From Woeseiaceae bacterium (GTDB taxonomy: Bacteria > Pseudomonadota > Gammaproteobacteria > Steroidobacterales > Woeseiaceae), in the NCBI GenBank assembly GCA_028227395.1, contig JAOIZZ010000001.1, positions 124,001-188,000 on the forward strand: 64,000 bases of DNA. Direction: 5' to 3'. Position numbers and translations under genes: made by a program. Below the pieces are notes generated by a model, which was given only the letters and a program-made list of their open reading frames with translations, was not told where the DNA came from and searched no databases. The stretch's first letter is position 1. Every line of letters begins with the position of its first letter. Shown here piece by piece: positions 1-64,000 of the stretch.

Positions 1-778
1 GGCGCTCGCGAAAAAACATCAACCACGTCTAATAATTGCTGGGTTTTCAGCACATTCAAGAATCGTCGATTGGCAGCGTTTTCGCGATATCGCTGATGCA
101 GTTGGTGCATATTTCTTGGTAGATATGGCGCATGTTGCCGGCTTGGTAGCCAGTGGCCATTATCCTAATCCGATTAACATTGCTGACGTGGTTACTTCCA
201 CTACACATAAAACTTTACGTGGCCCAAGAGGTGGGATTATTCTGGCAAGAGAAAATGATCACTTAACTAAAAAATTCAATTCTCTGGTTTTTCCGGGAAC
301 TCAAGGCGGGCCTTTGATGCATGTCATTGCAGCCAAGGCAGTGGCTTTTTTAGAAGCACTAGAGCCTGAGTTTAGAGATTATCAGGAACAAGTTATTGCT
401 AATGCCAGGGCCATGGCAGCCACCTTAATGAAGCGCGATTATTCCATTATTTCTGGTGGCACTGATAACCACCTCATTTTGGTAAGTCTCGTTAACAAAG
501 GGCTTACCGGGAAAGCTGCGGATGCTGCACTAAGTCGTGCAAATATTACCGTGAATAAAAATACAGTACCCAATGATCCATGCTCACCTTTCGTTACCAG
601 TGGACTCCGACTTGGAACCCCTGCGATCACTACTCGTGGTTTTGGTATTGATGAGACTGTGAAAATTTCTCATTGGGTCGCTGATATATTAGATGATCTT
701 AACGATGAGGCAATGATCGATAGTGTAAGAGAAAAAGTAATGGCCTTATGTAAGGATTTTCCGGTATATACTGAATAA
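1..778 (+). CDS. glyA: Serine hydroxymethyltransferase, C-terminal part (5' end outside window)
   Basis: Frame is open from base 2 ([32 protein letters not shown]...) into [13 protein letters not shown] and [12 protein letters not shown] motifs; stop at 778. Confidence 0.97.
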
Positions 779-812
779 TACTCAATAAAAAAGAGACGCA
801 TCTAACGAGAAA

Positions 813-1328
813 ATGAACTGTCCATTTTGTAATCACGAAGAAACCAAGGTCATCGATTCTCGTTTGGCTGGTGAAGGGCGCCAGATTCGAAGACGTAGAG
901 AATGCTTTGATTGTAATGAACGTTTTACTACATTTGAGGGGGCTGAATTAGTCATGCCTAGATTGGTAAAAAGTGACGATCGTCGCGAACCCTTCGATGA
1001 GGATAAAATGCGTGCAAGTATGCATAGAGCTTTAGAAAAAAGACCAGTATCTTCCGACTTATTTGAACAATCAATTGGTCGAATGATTCACAAATTAAGA
1101 ACCATGGGTGAACGTGAAGTCCCGTCACGGTTGATTGGTGAATTAGTAATGGGTGAATTGCACGGGTTGGATGAAGTGGCCTATATTCGTTTTGCATCTG
1201 TTTATCGTAGTTTTCAAGATGTGACTGAGTTCCAAGAAGAAGTTAAGCGCCTGCAAAGCAAACCAAAAAAGAAACGTAAACGAACTCAATTGTCACTTTT
1301 GCCTGACATCTCAGATAAAACAGAATAA
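813..1328 (+). CDS. nrdR: Transcriptional repressor NrdR
   Basis: [17 protein letters not shown] zinc ribbon plus ATP-cone; follows glyA and precedes ribD. Confidence 0.96.
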
Positions 1329-1347
1329 AGATTGGTGGTTATGATGT

Positions 1348-2445
1348 ATGAGTGATTTTACTTTAGCAGATCATAAATATATGGCATGTGCCTTAAAATT
1401 AGCGAAAAAAGGACAATTTTCATCGCACCCTAACCCTCAGGTTGGTTGCGTTATTGTTATTGATGATAAGGTCATAGGTGAGGGTTGGCATCAGAGTTAT
1501 GGTGCTCCACATGCCGAAATTAATGCGTTATCTTCAGCCACACAGTCAGTAACTGGAGCCACTGCTTATGTGAATCTGGAGCCCTGCTCGCATCAGGGAA
1601 AAACTGGCCCTTGTTGTGAAGCATTAATCAGGGCAGGGGTGGCGAAAGTTGTAATCGCTTGCGAAGATCCGTATGAGAAGGTTGCGGGAAAAGGAATAGC
1701 AGCGCTAAATTCTGCCGGAATAAAGGTATCGATAGGGTTATTTGAATCCGAGGCTCGTAAACTAAATCGTGGTTTTTTTTCGAGAGTAGAACGTCGAAAA
1801 CCTTTTGTTCGCTTAAAAGTCGCTGCCAGTATAGATGGTGCCACGGCAATGAGTAATGGAGAGAGTCAATGGATTACAGGGTCAGCAGCACGCGCTGATG
1901 TGCAAAAACTAAGAGCTTCTTCAGGTGCCATTATGACAGGAATCGGGACGGTAAAAAAAGATGATCCAGCATTAACCGTGCGAGAGAAAAATTTAGTTAT
2001 AGAACAACCATTACGCGTATTATTAGACAGTCAATTACAGGTTTCTCCTAAGGCAAAAATTTTCCATGAAAATGGACGCACCAGGGTTTTCTGTATTAAT
2101 GATGAGAGACGAGCCAAGCTAGAAACTTTGAATGTCAGTGTTATTCAGACTAAAAATAGTGATAATCATGTGGCTCTTGCTGAGGTATTATATGATTTAG
2201 CTCAAGAAGGAATCAATGACTTACTGGTCGAAGCTGGACCAATATTATCTGGAAACTTACTCTCGTTAGGTATGATTGATGAACTTGTTATATATCAAGC
2301 GCCGCATATTATGGGCAGCGAAGTGAAACCAATGTTTCAGACTCCAGCCTGGAAAACCTTAGAAAATAAACAACAATTAGTGATAGAAGATATTAGAAAA
2401 ATTGGCCAAGATTTTAAAATTACAGCTAAGCCAGTCGATAAATAG
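1348..2445 (+). CDS. ribD: Bifunctional riboflavin deaminase/reductase RibD
   Basis: HAEINAL and PCSHQGKTGPC deaminase motifs; C-terminal reductase domain. Confidence 0.96.
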   Translation: MSDFTLADHKYMACALKLAKKGQFSSHPNPQVGCVIVIDDKVIGEGWHQSYGAPHAEINALSSATQSVTGATAYVNLEPCSHQGKTGPCCEALIRAGVAKVVIACEDPYEKVAGKGIAALNSAGIKVSIGLFESEARKLNRGFFSRVERRKPFVRLKVAASIDGATAMSNGESQWITGSAARADVQKLRASSGAIMTGIGTVKKDDPALTVREKNLVIEQPLRVLLDSQLQVSPKAKIFHENGRTRVFCINDERRAKLETLNVSVIQTKNSDNHVALAEVLYDLAQEGINDLLVEAGPILSGNLLSLGMIDELVIYQAPHIMGSEVKPMFQTPAWKTLENKQQLVIEDIRKIGQDFKITAKPVDK

Positions 2446-2454
2446 GGTATTTAA

Positions 2455-3096
2455 ATGTTTACAGGAATAATTAAAGCAATGGGCTCTGTGGAGAGAATTT
2501 TATCTCAAGGTGGGGATTTTAGAATCACTTTTCGAGCTGACAATATTGTTTGGCAGGATTTTCAGATAGGTGAAAGCATTGCCGTAAATGGGGTTTGTCT
2601 GACAGCCATCAAAATACATGAAGATGGTTTTGATGCTGATGTGTCTGGAGAAACTATGCGAGTTAGTGCTTTCAGGGAGTTAGCAGAAAATACGCCAGTC
2701 AATCTTGAGCCTTCTTTAGCTATAGGTGAGAGAATAGGGGGACATTTTGTTAGTGGTCATATAGATTGTATTGGTCAGGTCGTATCCCGACAAAAAGATG
2801 CTCGCTCCATCGCATTTGAAATTGATTTACCGGAAAAATATGCGCGTTATATCGCGGCAAAAGGATCGGTATGTATTGATGGCGTCAGTCTAACAGTCAA
2901 TGGAATTCATAATTCAGTTTTTACTGTGAACGTTATACCACATACCGCCGATGCAACAGTCATCGGATATTATTCGGTTGGTGATAAGGTAAACATTGAA
3001 GTGGATTTAATAGCTCGTTATCTGGAACGTTTGATTGATCAACCAAATAATGGCGTAATTACGAAAGAATTTCTTAAGGTAAATGGATATGAATGA
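2455..3096 (+). CDS. ribE: Riboflavin synthase alpha chain
   Basis: MFTGIIKAMGSV start and duplicated lumazine-binding domains. Confidence 0.95.
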   Translation: MFTGIIKAMGSVERILSQGGDFRITFRADNIVWQDFQIGESIAVNGVCLTAIKIHEDGFDADVSGETMRVSAFRELAENTPVNLEPSLAIGERIGGHFVSGHIDCIGQVVSRQKDARSIAFEIDLPEKYARYIAAKGSVCIDGVSLTVNGIHNSVFTVNVIPHTADATVIGYYSVGDKVNIEVDLIARYLERLIDQPNNGVITKEFLKVNGYE

Positions 3097-4222
3097 AGTT
3101 GTGCAGAATTTAAAAAATACCTTCGCGGATATTGAAGATATTATCGTGGATCTCAAGCAAGGGAAGATGGTCATTATGGTGGATGATGAGAACAGAGAAA
3201 ATGAAGGCGATCTCATTATGGCTGCAGAAAAAGTTCGCCCTGAAGATATTAACTATATGGCCCGTTATGGGCGTGGCTTAATTTGTTTGACTCTTACCCG
3301 AGAGAGGTGCGCACAACTTAGATTGCCTTTGATGGTTGAAGAAACAGATCAGCATCATGCTACAAATTTTACCGTCTCGATTGAGGCAACCGAGGGAATA
3401 ACAACTGGTATTTCAGCGCATGATCGGGCAAAAACTGTCCAAGCAGCGGTGGCTAAAAATGCGACTCCCGATCAACTTAGTCAACCAGGTCATATTTTTC
3501 CGATTATGGCTCAACCTGGTGGTGTTTTAACAAGAGCGGGGCACACCGAGGCTGGGTGTGATTTAGCCCGTCTTGCTGGTTTTGAGCCAGCAGCAACGAT
3601 TGTTGAAATCCTGAATGAGGATGGAAGTATGGCGCGTCGTCCAGATTTAGAAGAATTTTCTAGGCAACATGACATTAAAATAGGCACAATTGCGGATTTG
3701 ATTCGTTATCGCTTGGAAAAAGAACGATTTGTTGAACGAATTGCAAAGAAGCCCGTTAGTACAGATTACGGGGACTTTACTCTTTATTTTTATGATGACC
3801 AAGTAAGCCAATCCGTTCATGTGGCGATGGTCAAGGGTGACCTCAATCAAGTAGAGTCTCCATTGGTACGAGTTCACATACAAGATACACTTGGTGATGT
3901 GCTAGGTGTTCAAGCTACAGCGCTTGGTTGGCCCGTTACAGATGCTATTCGTCGCATCTCAGAAGAAGAGATAGGTATAGTAATTATTTTAAGAGAGCAA
4001 GAGTCCTCTCGAGACCTAATGGATGCTGTTGAGGATTTGTCTCTAAAACCCGATGAGTTAAACGAAAAGCGGATCAATGATGATGGTCTTAGGACGTATG
4101 GGGTAGGTGCACAAATATTGAGAGATCTTGGGGTTAGTCAAATGCGGGTATTATCTGCGCCCAAGCAGATGTATGCTATATCGGGATTTGATTTAAAAAT
4201 TACTGAATATGTTGAGCAGTAA
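3083..4222 (+). CDS. ribB: 3,4-dihydroxy-2-butanone-4-phosphate synthase with degenerate GTP cyclohydrolase II domain (RibBX-like)
   Basis: N-terminal DDENRENEGDL RibB motif; C-terminal RibA-like domain lacks the zinc cysteines. Confidence 0.9.
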   Translation: MDMNEVVQNLKNTFADIEDIIVDLKQGKMVIMVDDENRENEGDLIMAAEKVRPEDINYMARYGRGLICLTLTRERCAQLRLPLMVEETDQHHATNFTVSIEATEGITTGISAHDRAKTVQAAVAKNATPDQLSQPGHIFPIMAQPGGVLTRAGHTEAGCDLARLAGFEPAATIVEILNEDGSMARRPDLEEFSRQHDIKIGTIADLIRYRLEKERFVERIAKKPVSTDYGDFTLYFYDDQVSQSVHVAMVKGDLNQVESPLVRVHIQDTLGDVLGVQATALGWPVTDAIRRISEEEIGIVIILREQESSRDLMDAVEDLSLKPDELNEKRINDDGLRTYGVGAQILRDLGVSQMRVLSAPKQMYAISGFDLKITEYVEQ

Positions 4223-4230
4223 CATAGTTG

Positions 4231-4716
4231 ATGGATGATAAAATGGATAATATAAAAACTATTGAGGGTGATTTACACCCGAGAGAAGCTCGTTTCAGTA
4301 TTGTTGCTTCTCGTTTTAATGATTTTGTGGTTAGCGCTCTAATTAATGGGGCATTGTCATGCCTTGACCGTCATGGTGTCGATAAAAATGCCATTGAGGT
4401 TATTCGTGTGCCCGGTGCTTTCGAATTACCATTAGCTGTGAGCAAGGTTGCGGCATCTAGACGAGCCGATGGCATCATTGCACTAGGCGCTGTTATAAGA
4501 GGTGCCACCCCTCATTTTGAATTTATTTCCAGTGAATGCATGCATGGTTTAGCGGCAGCCCAAAGTGAGCACTCTACGCCGATTGGTTTTGGTGTATTGA
4601 TGGTTGATACTCTGGAACAAGCCATAGAGCGTGCCGGGACGAAAGCCGGCAATAAGGGCGAAGAGGCAACGCTTGCAGTTATCGAAATGATTAATTTATT
4701 AAGAAAAATTGATTAA
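4231..4716 (+). CDS. ribH: 6,7-dimethyl-8-ribityllumazine synthase
   Basis: VPGAFELPLA and GAVIRGATPHFEF motifs; ORF track starts at TTG 4228, ATG 4231 preferred. Confidence 0.95.
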   Translation: MDDKMDNIKTIEGDLHPREARFSIVASRFNDFVVSALINGALSCLDRHGVDKNAIEVIRVPGAFELPLAVSKVAASRRADGIIALGAVIRGATPHFEFISSECMHGLAAAQSEHSTPIGFGVLMVDTLEQAIERAGTKAGNKGEEATLAVIEMINLLRKID

Positions 4717-4718
4717 TT

Positions 4719-5159
4719 GTGACGGGCAAAAAAAAGGCTAAATCAAACTCCAGAAAAAGCCGGACTCAAGCAAGGCTAATGATAATTCAGGCACTCTATC
4801 AAATGCAGTTGACTGATCATGATATTAAGGAATTATTAGCGCAGTGTCGTGAGCGCGATGAGTATAAAAAAATTGATAAAACTTATTTTACGCAAGCAAT
4901 CCGAGCTATATATAAACATCGAACTGAATACTCAACCGGTATAGAAGCGAATTTAGATCGACCAATTTCACAAATTGATCCCATAGAAATGGGGATTTTA
5001 TTATTGGGTTTTTATGAGTTAGAAATGAAGCGAGAAATTGATATTGCGGTTATTATCAATGAAGCAGTTAATTTAACAAAACGCTTTGGCTCCATAGATG
5101 GCCATAAGTATATTAATGCGGTATTAGATCGGGCAGCTAAAACAGTAAGGGCAGCTTAA
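4719..5159 (+). CDS. nusB: Transcription antitermination factor NusB (GTG start)
   Basis: RTQARLMIIQALYQMQ...INEAVNLTKRFG; follows ribH. Confidence 0.94.
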   Translation: MTGKKKAKSNSRKSRTQARLMIIQALYQMQLTDHDIKELLAQCRERDEYKKIDKTYFTQAIRAIYKHRTEYSTGIEANLDRPISQIDPIEMGILLLGFYELEMKREIDIAVIINEAVNLTKRFGSIDGHKYINAVLDRAAKTVRAA

Positions 5160-5187
5160 AAATATTTTTATTAAGCACTGGGGTTTA

Positions 5188-6150
5188 TTGATGGATGAAT
5201 TTGAACTAATTCGTCGATTTTTTCTAAGAGACAATAATGATAAATCTGTGCTTATTGGCATTGGTGACGACGGCGCAGTAATTAAACCATCACCAGAACA
5301 TGATTTAGTGATGTCGACAGATACATTAATAGAAGATATCCATTTTCCCAATTGCCTATCTGCGGAAGATATTGGTTATCGCTGTGTGGCAGTAAATGTC
5401 TCAGATATCGCTGCTATGGGTGCCCGTGCTCGCTGGATGACGCTCGCCCTGACGTTACCTAATATTGATCAAGAATGGCTCAAAAAATTTTCCAATGGTT
5501 TTTATTCTGCAGCTCAAGAATACGGTGTGTCATTGATTGGAGGAGACACGACGCAAGGTCAAAAAATATCTCTAACTGTCAATATCACCGGCGAAGTAAA
5601 ACCTAAACAGGCTATCACCAGAAGCAATGCAAGTTACGATGATTTAATATTCGTTACTGGAAATATTGGCGATGCCGCTGCTGGCCTAGATCTAATTGTT
5701 AATTCCTCAGATATAAATGATATGAAGAAATCACTTATTCGGCGTTTTTCAAGACCAACCGCAAGACATGAGTTGGGGCAAGCGTTATCTGGTATTGCCT
5801 CAGCTGCGATCGATATTTCTGATGGTTTGTATGCGGATACAAAGAAATTATTAATGGCTAGCAAGCTAGGTGGCCACCTTTATATCGATCGTCTTCCAAT
5901 TTCAAAGGCATTAAAAGAGACTTTCGGCCAAGAGCGGAGTATTGAGTGTTCGTTAGGCGGTGGCGATGATTATGAATTATTATTTACCGCCCCTGCTATC
6001 AAGTTAAATGAGATACATGAAATTGTAAATAAATACAATATTCCAATCACTGAAATTGGTGAGGTACGCAAATATTCTCAGTTGAGTTGCTCCTTAAATG
6101 ATAAATTATTTAATTATGATGATTCTGGTTATCTTCATTTTAATGGATAA
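5188..6150 (+). CDS. thiL: Thiamine-monophosphate kinase
   Basis: GIGDDGAVI, STDTLIEDIHF, GGDTTQG motifs; follows nusB. Confidence 0.95.
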   Translation: MMDEFELIRRFFLRDNNDKSVLIGIGDDGAVIKPSPEHDLVMSTDTLIEDIHFPNCLSAEDIGYRCVAVNVSDIAAMGARARWMTLALTLPNIDQEWLKKFSNGFYSAAQEYGVSLIGGDTTQGQKISLTVNITGEVKPKQAITRSNASYDDLIFVTGNIGDAAAGLDLIVNSSDINDMKKSLIRRFSRPTARHELGQALSGIASAAIDISDGLYADTKKLLMASKLGGHLYIDRLPISKALKETFGQERSIECSLGGGDDYELLFTAPAIKLNEIHEIVNKYNIPITEIGEVRKYSQLSCSLNDKLFNYDDSGYLHFNG

Positions 6151-6632
6151 TGCGAATGACTAATAAAAAGATTAAACCAGCAATGAACAACCCAATTCAT
6201 TTTTTGGCATTTTGTGGTGGTGCAGGATTGATTCCATTGGCACCAGGGACCCTTGGTTCATTAGTGGGCGTATTGGTATTTTGGTTGACATTAACCGCAG
6301 CTGATTCAATCCAATTACTGATAGCAAGTGGCTTATTTTTTACAGGTATTTGGCTTTGTGGTGAGAGCTCCAAAATCCTAGAGACGCATGATCATCCAGG
6401 TATTGTTTGGGATGAAATGGCTGCGATGTATGCTGTATTGATATTCCAACCTATTAGTATTGATGATTGGTTATTGGCTTTTATTTTATTTCGAATATTT
6501 GATATTTGGAAACCTTGGCCAATTAGTTTTCTTGATAAAAGAGTATCTGGAGGTTTAGGTATCATGCTGGATGACATCGCGGCAGGTGCTGCTACTGTAT
6601 TTACCTGTATTTTATGGCGTTTTTATTTCTAA
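6150..6632 (+). CDS. pgpA: Phosphatidylglycerophosphatase A
   Basis: GGAGLIPLAPGTLGSL and FDIWKPWPI motifs; follows thiL. Confidence 0.93.
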   Translation: MRMTNKKIKPAMNNPIHFLAFCGGAGLIPLAPGTLGSLVGVLVFWLTLTAADSIQLLIASGLFFTGIWLCGESSKILETHDHPGIVWDEMAAMYAVLIFQPISIDDWLLAFILFRIFDIWKPWPISFLDKRVSGGLGIMLDDIAAGAATVFTCILWRFYF

Positions 6633-6868
6633 TCGCTATTGGATTCATCATTAAAGGTTGTAAGAATATCATCGTCGTTGTTTTGGAGTAAGATTTCTAC
6701 TTTTTGCTCAGCTTCTTTTAACGCTAATTGACAGGCTCGGGTTAACTTGATGCCATGCTCAAATTTTTTCATGGCATCCTCAAGAGATAAGTCACCTCCC
6801 TCAAGTTCAGCAACTAGTGCTTCAAGGTCTGTGAGAGATTTTTCTAAATTGATATTTTTGTCTGTCAT
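6629..6868 (-). CDS. xseB: Exodeoxyribonuclease VII small subunit
   Basis: NLEKSLTDLEALVAELEGGDLSLEDAMKKFEHG. Confidence 0.93.
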   Translation of the reverse strand: MTDKNINLEKSLTDLEALVAELEGGDLSLEDAMKKFEHGIKLTRACQLALKEAEQKVEILLQNNDDDILTTFNDESNSD

Positions 6869-6984
6869 TAGTTTGGCTTTTTATTATTTAATTAAAGAAT
6901 TTTAAATTAATTTTCTGTATGTGTTGTATGTTAACTTATTTTGTCGATGTTGCAATGTGTTACAGTTGAATCGGAGCTATTATC

Positions 6985-7013
6985 TTGACAAAAAATTCAC
7001 TTATACCTATCAT
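6985..7013 (+). promoter_or_regulatory. Putative sigma70 promoter upstream of katG
   Basis: TTGACA (6985-6990), 17-nt spacer, TATCAT (7008-7013). Confidence 0.55.
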
Positions 7014-7116
7014 AATTTTTTGTATTTTAGACTAAGTCTAATTAATATAATCATAAAGAAATTTGAATACTGAAATCCACAAATCAAAACGAGAAATATT
7101 AAAAATAACACTAAAT

Positions 7117-7139
7117 AATATTAAAATTTTTTTAATATT
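7117..7139 (+). repeat. Perfect AT-only inverted repeat in the katG leader
   Basis: AATATTAAAA-TTT-TTTTAATATT, 10-bp arms, ends 46 nt before the katG ATG. Confidence 0.5.
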
Positions 7140-7176
7140 GTAATACGCTAAATTTTTATTTTTAGATTACGAATAA

Positions 7177-9324
<2,148 letters not shown>

Positions 9325-9361
9325 ATAAAATTTATTTTTCTTAAAGATTAATTTAAATATT

Positions 9362-9399
9362 AACCAACCCTTTAACTTTCAGTTTAGGGGTTGGTTTTA
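9362..9399 (+). terminator. Rho-independent terminator of katG
   Basis: AACCAACCC (9362-9370) / GGGTTGGTT (9388-9396) followed by a short T-run. Confidence 0.8.
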
Positions 9400-9580
9400 A
9401 GTGCATCATGATATTCTTGTACCAGATGTTTGGTATCCCATCAGTTGTTTTTTACTTAAATAATAATTTTAAATCTTCTTATTATTTCATGTGTAAATCC
9501 AAAAATTTATTAATTATCGCTGAGCGAAACCCCATGCTTCCTGATAGAATTAATGCAGTTAAAACTGAGCTGGAAGGTGA

Positions 9581-11467
9581 ATGAGTAAAGATTATAAAGC
9601 TGCTGATATTGAAGTATTAAGTGGCCTAGAGCCGGTGAGAAGAAGGCCGGGTATGTATACCGATACCTCGAGACCAAATCATTTAGCGCATGAAGTGATT
9701 GATAATAGTGTAGATGAAGCTCTTGCCGGTTATTGTAAGAAAATTGAAGTTACGGTGTATACAGATGGATCGGTTGAAGTTGTTGATGATGGCCGGGGTA
9801 TGCCTGTTGATATTCACCCAAAAGAGAAGATACCCGGCGTTGAATTAATCTTAACAAGATTACATGCCGGTGGAAAGTTTAATAAAGAGAATTACCAGTA
9901 TTCTGGCGGTCTTCATGGCGTTGGTGTGTCGGTGGTAAACGCACTATCAAAAAATCTTGAAATATGGATTAGACGAGAAGGTTTTGAACATAGCTTAAGT
10001 TTTGCTGGCGGGAAGAAGCAAAGTGATCTCGAGGTTGTAGGAAAAGTTGGACAAGCTAATACAGGAACCACGATTAGATTTTGGCCTGACCCTCAATATT
10101 TTGACTCAGCCATAATTTCGATTTCTAAGTTGCAACATGCATTAAAAGCGAAGGCAGTGTTGTGTCCGGGCTTGACAGTCAAACTAAATCTTGAAAAATC
10201 TCAAGAAAAATATGAGTGGTGCTATACCGAAGGTCTTGAAGAATATCTTATTGAAGCACTTGAGGGTGCTGACCATCTGCCTGTAACTCCTTTTAATGGT
10301 AGTGTAACAAGCGACCATGAGGCGGTTGATTGGGCGCTTGTCTGGGTAACGGGCGAAGGTCAAGGTGTGGGTGAAAGTTATGTGAATCTCGTACCGACCC
10401 CCCAAGGGGGGACTCATGTCAATGGCTTGAGGACAGGTTTAGCGACGTCGATACGTGAGTTTTGTGAGTTTCGAAGCTTGTTACCACGTGGACTGGCAAT
10501 AGCCCCTGAAGATGTTTGGGATGATGTGGCATTTGTATTGAGTGTAAAGCTTGAAAATCCACAATTTTCAGGACAGACAAAAGAACGACTATCTTCTCGT
10601 GAATCGGCTGGTTATGTGACGGGAATTATTAAAGATAGCTTTTCATTGTGGTTAAATCAGCACCCAGAAACTGGGGATTTGATCGCTCAGTTGGCTATTG
10701 AACGAGCGCAAAAAAGAATAAAAAGTGCGAAGAAGGTGGTTCGTAAAAAGATTGTATCAGGACCAGCATTACCAGGTAAGTTGGCCGATTGTAGTTCACA
10801 AGAGCCCGAATTATGTGAGCTTTTTTTAGTTGAAGGCGATTCTGCTGGCGGCTCTGCTAAGCAAGCAAGGGATCGAATTACTCAGGCAATTATGCCTCTT
10901 AGAGGTAAAATATTAAATACTTGGGAGGTGGATACCTCGGATATTCTTGGCTCTCAAGAAGTTCATGATATCAGCATTGCTATTGGAGTAGACCCAATAA
11001 GAAACAATCTTGATGATTTACGTTATCATAAAGTGTGTATTTTGGCTGATGCGGATTCGGATGGCCTGCATATTGCTACATTACTCTGTGCTCTATTTTT
11101 AAGACATTTCAAAGAATTGGTAATGCGTGGTCATGTTTATGTGGCGATGCCTCCTTTGTTTAGAATTGATGTAGGTAAGCGTGTTTTTTATGCTTTGGAT
11201 GATGATGAGCGACGCGGAATTCTTGATCGCATCGAAAAGGAAAAATTGAAAGGAAAGGTCACTGTTACTCGTTTCAAGGGATTGGGTGAAATGAATCCGC
11301 AGCAGCTTCGAGAAACTACAATGAATCGAGATACTAGGAGATTGGTTCAATTGAATGTTTTACCTGGTGATGAGAGTGAGCAAATGATGGATATGCTTTT
11401 AGCCAAGAAACGTGCTTCAGATAGACGAGAATGGCTCGAAGATAAGGGCGACTTGGCACAAATCTAA
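9581..11467 (+). CDS. parE: DNA topoisomerase IV subunit B
   Basis: [16 protein letters not shown] and [19 protein letters not shown] motifs; 628 aa; adjacent to parC. Confidence 0.95.
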
Positions 11468-11469
11468 CT

Positions 11470-13740
11470 ATGAAAAATCAAGAATTAAATTTAGAGGGTG
11501 TAGAAAAGCTCTCACTTAAAGAATACAGCGAGAAAGCATACCTAGATTACTCCATGTATGTTTTGTTGGATCGTGCGCTCCCTCAAATTGGTGATGGATT
11601 AAAACCGGTACAGAGAAGAATAATTTATGCCATGAGTGAACTTGGCTTATCTGCGGGTCAAAAACCAAAAAAATCAGCCCGAACGGTTGGTGATGTGATT
11701 GGTAAATTTCATCCGCATGGCGATTCGGCTTGTTACGAAGCCATGGTTTTGATGGCTCAGAATTTCTCCTATCGTTATTCGATCATTGACGGTCAAGGTA
11801 ACTGGGGCTCAACCGATGATCCTAAATCTTTTGCAGCAATGCGTTATACCGAATCAAGACTCAAGCCATATGCAAAGGTATTATTACAAGAATTGGGGGA
11901 AGGAACTGTGGATTGGGCGCCTAACTTTGATGGCACCCTGAGTGAGCCTATCGTGCTGCCAGCAAGGTTACCCAATATATTACTTAATGGTACAACAGGG
12001 ATTGCAGTCGGTCTTTCAACTGATGTTCCTCCGCATAACTTATCTGAAGTAGCGAAAGCTCTGGTGCACCTCATTGAGGAACCAGAGAGTACCTTGGGTA
12101 AAATAATGAAATGTATCAAAGGACCTGACTTTCCAACAGCTGGAGAGTTGGTTTCATCAAAAAGTGATATAAGGGAAATATATAAATCTGGAAATGGTAC
12201 TTTGAGGTTGCGCGCCACTTATGAGCAAGAAGGGAATGATATTATAATTAATTCATTACCTTACCAGATATCGGGCAATAAAATTTTAGAGCAAATTGCC
12301 GCTCAAATGCGCAGTAAAAAGTTACCACTGGTAGAAGATTTAAGGGATGAATCGGATCATGAAAATCCAATTCGTTTGGTCATAACCCCTAAGTCGAAAC
12401 GCGTCAATACTGAAGAGTTGATGTCACATTTATTTTCTACGACTTCACTGGAAAGAACAGTTCGGATTAACATGAACATTATTGACCTTAATGGGAAGCC
12501 ACGATCTTTTGGTCTCCTTGAAATATTATTGGAATGGTTGGTTTTTAGAGAAAAAACGGTAGTTGCTAAACTTAACCATCGACTTAAAATAGTTATGGAT
12601 CGTCTGCATATCTTAGATGGATTGTTTATAGCTTACCTAAATATAGATGAAGTGATAAAAATTATTCGAACTGAAGATGATCCCAAGACGGAACTCATGA
12701 AGCGGTTTTCTCTATCAGAAATTCAGGCAGATTCTATCCTAAATCTTCGTTTAAGGTATTTGGCAAAACTAGAAGAAATTAAAATCACTACTGAGCAAAA
12801 TGGACTAGATCTTGAGCGTGTTGAAATAGAAGAAATACTTAACGATAAAAATAAATTAAAAGATTTAATTAAACAAGAAATTTCTCAAGATGCTGATGCT
12901 TATGGCGATAAAAGAAGAACAAAAATTATTGAAAGAGAAGCAGCACAAGCTATTGATGAAACTCAACTCATTGCCAGTGAATCAGTAACAATTGTCCTTT
13001 CACAAAGGGGTTGGGCAAGAGCAGCAAAAGGTCATGACATCGATCCTCATGCTATGAATTATAAGGCTGGTGATCAATTTCTTGCTGCGGCATATGGAAA
13101 AAGTAATCAATCTGCCATGTTTATGGATAGTACAGGAAGGGTCTATAGTATGTTGGCTAATCTATTACCGTCCGCCCGAGGTCAAGGTGAGCCACTTTCA
13201 GGTCGTTTTAACACGCCAGATGGCTCTGAGTTTTGTGGGACAATGATTGGTGCTCCAGAAGATCAGTGGGTCCTCTCGAGTGATGCGGGTTATGGTTTTA
13301 TAGTAAAATTATCTGATTTATCGTCAAATTATAAAGCTGGTAAAGCCATTCTCAGAGTACCAGAAGCGAGTAGGCCAATATCACCGTATCCAATAATTAA
13401 AAGAGATGGCGCTTTGATTGCGACCGTTAGCTCAATTGGTAAACTATTACTTTTTGATGCGAATGATTTACCAGAACTGGCGAAAGGTAAGGGCAATAAA
13501 TTAATTAATATACCAACAAAGAAATTCAAACTGGGCGAAGAGAAACTCGTTGGTGTTGCAATTATTAATGAGGGCGATGCATTAAATATATATCGTGATG
13601 AGATAAATTATATGACACTCAAGTGGAGGGATCTTCAAGATTATATCGGTGAGAGAGCTCTTCGAGGAAAAAGTTATTCAAAGAAATTTAAAAAAGCAAC
13701 CGGACTAACAGCCGGACAATTACCAGAAAAAAATAAATAG
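11470..13740 (+). CDS. parC: DNA topoisomerase IV subunit A
   Basis: [48 protein letters not shown]. Confidence 0.96.
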
Positions 13741-13764
13741 ATTAAGTATTTAATCGAGGAAATT

Positions 13765-14331
13765 ATGGCAACATACAATACAAATTCTTTTAAATCTGGG
13801 CTCAGAATTATCCTAGATAGAGACCCGTATATCATCATTGAGAATGAATTCGTTAAGCCTGGTAAAGGGCAAGCTTTTAACCGTGTTAGAGTTAAAAACC
13901 TCAAGACCGGAAAAACGATTGATAAAACATTCAAATCTGGTGAAAACATTGAGGCTGCAGATGTACTGGACGTCGATATGCAATTTCTTTATAGCGATGG
14001 TGAGTTCTGGCATTTTATGGTTCAGGACAATTTTGAACAGTATGCTGCCAGTGAATCTGCCGTAGCTGAAGCTAAAAAATGGCTGAAAGATCAAGATATC
14101 TGCCAAGTCACTCTGTGGAACAATGAACCATTAATAGTAGTTCCACCCAAATTTGTAGAGCTTGAGATAGTGCAAACTGACCCTGGTTTAAAGGGAGATA
14201 CTGCAAGCGGCGGAATCAAACCAGCGACTTTATCTACCGGTGCGGTTGTTCGTGTCCCTTTGTTTGTTGAAGAAGGAGAGATTGTTCGTATCGACACCCG
14301 ATCAAAAGAATACGTGTCGAGGGTAAAATAA
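13765..14331 (+). CDS. efp: Elongation factor P
   Basis: [24 protein letters not shown]; 188 aa. Confidence 0.97.
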
Positions 14332-14352
14332 CTCAAAAGAAAGGGTAACTAT

Positions 14353-15333
14353 CTATTTGATGGTAAATTGCTGGACAGATTGTATATTGGACTTATCCTC
14401 GCTAATCATAAAAAGCCGATCAAAGCCTAAGGCTACTCCTGCACAATCTGGTAGGCCAGATTCAATCGCTGCTATGAAGTAATCATCTAACGGGCGAATT
14501 TTTTTCCCTTGCTTGAGACGTAATTGTTGATCATTTTGAAAGCGCTGTTTGGTTTGAAGGATATCAGTTAATTCAACATAACCATTTGCCAGCTCTATAT
14601 TTCCAAAAAAGACCTCAAAGCGCTCAGCAACTTGATCATTATTTGGACAAATTCTTGCGAGTGCGGCTTGACTAGCAGGATAATGATGAATTACGGTCAG
14701 TTTATCTGTATCGAAATTTTTAGTAATCTGAGTCGCATATAAAAAATCTAGATATTGATTTCTATCATTATTCATTTGTTCTCGTAATGAACTATCAATA
14801 TTGGCCAGTGCAATGATTTTTTTTAATTTGGCTGAAAGGGGATCTATACCCAAGTATTTCAAAAAGGCTTCACGATAAGAAATTTTTTCTACTGTAACAT
14901 CTGATTGCCAATCATGGAGAGTGAGCTTGATGATGGCTAATGTTTCATCAATCATATTATTTAAACTAAAACCCAATCTATACCATTCTATCATTGTGAA
15001 TTCGGGCGAGTGGTATCGACCTAATTCATCATCTCGAAAAACTTTACATATTTGGTAAATATCTCTAAATCCATCTGCAAGCAAGCGTTTCATATAGAAT
15101 TCTGGAGACGTTTGTAGATAGAAATCTTGAGAAAAATTGATTGCTAATGAGGCACTAATGCTTTCAATATTGATATCAGAGACGGCGCTTGTCGATAAAA
15201 TGGGTGTATCCACTTCAAGTACCCGATTGTCATAAAAATAATTTCTTATAGCAGATATTTTTTGATGTCGTCTCTTGGCAGAAGCATAATCCAAATGTGG
15301 TTGCCAATGTCGATGATTATCTTGTTTTTTCAT
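14353..15333 (-). CDS. epmA: EF-P lysine-34 beta-lysyltransferase (GenX/PoxA)
   Basis: Class II LysRS-like catalytic domain without anticodon-binding domain (SPEFYMKRLLADGFRDIYQICKVFRDDE); convergent with efp. Confidence 0.93.
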   Translation of the reverse strand: MKKQDNHRHWQPHLDYASAKRRHQKISAIRNYFYDNRVLEVDTPILSTSAVSDINIESISASLAINFSQDFYLQTSPEFYMKRLLADGFRDIYQICKVFRDDELGRYHSPEFTMIEWYRLGFSLNNMIDETLAIIKLTLHDWQSDVTVEKISYREAFLKYLGIDPLSAKLKKIIALANIDSSLREQMNNDRNQYLDFLYATQITKNFDTDKLTVIHHYPASQAALARICPNNDQVAERFEVFFGNIELANGYVELTDILQTKQRFQNDQQLRLKQGKKIRPLDDYFIAAIESGLPDCAGVALGFDRLFMISEDKSNIQSVQQFTIK

Positions 15334-16205
15334 CAGGACGGATATATTAATGAACCAATTTTATTACCCATAAAAATATCTTTGTCATTTCGGAGTGACT
15401 CAGCCCAGTGACAGGCATTTTTTGGAAACAGAGTAATGACAGTCGACCCCATATTAAACCAACCTAATAAATCACCTTTTTTCAAGGCAGTAGGTATGTT
15501 CTTTGCCAGCTCTAATTCAATGATTGCCCCTCTTTTTTTTGGTCTAATTTCACCCGTCCAAGGAGTTGTAATACTTCCAACATTCATAGCACCGACAAAT
15601 ATTAGAATCATCTCAAAACCACCAGTATCAAAGTAACAAACAAGTCTTTCATTGCGAATAAATAATTTGGGAATTCTAGATGCTGTAACTTGATTAACAC
15701 TAAAAAGATTACCTGGTATGTAATGCATTTTTGTTAATACCGCATCTAAAGGTACATGCACCCGATGATAATTATACGGCGCTAAGTATATTGTAGCAAA
15801 ATTGCCATCGATAAATTGTTCTGTACTAGGGTTATTATCACCGAGTATTTCTTGCAGCGAGTAATGAAAACTTTTTGCCTGAAATAATTGATTTTCTTTT
15901 ATGTTACCGAAGGCGCTTATTTTTCCGTCTACGGGGGAGATAATTATATTTTTTTCTTTTTCAATAGGTCTTGCAGAGGCTTGAAGCTCACGCGTAAAAA
16001 ATGCATTAAATGAGCTATATTCATCAAGATTTTTAATTTTTATTTCGTCTGTATTGACGTTATATATTTTAATGAAATTCTGGATTAGATAATTTTTAAA
16101 TACAGTATTATTTATCCTAGTAATGTAATAAACGATATTGGTAATAAGCAACTTTGGGACTAGAAATTGCAAAATAATGAAAAACCATGCTTTAGTTGAT
16201 TGCAT
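15333..16205 (-). CDS. psd: Phosphatidylserine decarboxylase
   Basis: FNAFFTRELQASARPI, YNYHRVHVPLDA, C-terminal LGWFNMGSTVI processing motif. Confidence 0.95.
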   Translation of the reverse strand: MQSTKAWFFIILQFLVPKLLITNIVYYITRINNTVFKNYLIQNFIKIYNVNTDEIKIKNLDEYSSFNAFFTRELQASARPIEKEKNIIISPVDGKISAFGNIKENQLFQAKSFHYSLQEILGDNNPSTEQFIDGNFATIYLAPYNYHRVHVPLDAVLTKMHYIPGNLFSVNQVTASRIPKLFIRNERLVCYFDTGGFEMILIFVGAMNVGSITTPWTGEIRPKKRGAIIELELAKNIPTALKKGDLLGWFNMGSTVITLFPKNACHWAESLRNDKDIFMGNKIGSLIYPS

Positions 16206-16245
16206 AAGAGAACCAGTTTTGAGTTTAATCTGTATTATATTATTT

Positions 16246-16674
16246 CTAGAAGCGTGATACAGCTGTTGTATTTAGTGTCATAGTTTCATTGTTAGATAAC
16301 TCAAAAATTAACCTTATTTCTTCACCTTCACTAATGCGTTTTACAGGATCAATTAACATAAGATGCTTGCCACCCGGTTTAAGTGAGACAGATTGTTTCT
16401 CTAGGATAGTTAATGTATTAATTTTAATCATGCTTGCAATACCATTATTCATGATCGTTTCATGAATCTCGACGATATTAAATTGTGGGCTTGATATTGA
16501 ATTAATCGTAATTGTATCGGGTGAATTATTTGTAATATTTGTAAACCCCGCCGTAACTCTATTGCCTGCCCTTGGCGCATAAACTGTAAGATCATTAAAG
16601 ATTAGATCACTCGTTTTTAAAGAGTCACAGCCCATCAATAATAGTATTAATGTAATGGTGAGAATTTTTTTCAT
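16246..16674 (-). CDS. PCu(A)C family periplasmic copper chaperone
   Basis: Signal/lipoprotein-like N-terminus; HETIMNNGIASM...LKPGGKHLMLI. Confidence 0.88.
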   Translation of the reverse strand: MKKILTITLILLLMGCDSLKTSDLIFNDLTVYAPRAGNRVTAGFTNITNNSPDTITINSISSPQFNIVEIHETIMNNGIASMIKINTLTILEKQSVSLKPGGKHLMLIDPVKRISEGEEIRLIFELSNNETMTLNTTAVSRF

Positions 16675-17300
16675 TAGTTTTTCGCCATAATTTTAGGTAA
16701 ATCTGTTACAAAATGTTCCGTACTGTGGGGTGCACTGAATACGGCATGAAATTCTGCGTTTTTATTGATCATGATAACAGCTGCAGAATGGTTGACTGAA
16801 TAGTTTTCGCCTTCTTCTTTGTTGATTTTATAAAAAATACCAAGTTGAGTCGTTAATTTATTTATTTCATCTAGAGGACCGGTAACACCTATTACTTTTT
16901 GACTGAACGAATTAACGTATTGATGAAGTATTTCGATGCTATCCCTATCTGGATCGACACTGACCATAATTATGTTGGGTAGCTCTGTCATTGATTCTTC
17001 AAGACCTTTATTCGCTTGTCCGAGTTGATGTAAAGTTAAGGGGCATACGTCAGGGCAATGCGTGTAACCAAAGAACAATAGACTCCACTTACCTTTAAGA
17101 GTCTCTAAATTGAAGTTAGAGCCGTCATCCGCGGTAAGGTTGAAATTGGTTAATGGCATTGGGTTATCAAGGACAGTCGAAAATTCATTCTTTTCAGAAG
17201 TAATATTTATCGATCGCTCATTTGAGCAGTTGGTGATGACTGTGAGGATTAAAAAGAAAGCTAAGATCTTCATGATAATTTTTGGAGTTGAATTTATCAC
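16674..17300 (-). CDS. SCO1/SenC family protein
   Basis: LLFFGYTHCPDVCPLTL CxxxC motif; overlaps PCu(A)C gene. Confidence 0.92.
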   Translation of the reverse strand: MINSTPKIIMKILAFFLILTVITNCSNERSINITSEKNEFSTVLDNPMPLTNFNLTADDGSNFNLETLKGKWSLLFFGYTHCPDVCPLTLHQLGQANKGLEESMTELPNIIMVSVDPDRDSIEILHQYVNSFSQKVIGVTGPLDEINKLTTQLGIFYKINKEEGENYSVNHSAAVIMINKNAEFHAVFSAPHSTEHFVTDLPKIMAKN

Positions 17301-17435
17301 GACATTAAATCTCCCTAATATAAAAAAATCAGATTATACCTGACGTAATTAATTGTGCATGTTAAATTGATTTTTATTCTAATAAGAATTGTTAAGAAAG
17401 TTTAGAACAATCTTCCTAAACTTCATGCGGATAAT

Positions 17436-18350
17436 ATGAATCAATTTAAAACTCCTGTTATGACTGTTGAAAACCTTATTAAAGATATCGCACGACAATT
17501 TTACGAGGCTGATCTATCCTTCTCTCATGGCACTGATAATGCTGTGGATGAATCGGCTTACTTGGTTTTTGGTTATTTGGGCTTGGATCACGATTCAACT
17601 GAGAGCACTTATCAACAGAGTATTAGTAAGAGTGATGTAGATGCAATTGAATTACTGTGTAAAGAACGTATTGATCGTAAGATACCGATCGCTTATATTT
17701 TAAACCAAGCTTGGTTTGCTGGATTGGAATTTTTCGTAGATCAGCGTGTTTTAATCCCGCGATCACCCATTGCAGAATTAATACACAATCAATTTAAACC
17801 CTGGATTGACCTGGATTATGAGCGACGCGCTTTGGATTTAGGCACAGGCAGTGGATGTATTGCTATTGCAATAGCAACCTATTTTTCAAAAATATCCATA
17901 GACGCTATTGATTATTCTACGGGTGCTTTGGAAGTAGCAGCAATCAATATAAAGAAACACTCATTAGAAAATAGGGTCAATCTTATAGAATCTAATTTTT
18001 TTGAATCACTTAGTGCGGCGAAAGATTTATATCAATATGATTTAATCGTCAGTAATCCACCTTATGTGAATAAAGAAGATATTTCTATTATGCCTATGGA
18101 ATTTCACCACGAACCCATTATTGGGCTTGCATCTGGCGATGATGGCTTGGAATCAGTGAGTATTATTTTGCGAGATGCTGGGGATTATTTAAGAGAAAAT
18201 GGGATATTAATTGTTGAGGTAGGCAACAGTCAGCGGGCACTTCAAGAGAAATACCCCAAATTACCATTCGTATGGTTAGACTTTGAGATGGGTGGCACGG
18301 GAGTTTTTTTGTTGACTAAAGAAGATCTTGATAATCATAATAAGCATTAA
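17436..18350 (+). CDS. prmB: Ribosomal protein L3 N5-glutamine methyltransferase
   Basis: LDLGTGSGCIAIAIA and IVSNPPYVNKEDI; upstream of aroC. Confidence 0.93.
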   Translation: MNQFKTPVMTVENLIKDIARQFYEADLSFSHGTDNAVDESAYLVFGYLGLDHDSTESTYQQSISKSDVDAIELLCKERIDRKIPIAYILNQAWFAGLEFFVDQRVLIPRSPIAELIHNQFKPWIDLDYERRALDLGTGSGCIAIAIATYFSKISIDAIDYSTGALEVAAINIKKHSLENRVNLIESNFFESLSAAKDLYQYDLIVSNPPYVNKEDISIMPMEFHHEPIIGLASGDDGLESVSIILRDAGDYLRENGILIVEVGNSQRALQEKYPKLPFVWLDFEMGGTGVFLLTKEDLDNHNKH

Positions 18351-18371
18351 AATGATAATGAGAATAGAAAT

Positions 18372-19469
18372 ATGTCGGGTAATAGTTTTGGAAAAATATT
18401 TACCGTAACTACTTTTGGCGAAAGTCATGGAGTTGCGATGGGGTGTACTATTGATGGCTGTCCGCCAGGTATGTCATTATGTGAGCATGATATTCAGATT
18501 CATCTTGATAAGAGGCGACCCGGCCAGTCCAAACATACTACACAACGCAATGAGCCTGATCAGGTGCAAATTCTCTCTGGTGTATTTGAAGGAAAAACTA
18601 CGGGAACGCCTATTGGTTTGTTGATTAATAATAAAGATCAGCGCTCAAAAGATTATGGCGATATAAAAGATAAATTTAGACCAGGTCATGCCGATTATTC
18701 TTATCAGCAAAAATATGGTATCCGAGATTATCGAGGTGGCGGCAGATCATCTGCCAGAGAAACAGCAATGCGTGTTGCTGCTGGTGCTATAGCTCGTAAA
18801 TATCTTTATGAAAAGCTGGGTCTTGAGATAAAAGGTTATCTTTCACAAATTGGAGATCTATCTCTGGATTGTATTGATATGAACTATATTGATGAAAATC
18901 CATATTTTTGTGCTGATAAAAGTAAAATTAAAGATCTTGAATCATTTATGGATAATTTAATGTTAGAAGGCGACTCAATTGGCGCAAAAATAAGTATTCT
19001 TGCCACAAATGTTCCACCTGGATTAGGTGAACCTGTATTTGATAAATTAGAGGCAGACCTAGCTCATGGCTTGATGAGTATTAATGCGGTGAAAGGAGTT
19101 GAAGTGGGGTCAGGCTTTGCTTCAGTTTCTCAGAAAGGAAGTGAGCATCGTGACTCCATAACACCGGAAGGATTTTCAAAAAATGATGCAGGAGGCACTC
19201 TTGGAGGTATTTCCTCTGGGCAAGATATTCTAACTAGTATTGCATTGAAACCTACATCGAGTATTTCAGTCCCTGGAAAAACTATCGATAAAAATGGTCA
19301 AGAATCAGAAATTATTACCACTGGTCGACATGATCCTTGTGTCGGTCTAAGGGCAACACCAATTGCTGAAGCAATGGTAGCTCTTGTGCTCATGGATCAT
19401 TATTTGCGAAATCGAGCACAAAATATGGATATTAATTCTCAAACACCAGTAATAAATTCTAAGGTATAA
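18372..19469 (+). CDS. aroC: Chorismate synthase
   Basis: [19 protein letters not shown] and RPGHADYSY motifs. Confidence 0.97.
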
Positions 19470-19513
19470 TATAGATTCAATTAATTTATATATATTAAAG
19501 GATTGATATTACG

Positions 19514-20536
19514 ATGCTTGACAAGGTTAATATTGCTGTAGTTGGCGCAACTGGGGCCGTAGGTGAGGTAATGCTGGAGATACTTGCAGATCGCAAAGTT
19601 CCGGCTGCAAATGTATTTCCTTTAGCGAGTGAACGCTCTCTGGGCAAACAGGTATCTTTTGGTAACAGCACAATAGATGTAGATGATCTGGCTACTTTCG
19701 ACTTCTCAAAAGTACAAATAGGTTTATTCTCGGCTGGCGCCTCTGTTTCTGAGATTTATGCTCACAAAGCAGTTGCAGCCGGTTGTGTGGTTATTGATAA
19801 TACTTCGCAATTTAGATATCAAGAAAATATTCCTTTGGTTATTTCTGAAGTTAATCCTGAAAGAATAGCTGATCATGTGAATACTGGAATAATTGCAAAC
19901 CCAAATTGCTCTACAATGCAAATGCTGGTTGCATTAAAACCAATTCACGATGCGGTGGGTGTTACGAGAATTAATGTAGCTACTTATCAAGCTGTCTCAG
20001 GTGCCGGTAAAAAAGCCATAGAAGATTTGGTGCATCAAACTTCCGCTCTTTTAAATGGTCGGCCCGTTAAAGTGGAAGGCAAAAATAAACAGATAGCTTT
20101 TAATGCCATCCCGCATATCGATACTTTTCAGGATAATCGCTATACCAAAGAAGAGATGAAAATGGTTTGGGAGACAAAAAAAATTCTTGACGATGAAACT
20201 ATTATGGTCAATCCGACGGCTGTAAGAATTCCAGTATTTTATGGTCATTCTGAAGCGGTTCATATAGAAACTAAGCAGAAAATAACGCAAGAAGAAGTGA
20301 CTGATCTGATGAAGAATGCCCCTGGTATTATATTGATTGATGGAATTGCCCTTGGCCAATACCCTACAGCAGTTTCTGATGGGTCAGGAACTGATCCAGT
20401 CTATGTGGGTCGTATTAGAGAAGATATAAGCCATCCACAAGGCATCAATATGTGGATTGTGGCAGATAATATCCGAAAAGGGGCTGCTCTTAATACGGTC
20501 CAGATTGCAGAAATATTGGTCAAAAAGTATTTGTAA
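19514..20536 (+). CDS. asd: Aspartate-semialdehyde dehydrogenase
   Basis: VVGATGAVGEVML and NPNCSTMQML catalytic cysteine. Confidence 0.96.
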   Translation: MLDKVNIAVVGATGAVGEVMLEILADRKVPAANVFPLASERSLGKQVSFGNSTIDVDDLATFDFSKVQIGLFSAGASVSEIYAHKAVAAGCVVIDNTSQFRYQENIPLVISEVNPERIADHVNTGIIANPNCSTMQMLVALKPIHDAVGVTRINVATYQAVSGAGKKAIEDLVHQTSALLNGRPVKVEGKNKQIAFNAIPHIDTFQDNRYTKEEMKMVWETKKILDDETIMVNPTAVRIPVFYGHSEAVHIETKQKITQEEVTDLMKNAPGIILIDGIALGQYPTAVSDGSGTDPVYVGRIREDISHPQGINMWIVADNIRKGAALNTVQIAEILVKKYL

Positions 20537-20572
20537 GATATAGTTTATTAGAACTCATAAAAGAAATTTTTA

Positions 20573-21886
20573 ATGCTTGTAAATTTTATTCGATTTTTGG
20601 TCGTTATATGTCTATTTTTAGTCCATACAGCATGGGCTTTAACGATGGATCAAGTTCTGATCAAATCATACTTGAACGAAATATTAAATATAGAAATACC
20701 ATTTCAACCAAACCTTAATGATATCGATGAAGGCCCTAGTTTTAGTTTTGCCTCGGAAGATAGGTATCGAGATTTTGGGATAAATCCACCTGAATTTATT
20801 AATAAACTTGAAATTACTATCATAAAATCTTCTGAAGCCGGCGATTCAAGGATAAATATTTCATCTAAAGCCCCGATCAGTCGTGCCTCATTTATCCTCC
20901 TTATTGAGAATCAGATATTAGATCAAATTAACCTTGATGCAGTCCCAATTAATTTAGTTTCTAAGGACGTTTCGTATGGTTACGACATTCAAGCGGGAGA
21001 TACATTATGGAATATTGCTTACAAAAATAGACCTGGCGATGATCTGACAATGAATCAGATGATGATTGCGATCTATGTGAAAAATATCCAGAAATTCAAT
21101 AATGGGATTGATGATATTCAAAAAGGCTTAATGGATATTCCCACAAGAGAGTTCATAGATATAATTCCAAAGAATGCAATTTTTGATGCCAGTAATATTG
21201 ATATTTACAAGGCAATAATAGATAAGAAGTATGAATTAGAATTATTCAATGCAAATGTCATCATGGATCCTGTATTAATAATTGAAGCATCAGTTATTAA
21301 TCCAAATGAAAAGCCGTCAATAGATAAAGTTTTTAACAAAGAAAGCACCTCGATTTATCAGGATGAAGATATTAAAACGATTAAGATCATTCAGGATATT
21401 GAGATTACAAAACATTCTGTAATGAGTGATTTAGTTGAGGAAAAAAACACCATCAAAAGTATCTTTAAAAATGAACCATCTGATAAAGACATAAATAATG
21501 ATTTATCAACTATTAATATTGGCAGCGTTGAAGGTGAAAATTTAAAACCAGTTAATTATTTCAGTGAAGGATTAAATAAAATTAAGTTTAATGAAATTAT
21601 TAATTTTATTAATAATTTTTGGGCTTTGTTGGTCTTATCGATTCTTTTGATAGGTTCTTTTTTATGGTTTTTATTGAGTAACTTTAAGAAAGAAAAAAAT
21701 ATGGTGATGAATTTAGAGAAATCTATTGCTATGAATGAAGTGGCAACTAAATTAGATCTAGCTAGAGCTTATGTTGATATGGGTGACCCAGAAGGGGCGT
21801 ATGAAATATTAGAAGAGGTGATCAACCATGGTGACAAATCACAAAAATTAGCGGCAAAGAAATTACTCGATGCTTTGGATAAATAG
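20573..21886 (+). CDS. fimV: FimV-like pilus assembly/polar protein
   Basis: Signal peptide, LysM-like IQAGDTLWNIAYKNRP, TM segment, C-terminal KLDLARAYVDMGDPEGAYEILEEVI; asd-fimV-truA order. Confidence 0.87.
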   Translation: MLVNFIRFLVVICLFLVHTAWALTMDQVLIKSYLNEILNIEIPFQPNLNDIDEGPSFSFASEDRYRDFGINPPEFINKLEITIIKSSEAGDSRINISSKAPISRASFILLIENQILDQINLDAVPINLVSKDVSYGYDIQAGDTLWNIAYKNRPGDDLTMNQMMIAIYVKNIQKFNNGIDDIQKGLMDIPTREFIDIIPKNAIFDASNIDIYKAIIDKKYELELFNANVIMDPVLIIEASVINPNEKPSIDKVFNKESTSIYQDEDIKTIKIIQDIEITKHSVMSDLVEEKNTIKSIFKNEPSDKDINNDLSTINIGSVEGENLKPVNYFSEGLNKIKFNEIINFINNFWALLVLSILLIGSFLWFLLSNFKKEKNMVMNLEKSIAMNEVATKLDLARAYVDMGDPEGAYEILEEVINHGDKSQKLAAKKLLDALDK

Positions 21887-21914
21887 TTAAATAAAATGAA
21901 CACAGTGTGAAATT

Positions 21915-22673
21915 ATGAGAATTGCGATGGGTGTTGAGTATGATGGTTCTGCTTATAATGGGTGGCAAAAACAAAATATAGGTTTGGGTATACAGACTGT
22001 GGTAGAGAAAGCCTTATCCAAAGTAGCAAATCATCAAATTAATTCAATCTGTGCTGGAAGAACTGATACCGGTGTTCATGCCAGATCTCAGGTTATTCAC
22101 TTCGATACGATTACTGAAAGGGATAATTATGGATGGTTGGCAGGAGTAAACAGTAATTTACCACCTGATATCAATATAACTTGGGTAAAGAATGTGAATG
22201 ATGATTTCCATGCAAGGTTTTCAGCGTCGAAAAGAAAATATAGCTATAAGATTCTCAATCAAAAAACACGATCATCGCTATCAAGAAATTTTTTTTGGTG
22301 GGTTTATGATGAATTGGACGTAAATCAAATGCAGTCCGGCGCTAAATATCTTATTGGTAAGCATGATTTTACGAGTTTTAGAGCAACTTCTTGCCAAGCA
22401 TCAAGCCCTATTCGCGAAATTTTTGATATACAAATTCAAAAAAACGATGAGGGTCTTCGTATTACCTTAACCGCTAATGCTTATCTTCAGAGAATGGTGA
22501 GGAATATCGTTGGCGCATTAGTGCAAATTGGTAAACAAGAAAAAGATGCCAAGTGGATGCATGACGTTTTGAAGGGCCGAGATAGAAAATTAGCCGGTAT
22601 TGCTGCACCGGCTCATGGGCTTACTCTACTCGCTGTTAAATACCCCAATGAATTCGATATTGATTTCATTTGA
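21915..22673 (+). CDS. truA: tRNA pseudouridine(38-40) synthase
   Basis: VEYDGSAYNGWQKQ and CAGRTDTGVHA motifs. Confidence 0.97.
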   Translation: MRIAMGVEYDGSAYNGWQKQNIGLGIQTVVEKALSKVANHQINSICAGRTDTGVHARSQVIHFDTITERDNYGWLAGVNSNLPPDINITWVKNVNDDFHARFSASKRKYSYKILNQKTRSSLSRNFFWWVYDELDVNQMQSGAKYLIGKHDFTSFRATSCQASSPIREIFDIQIQKNDEGLRITLTANAYLQRMVRNIVGALVQIGKQEKDAKWMHDVLKGRDRKLAGIAAPAHGLTLLAVKYPNEFDIDFI

Positions 22674-22715
22674 TTTTAATGTATTTTATGATTTTTTCAT
22701 TTAGAGTAAATTACT

Positions 22716-23588
22716 ATGAGTTGGTTTGAAAAATTAATTCCTTCTAGGATTAGCACTTTTAAGAAAAAGGGCGCTGTACCTGAGGGTGTTTGGATAAAGT
22801 GCCCTAAATGTGATGCGCAGTTATATCGAGCTGAGCTAGAGCGTAATTTAAAAGTATGTCCAAAATGTAATTATCATATGCGTGTAAGCGCAAGAAATAG
22901 ATTGGACTATTTTTTTGATGAAGGCACAAGTGTCGAATTAGTAAATGATATTGAATCTATTGACCCTCTCAAGTTTAAAGATACAAAAAAATATCGTGAT
23001 CGGATTTCGCAGGCAAAGAAAAAAACCGGTGAGAAAGAAGCGCTGCTTGTTATGAATGGTAAAGTTTTAGGGGTTCCTCTTGTAGTTTGTGCATTTGAAT
23101 TTCAATTCATGGGCGGCTCCATGGGATCAGTTGTTGGTGAGCGTTTTTGTCAAGCTATTAGTTATTGTATTGAGCATAAATTGCCTCTAGTGTCCTTTAC
23201 ATGCAGTGGTGGAGCCAGAATGCAAGAAGGCCTATTTTCTCTTTTTCAGATGGCAAAAACAGCAGCTTCGATTGCCACCTTAGATGAAAATAAATTACCG
23301 TATATATCGGTTTTAACAGATCCTACCACTGGCGGTGTCTCGGCGAGCTTGGCAATACTTGGTGATATCAATGTGGCAGAACCACAAGCCCTCATTGGCT
23401 TTGCTGGGCCAAGAGTTATTGAGCAAACGGTGCGTCAAAAACTACCCGAGGGATTCCAAAGGAGTGAATTTCTCCTTGAGCATGGCGCAATTGATATGAT
23501 TGTTGATCGTCGAGAAATGCGAGAAAAACTATCGAGTCTAATCTTACATTTTCAAAAAAAATCAAAATTAAATCATTCTTATGAATAA
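22716..23588 (+). CDS. accD: Acetyl-CoA carboxylase carboxyltransferase subunit beta
   Basis: N-terminal CPKC...CPKCNYH zinc ribbon; [11 protein letters not shown] motif. Confidence 0.97.
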
Positions 23589-24885
23589 ATTATCTTCTGG
23601 AAAAATCAAGTTTCCAGAAGATAATTTAGATGCATGGCTGGCCTGGCAAGAAACTATTTCTCCAAAAGGAATCGATTTAAATTTAACTCGAGTTAAAAAA
23701 GTATTTGATCGTCTGAAATTCAAAAAGCCTACACATCTAATTACGGTGGCGGGTACCAATGGAAAAGGTTCTTCAGTAGCAATCTTTGAATCATTAATGT
23801 TGGCTGAAGATATTCAAATCGCTTCTTACACCTCGCCGCACATGCATAAATATAATGAACGAATTAAGATTAATGGCGAGCCAGTCAATGATGAATGTAT
23901 AGTCAAAGCTTTCAAAGAAATTGAGAAGAATCGTTGTGGTGAAGAGTTAACATTTTTCGAATATGGAACTTTGGCTGCACTGATAATTATATCTCAAGCC
24001 AAGGTAGATATAGCTGTACTTGAAGTTGGGTTGGGCGGAAGATTGGATGCAGTTAATATTGTAGAATCCGATGGATGTATTATAACTAATATTAGTAAAG
24101 ATCATTCAGATTGGTTGGGCGATGAAATTGAGATGATTGCAAAAGAAAAAGCTGGGGTGATGAGAGAGGGAAAACCAGTAGTTTTCGGATCCTCTTCAAT
24201 ACCTTTGAGTATTGCAAAAGAAGCTAAAAAAAAGCAAGCAATTTTAATTACACAGAATAATCATTTTACGCACAATTCAATCGATAGTAATCAATGGAAT
24301 TGGCATGGAGTTACAAAAAATAGATCAAATCTATTAAAACCTATCTTAAAAGGTAGTCATCAACTCGAAAATGCTGCAGCTGTTTTAGCGTTAATGGATG
24401 CGCTTCCAGATTTATTGGTGCCATCAAGAGCGAGCATTAACTCAGCAATGAAATCTATTAAACTATCTGGAAGGATTGATTTTAAAAAATATTTAGAAAA
24501 ATCTTGGTTGTTCGATGTAGCGCATAATTCTGATAGTGCATTTAAGTTGAACAAAACAATTACAGAATTTGGCTATAATAAATGCATAGCCGTTGTTTCT
24601 ATTCTGGCAGATAAAGACATTGAAGGTATAATTAAAATTATTGCTACAAAAGTTGATCACTGGATCTTAGTTGACCTTGATGTGAGTAGAGCCATTAAAG
24701 CCAAAAAATTTCAGCAATTAATATCGAGGTATAGTTGTAAAAAAATTACAATTGGTGGAAGTCCTGAGGAATCAATGCAATATGCAAATTCTGTGTCAAA
24801 ACCAGAAGATTTAATTGTGATAACGGGATCATTTTATACGGTAGCGCCATGTTTAGTGTGGATAGAAAGTCGAGTTAATTCATAA
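23581..24885 (+). CDS. folC: Bifunctional folylpolyglutamate/dihydrofolate synthase
   Basis: [26 protein letters not shown] motifs. Confidence 0.95.
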
Positions 24886-25451
24886 TGGATTATTCACTAA
24901 AAGAAAGACTAATCGGAGCGATAGTGTTAGTTGCTTTAGTGGTGGCCGTCATACCTTTTTTATTGGATGGAAGGGATGATGGAGTTAGCTCTAAGTCATT
25001 GATACCCGAGCAACAACAAGAAGAAAATAATAGGCAAATAATTGTTCTTAATCTAAAACGTAGCAATCCATCTCCATTAAGTCAGAATAGCGAAGAATTT
25101 CTTAATTTTGAATGGGTCAATAAAATTGTTGATTTAGTGAAGAATAATATGGGTAATTCTAAAAGTGAGGATAGAAGTAAAACTCAAGAATATAAAATTA
25201 TCAATAATAGTGATTCTAATGATCGTCCATGGGTAATTCAATTAGGGAGTTTCTCGCTATTTGATAATGCAAATCAGAAAGTTAAATTACTCAATGCTCA
25301 AGGATATAAATCTTATATTAGGAGAGGTATTAGAGATAATGAAATGATTTATAATGTATGGTTAGGGCCACAAAGAAGCAAAAAAGAGTCTGATGAATTA
25401 TCTTTGCAATTAATGAAGGATAAACATGAGAATCAAGTTGTCCCTTATTAG
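24885..25451 (+). CDS. dedD: SPOR-domain protein (DedD-like)
   Basis: N-terminal TM, C-terminal SPOR domain WVIQLGSFSLFDNANQKVKLLNAQGYKSYI; between folC and cvpA. Confidence 0.82.
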   Translation: MDYSLKERLIGAIVLVALVVAVIPFLLDGRDDGVSSKSLIPEQQQEENNRQIIVLNLKRSNPSPLSQNSEEFLNFEWVNKIVDLVKNNMGNSKSEDRSKTQEYKIINNSDSNDRPWVIQLGSFSLFDNANQKVKLLNAQGYKSYIRRGIRDNEMIYNVWLGPQRSKKESDELSLQLMKDKHENQVVPY

Positions 25452-25502
25452 TAAAAAACTTATGATCAAAGAAATGATTAATTATTCAAATAAATAAATA
25501 AA

Positions 25503-26012
25503 GTGTATTCATTGATTACCGTAGATACTTTTTTTATTTTTGTCATCATAACTTCAATTCTTATTGGGTTTTTAAGAGGTTTTGTTAAAGAAGTTATTTC
25601 TATCTCAGCTCTTTTGTTAGCTGCATGGGTTGCAACAAACTATGGTAGCTATTTGGGCAGTTATTTTGCTCCATGGATTAATGATCCGAGTGGTCAATTG
25701 TGGGCGGGTTTTGTTTTTGGTTTCATTGTTATAGTTATAGTAGGTATGATTGTTGCAAAGCTGCTTTCAAAGATTTTTAGATTATCTTTATCAGCAAAAA
25801 TTGATCGCATATTGGGTGCAGTATTCGGCTTTTTTCGAGGTGCTATATTAATGGCCATTATAGTAATGGGAGGTCAATTGACTAGTTTCCAAGAAAAGAC
25901 ATGGTGGAATGAGTCTTTATATATTCCTTATGCAAAATTATTGTCGGATAAAATGATCGAATATACCCCAAGAAGTATTGAATTAATGAATAATTCACAA
26001 AGGAATGATTAG
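25503..26012 (+). CDS. cvpA: CvpA family membrane protein
   Basis: Four TM segments, GFLRGFVKEVISI; upstream of purF. Confidence 0.92.
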   Translation: MYSLITVDTFFIFVIITSILIGFLRGFVKEVISISALLLAAWVATNYGSYLGSYFAPWINDPSGQLWAGFVFGFIVIVIVGMIVAKLLSKIFRLSLSAKIDRILGAVFGFFRGAILMAIIVMGGQLTSFQEKTWWNESLYIPYAKLLSDKMIEYTPRSIELMNNSQRND

Positions 26013-27485
26013 ATGTGTGGTGTAGTTGGGATTATTAGTAAAAAGCCTGTAAATCAAGATATCTATGATGCGTTAACTTTGTTACAACATCGTGGACAAG
26101 ATGCTGCAGGGATTATCACCTGGGATGTAAATGGATTGCATACCAGAAAGAGTAATGGCTTGATTCGTGATGTATTTGATCAAGATCATATGGAAAAATT
26201 AGAGGGTAATATGGGTATGGGGCATGTTCGATACCCAACTGCTGGAGGTGCACAATCATCTGAAGCGCAACCATTTTATGTTAACTCTCCCTATGGAATA
26301 TGTTTGGCGCATAATGGAAATTTGACTAATTACGATGAATTAGCTGAGCTTTTAAGAACCAAAGATAGAAGACATCTAAATACGCATTCTGATTCAGAGG
26401 TTTTATTAAATGTTTTTGCCCATGAATTACAATCCAGAGTAAACGGTAAACCGACAGAAAAGAATATTTTTGATGCTGTAGATGCTCTACATCAAAGATG
26501 CAAAGGTGGATATGCTGTAGTTGTAATGATCGTAGGATATGGAATTGTTGCTTTTCGTGATCCAAGCGGTATTCGTCCATTGATACTCGGCAAAAGGTCG
26601 GATGGGGATAATATAGATTATATGATTGCTTCAGAAAGCGTCGCATTGGACGTGACCCAGTTTCAGATAGATAGAGATGTTAAGCCTGGAGAGGTTATAT
26701 TTATTGAGAGTAATGGCAAACTTCACAGTCGCTTTTATTCTGGAGAAACTTCTTATTCACCGTGTATTTTTGAGTTTGTTTATTTTGCAAGACCTGATTC
26801 TGTAATTGATAATATATCCGTTTACAAGGCACGTCTGAGAATGGGTGAGGAGCTGGCAGGACAAATTGTAAGGCAGTGGCCTGACAATGATATTGATGTG
26901 GTAATTCCTATACCCGATACCAGTCGAACAGCTGCTTCACAAGTCGCCTATAATCTTGGTGTAAAGTATCGAGAGGGATTTATCAAGAATAGATATGTTG
27001 GTAGGACATTTATCATGCCAGGGCAGGAAGAAAGAGATAATTCCGTGCGACGAAAATTAAATGCGATTGACCTTGAGTTTAAAGGAAAAAATGTCCTTTT
27101 GGTTGACGATTCAATAGTCAGAGGTACAACATCTAAACAAATAATTAAACTAGCGAGAGAGGCAGGAGCTAAAAAAGTTTATTTCGCATCTGCCGCACCA
27201 CCGGTTAGGTATCCAAATGTTTATGGGATTGATATGCCGGCCGCAAAAGAATTAATTGCAAATAATAAATCAGTAGCTGAAATCAAAGAAGCAATTGGAG
27301 CTGATCATCTTATTTATCAGGATTTAGACGGTTTAATAAGAGCGGTGAGTCATGATAATTCTTCAATTACAGGATTTGACGACTCTTGTTTTTCTGGGAA
27401 ATATATTACAGATGACATAACAGCTGAATATCTTGAAAAACTAGAAAGCACGAGAAGTGATGGTGCAAAAAAGAGAAAAATATAA
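26013..27485 (+). CDS. purF: Amidophosphoribosyltransferase
   Basis: MCGVVGII nucleophilic cysteine; [21 protein letters not shown] loop. Confidence 0.98.
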
Positions 27486-27494
27486 TCTCAAGAG

Positions 27495-28220
27495 CTATGG
27501 TCGATTCAGTGTGACCAAATTTGGACCAGATTGATCCCAGTTTAATATACTTCCTTGTTCGTACCAGTCACCCAAAACAAAGCGTTGATGGGGGATGTCA
27601 TTTATCAATGTGTCATGAATAGCGGGTTTATGCGTATGACCGTGAATTAATTTAGTTATATTATTCTTTTGAAAGGTTTTATTTATTTCATCTTGATTGA
27701 CATCAGTAATATTCTCGTCCAAGTATTTCGTATGATCTTTGCTTTTGTCTCTTGATTCTTGCGCAAAGTTTATCCTTTCAGCTATAGATTTTCTCAGCAT
27801 CATGTTTTGCCATTCGGGATCTCTCGTTAGTTTCCTTGTAATTTGATATTCGCGGTCATCGGTACAAAAAATATCACCATGACTAATCATGATTTTCTCA
27901 TCATTTATTTTAATGATACTTGGATCCTTAAGTATCTTAATTCCAGTTTTTTTTGCAAAAATATCACCAATCAAAAAGTCACGATTGCCATGCATGAAAT
28001 ATGTTGGTATGCCACTACTGGTATAGTTATCTAGAGCTAATAACGTTTCTTTGTAATATGGGTTGGGGTCATCATCACCAATCCAGTATTCAAATAAATC
28101 ACCGAGTATATATAAAACATCGGTTTCTTTAGTGCTATTCTCTAGAAAGTCAATAAATTGTCTAGCTATTTCGGGTTGTGATTCAGAAATATGCAAGTCA
28201 GAGATAAAAGTTATCATCAT
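27495..28220 (-). CDS. lpxH: UDP-2,3-diacylglucosamine diphosphatase
   Basis: FISDLHISE, ILGDLFEYWIGDD, HGNRDFL, HGHTHKPA motifs. Confidence 0.95.
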   Translation of the reverse strand: MMITFISDLHISESQPEIARQFIDFLENSTKETDVLYILGDLFEYWIGDDDPNPYYKETLLALDNYTSSGIPTYFMHGNRDFLIGDIFAKKTGIKILKDPSIIKINDEKIMISHGDIFCTDDREYQITRKLTRDPEWQNMMLRKSIAERINFAQESRDKSKDHTKYLDENITDVNQDEINKTFQKNNITKLIHGHTHKPAIHDTLINDIPHQRFVLGDWYEQGSILNWDQSGPNLVTLNRP

Positions 28221-28226
28221 GTGCGT

Positions 28227-28790
28227 TTAATTATCCAGAATGACAATCTTTTGAATTAGTATTTCCTCAATAGGTACATCCTCACTGAATCTTCCTTTAG
28301 GGCCTGTTGGTTTTTTTGAGATTCTATCAACAATATCCATGCCTTTTATTACGTTACCAAAAACTGCATAACCCCAATTTCCTGACTTAGGGTTTAGAAA
28401 TGAGTTATCTTTTGAATTAATAAAAAATTGTGCATTTGCGGAATGTGGATCCGAAGTTCTTGCCATTGCAATTGTCCCTCTTAAATTAGTGAGCCCGTTT
28501 CCAGACTCGTTAGGGATGCTTGATTGGGATTCAAGATCTGAGAGGTTTTGGTCAAATCCCCCTCCTTGTATCATAAAGTTTGGAATGACACGATGAAATA
28601 AAGTGTTATTAAAATATTCACTTTTTATTAAGCTAATAAAATTTTCGACAGTTATCGGTGCTCTGCGTCCATCTAGTTGAAGTGTGATAGAACCTTCAGT
28701 GGTTTGTATTTCTATGGTTCTATCTTCTACTAATTGGGCGCCTGCACTGGTAGTAAAAAAAATTATGGCTATTAAAATTATTTTTTGCAT
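28227..28790 (-). CDS. Periplasmic cyclophilin-type peptidyl-prolyl cis-trans isomerase
   Basis: Signal peptide; FHRVIPNFMIQGGGFD and MARTSDPHSANAQFFIN motifs. Confidence 0.93.
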   Translation of the reverse strand: MQKIILIAIIFFTTSAGAQLVEDRTIEIQTTEGSITLQLDGRRAPITVENFISLIKSEYFNNTLFHRVIPNFMIQGGGFDQNLSDLESQSSIPNESGNGLTNLRGTIAMARTSDPHSANAQFFINSKDNSFLNPKSGNWGYAVFGNVIKGMDIVDRISKKPTGPKGRFSEDVPIEEILIQKIVILDN

Positions 28791-28952
28791 TAGTTGTTTC
28801 TCTTTTTTGTAATGTATTGATATTTTTAGAATTTTATCTCATTGACCTAGTTATTATGTTTCCGTATTATCCGCCGCTTGGATATCATTGTATATCTTAG
28901 GTTACCGCATTTATAAATAATTATAACGTTTTCATTTAGGAGTTTAATAGAT

Positions 28953-29342
28953 ATGTTTGATTGGAAAAAACCGACAGTTCAAATGCTAGGGAGATGGCAG
29001 CCATGGCATGAGGGGCATAGAGCACTATTCGAGAGATGTGTGGCAAAAACTGGCCAAGTAATTATTCAAGTTAGGGATGTACAGGGTGCATCTGGCGGAA
29101 CTGGTCAAGACGATAACCCATTTGATTGGGATGTTGTATGTTCTAATATAGAAAAAGGTCTTAATGAATATGGTTATAAGCGTGGCTCTGAATATGAGAT
29201 TATGCTTGTACCTAATGTTGTTAATATTACTTATGGTAGAGGAGTTGGATATACATTTGAAGAGGAAGTATTTGATGACTCTGTGAATTCTATAAGCGCA
29301 ACAAAGATTCGAAAAAAATTAAGAGACGAAGGCAAGCTCTAG
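28953..29342 (+). CDS. Small stand-alone nucleotidyltransferase (cytidylyl/adenylyl-transferase-like), substrate unknown
   Basis: MLGRWQPWHEGHR (HxGH type) and C-terminal SISATKIRKKL; 129 aa. Confidence 0.75.
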   Translation: MFDWKKPTVQMLGRWQPWHEGHRALFERCVAKTGQVIIQVRDVQGASGGTGQDDNPFDWDVVCSNIEKGLNEYGYKRGSEYEIMLVPNVVNITYGRGVGYTFEEEVFDDSVNSISATKIRKKLRDEGKL

Positions 29343-29451
29343 ATTAACAGTTCGTTCATTTAAAAAAGTTAATTACTGATTAAGCAACCATATTTTCTTT
29401 ATTTTGTTATTCTTTAGCTTCTTAATTTAATACACTTAGCTTTTTATTTGT

Positions 29452-29481
29452 TTGTATGACTCTATAGCATTGGATTATAAT
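29452..29481 (+). promoter_or_regulatory. Putative promoter of the tRNA cluster
   Basis: TTGTAT (29452-29457), 18-nt spacer, TATAAT (29476-29481). Confidence 0.45.
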
Positions 29482-29528
29482 AACTATTTTAATTACATTC
29501 TTTTCTAATTAGAGCTTTTTTAGTATGT

Positions 29529-29605
29529 CGGGGCATGGCGCAGCCTGGTAGCGCATCTGCTTTGGGAGCAGAGGGTCGGCGGTTCGAATCCGTCTGCCCC
29601 GACCA
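29529..29605 (+). tRNA. tRNA-Pro(TGG)
   Basis: CGGGGCA...TGCCCCG acceptor, anticodon loop TTTGGGA, GGTTCGAAT T-loop, encoded CCA; 77 nt. Confidence 0.96.
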
Positions 29606-29625
29606 TTTATTTTATTATAGAAATA

Positions 29626-29702
29626 GCGCTCGTAGCTCAACTGGATAGAGCATCGGCCTTCTAAGCCGAGGGTTGCAGGTTCGAGTCCTGCCGAGCGCGC
29701 CA
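29626..29702 (+). tRNA. tRNA-Arg(TCT)
   Basis: GCGCTCG...CGAGCGC acceptor, anticodon loop CTTCTAA, encoded CCA. Confidence 0.96.
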
Positions 29703-29764
29703 TTTCTTTATTACGATAAATAATTTATCATTCTCGAATGGTTTTAATTTCGTCAAAAATTAAT

Positions 29765-29841
29765 GGTGGGCGTAGCTCAGTTGGTAGAGCCCCGGATTGT
29801 GATTCCGGTCGTCGTGGGTTCGAGCCCCATCGTCCACCCCA
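29765..29841 (+). tRNA. tRNA-His(GTG)
   Basis: G-1 paired with C73, GTGGGCG...CGTCCAC acceptor (with G-U), anticodon loop TTGTGAT, encoded CCA. Confidence 0.95.
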
Positions 29842-29990
29842 AATTTCTATTTTTAAATTACAATCGAAATCTTAGGTTAGTTACTTGAGATATAAACTTT
29901 AAATTTATATATATATTGCTAGTGAATTTATCGCACCTTAAATAGTTTATATAATATGAAAAAAACATCATAAATAAGAGGTTTAATAAT

Positions 29991-30497
29991 TTGATTGATG
30001 ATGTTTCCAGAGATGATGCTCATTGGTATTTACTTCAAACCAAGTATAAGCAGGAGCATAAAGCTGCAGATCAGTTAAGGCAGCAAAATATATCAATATT
30101 TCTTCCTCAGTATAAGTTTGAAAAAATAATAAATGGAAATAAAGTAATAAAAAATGAGCCATTATTTTCTCGCTACCTGTTTGCTTGGCTTGAGGTTGAA
30201 AATACCAACTGGACTTCTGTGCGATCAACCAGAGGAGTTAGTAACTTTGTAAAATTTGGTAATAGGTCAGCAATTGTTGAACAAAGAATTATAGACTATC
30301 TCAAGAAATGTGATTTACAGTCTCAAGAATCATACATAAAGATTGGTGAAATAGTGAAGATAGCAAGTGGTTCTTTAAAGGGATTTAAGGCAATTTATAA
30401 AGCTGCGGATGGCGATTCAAGATCCTATATATTGTTGAATTTCATGCAGCAAAATCAGTATTTAAGTATTGATAATCAATTAATAAGGAAGTTATAG
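29991..30497 (+). CDS. RfaH-like specialised transcription antiterminator (NusG paralog; TTG start)
   Basis: HWYLLQTKYKQEHKAADQLRQQNISIFLPQYKFEK...LFSRYLFAWLEVENTNWTSVRSTRGVSNFVKFG; heads polysaccharide locus. Confidence 0.88.
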   Translation: MIDDVSRDDAHWYLLQTKYKQEHKAADQLRQQNISIFLPQYKFEKIINGNKVIKNEPLFSRYLFAWLEVENTNWTSVRSTRGVSNFVKFGNRSAIVEQRIIDYLKKCDLQSQESYIKIGEIVKIASGSLKGFKAIYKAADGDSRSYILLNFMQQNQYLSIDNQLIRKL

Positions 30498-30613
30498 AGC
30501 TTTCATTTTATAATGTTTATATATGTTAAATTTATAAGTAAAATTTTTCATTGATGTGTGCAACTGATCTAAGTGTAAGTTAGAATATGCTTAAAAATAA
30601 TAGGCTTTAAATT

Positions 30614-31549
30614 ATGAGTATTTCAAATAACAGATCGAAAGAAATTACTTTACATGATGATGAGATTGACCTGAAGGAACTCTTTGATGTCATTTGGAAG
30701 AAAAAAATACTTATAATTCTGGTTACTCTAGCCTTTGCGCTAAGTTCCGTATTATTTTCTCTCAGCCTTACGAATTTATATAAATCAGAAGCTTTATTGA
30801 CTGTAAATTTGGGCTCAAACGCTAGAAGTTCTTCGAGCATAGGAAGCTTAGCTTCTAGTATTGGTTTTAATATGCCTGCAAATCTTGGAGATAAAGGAAT
30901 ACTTGCTATTGAGACGGTTCAGTCTAGAGATTTTCTAAAGCATTTAATAACTTTTGAAAATGTTCTCCCTTCAATAATGGCTGCTAGAGGCTATGATAGG
31001 AGTTCAAAAAAAATTCAATATGATCCCAAGATTTATAATGAAAGTAATGGCCAGTGGGTTCGACCGCAAAAAAATAATCGAAAATCTACACCATCGTATA
31101 TAGAAGCTCATGGAAGTTATTTAGGACAAATGTCGATTGTGCGAAATCAGGAAACGAGCAATATCTCTATTTCAGTTGAGCATGTCTCACCCATTTTTGC
31201 TAAAGAATTCCTAGAGTTAATAATTAACGAGGCAAATGAATTATTACGAAATAAAGATCTACTGGAATCTAACGATGCCATAGCATATTTGAATTCTGAA
31301 ATGCCAAAAGCCTCATTAATTTCGATGAAAGAAGCAATAAATAAGTTGGTTTTATCTCAACTTGAAACTCAAATGATGGCGAAAATAAGTACTGAATATA
31401 TCTTAAAAACAATAGAGCCACCTTTTATTCCAGAAATAAAGTCTAGTCCAAATAGAGCATTAATTTGTATTGTATCGACATTATTTGGTGGAATGATTGC
31501 AATTTTCTGGGTTCTCATGCGTCATTATGTTTTAGGCAGAGTGAAGTAG
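30614..31549 (+). CDS. wzz: Wzz-type chain length determinant protein
   Basis: Cytoplasmic N-terminus (DEIDLKELFDVIWKKK), two TM segments, SSPNRALICIVSTLFGGM near C-terminal TM. Confidence 0.87.
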   Translation: MSISNNRSKEITLHDDEIDLKELFDVIWKKKILIILVTLAFALSSVLFSLSLTNLYKSEALLTVNLGSNARSSSSIGSLASSIGFNMPANLGDKGILAIETVQSRDFLKHLITFENVLPSIMAARGYDRSSKKIQYDPKIYNESNGQWVRPQKNNRKSTPSYIEAHGSYLGQMSIVRNQETSNISISVEHVSPIFAKEFLELIINEANELLRNKDLLESNDAIAYLNSEMPKASLISMKEAINKLVLSQLETQMMAKISTEYILKTIEPPFIPEIKSSPNRALICIVSTLFGGMIAIFWVLMRHYVLGRVK

Positions 31550-31611
31550 ATGCTTTTGATATCTAGTATTGACCGGTCTTAATTTTTCATATTGCATTCT
31601 GAGCTTATCTC

Positions 31612-31630
31612 ACCCACTTAATGGGTTTTT
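31612..31630 (+). terminator. Possible Rho-independent terminator after wzz
   Basis: ACCCA-CTTAA-TGGGT followed by TTTT; short 5-bp stem. Confidence 0.45.
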
Positions 31631-31803
31631 ATTCTTTTAATCTAGCGGTAATCAATTTTTAATTTTATATTATAGGAACCTATTTTTTTGACAATCGGTT
31701 GCTTAAGAAATTATTACTATTAAATCTGATCTATTTTATTTTAGAAAAAACCCTAAAGCCATTCAAATACTATTATTAGTAATATGATTTGACTATGTTA
31801 TTA

Positions 31804-31820
31804 TGTTCATTAAATGAACA
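31804..31820. promoter_or_regulatory. Operator-like palindrome upstream of EPS regulator
   Basis: TGTTCATT-A-AATGAACA perfect 8-bp arms; extra TGTTCATT half-site at 31857-31864. Confidence 0.5.
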
Positions 31821-31828
31821 ATCCCATT

Positions 31829-31923
31829 AGGCAGTGTTTAAGCAGAATTTAATATATGTTCATTCAGCCGGGGTTCTGGGTTACTAGTATCCTGCGGCAG
31901 CCTGCCTGATAAAATTAAACACT
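31829..31923 (+). promoter_or_regulatory. Structured leader with ops/JUMPstart-like motif
   Basis: AGTGTTTAA (31833-31841) / TTAAACACT (31915-31923); GCGGCAGCCTG (31894-31904) matches 9 of 11 positions of the ops core GCGGTAGCGTG. Confidence 0.4.
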
Positions 31924-31940
31924 ATTTACATAGAGTTAAT

Positions 31941-32276
31941 ATGTCTAACCAAGATTTTGAGTATCGTGTACTAAAGATACTTGAGCAATGTCCAAATTTA
32001 ACTCAGCGTCAGTTAGCTGAAGAGTTAGGGGTCAGCTTAGGCAAAACGCATTATCTTATTAAATCTTTAATTGATATTGGCTGGATTAAGCTAGATAATT
32101 TTCAACGATCAAATAATAAATTGGGCTATGCCTACCTACTCACACCTCAGGGTATTAAAGAGAAAGCAGCTATAACCACTAGATTTTTGATTAGAAAGCA
32201 ACTTGAATACAATAAACTACATGAGGAAATTGCAAGCCTCCAGGAAGAAGTTAGGCTTCAAAAAAAAATAGACTAA
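31941..32276 (+). CDS. MarR-family EPS-associated transcriptional regulator
   Basis: wHTH: FEYRVLKILEQCPNLTQRQLAEELGVSLGKTHYLIKSLIDIGWIKLDNF; C-terminal coiled coil. Confidence 0.85.
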   Translation: MSNQDFEYRVLKILEQCPNLTQRQLAEELGVSLGKTHYLIKSLIDIGWIKLDNFQRSNNKLGYAYLLTPQGIKEKAAITTRFLIRKQLEYNKLHEEIASLQEEVRLQKKID

Positions 32277-32458
32277 TCAATAATAATATCAAAAAAAATT
32301 TGTTTGTGTGAATGGTAAGATACAATATCTATTATAATGCAATCATAATTATAGAATTCACTAATAATATATCTTTTGGTTTCAGGATCTGACTCTTTAG
32401 AGTCTGGTAAATTAAATGATATTAACAAGCATCAATTCATTTTAAGAGCTTAACTATT

Positions 32459-33655
32459 TTGATTACAAAAACAAAAACAAAAACAAAAACAAAAATAACT
32501 ATAGTTGGATCTGGTTTTGTAGGCATGTCACTTTCAGTGCTTTTGGCTCAACATAATGAAGTAACTGTTCTTGATATAGATCCAATAAGAGTTGAAAAAA
32601 TTAATAATAAGCAATCAACGATTGCTGACCCTGAGATCGAGTTATTTCTGACAGAAAAGTCATTATCATTAACCGCTACTTTGGATAGTCGACTTGCTTT
32701 CGAAGGAGCTCAATTTATTATTGTAGCAACACCTACCAACTATGACACTGAGACAAGTCGATTTGATACAAGTTCTGTAGATAATGTGGTGGATGAGGCC
32801 CTTAAGTTCAACTCTGATGCTCTTATTATTATCAAGTCAACTATTCCAGTGGGTCATACAAAATCACTACAAGAAAAATTTGATACAAAGCGGGTTATAT
32901 TTTCTCCTGAGTTTCTAAGAGAAGGGAAGGCACTCAAGGACAACCTCAATCCATCACGAATCATTATTGGAAGTCATAGTGAAGCAAGCAAGGAATTTGC
33001 AGAATTATTGAAGCAAGCTGCAGAAAAAGTTAGCGTCGAAATGCTTTTTATTCGTTCGGCCGAAGCAGAGGCCATCAAACTCTTTGCAAATACGTATCTT
33101 GCAATGAGGGTATCATTCTTTAACGAATTAGATTCTTATGCACTTGCGCATGAGTTAGATACAAAAAATATTATTAGTGGCGTGTGTCTAGATGAGAGGA
33201 TAGGCAATGGCTATAATAATCCATCTTTTGGTTATGGCGGTTACTGTCTTCCGAAGGATACGAAGCAATTACTTACAAATTATGAGCGAGTTCCACAGAC
33301 ATTAATTCAAGCAATTGTGTCCTCTAATAGTACTCGAAAAGCTTTTCTAGCAGATGAAATATTGAAGCAAAATCCAGAAATTGTCGGTTTTTACCGACTT
33401 GTTATGAAAGAGGGCAGTGATAATTTTAGATCATCAGCGATTCAGGGGATTATAAAGCGAATCAAAGCAAAAGGTATTCTTGTCATAATTTATGAGCCAA
33501 CTTTTTATGGAGAAGATTTTTTTGGATCTGAGGTGATTCAAGATATAGAAGAATTTAAGATTAAATCCGATATTATTGTTTCAAATAGAATATCAGAGCA
33601 GCTATTAGACGTTCAAGGTAAGGTCTTTAGTCGAGATATATTTAAGGAGAATTAA
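32459..33655 (+). CDS. ugd: Nucleotide-sugar dehydrogenase (UDP-glucose 6-dehydrogenase family; TTG start)
   Basis: KITIVGSGFVGMSLSVLLAQHNEVTVLDID, SPEFLREGKAL, GYGGYCLPKDTKQL. Confidence 0.9.
   Translation: MITKTKTKTKTKITIVGSGFVGMSLSVLLAQHNEVTVLDIDPIRVEKINNKQSTIADPEIELFLTEKSLSLTATLDSRLAFEGAQFIIVATPTNYDTETSRFDTSSVDNVVDEALKFNSDALIIIKSTIPVGHTKSLQEKFDTKRVIFSPEFLREGKALKDNLNPSRIIIGSHSEASKEFAELLKQAAEKVSVEMLFIRSAEAEAIKLFANTYLAMRVSFFNELDSYALAHELDTKNIISGVCLDERIGNGYNNPSFGYGGYCLPKDTKQLLTNYERVPQTLIQAIVSSNSTRKAFLADEILKQNPEIVGFYRLVMKEGSDNFRSSAIQGIIKRIKAKGILVIIYEPTFYGEDFFGSEVIQDIEEFKIKSDIIVSNRISEQLLDVQGKVFSRDIFKEN
32465..32494 (+). repeat. In-frame hexanucleotide tandem repeat (ACAAAA)x5 at 5' end of ugd
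   Basis: acaaaa repeated five times, encoding TKTKTKTKTK. Confidence 0.95.
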
Positions 33656-33681
33656 GTCGTGAAATTTTTAGGGAGTTATGA

Positions 33682-34698
33682 ATGAAAAAAACAGTACTAA
33701 TTACAGGATCTGCTGGATTTATTGGTTTTCACTTAGTAAAAGCCATGCTTAATAATGGTTATCATGTTGTTGGAATTGATAATATTAATGACTACTATGA
33801 CCAAAATTTAAAACTTAGCAGGTTAGAAAACATTAATGAATTTATTGATGATAGTGAGCTAAAAGAAAAGTATAAGTTTATTAAATTAGATATTACAGAT
33901 AATACAGATCTTCAGAATTTATTTAGCACTTATGATATTGATATAGTGATTCACTTGGCTGCTCATGCTGGAGTTCGTTATTCAATAGAGAATCCGAAAG
34001 CATTTGTTGATTCGAATATAGTTGGTTTTACTAATTTGTTGGAATGTTGTAAACAAGCAAAAATAGAGCATTTTGTTTATGCTTCTTCAAGTTCTGTATA
34101 TGGGATGAATACCAAACAACCTTTTAGTACTTCAGATAATACCGACTATCCTGTTAGCCTTTATGCTGCTACAAAAAAATCAAATGAGTTACTTGCATAC
34201 TCCTATAGCCATCTTTTTAATATGCCTTGCACCGGGCTTCGTTTTTTTACGGTCTATGGTCCATACGGAAGACCAGACATGGCTTATTATCTTTTTGCTA
34301 AAGCAATTTGTGAAGGGCGACCAATAGATGTCTTTAATAATGGTAATATGAAGCGGGATTTCACCTACATTGATGATATCGTTGAAGGAATTCTTCTCGT
34401 GACCAAAAAGATTCCATCCAGATGCTCTCCAGAAACATCTGATGCAACGGCTCCATTTAAAGTATTTAATATTGGTAATAATGAGGTAATAACACTAGGT
34501 TATTTTATTGAACAAATCGAGTTAGCATTGTCTAAGAAAGCAATTATAAATATGATGCCAATGCAAGACGGTGACGTACCTCTCACCTATGCAGATATTG
34601 ATGATATGAAGGAAGAGTTTGATTTTAATCCAAATACCTCTATTGAAGACGGTATTCAGCGCTTTGTGGAATGGTATTTAAACTATAATGCTACTTAG
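33682..34698 (+). CDS. NAD-dependent epimerase, UDP-glucuronate 4-epimerase-like
   Basis: VLITGSAGFIGFHLVKAML..GIDNINDYYDQNLKLSRL; YAATKKSNELLAYSYSHLF. Confidence 0.88.
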   Translation: MKKTVLITGSAGFIGFHLVKAMLNNGYHVVGIDNINDYYDQNLKLSRLENINEFIDDSELKEKYKFIKLDITDNTDLQNLFSTYDIDIVIHLAAHAGVRYSIENPKAFVDSNIVGFTNLLECCKQAKIEHFVYASSSSVYGMNTKQPFSTSDNTDYPVSLYAATKKSNELLAYSYSHLFNMPCTGLRFFTVYGPYGRPDMAYYLFAKAICEGRPIDVFNNGNMKRDFTYIDDIVEGILLVTKKIPSRCSPETSDATAPFKVFNIGNNEVITLGYFIEQIELALSKKAIINMMPMQDGDVPLTYADIDDMKEEFDFNPNTSIEDGIQRFVEWYLNYNAT

Positions 34699-34733
34699 AA
34701 TTTATTTATTAAATATTTCAAGGATCTAGAATT

Positions 34734-35720
34734 GTGTTAACAAATAGTACGATATTGGTAACTGGTGGTACTGGCTCTTTCGGTCATACTTTTCTTCCTA
34801 TGACTTTGGATAAATATAATCCTAAGAAGATCATAGTTTTCTCTAGAGACGAGATGAAGCAATGGGAAATGGCCAAACTCTTTCAGAATGACGGCCGTGT
34901 GAGATTTTTTATTGGAGACGTTAGGGATCGCGATAGACTTTATCGTGCGCTTGATGGCGTAGATTATGTTGTGCATGCAGCAGCTACCAAAATCGTGCCA
35001 ACAGCAGAGTATAATCCATTCGAATGCGTCAAAACTAATGTAATAGGAGCTATGAACCTAATCGATGCTTGTATTGATAAAGGTGTAAAGAGAGTGGTAG
35101 CACTTTCGACAGATAAAGCAAGTAGTCCAATTAATTTATATGGCGCTACGAAATTAGCTTCAGATAAACTCTTTGTTGCTGGTAATGCCTACTCGGGTGA
35201 GCATGGTACTCAGTTTTCTGTAGTTAGGTATGGAAATGTAATGGGTTCTCGTGGTTCCGTTATACCATTTTTCAATCAAATAAAATCTACTGGAGTATTA
35301 CCAATCACAGATGAGAGAATGACGCGATTTATGATCTCACTGGAGCAAGGTGTAGAACTCGTTTGGACTGCATTTGATGATATGATTGGTGGAGAAATAT
35401 ATGTCAAGAAGATTCCTTCAATGAAGGTAACTGAATTAGCTTATACAATAGCTCCAGATGCGAAACAGGAAATCGTTGGTATTCGTCCAGGAGAAAAATT
35501 ACATGAGCAAATGATTGGTCATGAGGATGCGGCATCTACTTATTTGTATGATAATTACTATAAAATCCTGCCAACTATTAATGGGTGGGATGGTGATCCG
35601 TTAAGAATTAAAAATGGCACAAAGGTTTCTGAGGACTTCACCTATAATAGTGGAGAAAATACTGAGTGGATGTCTCGAAAAGAGCTAGAAACTTGGTTAA
35701 AAAGTAATCAAAAAAAGTAG
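34734..35720 (+). CDS. pseB: UDP-N-acetylglucosamine 4,6-dehydratase (inverting)
   Basis: ILVTGGTGSFGHTFLPMTL...VFSRDEMKQWEMAKLF...AATKIVPTAEYNPFECVKTNV. Confidence 0.95.
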   Translation: MLTNSTILVTGGTGSFGHTFLPMTLDKYNPKKIIVFSRDEMKQWEMAKLFQNDGRVRFFIGDVRDRDRLYRALDGVDYVVHAAATKIVPTAEYNPFECVKTNVIGAMNLIDACIDKGVKRVVALSTDKASSPINLYGATKLASDKLFVAGNAYSGEHGTQFSVVRYGNVMGSRGSVIPFFNQIKSTGVLPITDERMTRFMISLEQGVELVWTAFDDMIGGEIYVKKIPSMKVTELAYTIAPDAKQEIVGIRPGEKLHEQMIGHEDAASTYLYDNYYKILPTINGWDGDPLRIKNGTKVSEDFTYNSGENTEWMSRKELETWLKSNQKK

Positions 35721-35733
35721 GCCAGATATCAGT

Positions 35734-36837
35734 ATGATTAATTACGGCAAACAAAGCATCAATCAAGATGATATTGATGCAGTCAGTGAAGTTCTAAGGT
35801 CAAATTTTTTAACTCAAGGACCAAAAGTTCGTGAATTTGAGGACAATTTAGCTGAATATATTGATGTTAATTATGCGAAAGTAGTATCAAATGGAACCGC
35901 AGCTCTTCATTTAGCTTATTTGGCGGTTGGTTTAAAGCGGGGTGATATCGTATGGACTACCCCTAATACCTTCGTTTCTACAGCAAATGCTGCGCTTTAT
36001 TGTGGAGCAACTGTAGACTTCGTTGACGTCAATCCAGAGACTTACAATCTATCTATTAAATGCTTGGAAGAGAAGTTGTTGCAAGCAAAAAAGGATAAAA
36101 AACTACCTAAAATAGTAGTTCCAGTTCATTTTTCAGGTCAAAGCTGTGAAATGAAGAGGATCTGGGAGCTATCCAAAGAGTATGGTTTTAGGGTTGTTGA
36201 GGACGCCTGCCATGCATTAGGTGGTGAGTATTTGGGTAAGAAGGTAGGTAGTTGTGAATATAGTGATATGGCGGTTTTTAGCTTTCATCCGGTAAAAATG
36301 ATAACCACAGGTGAAGGTGGAGCGATTGTTACTAATGACAAAATTCTAGATGAAAAAGTTTCGATATTGATGACTCATGGTATCACCAAGGATGATTCTC
36401 TTTTCGTTAATGAAAGTGATGGCAACTGGTATTACGAGCAACAAGTGTTGGGATTTAATTATCGATTAACTGATATTCAAGCGGCATTAGGTATTTCGCA
36501 ATTAAAGAGACTGGATAATTTTGTTCAAAAAAGACGTGAAGTCGCAAAAACATACATAAGTAAAGTAAAAAATCATATTCTACCTTATCAGCATCCTGAT
36601 ACTAATTCTTCATGGCATTTATTTGTTATTCAGACTAGTGATCGAAAGGCTTTGTATCAGAGATTGAAGCAACAAGAAATTTTGACACAAGTGCATTATA
36701 TTCCAGTAGTTAATCAACCTTTTTATGATAGAAAGAAATTAAAAAATAGTGATCATTTGTATCGACATTGCTTGAGTATTCCTATTTATGTGGATTTGAC
36801 AAAAGAAGATCAATTAAGAGTAATAAATAGCTTGTGA
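35734..36837 (+). CDS. pseC: UDP-4-amino-4,6-dideoxy-N-acetyl-beta-L-altrosamine transaminase
   Basis: INYGKQSINQDDIDAVSEVLRSNFLTQGPKVREFE; FSFHPVKMITTGEGGA PLP lysine; follows pseB. Confidence 0.94.
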   Translation: MINYGKQSINQDDIDAVSEVLRSNFLTQGPKVREFEDNLAEYIDVNYAKVVSNGTAALHLAYLAVGLKRGDIVWTTPNTFVSTANAALYCGATVDFVDVNPETYNLSIKCLEEKLLQAKKDKKLPKIVVPVHFSGQSCEMKRIWELSKEYGFRVVEDACHALGGEYLGKKVGSCEYSDMAVFSFHPVKMITTGEGGAIVTNDKILDEKVSILMTHGITKDDSLFVNESDGNWYYEQQVLGFNYRLTDIQAALGISQLKRLDNFVQKRREVAKTYISKVKNHILPYQHPDTNSSWHLFVIQTSDRKALYQRLKQQEILTQVHYIPVVNQPFYDRKKLKNSDHLYRHCLSIPIYVDLTKEDQLRVINSL

Positions 36838-37682
36838 AGGAAAAACTAGCACTGGGTACCGTTCAATTCGGTTTAGATTATGGGATTGTGAATCATAGTG
36901 GACAGGTTAAGTTTGAGGAAGTTAAGAAAATCCTTAGATATGCAAAGAAAAGTAATATTGATACATTGGACACAGCATCATCTTACGGTGACAGTGAGAG
37001 AATTCTGGGTAAGATTGGCGTAGAGGACTGTCAAATCGTAACAAAAACAACCCCTCTTAAAAATAATATCGATGATGTAATTGATAATTTTTATAAATCT
37101 TTAGAAAATCTTAATACTAGTCAGGTTAATGGGTTACTAATTCATGATATCAACGATATCGACAATAAGAACTTCGGCCAACTTTTTAACAAATTAAAAT
37201 TACTTCAAGATCAAGGTCTAATTGGCAAAATTGGTTTTTCAACTTATTCACCAATGCAAATTGATTTTCTATTAAATAACTTTGAGTTTGATTTGATACA
37301 ATTACCATTTAATGTCTTTGATACTAGACTTTCGAAGGGCGGTCAGTTAAAGGCCTTAAAAGATAAGGGTATCGAAATTCATTCTAGAAGTATTTTTTTA
37401 CAAGGTTTGTTATTAAATTTTGAAAATCTTCCAGACTATTTTTCAACTTGGAAAAGGCAATTTAATGATTATCAGTCAATTGTAAATGAAAGTGAGTTGT
37501 CATTACTGGAGTATGCAGTTAATTTTGTATTAAACACCCAAGAAATAGATAAAGTATTAGTGGGTGTAATTAATAAATGTCAGTTAAAAGAAATTGTTCA
37601 AGCTGTAAAAAATAAAAATGGCGTGAAACCTTACCCTATTGATGATATAAAATTAATTAATCCAAACTTCTGGGCAATATGA
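36834..37682 (+). CDS. Aldo/keto reductase family protein
   Basis: LALGTVQFGLDYGI...IDTLDTASSYGDSERILG; overlaps pseC. Confidence 0.85.
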   Translation: MKEKLALGTVQFGLDYGIVNHSGQVKFEEVKKILRYAKKSNIDTLDTASSYGDSERILGKIGVEDCQIVTKTTPLKNNIDDVIDNFYKSLENLNTSQVNGLLIHDINDIDNKNFGQLFNKLKLLQDQGLIGKIGFSTYSPMQIDFLLNNFEFDLIQLPFNVFDTRLSKGGQLKALKDKGIEIHSRSIFLQGLLLNFENLPDYFSTWKRQFNDYQSIVNESELSLLEYAVNFVLNTQEIDKVLVGVINKCQLKEIVQAVKNKNGVKPYPIDDIKLINPNFWAI

Positions 37683-38440
37683 TACTAGCAATACTTCAAG
37701 CTCGTTATTCATCTTCAAGATTGCCGAAAAAGGTGCTTAAGCCGATATTGGGAAAGCCAATGTTGCTTCACCAAATAGAAAGGCTGAAACATTCAAAAAT
37801 GATCGATAAGTTAGTAGTAGCAACTTCGATGAGCTTTTCAGATAATATTATTGAAAAAATGTGCAGAGATAATAATATCGATGTCTTTCGAGGTAATTTA
37901 GATGATGTATTAGATAGATTTTATCAATGTTCAGAGTCTTATGAATCAGATTATATTGTTCGTTTAACGGGTGATTGTCCATTGATTGATTGGAAAGTAA
38001 TAGATGAAACTATCCAATATTTTTTTGAAGGTAATTTTGATTTTGTCGAAACATCATTGAAATTTCCAGATGGATTAGATGCTGAAATTATGACTAAATT
38101 AGCTTTGAAAAGGGCATGGAATGGTGCAAAACTTCCCTCCGAAAGAGAGCATGTTACACAGTTTATTGTCAATAGACCCGAAGAGTTTCGTAACGGTATA
38201 TTTGAGCCAGTTGATGACTTATGTCATCATCGATGGACTGTTGACGAGCCTGAAGACTACGAATTTGTAAAAAAAGTATATCAGGCTTTATATAAAAAAA
38301 ATCCATTATTTCTAATGAAAGATATATTGAATTTATTGGATCAAAATCCAGGATTGATTGAAATGAATAGTAATTTTATAAGAAATGAAGGTTTAGAAAA
38401 ATCATTGATAGAGGATAAAGGATTTTTAAAAAATGTATAA
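37679..38440 (+). CDS. SpsF-type cytidylyltransferase-like protein
   Basis: ILAILQARYSSSRLPKKVLKPILGKPMLLHQIERL; RLTGDCPLID. Confidence 0.85.
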   Translation: MILAILQARYSSSRLPKKVLKPILGKPMLLHQIERLKHSKMIDKLVVATSMSFSDNIIEKMCRDNNIDVFRGNLDDVLDRFYQCSESYESDYIVRLTGDCPLIDWKVIDETIQYFFEGNFDFVETSLKFPDGLDAEIMTKLALKRAWNGAKLPSEREHVTQFIVNRPEEFRNGIFEPVDDLCHHRWTVDEPEDYEFVKKVYQALYKKNPLFLMKDILNLLDQNPGLIEMNSNFIRNEGLEKSLIEDKGFLKNV

Positions 38441-39707
38441 AAAATCAGAGCAATTATTAGATAGAGCGCTTAATTCTATTCCATTAGCCTCTCAAACTTT
38501 CAGTAAGAGCTTGTCTCACTACCCAAGAGGTGTTTCTCCGTTTTTTATTGAGAAAGGTGAGGGCGCAAAAGTCTGGGATGTCGACGGTAATAAGTACATT
38601 GATTTTGTTAATTCTTTAGCTGCAGTAACTCTAGGTTACTGTGATCCAGATATTGACAAAGCAGTATTAAAGCAATTAAAGAATGGAGTGACCTTTACCT
38701 TGCCGCATACCTTGGAAATGGAAGTTGCTGAGAAGTTAATCGAAATTATACCGTGCGCAGAAAAAGTTAGGTTCGCTAAAAATGGTACTGATGCTACAAG
38801 TGCCTCTATTCGAATTGCTAGAGCTTTTACAGGTAAAGAGCATATTGCCGTTTGCGGTTATCATGGTTGGCAAGACTGGTATATCGGTTCGACAGCAAGA
38901 GATCTAGGTGTACCTAAAAGTGTGAAGAGGTTAACTCATAAGTTTGAATTTAATAATATTGAATCATTGGAAAAGATCTTTCTAGAAAGAGAGATCGCAG
39001 GTGTGATTATGGAGCCGATGAATGTGGAGTACCCAAAAAATAATTTTTTACAAAAAGTAAAAGAGTTAACACATAAAAATAATGCCTTATTAATATTTGA
39101 CGAGACTATAACTGGATTTCGTTATTCGTTAGGTGGGGCTCAGGAACTGTTTGATGTTATTCCAGATTTGGCTACCTTTGGAAAAGGCATGGCAAACGGG
39201 TACCCTTTATCTGCTGTTGTTGGAAATAACAAAGTAATGAAATTGGTCGAAGATATCTTTTTTTCGGGAACTTTTGGTGGAGAAACGCTTTCTCTTGCTG
39301 CAGCAAATGCTGTGATTGATAAGTATAAGAAATGTGATGTAATAAAACATTTCTCTGAGGTTGGTACATATTTATCAGAGCAATTCGATAAATTGATTAT
39401 AGATCATAATTTGTCAGATGTTATCTCGATATCTGGACATCCATCATGGAGCTTTATTCAAATAAAAGAATATGAGGGGTATAATTCATTTCAGATTAAT
39501 ACATTTTTTTTACAAGAGATGTTCAAAAGAGGTAAATTAACTTTAGGTACACATAATCTAAGTTACTCTCATAAAAAAGATGAAGTTGATGGCTTGTTAA
39601 AAGTTTATGAAGAAGTTTTTCCATTGATTAAAAGCAATATTGAAAATCATACTTTGTTGGAAAATATAAAATGCGATGTCTTGGAGCCCCTATTCAAGAC
39701 AAGATAG
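38433..39707 (+). CDS. Class III aminotransferase (glutamate-1-semialdehyde aminomutase-like)
   Basis: YPRGVSPFFIEKGEGAKVWDVDGNKYIDFVNSLAAVTLG...TFGKGMANGYPLSAVVG. Confidence 0.9.
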   Translation: MYKKSEQLLDRALNSIPLASQTFSKSLSHYPRGVSPFFIEKGEGAKVWDVDGNKYIDFVNSLAAVTLGYCDPDIDKAVLKQLKNGVTFTLPHTLEMEVAEKLIEIIPCAEKVRFAKNGTDATSASIRIARAFTGKEHIAVCGYHGWQDWYIGSTARDLGVPKSVKRLTHKFEFNNIESLEKIFLEREIAGVIMEPMNVEYPKNNFLQKVKELTHKNNALLIFDETITGFRYSLGGAQELFDVIPDLATFGKGMANGYPLSAVVGNNKVMKLVEDIFFSGTFGGETLSLAAANAVIDKYKKCDVIKHFSEVGTYLSEQFDKLIIDHNLSDVISISGHPSWSFIQIKEYEGYNSFQINTFFLQEMFKRGKLTLGTHNLSYSHKKDEVDGLLKVYEEVFPLIKSNIENHTLLENIKCDVLEPLFKTR

Positions 39708-39864
39708 CATGTTAGTTAGATTGGATTTTGGTTCGCTATTAATTTAAATATATAATGTGAAGATAATAAAAATAGCTCTTAATTTTATTTTGATAATTTT
39801 TACCTCCTATTTATTTATTCTAAAGGATTTATAGCTGCATTGACTTTAATAGGAGTGTCTCTCA

Positions 39865-40893
39865 ATTACTAAAAAACCAAAATTAAAGAAATTAACTGTC
39901 TTGACTGAAGGGGGGAGGATATTTGGCTCGGGTCACATAACACGTTGCCTCTCTATTTGTAGTTATTTTGAAGATAATGGTGTGATTGTAGATTTTATTA
40001 TTGACGGAGATGACAGTATTTTGCCTGCTCTGGAAACTCATTCATTTATTCTCATGGAATGGCTAGATAATAAAGCGACACTAATGAAATTAGAAAAAAG
40101 CTCTTTTATTCTAATTGACTCTTTGAGAGTAACTGATAATCAGATTAGTGATATTCAAAGATTGGATGCTGAGATCATTTATATAGATGACGAACAGAGG
40201 CGAAATGTACTGGATTCTGGTTTTGTTTTAGATTGGACAATTCTGGCAGATAAAAAGAAATATTTTCTACCAAAAAAAGAGTCTATTACTTATCTTTTAG
40301 GTAGTAAATATACACCCATAAGAAAACCATTTAAAATAAATCAAAGAAAGTCTATATCAGATGAAATAAAGACTATTTTTGTCTCATTTGGTGGCTCAGA
40401 TATTAGAAATTTAACCCCAATTACTTTATCGACTTTGTGTAAAAATTATCCAAATCTGAAAAAGAATATTATTATTGGCCCTGGCTTCGAAAATATTGAA
40501 AATATTCAATTTCTTCAAGATAAAAATACTAATCTCGTTACAAATGCAAATGCATTGATAATGGCTAATTTGATGCAAGAAAGTGATGTAGCTATATCAA
40601 GTGGGGGACAAACTCTATATGAATTAACTTCAATAGGTGTTCCCACAATAGCGGTATTATTAGTAGAGAATGCAAGGGAAGATACAGAAGGTTGGGCGGA
40701 GGTTGGAGCTGTTGATTATGTTGGTAATTTTGATGATAAAGATTTAATGGAAAAAATAGTACAATCTGTAAATTCGTTGAAAAGTCAAAATAAAAGAAAG
40801 AAAATGCAGTCTGCTGCAAATAAATTCATAGGTTTTGATGGTGGAGCCAATATAGTAGATGCTGTCTTGAAGATAAGAAATGATAATATTTAG
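39865..40893 (+). CDS. pseG: UDP-2,4-diacetamido-2,4,6-trideoxy-beta-L-altropyranose hydrolase; probable ATT start
   Basis: KLTVLTEGGRIFGSGHITRCLSI and FVSFGGSDIRNLT...AISSGGQTLYEL; ORF track start at TTG 39901 would remove the first strand. Confidence 0.88.
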   Translation: MTKKPKLKKLTVLTEGGRIFGSGHITRCLSICSYFEDNGVIVDFIIDGDDSILPALETHSFILMEWLDNKATLMKLEKSSFILIDSLRVTDNQISDIQRLDAEIIYIDDEQRRNVLDSGFVLDWTILADKKKYFLPKKESITYLLGSKYTPIRKPFKINQRKSISDEIKTIFVSFGGSDIRNLTPITLSTLCKNYPNLKKNIIIGPGFENIENIQFLQDKNTNLVTNANALIMANLMQESDVAISSGGQTLYELTSIGVPTIAVLLVENAREDTEGWAEVGAVDYVGNFDDKDLMEKIVQSVNSLKSQNKRKKMQSAANKFIGFDGGANIVDAVLKIRNDNI

Positions 40894-41761
40894 AGACAGA
40901 GCTTCAACTGTGCTTTATGAAGTGCTTTCAGCATTAGATAATCATACTAAATTTCTAATGCCGGTCAATATTTGCCCTGTAGTTCCTGAAACCTTCTTAA
41001 AGGCAAATATAAAATTTGATTTTATTGATATCAATCTTAAAACTTTATGTATGGATGAAGTTTTAGCGTTAAAATCTATAAAAAACGATAGCTCAATAGG
41101 TGGAGTTTTATTTGTTAATACATTTGGAGTTGATATTGAAGTTGAGGAGTTCTTCCAAAAGTTAAAAAATATTAATCCTGATATCTTTATCATATATGAT
41201 CAATGTCTTTCGATTCAGGATTTCGAATTTAACCCTGATGAATCATTATCGTCTTTAGCGCTTTTTAGTTCAGGATACTCTAAGTATGTTGATTTGGGCT
41301 TTGGCGGCTATGGATTTCTAAAGAATAATGAATTTAATGAAACTTTTAAAGATAATAGTAAAGATAAAAGCTTTCTTGATTATAAAGTTAATGTTAAAAA
41401 TGAAATTTCTTTGATGCAAAAGCATAAGTCAAAATTAAATAGTATATATAAGAAAGGAATTCCATCTTATTTACATTTAGGTCAAGAGTTCGAAAATTGG
41501 AGATTTTCAATTTTAATTGACGAGAAAGATAAGTTACTAGAGGCGATTTTTAAAGAAGATGATTTATTTGCAAGTAGTCATTACGAACCGTTAGATCATA
41601 AATATTCAGATAACCCAATAATAAATTCAAATGCTAAGGTTATCTCATCAAGAATCGTAAACCTTTTTAATGATTTTAGATTTACTGATGCAAAAGCAAA
41701 AAGAGTAGTAAAAATTATTAATAATTTTATAAATGATAGACGAAAATTGAAGCCTAAATAA
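40880..41761 (+). CDS. Short divergent DegT-like PLP-dependent aminotransferase fold protein
   Basis: LMPVNICPVVPETFLKANIKFDFIDI, IIYDQCLSIQDF, SSGYSKYVDLGFGGYGFL; 293 aa. Confidence 0.6.
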   Translation: MIIFRDRASTVLYEVLSALDNHTKFLMPVNICPVVPETFLKANIKFDFIDINLKTLCMDEVLALKSIKNDSSIGGVLFVNTFGVDIEVEEFFQKLKNINPDIFIIYDQCLSIQDFEFNPDESLSSLALFSSGYSKYVDLGFGGYGFLKNNEFNETFKDNSKDKSFLDYKVNVKNEISLMQKHKSKLNSIYKKGIPSYLHLGQEFENWRFSILIDEKDKLLEAIFKEDDLFASSHYEPLDHKYSDNPIINSNAKVISSRIVNLFNDFRFTDAKAKRVVKIINNFINDRRKLKPK

Positions 41762-41783
41762 AATACTATTAAGAAAAGTAATT

Positions 41784-42530
41784 ATGCTTATAAAAACTAA
41801 AGCTTGTGCGATAATGCAACCGACATATTTACCTTGGCTGGGCTATTTTGATTTGATAGCTAATGTGAGAGATTTCCTTTTCTTGGATGATGTGAAGTTT
41901 AATAAGAGCTCTTATCATCATCAAAATAAAATCTTAGGTCCAAATGGGGATATTTTGTTAAGTATTCCAACTCATGCGGTAAAAGGCAGGATGGGTAGTA
42001 TGATCAATGATGTTGGTATAGACAGCACTAAGAGATGGCAAAAAAAACATCTAAAATCTATTCAGCAATCCTATAAGAAAGCACCATTTTATGATCAAAT
42101 ATATCAATATGTTGAATCAGTTTTATTAAGTGATATTGAAAAATTAAGTGATCTCAATATAGAAATCATTAAATTATTTTCTTCAATGCTATCCTTAAGA
42201 ACAAATTTTCATGTAGCAAGTAATTTGAAAAATATTTCAAAAGATAGGGTACGAAGATTAATTGATTTTTGTCAAATTAAAGACTGTAATTTTTACTATT
42301 CTCCTCTAGGTTCTCTGGATTATCTGGATACCACAGAGAATAAAGAATTATTTAACGATGCTAATATTGTGGTTTATTTTCAAAAATATGAGTTAATTCC
42401 GTATATGCAGAATCAAAAACAGAAAGAATTTGTACCTTATATGAGTATTTTAGATGTATTAATGAACTGTGGGATTGAGAGTACTAAAAATTTACTTACA
42501 AGAGGTAGACATATGTCTATATTTGAATGA
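41784..42530 (+). CDS. WbqC family protein
   Basis: CAIMQPTYLPWLGYFDLIANVRDFLFLDDVKFNKSSYHHQNKIL. Confidence 0.9.
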   Translation: MLIKTKACAIMQPTYLPWLGYFDLIANVRDFLFLDDVKFNKSSYHHQNKILGPNGDILLSIPTHAVKGRMGSMINDVGIDSTKRWQKKHLKSIQQSYKKAPFYDQIYQYVESVLLSDIEKLSDLNIEIIKLFSSMLSLRTNFHVASNLKNISKDRVRRLIDFCQIKDCNFYYSPLGSLDYLDTTENKELFNDANIVVYFQKYELIPYMQNQKQKEFVPYMSILDVLMNCGIESTKNLLTRGRHMSIFE

Positions 42531-43585
42531 ATAAAAAGATAGAAATAAATAGACATGTTATCTCTAATAAACATCCTCCATATATTATTGCAGAACTATC
42601 TGCCAATCATAATGGCGACATTGAACGTGCTTTTCAAAGCATAAAGGCAGCTAAGGACTGTGGTGCAGATGCGGTTAAAATACAAACTTACACCGCTGAA
42701 ACGATGACGATTAAAAGTGATAGAGAGGAATTTAAAATAAAAGGAGGTTTATGGGATGGCTATGATTTGTATAGTCTCTACAAGTGGGCAGAAACGCCTT
42801 ATGAGTGGCATAAGCCATTATTTGATTACGCTCATAAAATTGGCATTACTATTTTCAGTACCCCTTTTGATGTCACGGCGGTAGATCTTCTAGAAGATTT
42901 GAATGCACCAGCTTATAAAATTGCTTCATTTGAAGTAACAGATTTACCTCTTGTTAAACGCGTTGCACAGACTAAAAAACCTATGATAATTTCAACCGGT
43001 ATGGCTAATCTACAAGAGATTAATGATGTTGTTGAAACCGCTAAACTAAATGGCTGCAGAGATTTGATTTTACTGCATTGTATTAGTTCTTATCCAGCGC
43101 CAGCTTCACAGTCCAACTTGAGAACCATACCTGATTTGGCGGATCGTTTTGAGGTTTTATCGGGCTTATCCGATCATACAATGGGTACAACGATAGCAAT
43201 GGCGAGCGTTGCGCTTGGTGCAAGCGTGATCGAGAAGCACTTTACTCTCAGTAGGGCAGACAAAGGTCCAGATAGTGATTTTTCATTAGAACCTTTAGAA
43301 TTAATAGAGTTATGCGAGGAGACCAAAATAGTTTATCAATCTCTGGGTATTGCTGGTTATGAATTAAAAGATGCTGAGGCGTCAGGATTAAAATTTCGTC
43401 GATCTTTGTATGCAGTTAAAAGTATTAAAAAGGGAGAGAAATTTACGAATGAAAATGTTCGCTCAATTCGTCCTAGTAATGGATTGCTTCCTAAATACCT
43501 AGGATCTATTTTAGGTAAAGCTGCCAAAAAAGATATTGAAAATGGAACGCCATTAACTATTCTTAACACTGGTTTAAGAGATTAA
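42527..43585 (+). CDS. pseI: Pseudaminic acid synthase
   Basis: PPYIIAELSANHNGDIERAFQSIKAAKDCGADAVKIQTYTAETMT; C-terminal SAF domain. Confidence 0.95.
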   Translation: MNKKIEINRHVISNKHPPYIIAELSANHNGDIERAFQSIKAAKDCGADAVKIQTYTAETMTIKSDREEFKIKGGLWDGYDLYSLYKWAETPYEWHKPLFDYAHKIGITIFSTPFDVTAVDLLEDLNAPAYKIASFEVTDLPLVKRVAQTKKPMIISTGMANLQEINDVVETAKLNGCRDLILLHCISSYPAPASQSNLRTIPDLADRFEVLSGLSDHTMGTTIAMASVALGASVIEKHFTLSRADKGPDSDFSLEPLELIELCEETKIVYQSLGIAGYELKDAEASGLKFRRSLYAVKSIKKGEKFTNENVRSIRPSNGLLPKYLGSILGKAAKKDIENGTPLTILNTGLRD

Positions 43586-43635
43586 TTTTAGTTAATAGCT
43601 ATAAAAATTATGATAAATAAAGTTTGGATCAAGAT

Positions 43636-44253
43636 ATGATAAATAAATCAGTATGTATTCTGGATTATGGCAGTGGAAATGTTGGATCTGTGTTTAATCT
43701 CTTAAAGCACATGAAGTTAGATGCAGTAATATCTAACGAAGAGAAAGTAATTCAAAATTCCTCACATTTAATTCTACCTGGTGTTGGTTCCTTCGGTTCT
43801 GCTATGGAGAAAATTACAAATAATCTTCCGTTAGAGGTTTTGGAGAATGAGGTGTTAATTAAAAACAAGCCTTTTTTAGGAATATGTGTTGGTATGCAAG
43901 TTTTAGCGAATTATGGCTTAGAGTTTGGTAAGAATGCAGGTTTAGGATGGATAGATGGAGTTGTTGATATAATGCATTCTGCAGATCATCCTTTACCTCA
44001 TATTGGATGGAATAATGTGGAACGAACTCAGGAGTCAATGCTTATGTCGGGCTTCGAAAAAATAAATGATTTCTATTTTGTTAATAGCTATTGTTTTATC
44101 GCAAAAAATATAAATAATGTTCTTGCTGAGACGACGTACCATGAAAAATTTGTCTCGGTTATTGGGAAAGATAATATAATGGGAGTTCAGTTTCACCCAG
44201 AGAAAAGTCAAGGTGCAGGACAAAAAATAATAACAAATTTCTTGGAATATTAA
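43636..44253 (+). CDS. HisH-like glutamine amidotransferase subunit (nonulosonate-associated)
   Basis: VCILDYGSGNVGSVFNLLKH, FLGICVGMQVLA, GVQFHPEKSQGAG. Confidence 0.92.
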   Translation: MINKSVCILDYGSGNVGSVFNLLKHMKLDAVISNEEKVIQNSSHLILPGVGSFGSAMEKITNNLPLEVLENEVLIKNKPFLGICVGMQVLANYGLEFGKNAGLGWIDGVVDIMHSADHPLPHIGWNNVERTQESMLMSGFEKINDFYFVNSYCFIAKNINNVLAETTYHEKFVSVIGKDNIMGVQFHPEKSQGAGQKIITNFLEY

Positions 44254-45059
44254 TGAAAAAAAATCGTGTTATACCAGTATTGTTACTAAAAAATGGCTGG
44301 TTAGTTCAAAGTAGGGAATTTTCCAGGCATCAAAATTTAGGTAACCCTATAGATGCAGTAAAAAGACTTAGTAAGTGGGCCTCAGATGAGTTGATTTATT
44401 TGGATATATCGCGTGACGATTTATACGATATTAGGCGTGATGACCAAGGTTATAGGAATATAAATTCATTCCTAGGAATCATTGAGTCAATCTCTAAAGA
44501 AGTTTTTATGCCAATGACTATAGGTGGAAAAATAAAAAATCTTCATGATATTGAGAAAAGATTACTTTTAGGCGCAGATAAAATTTCGATAAATACTGAA
44601 GCTTATAAAAACAATAGCTTGATTGAGGATGCCGCAAAAGAATTTGGTTCTCAATGCATTATAGTGTCAATGGATGTTAAGCAAAATGAAAATGGATACA
44701 GTGTTTTCACTAACTTTGGAAAAAATGATACAGGCCATGATCCTCTTTATTGGTCTAAGCGCATGGAGAGCTCCGGTGCTGGAGAGATCTTGTTGAATTC
44801 AATTGATCGTGATGGGACAGGTATAGGTTATGATATCGAATTACTTGATCAAATATCTTCGAAATGCAAATGTCCCATTATCGCTCTCGGGGGAGTTGGT
44901 GAATGGAGTCATTTTAAGGAAGCTCTTGAAAAGACTAGTGTTGACTCAGTTGCGGCGGCCAATATCTTTCAATATACAGATCAAAGTGTCTTCTTAGCTA
45001 AAAAATATTTAGCTAAGAAGGGTTGTAATGTGCGTAAACCAGATTTATTAAAATTATAA
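44253..45059 (+). CDS. HisF-like cyclase/ammonia-channel subunit
   Basis: RVIPVLLLKNGWLVQSREFSRHQNLGNPIDAVKRLSKW...LLNSIDRDGTGIGYDIELL. Confidence 0.92.
   Translation: MKKNRVIPVLLLKNGWLVQSREFSRHQNLGNPIDAVKRLSKWASDELIYLDISRDDLYDIRRDDQGYRNINSFLGIIESISKEVFMPMTIGGKIKNLHDIEKRLLLGADKISINTEAYKNNSLIEDAAKEFGSQCIIVSMDVKQNENGYSVFTNFGKNDTGHDPLYWSKRMESSGAGEILLNSIDRDGTGIGYDIELLDQISSKCKCPIIALGGVGEWSHFKEALEKTSVDSVAAANIFQYTDQSVFLAKKYLAKKGCNVRKPDLLKL
44990..45020. repeat. 13-bp perfect inverted repeat inside hisF-like 3' end
   Basis: CTTCTTAGCTAAA-AAATA-TTTAGCTAAGAAG. Confidence 0.9.
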
Positions 45060-45071
45060 GGTGAGTAATAT

Positions 45072-46286
45072 ATGGTAAAGGAAATGAAATATTGCAAACA
45101 ATGTGTTTATCCTTTTGCTACTGTTAATTTACATGTAGACGATGACGGCATCTGTTCTAGTTGTAAGACGTTTGAAGCTTTCGAAAAGATACCAGAGGAG
45201 TTTTGGGACAAAAGAAGGCAAAGGTTAAAAGATCTTATTGAAGAGACGTCTGATGGAAATGACTCAGAATATGACTGTTTGATTCCAGTGAGTGGTGGAA
45301 AAGATAGCTATTATCAAGCTCATGTAATTACAAAAGAACTGGGATTAAAGCCGCTTTTAATGACGTATCATGGAAATAATTTTTTACCTGAAGGGGATTA
45401 TAATCGAGATAGGATGAGAGAGGTTTTTGATGCTGATCACATCGTTTGGGGTCCAAATATAGAAGTTCTGAAAAAATTAAACCGATTAGGGTTTAAAAGA
45501 ATGGGCGATATGAACTGGCAAAATCACTGTGGTATTTTTTCTTCACCTATTCAAATGGCTGCAAAATTTAAAATTCCATTAATTATATGGGGCGAAATCA
45601 ACTGGGATATCTCTGGAATGTTTGATCCGGATGATTTTATGGAATTTAGTGCTAGAGTTCGTCATGAGCATGATCTAAGGGGTTATGAGTGGTATGACTT
45701 CATAGGAGATAAAGAAGATAAATTAATTGAAAAAGATATGATTTGGGCAAAATATCCCTCTGATGAAGAAATTTTAGAGGTTGGTATAAGAGGTTTATAT
45801 ATCGGTAATTTCTTTAAATGGGACCCTAATAAACATTCTAAGATGATGCAGGAAAAATATGGATGGCAAGAAGCTAAAAAACCGTTTGAGAGAACTTATC
45901 GTAAAATGTCGAATTTAGATGATCGATATGAAAATGGCATACATGATCTTATGAAGTTTATTAAATTTGGGTATGGCAGGTGTTCTGACCACGCCTCTAA
46001 AGATATTAGAACTGGTTATATGACAAGAGATGAAGGAATAGAGAAAGTCAGAGAGTATGACGCTGTAGTTTCAAGTGACCTAGATTATTGGCTTGATTAT
46101 GTAGATATGAGCAAAGACGAGTGGTGGTCAATTGCTGATACATTCCGTGATCCTAGAGTATGGTGGATTGAAGATGGGATGTGGTGGAAACATAATGTTT
46201 GGGGCACTCCATCATCATTTGGTGAGGTCCATTTAAATCAAGAACAATTAGATGCATTCAATAAAAGACAAAAAGCGATAGATTAA
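45072..46286 (+). CDS. pseA: N-acetyl sugar amidotransferase (PseA/WbpG-like)
   Basis: MKYCKQCVYP...CSSCKTFEAF zinc motif; PVSGGKDSYYQAHV PP-loop; adjacent to hisH/hisF pair. Confidence 0.9.
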   Translation: MVKEMKYCKQCVYPFATVNLHVDDDGICSSCKTFEAFEKIPEEFWDKRRQRLKDLIEETSDGNDSEYDCLIPVSGGKDSYYQAHVITKELGLKPLLMTYHGNNFLPEGDYNRDRMREVFDADHIVWGPNIEVLKKLNRLGFKRMGDMNWQNHCGIFSSPIQMAAKFKIPLIIWGEINWDISGMFDPDDFMEFSARVRHEHDLRGYEWYDFIGDKEDKLIEKDMIWAKYPSDEEILEVGIRGLYIGNFFKWDPNKHSKMMQEKYGWQEAKKPFERTYRKMSNLDDRYENGIHDLMKFIKFGYGRCSDHASKDIRTGYMTRDEGIEKVREYDAVVSSDLDYWLDYVDMSKDEWWSIADTFRDPRVWWIEDGMWWKHNVWGTPSSFGEVHLNQEQLDAFNKRQKAID

Positions 46287-46302
46287 TATATTCCAATTAT
46301 AA

Positions 46303-46322
46303 CAGCTAAACTCTTTTAGCTG
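46303..46322. repeat. Hairpin after pseA sharing core with 44990-45020
   Basis: CAGCTAAA-CTCT-TTTAGCTG, 8-bp perfect stem, no T-run. Confidence 0.85.
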
Positions 46323-46367
46323 CCATCATTAAGGAATCAATCAAACAACCAACAAAAAAGAAATAAA

Positions 46368-47585
46368 ATGAAGAGAAATATTCCTTTTACAACAAAGCAA
46401 GATATCAATAGATTAAGTAAAGAAAAGAAAATTATTTTTTTTGGTGCTGGTAACATAGCTGAAAAAACAACTAGAATAATTCCACAAAATAAGCTCCATG
46501 CTATTGTCGATAATTCAACAAATCTCTCTGGTGAAGTCCAGTTTGGCGTAAAGGTATACCCACCTGAATTTTTAGAAACGGAGCAAGGGAAAGGTTGCTT
46601 GGTAATTATCACAACAACTTCTTTTTCGGATGTTTCAGGTCAGCTGGAAAGGTTGGGTTTTATTCCTTCAGTGGATTTTATAGTCAGTCCAGTATTAAAT
46701 GATCTAAGAATTATTGATGAGTTAGAGTCTATTGAGACATCCCTTATGTTTTCTAGTGGGGCCCCAAGGCAAAATACGTCATTATATGGTGGTGGTATTT
46801 ATCAATTATCCGTAAATGGCGATCAGTGGAAGCATGAAAAGAAAATTGATGGTAATTGTTATGGAATTACTAAGTATAAAGAGAATTATGTTGCTTTAGA
46901 TACTGACCGTGGAATAATTGAGTTTGATAAAAATTTTAAAATTATAAGACAAGCCAAGTTACCATCGGGAAGTAGAGCTCATGGCATCGATTTCTCAGAT
47001 GAAAAGCAAATATTTTTTGTTAACTGTTCTTATTTGGATACCATTCTATTTATTAACACTGATTTCGAAATTATTGATGAGATCAGTATTTCTGATAAAC
47101 AAAAAAAATACGGAAAGCCTGCTCATCACTCCAATGATTGCTGTGTATGGGGCGACAGTCTTTTTGTTTCAATGTTTTCAGAAACCGGAAACTGGAAGTT
47201 AGATGTATTTGATGGCGCGATACTTGAGTTTGATATAGTAACTAGGAAATTAGTTGGTGCTGTCGTTAGAGATTTATGGATGCCTCATAATATAAAGGTA
47301 ATTGATGGAAGTTTGACTCTTTTAGACTCATTAAAAGGCCATCTATTAACGAATAATATGCAAGTATCTGGAGACTTTCCAGCGTTCACTAGAGGATTGG
47401 ATTATGATGGGCAGTATTATTATATCGGTCAAAGTAGAAATAGAAATTACTCAAAAAATCTAGGTTTATCAAAAAACATTTCTATTGACGCAGGTATCAT
47501 TGTATTTGATGTTCAAACTAAAGCATCTAGGTTTCTCCAGCTTCCTCCTAAATTATCTGAGATTCATAGTATTATGTTGCTTTAA
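46368..47585 (+). CDS. Two-part protein: N-terminal Rossmann-like domain plus C-terminal propeller-like (DUF4915-like) domain
   Basis: EKKIIFFGAGNIAEKTTRIIPQNKLHAIVDNS then repeats such as GITKYKENYVALDTDRGIIEFDKNFKIIRQAKLPSGSRAHGIDF. Confidence 0.65.
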   Translation: MKRNIPFTTKQDINRLSKEKKIIFFGAGNIAEKTTRIIPQNKLHAIVDNSTNLSGEVQFGVKVYPPEFLETEQGKGCLVIITTTSFSDVSGQLERLGFIPSVDFIVSPVLNDLRIIDELESIETSLMFSSGAPRQNTSLYGGGIYQLSVNGDQWKHEKKIDGNCYGITKYKENYVALDTDRGIIEFDKNFKIIRQAKLPSGSRAHGIDFSDEKQIFFVNCSYLDTILFINTDFEIIDEISISDKQKKYGKPAHHSNDCCVWGDSLFVSMFSETGNWKLDVFDGAILEFDIVTRKLVGAVVRDLWMPHNIKVIDGSLTLLDSLKGHLLTNNMQVSGDFPAFTRGLDYDGQYYYIGQSRNRNYSKNLGLSKNISIDAGIIVFDVQTKASRFLQLPPKLSEIHSIMLL

Positions 47586-47670
47586 AAGATATTTATCTTA
47601 TGAGTGACATAAACATAATCCAAGTTGAATTAATAGAATTAAAACAATATAAAAATGTAGATGTATTTTT

Positions 47671-48684
47671 ATGGATATCGTAACAAGAGAAAACAAGTTG
47701 TTTTGGGGTTATTGGAAGTATCTTATAGATACGGTTCATTACCAGCATCCAGCATATTCAAGTGTTGGTCTAGAATTTTATAAAGAATACTTTTTCTCTG
47801 ATATGACTGTGAAAGATGAATCTTTTATAGTCGTAAATAATGGAGTTGCCATTATTGGTATTGTTCTTTCGGTGCATGCTGAGAATAATCTTATTCGAAT
47901 GAGCGGGTTTGGACGTGGTATAAATTACATGGAAAATAGCAATGGAAACTGTGAAGGTATTAAATCAGCTAGAAAAATATTTAAAAAAAACTTTGAGTCT
48001 ATAGTCAAAAGCAATCATGTAAATACTCTTTTTATGACAGATTATACTAGTGTAGATGGAACTTTATCATTACTTGCTAGACTGTTTTTAGATAGAGGTG
48101 GAGTTGCTCAAACAAACTATCTACAGTTGATAGATTTGGCGAAACCAACAGAGTTAATTCATTCCGATTTATCAAAGAGTTGTAGAAATAGTGTTAATTG
48201 GGGCCGTAATAATTTAGATATTTCGTATATAGATGCATCTTCAATAACTAAAAATAATGTCGAGGATTTAAGGCAGCTTCATATACATGAAGCAGGTAGG
48301 GAAACGCGAAGTAAGAAATCCTGGGAACTTATGTACGATATGATTAATGAAAATGTAGCATTTATTCTTGAGGGTAGATTAGATGGTTCTTTAGTTACAT
48401 CATCGTTATTTTATTATAACAAGCCAGTTTGTCTTTATGCAGTTAGTGCTTCAACAAGGGCTTTATTCGATAAACCCATTGGCCACATTATTTTATGGGA
48501 AGCTATCAATCAGGCCAAAAAATTGGGCTGTAAGTATTTCGACTTTGGCGGGCTTTCTTATAATAGTAGTGAGGAAGTGGTTTCAAAAAAACAAATAGAT
48601 ATAAATCGATACAAGAAAAACTTTGGTGGTGAGACAATAATTCAGCTAAATATTAATTGGCATACTGAAGAGATACCCTCTTAA
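47671..48684 (+). CDS. FemAB/GNAT-like acyl- or aminoacyl-transferase
   Basis: LIDLAKPTELIHSDLSKSCRNSVNWGRNN ... AINQAKKLGCKYFDFGGLSYNSSEEVVSKKQIDINRYKKNFGGE. Confidence 0.75.
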   Translation: MDIVTRENKLFWGYWKYLIDTVHYQHPAYSSVGLEFYKEYFFSDMTVKDESFIVVNNGVAIIGIVLSVHAENNLIRMSGFGRGINYMENSNGNCEGIKSARKIFKKNFESIVKSNHVNTLFMTDYTSVDGTLSLLARLFLDRGGVAQTNYLQLIDLAKPTELIHSDLSKSCRNSVNWGRNNLDISYIDASSITKNNVEDLRQLHIHEAGRETRSKKSWELMYDMINENVAFILEGRLDGSLVTSSLFYYNKPVCLYAVSASTRALFDKPIGHIILWEAINQAKKLGCKYFDFGGLSYNSSEEVVSKKQIDINRYKKNFGGETIIQLNINWHTEEIPS

Positions 48685-48897
48685 GGTAAGAATTATTAAT
48701 TCTAGTTTTAAAATAAATAATACCAATAAGGGTATTAATAGGTACCTTTAACTAAATTAACTTCTAAAATTATTTTAATATTCTATATTACTATATCGTT
48801 TGGCCTAGAAAAATTCATGGAGCTATAGCAAGATGATTTATAATATAAGTTCGAATTTTCTTGCAAAAAAAATTAAAAGATTTGTGAGTATTTCCGA

Positions 48898-50310
48898 ATG
48901 ATATTAGTTAAGACTATTGCTCGGTGGTCATCACCCGATCTTTTGGATATTCCATTTAAAATAATTATCTATTTTACATTAATTAATTCTTTAGAAAAAT
49001 TTGATTTTGGCCTATTAAGTATAGCAATGATGATATTCAGCTATTCCTCAGTTTCTCAACTTGGAATAGTTGATTGGCTTCTTTATGAGTTACCAAAGAA
49101 ATATTCTTTAAATTTAAAAATGAATGACTTGATAGCACAGTCATATACTTTTGTATTCGTAAATCAACTGATAATGCTAGTAATAGTTTTTTTAATTGTT
49201 TTGTATTTTGATGAAGGTTCTTGGTTTTTTCGAATAGCATGTGCCACTTATATGTTGCATACGATATTTTATAATCGCTATTTGCATAAAAGATTATACT
49301 TGAGGTTCCAGCATAGGTTTAAGCATTTATTTAATGTCCAATTTATTCTAGTAATTTCTAAATTTATTATGCAGTTTGTAACTCTAAAATTCTTTGGAAT
49401 TTATGGTTTTTTGATTATAGAAATGACTATATATTTATTGCCAATATGTCTTTTCAAGTCTGATTCAGATTTTTCATTATTTGATCGAGATTGGATATCT
49501 AACTACTCTTATCTTTTTAAAAACGGACTACCTTTTTTTGCTGTCATACTTTTATCTACAATATTAGCTAACCTGGATAAATGGTTTATCATCGGAAATT
49601 TTGGTGTAGAAAAATTTGCAACTTATTCTTTGGGAGTATTTTTAGTTACTGGTCTTATGGTGTTTCCAGGTAAGGTGCTCTCGATATTTACTCAATATAT
49701 GAAGGAAATGTATATATTAGACAAGAATTTATCATCTAATATAGTTCGTAATCTTTCTGTAAATAATATCTTAATTTTTTTATTACTTTGTCTGATAACT
49801 CTCCTTCAGTTGGTATCGGTATATATAACTTTATTGCTTCCAAAATATGCTGATGTATTGCCCTTAATTAATTCATTTTTACTATCTGCACTTCTGAGTT
49901 ATGGTGTTTCTCTGACTTCTAATATTTTGTATTTAATTGAAAAGCGCGAATATGTAGCAAAGATTCAATTTTTCATTGTTATAATTTATGTATTACTTTT
50001 AATTGTGAATAGTTATTTTAATCTAAATATTATTTATATTATTTGGAGTATGTGCACTGTTTTAATTTTACAGATTTGTATCAATTTAGGATCGCTAGTT
50101 AAATTTGTGAAGCTAGATGATAAATCTGAATTATATAAATTTTTTATCACAATTATAGGGTCAGTCCTTTATTACGGAGTTAATGAGTATCGTCTTGATG
50201 CTATACCTTTTTTTTATTATTTGTCATTTGCGGTATTTATTCTATTTATAAAATTCGATAATAGTTGGAAAAATTTCAAACATATCGCTACACGAGATTT
50301 TTCTGCATAG
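48898..50310 (+). CDS. wzx: Wzx-like polysaccharide flippase
   Basis: Multi-TM protein with MATE/PST-type pattern (FDFGLLSIAMMIFSYSSVSQLGIVDWLLYELPKK). Confidence 0.8.
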   Translation: MILVKTIARWSSPDLLDIPFKIIIYFTLINSLEKFDFGLLSIAMMIFSYSSVSQLGIVDWLLYELPKKYSLNLKMNDLIAQSYTFVFVNQLIMLVIVFLIVLYFDEGSWFFRIACATYMLHTIFYNRYLHKRLYLRFQHRFKHLFNVQFILVISKFIMQFVTLKFFGIYGFLIIEMTIYLLPICLFKSDSDFSLFDRDWISNYSYLFKNGLPFFAVILLSTILANLDKWFIIGNFGVEKFATYSLGVFLVTGLMVFPGKVLSIFTQYMKEMYILDKNLSSNIVRNLSVNNILIFLLLCLITLLQLVSVYITLLLPKYADVLPLINSFLLSALLSYGVSLTSNILYLIEKREYVAKIQFFIVIIYVLLLIVNSYFNLNIIYIIWSMCTVLILQICINLGSLVKFVKLDDKSELYKFFITIIGSVLYYGVNEYRLDAIPFFYYLSFAVFILFIKFDNSWKNFKHIATRDFSA

Positions 50311-50541
50311 TTAGATTTGGTTTTTTGCCTTAATTCAAGGAAAGATGAAACCTAATATGAATAGGGTTTTATTAGTTAGTATTATTGTATATTTTTAAGA
50401 CCAGTAATTTGTATAAAAATATATCATCTAATACTAGCTAGATATCTTGTTAAGGTTTTTAAAACATTAAAAAACATCTGGTTAGGATTCAATTTTGGTT
50501 ATTTGTTAATGAATTGCATAGGTTAGTTTGATTGGATAGCT

Positions 50542-52023
50542 ATGAAAAAATATAAACATTATATTGTTGATTTATATAAATATTTGCGAACGCAAGTCAA
50601 ACCCATGGGCTATGCAGAAAATGTATCACCCTTTTTGTCTCAAAGGGCAGTTTTTGAAATTGAATGTACAGTGTTTGAAATGCTTAAGGACGATGCTACT
50701 GATTATTGGGGTGAAATATTTAAGCGAAATAAGCAATTATTTTTAATCGATAAGCTTGTTTTAAATGCTTCAAAACAGTTATCTGTCATATGGAGAATAC
50801 GTTTCATAATGATCTATCTACTTCGATCTATTTATGTTGTTTTCGATGCTTTAAAAATAATACTAATGATTCCTTCGACATATTTTCTTGCTCTCAATGA
50901 AAGTGGTAACAAAGCAAGTAAAAAAATAATAATTGTTTATACCAATAACCGCTCTCGTTCTAATATATTTAATATAGATAATCGTTATTATCAATATGAT
51001 ATGTTAGTCACTAAATCTAGTATTGATGGGTATAAATTAACTGATTCAATTAAGTTAAATTTAAAGCTCAAAATGAGTTGTTTGATGCTTAAATATAGGT
51101 TCTCTTATATTAATAGCGATACTATTATTCTTGCAGTCGCCTCAAAAATTCTTTTTGAAAGAGGTTTTGAGAAATTATCTACTAAGAAAAAGAATGCAGG
51201 AGTTTTCTCAAGAGAAGGAATTACTTTTCAAGCAAAAATGTTTTTGTATACTGCAGGTAGGGCTGGCTTCTTAAGAAATGTTCTTCATAATCTTCCGGTA
51301 ATTACACCAAATGTATTATTTCCTAGGGAATGCGATAACTTAGTTTTAATTAGTGATGTCCTTCCTTACTATGCGCACAAAACCACTAATGTTATTGTCT
51401 TAAAAGATAATCCTTATCTGCAATGGCGTGAGGTTGCCAGGAAACCACCCATGAAGAGAGTGGTAGGACTCCTCTTTGGGGATGATTGGAATCGTTGGGT
51501 TGAACAAGAGATCCTAGATAGAGAAATTCTTGAGAAGTTAAAAGATTTGGGTTGTACTTTATGCCTTGGAAGACCTCACCCTCAAGAGTTAACTCGACCT
51601 GAGAGAGTTAGGTACTATAATGATCTTGTTGAAGATTATCCATTTCTGAAATTAGAGTTAGGTGAGACAAAAAAATTCTTAACGGATATTTCTTTATTAA
51701 TAGTTTATACAAAAAGCACTATGGTTCAAGAAGCAATGTTATGCAGTAGACCTATTATAGAATATAGGGCTGAGAGAGATTTTTCACCCAATCAAGATGT
51801 ATTGACCTTATCAAATAATTTAGGCGCATCAATTTCAGATTCAAATTCGCTTGAAGATGAAATGCATAACTGTTATTCGCGGAGTAATAAACGTCTTGAG
51901 TTAATATGGAAAGGTTTTCTAAAAAATTTAGAAATTAGCATAACTTCAAAATTAAATATAAATAATATATTTGATCAACAATTAATTAACCCTATAATAC
52001 CAATCAATGATAATTCAGATTAA
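50542..52023 (+). CDS. Putative GT-B-like transferase of unknown family
   Basis: GRPHPQELTRPERVRYYNDL...DISLLIVYTKSTMVQEAMLCSRPIIEYRAE resembles GT-B C-terminal donor site. Confidence 0.5.
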   Translation: MKKYKHYIVDLYKYLRTQVKPMGYAENVSPFLSQRAVFEIECTVFEMLKDDATDYWGEIFKRNKQLFLIDKLVLNASKQLSVIWRIRFIMIYLLRSIYVVFDALKIILMIPSTYFLALNESGNKASKKIIIVYTNNRSRSNIFNIDNRYYQYDMLVTKSSIDGYKLTDSIKLNLKLKMSCLMLKYRFSYINSDTIILAVASKILFERGFEKLSTKKKNAGVFSREGITFQAKMFLYTAGRAGFLRNVLHNLPVITPNVLFPRECDNLVLISDVLPYYAHKTTNVIVLKDNPYLQWREVARKPPMKRVVGLLFGDDWNRWVEQEILDREILEKLKDLGCTLCLGRPHPQELTRPERVRYYNDLVEDYPFLKLELGETKKFLTDISLLIVYTKSTMVQEAMLCSRPIIEYRAERDFSPNQDVLTLSNNLGASISDSNSLEDEMHNCYSRSNKRLELIWKGFLKNLEISITSKLNINNIFDQQLINPIIPINDNSD

Positions 52024-52060
52024 AATAATGCATCCGTTAATGTAAAATTTTATTGTTTAT

Positions 52061-53161
52061 TTGAGAGGAAAAAAAATTAATAAATTTAAAGTAATTCACC
52101 TTGTTCGTCAGGTGTCACCAACTTCGATGCCCTGGAATGATTTATATAAAACACATCGTCAAATCGATAAAAGTTCTGCATCCTATGTATGCTCAATTTC
52201 AGGTCTAAGGTCAGTTGGTAGATGTTTAGATGATAATTTAAAACAAAGATATTTTGCTGTGAGTTTCCTTAATGCGTTATTTTTTCTAGTTAAAATTATT
52301 ATTAAAAATAAAGAACAAGACTCAAGTATTATTATTCATGTTCACAATATGTCACTTGTACCTTATGTCTTATTTTTGAGACTATTTGATGTCAAATTTG
52401 TTCTTAATGTTCACAATAGTTTGGTGAATTTTAATTTCTATCAATACTATCTTTTGAAGTTTGGGTCAAAATTATTTGATGCAATAATTCCAGTCAGTTT
52501 TTCTGTGGGTGATGAAGTCTTAAGAACATTTCCTTGGGTAAAAGAAATAACCCATCCTATTGAAAATGGTATTCATGTTAATGAGTTATTAAAAACGAAT
52601 AATCTAAGTTGCTTCAGTAATAAGACTATTGATGTAATAGTAGTGGCAAGATTTGTTGAACAAAAAAATGTATCAAAAGTTTTATCGGTCTTATCAAAAT
52701 GCAAAAATATAAATAAAGTAGTTTGGTATGGAAAGGGCATTGAGATGGATTTGGCAAAAAAAGAAGTCAAAAAAGGTTGTCTAGCCTCAGTCTTTGAATT
52801 TAAAGGGATAAGACCAAGGCAGGAAGTTCTGAATGCGATCGACCAGAGCAAAATTTACTTTAGTTTATCTAAATGGGAGGGTCTCGGAGTAGCTAATCTT
52901 GAAGCTTTATCATTACCAACAGAAGTTATATTGTCAAAAATTCCACCTCATAATGAATTGTTCATAGATGAAAATCTAACTCTTGTAGATCTAGATAGTT
53001 CTGAAAAAGATATCGCAAATATAATTGATACCAAGATAGTCAATTACGAAAAGAGAGAGAGTTTTTTATTGGCAAGATCCGCAGCTACTAGAATTCGTTA
53101 TGATCTTCGTGTACTTGTTGGTAAATATTTAGATGTTTATTCTGGTTTGATAAAAAGTTAA
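52061..53161 (+). CDS. Glycosyltransferase, GT4-like (TTG or internal start)
   Basis: VVARFVEQKNVSKVLSVLSKC...YFSLSKWEGLGVANLEALSLPTEVI. Confidence 0.82.
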   Translation: MRGKKINKFKVIHLVRQVSPTSMPWNDLYKTHRQIDKSSASYVCSISGLRSVGRCLDDNLKQRYFAVSFLNALFFLVKIIIKNKEQDSSIIIHVHNMSLVPYVLFLRLFDVKFVLNVHNSLVNFNFYQYYLLKFGSKLFDAIIPVSFSVGDEVLRTFPWVKEITHPIENGIHVNELLKTNNLSCFSNKTIDVIVVARFVEQKNVSKVLSVLSKCKNINKVVWYGKGIEMDLAKKEVKKGCLASVFEFKGIRPRQEVLNAIDQSKIYFSLSKWEGLGVANLEALSLPTEVILSKIPPHNELFIDENLTLVDLDSSEKDIANIIDTKIVNYEKRESFLLARSAATRIRYDLRVLVGKYLDVYSGLIKS

Positions 53162-53283
53162 TGAGCTTATAGGATTATTGTTTTATTGTTTTTAGATCAA
53201 ATTCTTTTAATTAATCATATATAGTGCTCTATAGCTCAATTGCAAAAATATTTTAATTTGAGAATTCATGTGGGGTTAATTTC

Positions 53284-54555
53284 ATGCGACTAATAAATAG
53301 AAATTGGGGGCATGTATTTCTATATTTACACATAATAACATTGAGCTGGTCTGCCGTTGCTCGACTTGGTGATTGGGCACCTCTTCCTCTTGTCTTTTTG
53401 GGATTAGCATTAATTTCAACTCTGATAGGTAATTTTTTTGAAATTAATTTTGATAAAAATGTATTGTTAAAGGTTTATAAAATAGATTTTGTCATCATAA
53501 TAGCATTTTTTCTTCTTTGTCTTAATGTTCTTTATAATCCCACGCCTAAAGGTGGTAATTATATCCTCGCGTATGGTGTTGTGTTTGGATTATACCTTAT
53601 CTATTCGGCACTTGGGATCAGTAAAATAAACGCTGAAGAAATATTAAAATATAATTATTATGCTATTAGTTTTATTTGTTTATTTGTAATTTTAGAAGTT
53701 GTAGGAAAATCTGCTCTTGGGTTTGATATATTCGAATGGATTCCTCGGACAAAAGAAGCAACTGCTAACTTTAGTATTGGGTATCGACGTGGCTATGGTT
53801 TATCAACTGAACCTACACAACTTGCTAACTACTTTGCTTGTTTTTCACCTTATGCTATTTGGTACAGATTGAATATAAAAGATAAGCAGATTGGTGTTTA
53901 CTCGGTTTTTTTAATAATAGCTGCATTCCTTACCGTTTCAACAGCTTTAGTTGTGGTGATTTTAAGCGCTACATTAGTTACCTTGATAATTACAAATCAA
54001 AAACTAAAAACTATCAAAACGATTGGCATTATATTAATAGCATTAATGTCTTTCTTTTTGCTTTTGATTTATTACCTGGGTATAGGAGATGTTTTGTTTG
54101 ATGCTTTTAGTAAAGTCTCAGATAAATTATCTATTTTGAACGTTACTGGTACAGGTAACATAAGGGACGTATATGGAACTTCAGTTAACCAAAGGCTTCA
54201 GGCTATTAACTCTGGCCTTTCGATGATAACGAGCTATCCATTTACTGGCGTGGGATTAGGCTACTTGTCTTCACTAGGAAAAGATAGTTCTATAAATTGG
54301 TATATTTTTCTCGGTGCAGAGGCAGGAATAATTATTTTATTTTTGTTTGTATTCTGGTTTATTTTTCATTTCATTAGTGCAATTTTGAATTATAAACAAC
54401 AAGAAAATGATATTTTCTTGTTTGCTGCTATTTCGATTTATTGCGGATTAGCTTATTTTATGTTCATTTCAACTTTTCAGAATCTTTTTTTATTGACCTC
54501 TATTTTATTATACCGAGTCATACTCAATAACTTAGTTGATCTGAAGGGGCACTGA
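53284..54555 (+). CDS. wzy: O-antigen polymerase/ligase-like (Wzy)
   Basis: Multi-TM with GYRRGYGLSTEPTQLANYFACFSPYAIWY and a large loop NQRLQAINSGLSMITSYPFTGVGLGYL. Confidence 0.78.
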   Translation: MRLINRNWGHVFLYLHIITLSWSAVARLGDWAPLPLVFLGLALISTLIGNFFEINFDKNVLLKVYKIDFVIIIAFFLLCLNVLYNPTPKGGNYILAYGVVFGLYLIYSALGISKINAEEILKYNYYAISFICLFVILEVVGKSALGFDIFEWIPRTKEATANFSIGYRRGYGLSTEPTQLANYFACFSPYAIWYRLNIKDKQIGVYSVFLIIAAFLTVSTALVVVILSATLVTLIITNQKLKTIKTIGIILIALMSFFLLLIYYLGIGDVLFDAFSKVSDKLSILNVTGTGNIRDVYGTSVNQRLQAINSGLSMITSYPFTGVGLGYLSSLGKDSSINWYIFLGAEAGIIILFLFVFWFIFHFISAILNYKQQENDIFLFAAISIYCGLAYFMFISTFQNLFLLTSILLYRVILNNLVDLKGH

Positions 54556-54556
54556 T

Positions 54557-55960
54557 TTGTTACTAGATTTTTTACGTACTCTTGATGAGGAAAATATAAA
54601 CTATGTTAGTTGGAAGAATAATCATGAGCTTTCTAAAGCTTTAAGCGGTCAGAGTGATCTTGATATTTTGGTAGAATCTATAAGTGAAATTAGGTTCTAC
54701 TCCCTTGCTAAAAAACATGGTTGGTTAGAATTAGTAAATCCAGTAGCAAAATTCCCCTCAGTTATTCATCTTTATAAAATTTCAGATAGGAGTGAAATAT
54801 ATCATTTGCATGTATATTTTAAAGTTATTACTGGTGAGAGCTGGATTAAGGAATTTGTTCTTCCTTTGAATGAATTTTTGATAGAGGAACGAGTAATATG
54901 TCCTAATAATAATATTTGGATATTGAGTAATAAGGCCCAAGCATGTATTTTCATCGTAAGGCATTTTCTGAAAACAGGCTCTTTAATGTCGCGTTTTTTA
55001 TATTGGCGTGAGATGGATTCTTATAAGGATGAGTGGATACTTTGTAAAACAAAAATCAAGGATTTGAATGATGCAGATATAATTTCCCTAGATTCATATA
55101 TAGCTAGATCTGGATTGGTGTCAGAATTTAACCTACCAAGATTGTTAGATTCAGTAAAATTCAGATTATCTTTAATGAGATTTTGTCGGTTTTCTATTCT
55201 ATTGCTTCCGTCATTAAGGTTAAGAAGTTTTTTTAAGAGGCTATTGAATAAATTAGTTTTTAGAGAAAAAAAGAAGTTTATATCAAAGGGTTTGATTGTA
55301 GCAATTTCAGGAGCCGACGGTGCTGGAAAGTCATCTATGATCTCAAGGTTAAGTAAATTTCATTCATCTTTCCAATCTTGCTTTGTTTATAGCTTAGGCA
55401 AGCCTCAAGGTAGAATTATTGAGATGCTTAGGAGGCTAATTAATTCAAAAAGTAGAATAAAAAAACCTATAAAAAGTAAATTTATTAAAAACACTACGAT
55501 AAAAAAAGCCATATCTGCTGTAATCCTAGGATTCCTTAGACTAAGAAGTGCTCGAATTGCAAGAAAAAAAGCAAATGATGGAAACTTGGTATTCGTTGAT
55601 AGGTGGCCAACAACTAATCTAGGTAAAATGGATAGCCCAAAAATCATAACTGGTAAAGATAGCTCTCAGACTTTAGAATTTTTAGCCAGAATAGAAAGAG
55701 AAACTTATCAGAAAATTCCCAAAGCTGATGTATGTTTTTACTTAAAGGTTGATGTTAATACTGCAGTGGCTAGGAATGAAAAACGAGTAAAGGTAGACAA
55801 AGAGACAAAAGAAGAGATAATTACTAGGCATCTTGATAATAAAGCCATCATACCTCTTTGTAAAAAAATTGTTTATTTTGACAATGAAGGACCCCTTGAT
55901 GAAAAATTTCTTGAATTACAAGGTTTAGTATGGGGTGAGATGATTTTGATAAAATCATGA
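54557..55960 (+). CDS. Nucleotidyltransferase-like domain fused to thymidylate kinase-like P-loop domain
   Basis: N-terminal SGQSDLDILVE; C-terminal VAISGADGAGKSSMISRL, VFVDRWPTTNLG. Confidence 0.75.
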   Translation: MLLDFLRTLDEENINYVSWKNNHELSKALSGQSDLDILVESISEIRFYSLAKKHGWLELVNPVAKFPSVIHLYKISDRSEIYHLHVYFKVITGESWIKEFVLPLNEFLIEERVICPNNNIWILSNKAQACIFIVRHFLKTGSLMSRFLYWREMDSYKDEWILCKTKIKDLNDADIISLDSYIARSGLVSEFNLPRLLDSVKFRLSLMRFCRFSILLLPSLRLRSFFKRLLNKLVFREKKKFISKGLIVAISGADGAGKSSMISRLSKFHSSFQSCFVYSLGKPQGRIIEMLRRLINSKSRIKKPIKSKFIKNTTIKKAISAVILGFLRLRSARIARKKANDGNLVFVDRWPTTNLGKMDSPKIITGKDSSQTLEFLARIERETYQKIPKADVCFYLKVDVNTAVARNEKRVKVDKETKEEIITRHLDNKAIIPLCKKIVYFDNEGPLDEKFLELQGLVWGEMILIKS

Positions 55961-56083
55961 GCATATTTTTACGATATAGGTAATATTCAATCAAAGGAAG
56001 CAGAGGAAATTTTTAAAAACTGAACTTCAGATGCTGGAGTTTATTAATTTGTTTTTATATATTATTTTCTTGCCTTCTATCTG

Positions 56084-57133
56084 TTGGTACTTAAAAATAA
56101 AGTTAAATCTTACGCTAACTTACAAGTGAAAAATATGTATAAAATTAACAAAAAACTTCACCGAATTGATTGGATATATTCTGAATATGCGAATGTTACT
56201 ACTACATCTCTGAGTCAATTCATAACCTCAATAAATGATACTTATTATTCTAATAGTGCAAATTTATATTCCTCTAGATTTGTTAGTGATATTCACAGGG
56301 AGTACGAGAACATGTTTAATAGCATTAATATCAGAAATAAAATCAATATGCCTTATATTGTGGATATTGGTGGTGGAACTGGTTTTGAATATGATTTATT
56401 TAAGCGTTTTTCATTAAAATTTCATCACTTTAAATATATTGAGCCTAGCAAGGATATGATGGGCATTTTTAAAAAAAGTCTCACTAAAGATAAAATTGAC
56501 AAGCTTAGTTTTCATAATGGACATTTTTCTGATGTGGTTGATGTTATAAAAGAAGAGCCTAATAAGTTGTTAATTATTAATTCAGCTTTGCATCATATAA
56601 TCTGGCTTGAGCCAATGTTAGATGATATTAAAGCATCCATGAAAGCTGGAGATTTATTTGTTCTAGGTCACGAGCCAAATAATAATTATTCGCAAATTTT
56701 AATGTTTATTCAGAAACTTATCAGGGCTGTCTTTAGTACGGCTCTTTTAAAAAGGCTTCCATTTCTATCAAGATCTCGAAAAAATGACGTAAATCGCTGG
56801 AATTCTATAAACGAGGAATTGATTAAAAAAGGTAATATTAACAAAAAAATGAGTCCGCTTTTAATAAGACGGATAATTGATTATGGGGTTGGTTATAAAA
56901 ACGACTGGATGAAGCTAAATATCCCAAAAGAGTATAATGAGGGGTTTTGGAATGCTGAGGATTTGAGTAGTTACTTGGGATCTGATTTCAATCTTCTGTA
57001 CTATAGGACTTATAGGCATATTGGGGATTCACGAGGTAATTGGGTAATTGAGGCAATTAATCGTTTAATGGGAAAATTGCTGAAGTATCAGGGTACTAAT
57101 TTTATAGCTGTATGGGAAAAGCGCTCTAATTAA
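56084..57133 (+). CDS. Class I SAM-dependent methyltransferase-like protein (start may be ATG near 56135)
   Basis: YIVDIGGGTGFEYDLFKRF...FKYIEPSKDMMGIFKKSL...LLIINSALHHIIWLEPMLDDIKASMKAGDLFVLG. Confidence 0.8.
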   Translation: MVLKNKVKSYANLQVKNMYKINKKLHRIDWIYSEYANVTTTSLSQFITSINDTYYSNSANLYSSRFVSDIHREYENMFNSINIRNKINMPYIVDIGGGTGFEYDLFKRFSLKFHHFKYIEPSKDMMGIFKKSLTKDKIDKLSFHNGHFSDVVDVIKEEPNKLLIINSALHHIIWLEPMLDDIKASMKAGDLFVLGHEPNNNYSQILMFIQKLIRAVFSTALLKRLPFLSRSRKNDVNRWNSINEELIKKGNINKKMSPLLIRRIIDYGVGYKNDWMKLNIPKEYNEGFWNAEDLSSYLGSDFNLLYYRTYRHIGDSRGNWVIEAINRLMGKLLKYQGTNFIAVWEKRSN

Positions 57134-57234
57134 TAATTACTACTCGTAAGGATATATGGATCTTCAAATACGTTTTATATAAGAAGATTTATTTTAATAA
57201 GTTAGAGGTTTTTTGACTTATTAGGAGAAAGCAA

Positions 57235-57948
57235 ATGAATATATTTGAAGGGTTAGAAGATACGATATTTAAGGGTTTTGATGATAGGAATACTATTATT
57301 GAGGCTATCGGTATGCCTGGCGTTGGCAAATCATATATCTGTGCTCATTATAGAGATCAATGCATGGAAAAAAATGGGGGTATTATCTACCACTCGATTG
57401 ATAACTATTGCTCAAATTTTTTTATTAGATTACTTCATAAAATATCAATAATTTTTAAGGGTATTGTTGTCTCGCCTCGTATCCTAAGGATAAACTTCAT
57501 GATGGTGATGTGTTTTAATAATATAAAAGGTTTAATTAAGTTTAGATTATTTATAAATTTATTATTAATATCATCGATAATTTCAACCAACCGATCAAGA
57601 CTTAAACCGATTCTATTTGATCAAGGGTTGTTTCAAGCACTGTGGTCATGTTATTTCTATAATCAAGAGCCTTTAAATTCTAAAATTTCTTCAAGCTTAA
57701 CTGGCTTGGTTAATCAATTGATGGATCATCTTACTTTGACCAATGTAATTGTTTTTGAAGTTTCGTCAGATAAGGCCACCATCTTATCTAGATTAGCTAC
57801 CCGTAAAATTAAGGGTTCTAGCCCTATAAATAGTCTCGAAGAATCTCTAATTAATCTAGGGATTGATGCGACCATTAGTACTCGTAACTTGGTTCTCGAT
57901 TTAGCTAGAAATTCAAATAGAGTAATAGTTTATGAAATTAAAAATTAA
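57235..57948 (+). CDS. P-loop kinase-like protein
   Basis: IIEAIGMPGVGKSYICAHYRDQ Walker A; LFDQGLFQALWS. Confidence 0.65.
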   Translation: MNIFEGLEDTIFKGFDDRNTIIEAIGMPGVGKSYICAHYRDQCMEKNGGIIYHSIDNYCSNFFIRLLHKISIIFKGIVVSPRILRINFMMVMCFNNIKGLIKFRLFINLLLISSIISTNRSRLKPILFDQGLFQALWSCYFYNQEPLNSKISSSLTGLVNQLMDHLTLTNVIVFEVSSDKATILSRLATRKIKGSSPINSLEESLINLGIDATISTRNLVLDLARNSNRVIVYEIKN

Positions 57949-58016
57949 AATCATAACCAATTATATATGATGATTTATCTTTAATTTTTTTGCGATAAAA
58001 GACGGTAATTATTAAA

Positions 58017-59135
58017 ATGAATGATAGAAACCTTAAAATTGTGCTTTGTGCCAATAGCAGCTGGTATATCTATAACTTTCGTAAAAATACAATTAATGAA
58101 TTTTTAAAGAAAGGCCATGAGGTTTTCGTTGTTGCACCAAATGATAAGTATACAAAATACTTTACTGATTTGGGTGCCAAGCATGTTGGTTTTAATTTAA
58201 ATCCGATAAGTACAAATCCTTTTAAAGAGATTATGGTTATATTTTCATTAATTATAATTTACATAAAAATGAGACCAGACTTTGTAATGAACTTTACTCC
58301 CAAAATGAATATATATAGTACTATCGCAGCTATTTTTATTAGGGCTAAAATAGTTAATAATATTTCCGGTTTAGGTGAAGCTTTTTCAAAGAATTCAGCC
58401 TTCTCATCATTTGTTAGCCAGCTGTATCGTTTTACTCAACGCTTTGCGATTAAAGTTTTTTTTCAAAATAAAAATGATATGAATCGACTTATTGAAGCAA
58501 AAATTGTTACTAAAGATAGGTGCGATTATCTTCCTGGATCAGGTGTTGATCTAGAAAGGTTCAAAATAGTAAGCGCACCCAATGATGAGGTAATTCGCTT
58601 CGTAATTGTATCCAGAATGCTTTATGATAAAGGGGTTGCGCTGCTAGCCGAAGCTGCCAAATATTGTAAAAATAAATATGGAACGAGTGTGGAATTTAAT
58701 GCAGTTGGATTTATAGATGATGTAAATCCTAGGGCAGTTCCAAGGAAAATATTGAATGAGTGGACCTCTAAAGGTTTTTTAATTTATAAAGGCGCTCTTG
58801 AGGATGTCCGACCTGAAATCGCTATTTCTGATTGTGTTGTGTTACCATCCGTTTATCCAGAAGGTACTCCTAGGTCCCTTCTTGAAGCTGCTGCGATGGG
58901 AAAACCGATTATTACAACAGATATGCCTGGCTGCTCCTCTACGGTAGATCATGGAATAAATGGTTTTTTATGTCAGCCTAATTCATTAAATGATTTAATT
59001 GTTAATTTGGAAAAATTAATTAAAATGAGTCATAGTGATCGGTGTAAAATGGGCTTTAAAAGTCGTGAGTTAGTAGTAAATAGATTTGACGAAAGAATTG
59101 TTATTAAAAAATATCTTAACTGTCTGGATTTGTGA
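58017..59135 (+). CDS. Glycosyltransferase, GT4 family
   Basis: VLCANSSWYIYNFRKNTINEFLKKGHEVFVVAP...LPSVYPEGTPRSLLEAAAMGKPIITTDMPGC. Confidence 0.92.
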   Translation: MNDRNLKIVLCANSSWYIYNFRKNTINEFLKKGHEVFVVAPNDKYTKYFTDLGAKHVGFNLNPISTNPFKEIMVIFSLIIIYIKMRPDFVMNFTPKMNIYSTIAAIFIRAKIVNNISGLGEAFSKNSAFSSFVSQLYRFTQRFAIKVFFQNKNDMNRLIEAKIVTKDRCDYLPGSGVDLERFKIVSAPNDEVIRFVIVSRMLYDKGVALLAEAAKYCKNKYGTSVEFNAVGFIDDVNPRAVPRKILNEWTSKGFLIYKGALEDVRPEIAISDCVVLPSVYPEGTPRSLLEAAAMGKPIITTDMPGCSSTVDHGINGFLCQPNSLNDLIVNLEKLIKMSHSDRCKMGFKSRELVVNRFDERIVIKKYLNCLDL

Positions 59136-59271
59136 TTTTCTAATCGTGAAAATAATTTCATTTATAGCGGCTTGCAATTGAAAGAAATTAAATTTAATTC
59201 TAAGTATTTTATCGATAAAAAAATTTTAGTGTTTTTTTTCTAAAATAAGTTTCTAGTGGTTTATAGCTATC

Positions 59272-60351
59272 ATGATAAATAATAAAAAAATATTAGTAAC
59301 TGGTGGAGCAGGATTTATAGGGTCTGCAGTTATTCGTCATATAATAAAAAATACCAATCATAGTGTCATTAATGTTGATAAGCTAACTTATGCTGGCAAT
59401 CTAGAATCTTTAATCTCGATAGATTCTGATCCAAGATATATATTTGAACAAATTGATATATGTAGTGCGAAAGATATTAAGCGAGTACTTGACCAGTATC
59501 ATCCTGATATAATCATGCATTTAGCGGCTGAGTCACATGTTGATCGATCAATTGATGGCCCAAGTGAATTTATAAATACCAATATTGTTGGTACCTATAT
59601 CTTGCTAGAAGAGACACGAAACTACTGGACTGGACTAGATGCTGAAGAGCAACGAGACTTTATTTTCCATCACGTATCCACGGATGAAGTTTATGGTGAT
59701 TTGGAGGATGTTGACGCACTATTTACTGAAAGTACTCCTTATGCTCCTAGTTCACCATATTCTGCCTCGAAAGCAAGTTCAGATCATCTTGTTAGAGCAT
59801 GGCAACGGACTTTTAAACTCCCAACTTTAATTACAAATTGCTCTAATAATTATGGCCCTTATCAGTTCCCTGAGAAACTCATTCCTCTGATAATTCTCAA
59901 TGCATTAAAGGGTAAACATTTACCAATTTATGGAAATGGTATGCAAATACGTGACTGGCTTTTTGTTGATGATCATGCGCGGGCTCTATTAAATGTTGCA
60001 CTAAATGGAAAAATTGGTGAAACATATAATATTGGCGGTCATAACGAGTTAAAAAATATAGATGTCGTAAAGATGATTTGTAGAATTTTGGATGATTTAA
60101 TCCCTAGTAAACATAATGGAATTGAAAAATACGAACAACTTATAACTTACGTGAAGGATAGGGCTGGTCATGATTTTAGATATGCAATTGATGCTGCTAA
60201 AATTGCCAATCAACTTAACTGGGTTCCAGTTGAGACTTTTGAATCAGGTATTAGAAAAACAGTTGACTGGTATATGGAGAATGCTACTTGGTGCGAGCAT
60301 GTGCAAGATGGTAGTTACCAAGGTGAAAGATTAGGAGTAATAAAAGAATGA
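59272..60351 (+). CDS. rmlB: dTDP-glucose 4,6-dehydratase
   Basis: [19 protein letters not shown]...[15 protein letters not shown]...[11 protein letters not shown]...[15 protein letters not shown]. Confidence 0.97.
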
Positions 60352-61211
60352 AAGGAATAGTTCTAGCTGGGGGCTCAGGTACTAGATTGCATCCTATAAC
60401 AAAGGGTATCTCGAAACAATTATTACCAGTTTATGATAAACCAATGATTTATTACCCTATTTCAGTTCTTATGCTTGCTGGTATTAGAGATATTTTAATT
60501 ATCTCAACTCCTGAAGACTTGCCATCTTATAGAGCGTTGCTTGGTAACGGTTCAGACTTTGGTATTAGATTTCAATATGCTGAGCAGCCCTCGCCGGACG
60601 GATTGGCACAAGCTTTTATCATAGGTGAAAAGTTTATAGGCAATGACAATGTCTGTCTTATTCTTGGTGATAATATTTTTTGGGGCCATGGTTTTACTTC
60701 ATTATTAGAGCAAGCAGTTTTGAATTTGAAAGGCGCAACTATATTTGGATACGCAGTTAAGGATCCAGCTCGTTTTGGAGTGGTTGAATTTGATCATAAT
60801 AATAAAGTTATTAGTGTCGAAGAGAAACCCAGACATCCAAAATCAAATTTTGCCATAACAGGGCTTTATTTTTATGATAATGATGTAATTGAAATTGCTA
60901 AATCTGTGGAGCCTTCAAACCGTGGTGAGTTTGAAATTACAAGTATTAATCAAGAATATTTAAACAGAGATACGCTAAGTATAGAGTTACTCGGGCGTGG
61001 CTTTGCTTGGCTTGATACAGGGACTTATGACAGTCTAATTGAGGCAGGGACATTTGTGCAAACAATTGAGCAGCGACAGGGTTATAAGATAGCATGCCTT
61101 GAAGAGATAGCATTTGAGAAAGGTTGGATTGATGAAAATTGTTTGCTTGCCGTTGTGGAAAAACTCTCAAACAACAGTTATAGCTCGTATTTGAAAAAAT
61201 TATTGACTTAG
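60348..61211 (+). CDS. rmlA: Glucose-1-phosphate thymidylyltransferase
   Basis: [37 protein letters not shown]. Confidence 0.97.
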
Positions 61212-61226
61212 ATTTGGAGTTTAATA

Positions 61227-62009
61227 TTGGCTAAATCAGAAGAATATAGAAAAAATTTGGAGAAGTATTTAGAGGTGGTATCCTCGTTCTCTAAATCTGA
61301 TTTATATGAAAATACACTTGAATCTTCATTCGAATCATTAAATGATTGGTCATTACATCATTCTTTAGCTGAAGTAAAAAATTGGTTCAGGCAAAAAAGA
61401 GAAGATTCTGACATGGAAGTAACTGAGATACCTCTGAATGAACTTGTTGGTTGGGGGTCTGATGAAAGCACTGGCAACATAAGCCATGAGTCTAACGATT
61501 TTTTTATAGTGCGTGGATTAAGAATACATACCAAAAGTAGAGAAGTAGCTTCAGGCTGGGAACAGCCTATTTTGGAACAAGTTGGATATGATGGTGGTTT
61601 ACTTGGTATTGTAAGGCAAAGATTCTCTGGGGTTCCTCATTATTTATGTGAGGCAAAGATGGAGCCTGGCAACTACGGTAAAGTACAGTTAAGTCCGTCG
61701 CTTCAGGCGACTTTCGCAAATATAGCAAAGTCTCATGGAGGGAGAAGACCTCATTTTCTAGAAATTTTTGAAAATTTAGATGAAAGTTCTAATAGCTTTA
61801 TTACATTATTTGATGCTTGGCTTGCTGAGGATGGGGGTAGACTTTACTTAAAAAGAAATAGAGGAATGCTTGTAGAGGTTCCAGAAAATTATGAGATCAA
61901 AATCCCTAATAGTAATTTTATTTGGTTAAGTCTTTATCAAATTAAAATACTTTTATCTGAGGATGCCTGGGTAAATCCACATATAAGAGGGATACTGGCG
62001 CATGTATGA
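61227..62009 (+). CDS. NDP-hexose 2,3-dehydratase family protein, single-repeat form (TTG start)
   Basis: IPLNELVGWGSDESTGNISHESNDFFIVRGLRI...GWEQPILEQVGYDGGLLGIVRQRFSGVPHYLCEAKMEPGNYGKVQLSPSLQATFANI. Confidence 0.88.
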   Translation: MAKSEEYRKNLEKYLEVVSSFSKSDLYENTLESSFESLNDWSLHHSLAEVKNWFRQKREDSDMEVTEIPLNELVGWGSDESTGNISHESNDFFIVRGLRIHTKSREVASGWEQPILEQVGYDGGLLGIVRQRFSGVPHYLCEAKMEPGNYGKVQLSPSLQATFANIAKSHGGRRPHFLEIFENLDESSNSFITLFDAWLAEDGGRLYLKRNRGMLVEVPENYEIKIPNSNFIWLSLYQIKILLSEDAWVNPHIRGILAHV

Positions 62010-62976
62010 TAGTGTTAGAGTGGGAATTCTCGGTTGCGCTAAAATCGCAGAACGATTCTTGATACCTGCATTTCAATCATCAAAAAACTATAAGTTGGTA
62101 GGTATTTCAAGTAGATCACACGATTCTGCAAGTAGGTTCGCAAAAAAGTTTTCTATGAAAATATTTGAGACTTATGAGGATATGATAATTTCCAATAGTA
62201 TCGATGCCATATATATTCCTCTTCCAAATAGTTTGCATTACAAATGGATAAAAAAATCACTCGATAATAATCTCCATGTACTCGTTGAAAAATCATTAGC
62301 ATGTAATTTTGATGAGGTATCTAATCTTACAAAAATGGCAAAAAGCAAAAACTTAGTTCTCTTAGAAAATTTTCAATTTAGGTTTCACTCTCAGTTGCAT
62401 TATATTGAATCTTTAATCACTAATGGTGAGATCGGTTGTATAAGAAATATAAGAAGCTCTTTTGGCTTTCCTCCATTTCAAGATTCTGAGAATATACGTT
62501 ATAAAAAAGAATTGGGTGGTGGTGCACTATTAGATGCAGGGGCTTATCCTTTAAAAATTGTACAAATGTTCATGAGTGACGATATCCATATTGCAAGTTC
62601 GAATTTATATATAGATGAGAGTTTTGGAGTAGATACATACGGAAGCTTTCAGGTTAATGACCGAAAATTAAAAATAACAGCCCAGTGTGCATTCGGCTTT
62701 GATAATTTTTATCAATGTAATATTGAGTTATGGGGTTCAAAAGGCAAAATACAGGCCAATCGAATTTTCACTTCTCCGCCCGGATCATCTTCAACGGTTG
62801 AAATACAAAATGACGATGGCGATCGCTCTATTTTGATTCCTCCAGATGATCATTTTGTTAATATGCTGCAACATTTTTTTAATTTAATTAATAATAGAAG
62901 TGATATTGAGCGGGAACATAGTCAAAATATGAATCAAGCCAAATTACTAGAGCAAATACGGAATAAAAGTAGATGA
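62002..62976 (+). CDS. Gfo/Idh/MocA oxidoreductase, probable NDP-hexose 3-ketoreductase
   Basis: VRVGILGCAKIAERFLIPAFQ...AIYIPLPNSLHYKWIKKSLDNNLHVLVEKSLACN...GGGALLDAGAYPL. Confidence 0.85.
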   Translation: MYDSVRVGILGCAKIAERFLIPAFQSSKNYKLVGISSRSHDSASRFAKKFSMKIFETYEDMIISNSIDAIYIPLPNSLHYKWIKKSLDNNLHVLVEKSLACNFDEVSNLTKMAKSKNLVLLENFQFRFHSQLHYIESLITNGEIGCIRNIRSSFGFPPFQDSENIRYKKELGGGALLDAGAYPLKIVQMFMSDDIHIASSNLYIDESFGVDTYGSFQVNDRKLKITAQCAFGFDNFYQCNIELWGSKGKIQANRIFTSPPGSSSTVEIQNDDGDRSILIPPDDHFVNMLQHFFNLINNRSDIEREHSQNMNQAKLLEQIRNKSR

Positions 62977-64000
62977 AAATACCATTTGTTAAAGCACCTA
63001 TGATTGGAAATGAGGAGAAATATTTACTTGAGTCATTTCGAAGTAATTTTCATGGAGGAAATGGACCATTTACGAGAAAGTGTCATAAGTTTATTGAAGA
63101 TTATTTTGGTATCGGAAAGGTTCTAATGACAACATCTTGTACTGATGCACTTGAAATGGCAGCATTTTTAGTTGATGCAGATCCTGGCGATGAATTTATT
63201 GTTCCCTCCTATACTTTTTCTAGTACTGCAAATGCATTTGCCTCTAGAGGCTTGATTCCAATTTATTGTGATATTCGGATGGATACCTTAAATATAGATG
63301 AAAATAAAATCGAGGGATTGATCACCACTAAGACAAAAGCAATAGTCCCCATACACTATGCTGGAGTACCTGCAGAAATGTCACATATTAGCTCCATTTC
63401 AAAGAAGTATGGTATTCCAGTAATAGAGGATGCTGCACAAGCGGTAAATTCAAAATATAAAGGAGAGTTTGCAGGAAGCTTGTCTGATATTGGGACATTT
63501 TCGTTTCATGCTACAAAATCATATTCCTCGGGAGAAGGTGGTGCTTTAACACTCAATCGAGATAGTTATTTTGAGCGTGCTGAATATCTTTGGGAGAAAG
63601 GAACTGATAGAAGTTTAGTTGTCCAAGGAATACAAAATAAATACTCATGGGTTGATTATGGTTCATCCTTTCTTCCCTCTGATATTTTAGCTTCACTGCT
63701 TTTTGGTCAATTAGAAAATATAGATTTAATGCAGGGTATTAGAAAAAAAGTTCACGATAATTACTTGAAAACATTTGAAGCTTTCGCTGATGATGGACTG
63801 AAAATGACTTACGTGCCAGAGCATATAGAAACAAATTATCATGCTTTTTGGCTTTTATTTGAGAAGCCGCAACAAAGAGAGCTTTTTTTAAAGCTATCAC
63901 TATCTGAGCAACTGAATCCTTATATTGGATATATTCCCCTTCATTCCTCTCCAATGGGAAAACGATTAGGTGGCGACAAATTTGAATTACCAATAACCGA
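62973..64000 (+). CDS. dTDP-4-keto-6-deoxyhexose transaminase, WecE/RffA-like, partial (runs off window)
   Basis: Manual translation: MKIPFVKAPMIGNEEKYLLESFRSNFHGGNGPFTRKCHKFIEDYFGIGKVLMTTSCTDALEMAAFLVDADPGDEFIVPSYTFSSTANAFASRG...FSFHATKSYSSGEGGAL; ATG overlaps TGA of previous gene; not in ORF track. Confidence 0.93.
   Translation, partial: MKIPFVKAPMIGNEEKYLLESFRSNFHGGNGPFTRKCHKFIEDYFGIGKVLMTTSCTDALEMAAFLVDADPGDEFIVPSYTFSSTANAFASRGLIPIYCDIRMDTLNIDENKIEGLITTKTKAIVPIHYAGVPAEMSHISSISKKYGIPVIEDAAQAVNSKYKGEFAGSLSDIGTFSFHATKSYSSGEGGALTLNRDSYFERAEYLWEKGTDRSLVVQGIQNKYSWVDYGSSFLPSDILASLLFGQLENIDLMQGIRKKVHDNYLKTFEAFADDGLKMTYVPEHIETNYHAFWLLFEKPQQRELFLKLSLSEQLNPYIGYIPLHSSPMGKRLGGDKFELPIT

Follow-up and report, generated by a model that had tools for sequence, protein, structure and literature searches.

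Five consecutive genes on the forward strand occupy the end of the window (the whole 64,000-nucleotide stretch of DNA that was analysed), and two genes upstream of them provide the context of a glycan locus:

53284..54555, + strand: Wzy/O-antigen-ligase-like membrane protein (PF04932, 4.6e-08), glycan-locus context
58017..59135, + strand: GT4 glycosyltransferase (PF13692, 8.4e-22), directly upstream of the module, glycan-locus context
59272..60351, + strand: RmlB, dTDP-glucose 4,6-dehydratase, 359 aa (TIGR01181, 492.9 bits; cut-off 365.1)
60348..61211, + strand: RmlA, glucose-1-phosphate thymidylyltransferase, 287 aa (TIGR01207, 485.7 bits; cut-off 360.65)
61227..62009, + strand: single-domain NDP-hexose 2,3-dehydratase, 260 aa, TTG start (PF03559)
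62002..62976, + strand: Gfo/Idh/MocA NDP-hexose 3-ketoreductase, KijD10-like, 324 aa (KijD10 is the best PDB relative)
62973..64000, + strand: WecE-family sugar 4-aminotransferase (PRK11706), gene cut by the window end

The open reading frames lie exactly where the original prediction had placed them, and the three overlaps that it listed are present, with 4 bp shared by rmlB and rmlA, 8 bp by the dehydratase and ketoreductase genes, and 4 bp by the ketoreductase and aminotransferase genes. A gap of 15 bp separates rmlA from the dehydratase gene. In the contig the aminotransferase gene is complete (380 aa, L002:6973-8115) and ends at the window equivalent of ~64115. The RmlB and RmlA identities are secure, as both proteins score well over the model cut-offs, and this RmlB is the only one over the cut-off in the genome (84.6% complete). 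The window was also said to lack rmlC and rmlD; this holds and extends to the 84.6% complete genome, which has no PF00908 (RmlC) match and no RmlD over the cut-off, and thus not the rmlC and rmlD that define a dTDP-L-rhamnose pathway. Because the genome is 84.6% complete, the absence of RmlC is provisional. With no RmlC and no RmlD over the cut-off, RmlA and RmlB are without another evident outlet in the genome.

To our knowledge, the 2,3-dehydratases studied so far are of the double-length form only and come from antibiotic producers. The protein encoded at 61227..62009 matches the same family strongly: it has a single PF03559 domain at residues 48-259 (E=3e-57, 193.8 bits against a curated cut-off of 25), and its best solved relative is EvaA (6e-58). 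In an alignment with EvaA halves A and B, residues E146 and E201 correspond to the catalytic E139 and E190 of EvaA pocket A. An AlphaFold model (mean pLDDT 80) likewise places EvaA on top in Foldseek (E 2.7e-14, TMq 0.70), followed by mostly weak matches to Nudix hydrolases, in agreement with a Nudix-like fold. The protein is therefore a predicted 2,3-dehydratase that would make a 3,4-diketo-2,6-dideoxy product from dTDP-4-keto-6-deoxyglucose. Its single-domain architecture was absent from the original prediction.

PF03559, the Nudix-like fold and both pocket A catalytic glutamates are shared with the EvaA-type enzymes (EvaA, Gra27, TylX3, OleV, SpnO and UrdS), as is an adjoining Gfo/Idh reductase, which is also found in several actinomycete plasmid clusters. 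In contrast, EvaA-type enzymes have two tandem PF03559 domains in about 430-480 aa, and the protein in the window has one domain in 260 aa, belongs to a separate clade, and lies in a glycan locus with no polyketide or peptide genes adjoining. EvaA, the only 2,3-dehydratase described as well characterised, consists of two fused domains, and its pocket B is described as an inactive duplication remnant (PMC8987622). The description of the pathway as antibiotic-style has to be qualified, since the dehydratase is not of the two-domain antibiotic type. Since the protein has half the length of EvaA, it could be imagined as a truncated, inactive half of a two-domain enzyme. This is highly improbable: intact copies of the single-domain form occur in 13 genomes and make up a clade of their own (support 100/100), the alignment of that clade has 53 invariant columns, both catalytic glutamates (kept in 13/13 members) among them, and no remnant of a second domain lies downstream, where the ketoreductase start overlaps the dehydratase stop.

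The 13 single-domain loci are from Gammaproteobacteria, a Campylobacterota MAG, and Acidimicrobiia. Genes for a Gfo/Idh reductase and a DegT aminotransferase are near the short-form gene in every one (13/13), RmlA and RmlB genes accompany it in 11/13, and a GT2 gene, often for an ArnC/PgfS-like polyprenyl-phosphate glycosyltransferase, is present in 9/13. Gene order and orientation are shuffled among these loci, and co-occurrence despite such shuffling indicates that the five functions are a conserved pathway module shared by unrelated bacteria. Carriers of the module include genomes of about 1 Mb. Among the loci that were read, every plasmid homologue and every new Actinomycetota match has two PF03559 domains. 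The module partners were not found in the stretches examined of three two-domain loci in non-antibiotic contexts (L034, L035 and L071). The stretch examined of L031 counts against the proposed route, as it has an aminotransferase of another type and lacks a module-type aminotransferase and RmlB. The L034 and L035 proteins measure 747-756 aa, but these lengths run from stop to stop and therefore no fusion is claimed; a third short PF03559 stretch in L045 was not counted, being taken for a profile split. No phage or viral homologues of the dehydratase were found.

In the best trees the single-domain proteins form a separate clade, and a position inside the half-A clade or nested beside parts of it is not favoured, although an AU test on a smaller set rejected no alternative (p 0.34). 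Rooting gave no discrimination: with the distant homologue L070 as outgroup, placement with half B was just 0.34 lnL worse (p 0.48), and under a non-reversible model of the single/A/B tree at least 17 root branches fell within 1.3 lnL. It is tentatively suggested that the single-domain enzymes are a surviving, undoubled pre-duplication lineage, homodimeric and acting in surface-glycan synthesis, whose relatives duplicated into the two-domain enzymes of antibiotic pathways; alternatively, the short form may have arisen by later loss of one half.

The closest solved relative of the fourth gene product is the sugar 3-ketoreductase KijD10 (1.2e-56), and the catalytic Lys and Tyr of the Gfo/Idh/MocA family are present in a conserved EK (K97) and in GGALLDxGxY (Y182); reduction is accordingly predicted at C3 from sequence comparison. 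The ketoreductases of the Acidimicrobiia loci share about 23-31% identity with that of the window and some match only weakly, so that the specificity for C3 may not hold throughout the module. The first 342 aa of the aminotransferase, as cut by the window, score over the cut-off of the dTDP-4-amino-4,6-dideoxygalactose transaminase model PRK11706 (414.9 bits; cut-off 375) and under that of TIGR02379 (368.8; cut-off 434.85), and the conserved PLP lysine is K182 in SFHATK. The other best models are WecE, PseC, LegC and ArnB-type transaminases. Further family matches among the module proteins are PF01408 (1.3e-23) and PF01041 (1.9e-67).

A pattern known from vancosamine-type pathways (EvaB) is also conceivable: the aminotransferase would use C3 of the 3,4-diketo intermediate and the Gfo/Idh enzyme would then reduce C4, giving a dTDP-3-amino-2,3,6-trideoxyhexose. 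Either order is chemically possible after a 2,3-dehydratase, Gfo/Idh/MocA enzymes vary in their target carbon, and conservation is weak among the distant ketoreductases of the module; nevertheless, the PRK11706 score, the remaining transaminase models and the kinship of the reductase with a sugar 3-ketoreductase make C3 amination unlikely. C3 reduction followed by C4 amination also has a precedent in the proposed route to L-ossamine, in which a 2,3-dehydratase and a 3-ketoreductase are followed later by a C4 transaminase (PMC6490886). The L-ossamine/L-kedarosamine enzymes OssS, OssT and OssJ comprise the same three functions, the transaminase again being annotated as a dTDP-4-amino-4,6-dideoxygalactose transaminase (PMC6490886). 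However, that dehydratase has 452 aa, and the route, which serves a polyketide, adds 3-deoxygenation, epimerisation and N-methylation, for which no genes adjoin the module in the window.

RmlA, RmlB and a WecE-family transaminase are also the enzymes of the dTDP-Fuc4N pathway, and the module differs from it by two further enzymes, whose predicted role is removal of the C2 hydroxyl ahead of transamination. Since dTDP-4-keto-6-deoxyglucose is itself a WecE-type substrate and the aminotransferase matches PRK11706, two parallel pathways could be envisaged, one leading to dTDP-Fuc4N and the other, through the dehydratase and ketoreductase, to a separate 2,6-dideoxy sugar or something else. This is quite improbable, as the ketoreductase and aminotransferase accompany the single-domain dehydratase across phyla in shuffled order, the overlaps that join the three genes in the window fit one route, and a 4-ketoreductase for a 2,6-dideoxy sugar was not among the locus genes noticed (without a dedicated search).

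Past the window end, the locus continues with a GT2 gene, a GtrA gene (8.5e-14), and a gene for a 567-aa DUF6044 membrane protein. The GT2 is nearest PgfS and ArnC (168 and 144 bits), far under both equivalog cut-offs, and its 143.8 bits against the ArnC model PRK10714 (cut-off 529) make it ArnC-like in presumed working only. A Helicobacteraceae MAG has an ArnC/PgfS-like GT2, an ArnF-like flippase and a PMT_2-like protein in the corresponding place. In the L-Ara4N (Arn) and Gtr lipid-linked systems, too, the maker of a 4-amino sugar stands beside such a GT2 and a small flippase (GtrA in this locus, ArnF-like in L004), but the module uses a dTDP route and another sugar.

Overall, the presence of the catalytic residues and the co-occurrence of the five functions in unrelated genomes support one linear pathway, and the five genes are likely to be a single route to dTDP-4-amino-2,4,6-trideoxyhexose, with predicted lipid loading for a surface glycan. 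RmlA would form dTDP-glucose and RmlB dTDP-4-keto-6-deoxyglucose, from which the PF03559 enzyme would remove the C2 hydroxyl to give dTDP-3,4-diketo-2,6-dideoxyhexose. The dehydratase would function with its one domain, probably by forming a homodimer that takes the place of the fused pair of EvaA. The Gfo/Idh/MocA enzyme would then reduce C3, and the WecE-family enzyme would aminate C4; that the product has the D-lyxo form (a 2-deoxy Fuc4N) is guessed by analogy with KijD10-like and WecE-like enzymes. Probably, the GT2 just beyond the window end loads the sugar on undecaprenyl phosphate, GtrA flips the lipid-linked sugar, and its transfer to a surface glycan takes place on the periplasmic side. 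The product originally predicted is thus supported by the families, catalytic residues and co-occurrence, from which we infer its chemistry, stereochemistry and destination.

No assayed enzyme of the single-domain clade was found in the literature, and the open-access literature, with subscription journals mostly outside its scope, yielded no paper on 2,3-dehydratases in polysaccharide clusters or on such a pathway. A match in the Aeromonas literature was another enzyme, per, listed as GDP-4-keto-6-deoxy-D-mannose-3-dehydratase. A natural one-domain 2,3-dehydratase would permit a direct test of the need for the second domain of EvaA, and would offer a simpler enzyme for 2-deoxy sugar synthesis. 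Additionally, the module, which is shared by Gammaproteobacteria, a Campylobacterota MAG, and Acidimicrobiia, suggests that a 2-deoxy-4-amino sugar occurs in bacterial surface glycans.

The original prediction had placed five consecutive deoxysugar genes at the end of the window, and an ORF check bore them out at exactly its coordinates, all on the forward strand. Within its assembly, the window spans C1:124001-188000. The overlaps claimed at rmlB/rmlA, dehydratase/ketoreductase and ketoreductase/aminotransferase are likewise present, and profile matches confirmed all five gene identities, including that of 61227-62009 in the suggested HMM search against the NDP-hexose 2,3-dehydratase family:

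59272-60351, + strand, RmlB (TIGR01181, 492.9 bits)
60348-61211, + strand, RmlA (TIGR01207, 485.7 bits)
61227-62009, + strand, 2,3-dehydratase (PF03559, 3e-57; closest solved relative EvaA, 6e-58)
62002-62976, + strand, Gfo/Idh/MocA oxidoreductase (1.3e-23; closest solved relative KijD10, a sugar 3-ketoreductase, 1.2e-56)
from 62973, + strand, DegT/WecE-type aminotransferase (PRK11706, 414.9 bits against a cut-off of 375; 380 aa in full, extending 115 bases beyond the window end)
past the window end, GT2
past the window end, GtrA-family protein
past the window end, DUF6044 membrane protein
past the window end, YjbH-type exopolysaccharide gene
further downstream, outer-membrane export-like gene (identified by eye)
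further downstream, WecA-like gene (identified by eye)

The layout of the GT2, GtrA and 567-aa DUF6044 genes (L002:8227-11403 in the window's own contig stretch; window-equivalent 64227-67403) resembles a Gtr glycan-modification cassette. The module has no adjoining gene for an acetyltransferase or N-methyltransferase, the sequence past 64000 included. Elsewhere in the window, 32459-45059 carries nonulosonic-acid-type pathway genes (UDP-sugar dehydrogenase, Polysacc_synt_2, epimerase, DegT, aldo/keto reductase, cytidylyltransferase and NeuB). It also includes a WbqC-like gene, and its class-I glutamine amidotransferase/HisF-like pair (43624, 44253) suggests that a sugar is amidated or amidinated. 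Where GC is lowest in the locus (48898-52023, about 29%), two ORFs (470 and 493 aa) have no Pfam match.

The architecture of the dehydratase is a point absent from the original prediction. EvaA consists of two PF03559-type domains, with the active site in pocket A, where mutation of E139 and E190 abolishes activity, and with a pocket B that is described as inactive and left over from a gene duplication (PMC8987622, a review). In contrast, the window protein has one PF03559 domain in 260 aa, which aligns separately with each EvaA half (A, 118.6 bits; B, 79.2 bits) and retains the catalytic pair as E146 and E201. Neither residue varies across 13 single-domain proteins, nor do the half-A-typical EPGN, H170, G172 and K209 positions; at R105, E106, G204 and P175 these proteins are like half B. 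An AlphaFold model (mean pLDDT 80) has EvaA as its best Foldseek match (E 2.7e-14, TM 0.70 over the query), followed by mostly weak matches to Nudix hydrolases.

All 13 single-domain genes lie near a Gfo/Idh reductase and a DegT aminotransferase, with RmlA and RmlB each near 11 and a GT2 near 9. Single genes of these kinds are common in surface-glycan loci, and therefore co-occurrence of any one partner is weak evidence; the recurrence of the whole set across three phyla, with gene order and orientation varying, is a strong point for a module. Within the module, the reductase keeps its catalytic Lys and Tyr, and the aminotransferase its PLP Lys. At one locus, L031, His replaces the PLP Lys in an aminotransferase that probably does not belong to the module, and no RmlB turned up in the stretch fetched there. 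The stretches fetched around three two-domain loci that are not in antibiotic clusters (L034, L035 and L071) contained no module partners. New here are a clade of single-domain dehydratases and its conserved five-gene module, with predicted functions.

PF03559 is rare outside actinomycetes. It was found in 1 of 101 genomes of the window's family, 1 of 399 of its phylum and 4 of 369 of its class (each sample counting the window's own genome), and in 1 of 298 Campylobacterota, the already known Helicobacteraceae MAG. Samples that include genomes already known to match gave 12 of 296 Acidimicrobiia and 10 of 397 Actinomycetota. Single-domain carriers are the window, a gammaproteobacterium of another family (L069), the Helicobacteraceae MAG (L004; dehydratase 71% identical to the window's) and ten loci from Acidimicrobiia, of which four belong to genomes measuring 0.9-1.1 Mb. 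Two domains are present in every homologue read from a plasmid or from the new Actinomycetota hits, among them one in Serratia and one in Hoeflea. This patchy spread suggests horizontal transfer. Two-domain genes of Proteobacteria outside antibiotic clusters include one adjoining glycosyltransferases on a Hoeflea plasmid (L037:7965-9245) and one on a gammaproteobacterial chromosome (L071:6024-7313). Within the module, RmlB (59272-60351) is 52% identical to its L004 counterpart (L004:6598-7608), compared with 71-72% for RmlA, the dehydratase and the aminotransferase, and may therefore have been exchanged at some stage in the evolution of the module.

A 41-domain tree sets the single-domain group apart on one side of a branch with support 100/100 (half B 100/99, half A 85/70). 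Similarly, a 61-row tree separates half A (99/84) and half B (100/98), and groups the single-domain rows with a distant homologue at 99/88. That homologue (L070:7736-8410; 225 aa, 28% identity at best), from another gammaproteobacterium, has an AEPGN motif but carries Gln in the alignment position of the second catalytic Glu, and its gene overlaps an epimerase-type SDR gene. Given this separation, the short form does not seem to have arisen recently by loss in any of the actinomycete lineages sampled. An AU test on the smaller set did not reject single-domain nesting beside parts of A (p 0.34), and neither outgroup nor non-reversible rooting placed the root; ancestry before the duplication and an early loss of half B are both still viable explanations.

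From known family chemistry, RmlA would convert glucose-1-P to dTDP-glucose and RmlB would yield dTDP-4-keto-6-deoxyglucose, from which the dehydratase would form dTDP-3,4-diketo-2,6-dideoxyhexose, the 3-ketoreductase dTDP-4-keto-2,6-dideoxyhexose and the C4 transaminase dTDP-4-amino-2,4,6-trideoxyhexose. That product, as originally proposed, is supported as a prediction by family chemistry and module recurrence; its configuration at C3 and C4 is guesswork. In the proposed L-ossamine route, for which an L-kedarosamine-type intermediate is discussed, the first four reactions are the same and C4 is transaminated later (PMC6490886). The claimed absence of rmlC and rmlD extends to the whole assembly (84.6% complete), in which there is no RmlC, no RmlD over the cut-off and a single RmlB over the cut-off; rhamnose is therefore not an evident alternative outlet for RmlA/RmlB. 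In L004, a hexapeptide acyltransferase absent from the window's module (L004:9353-9925) lies between the ketoreductase and aminotransferase genes, suggesting N-acylation of the amino sugar in that MAG. The GT2s around the module come closest to PgfS and ArnC, and L004 further encodes a PMT_2-like protein and an ArnF-like flippase; all of these scores fall below equivalog cut-offs. Because of these similarities, the sugar would most likely be loaded onto undecaprenyl phosphate and then transferred outside the cytoplasmic membrane.
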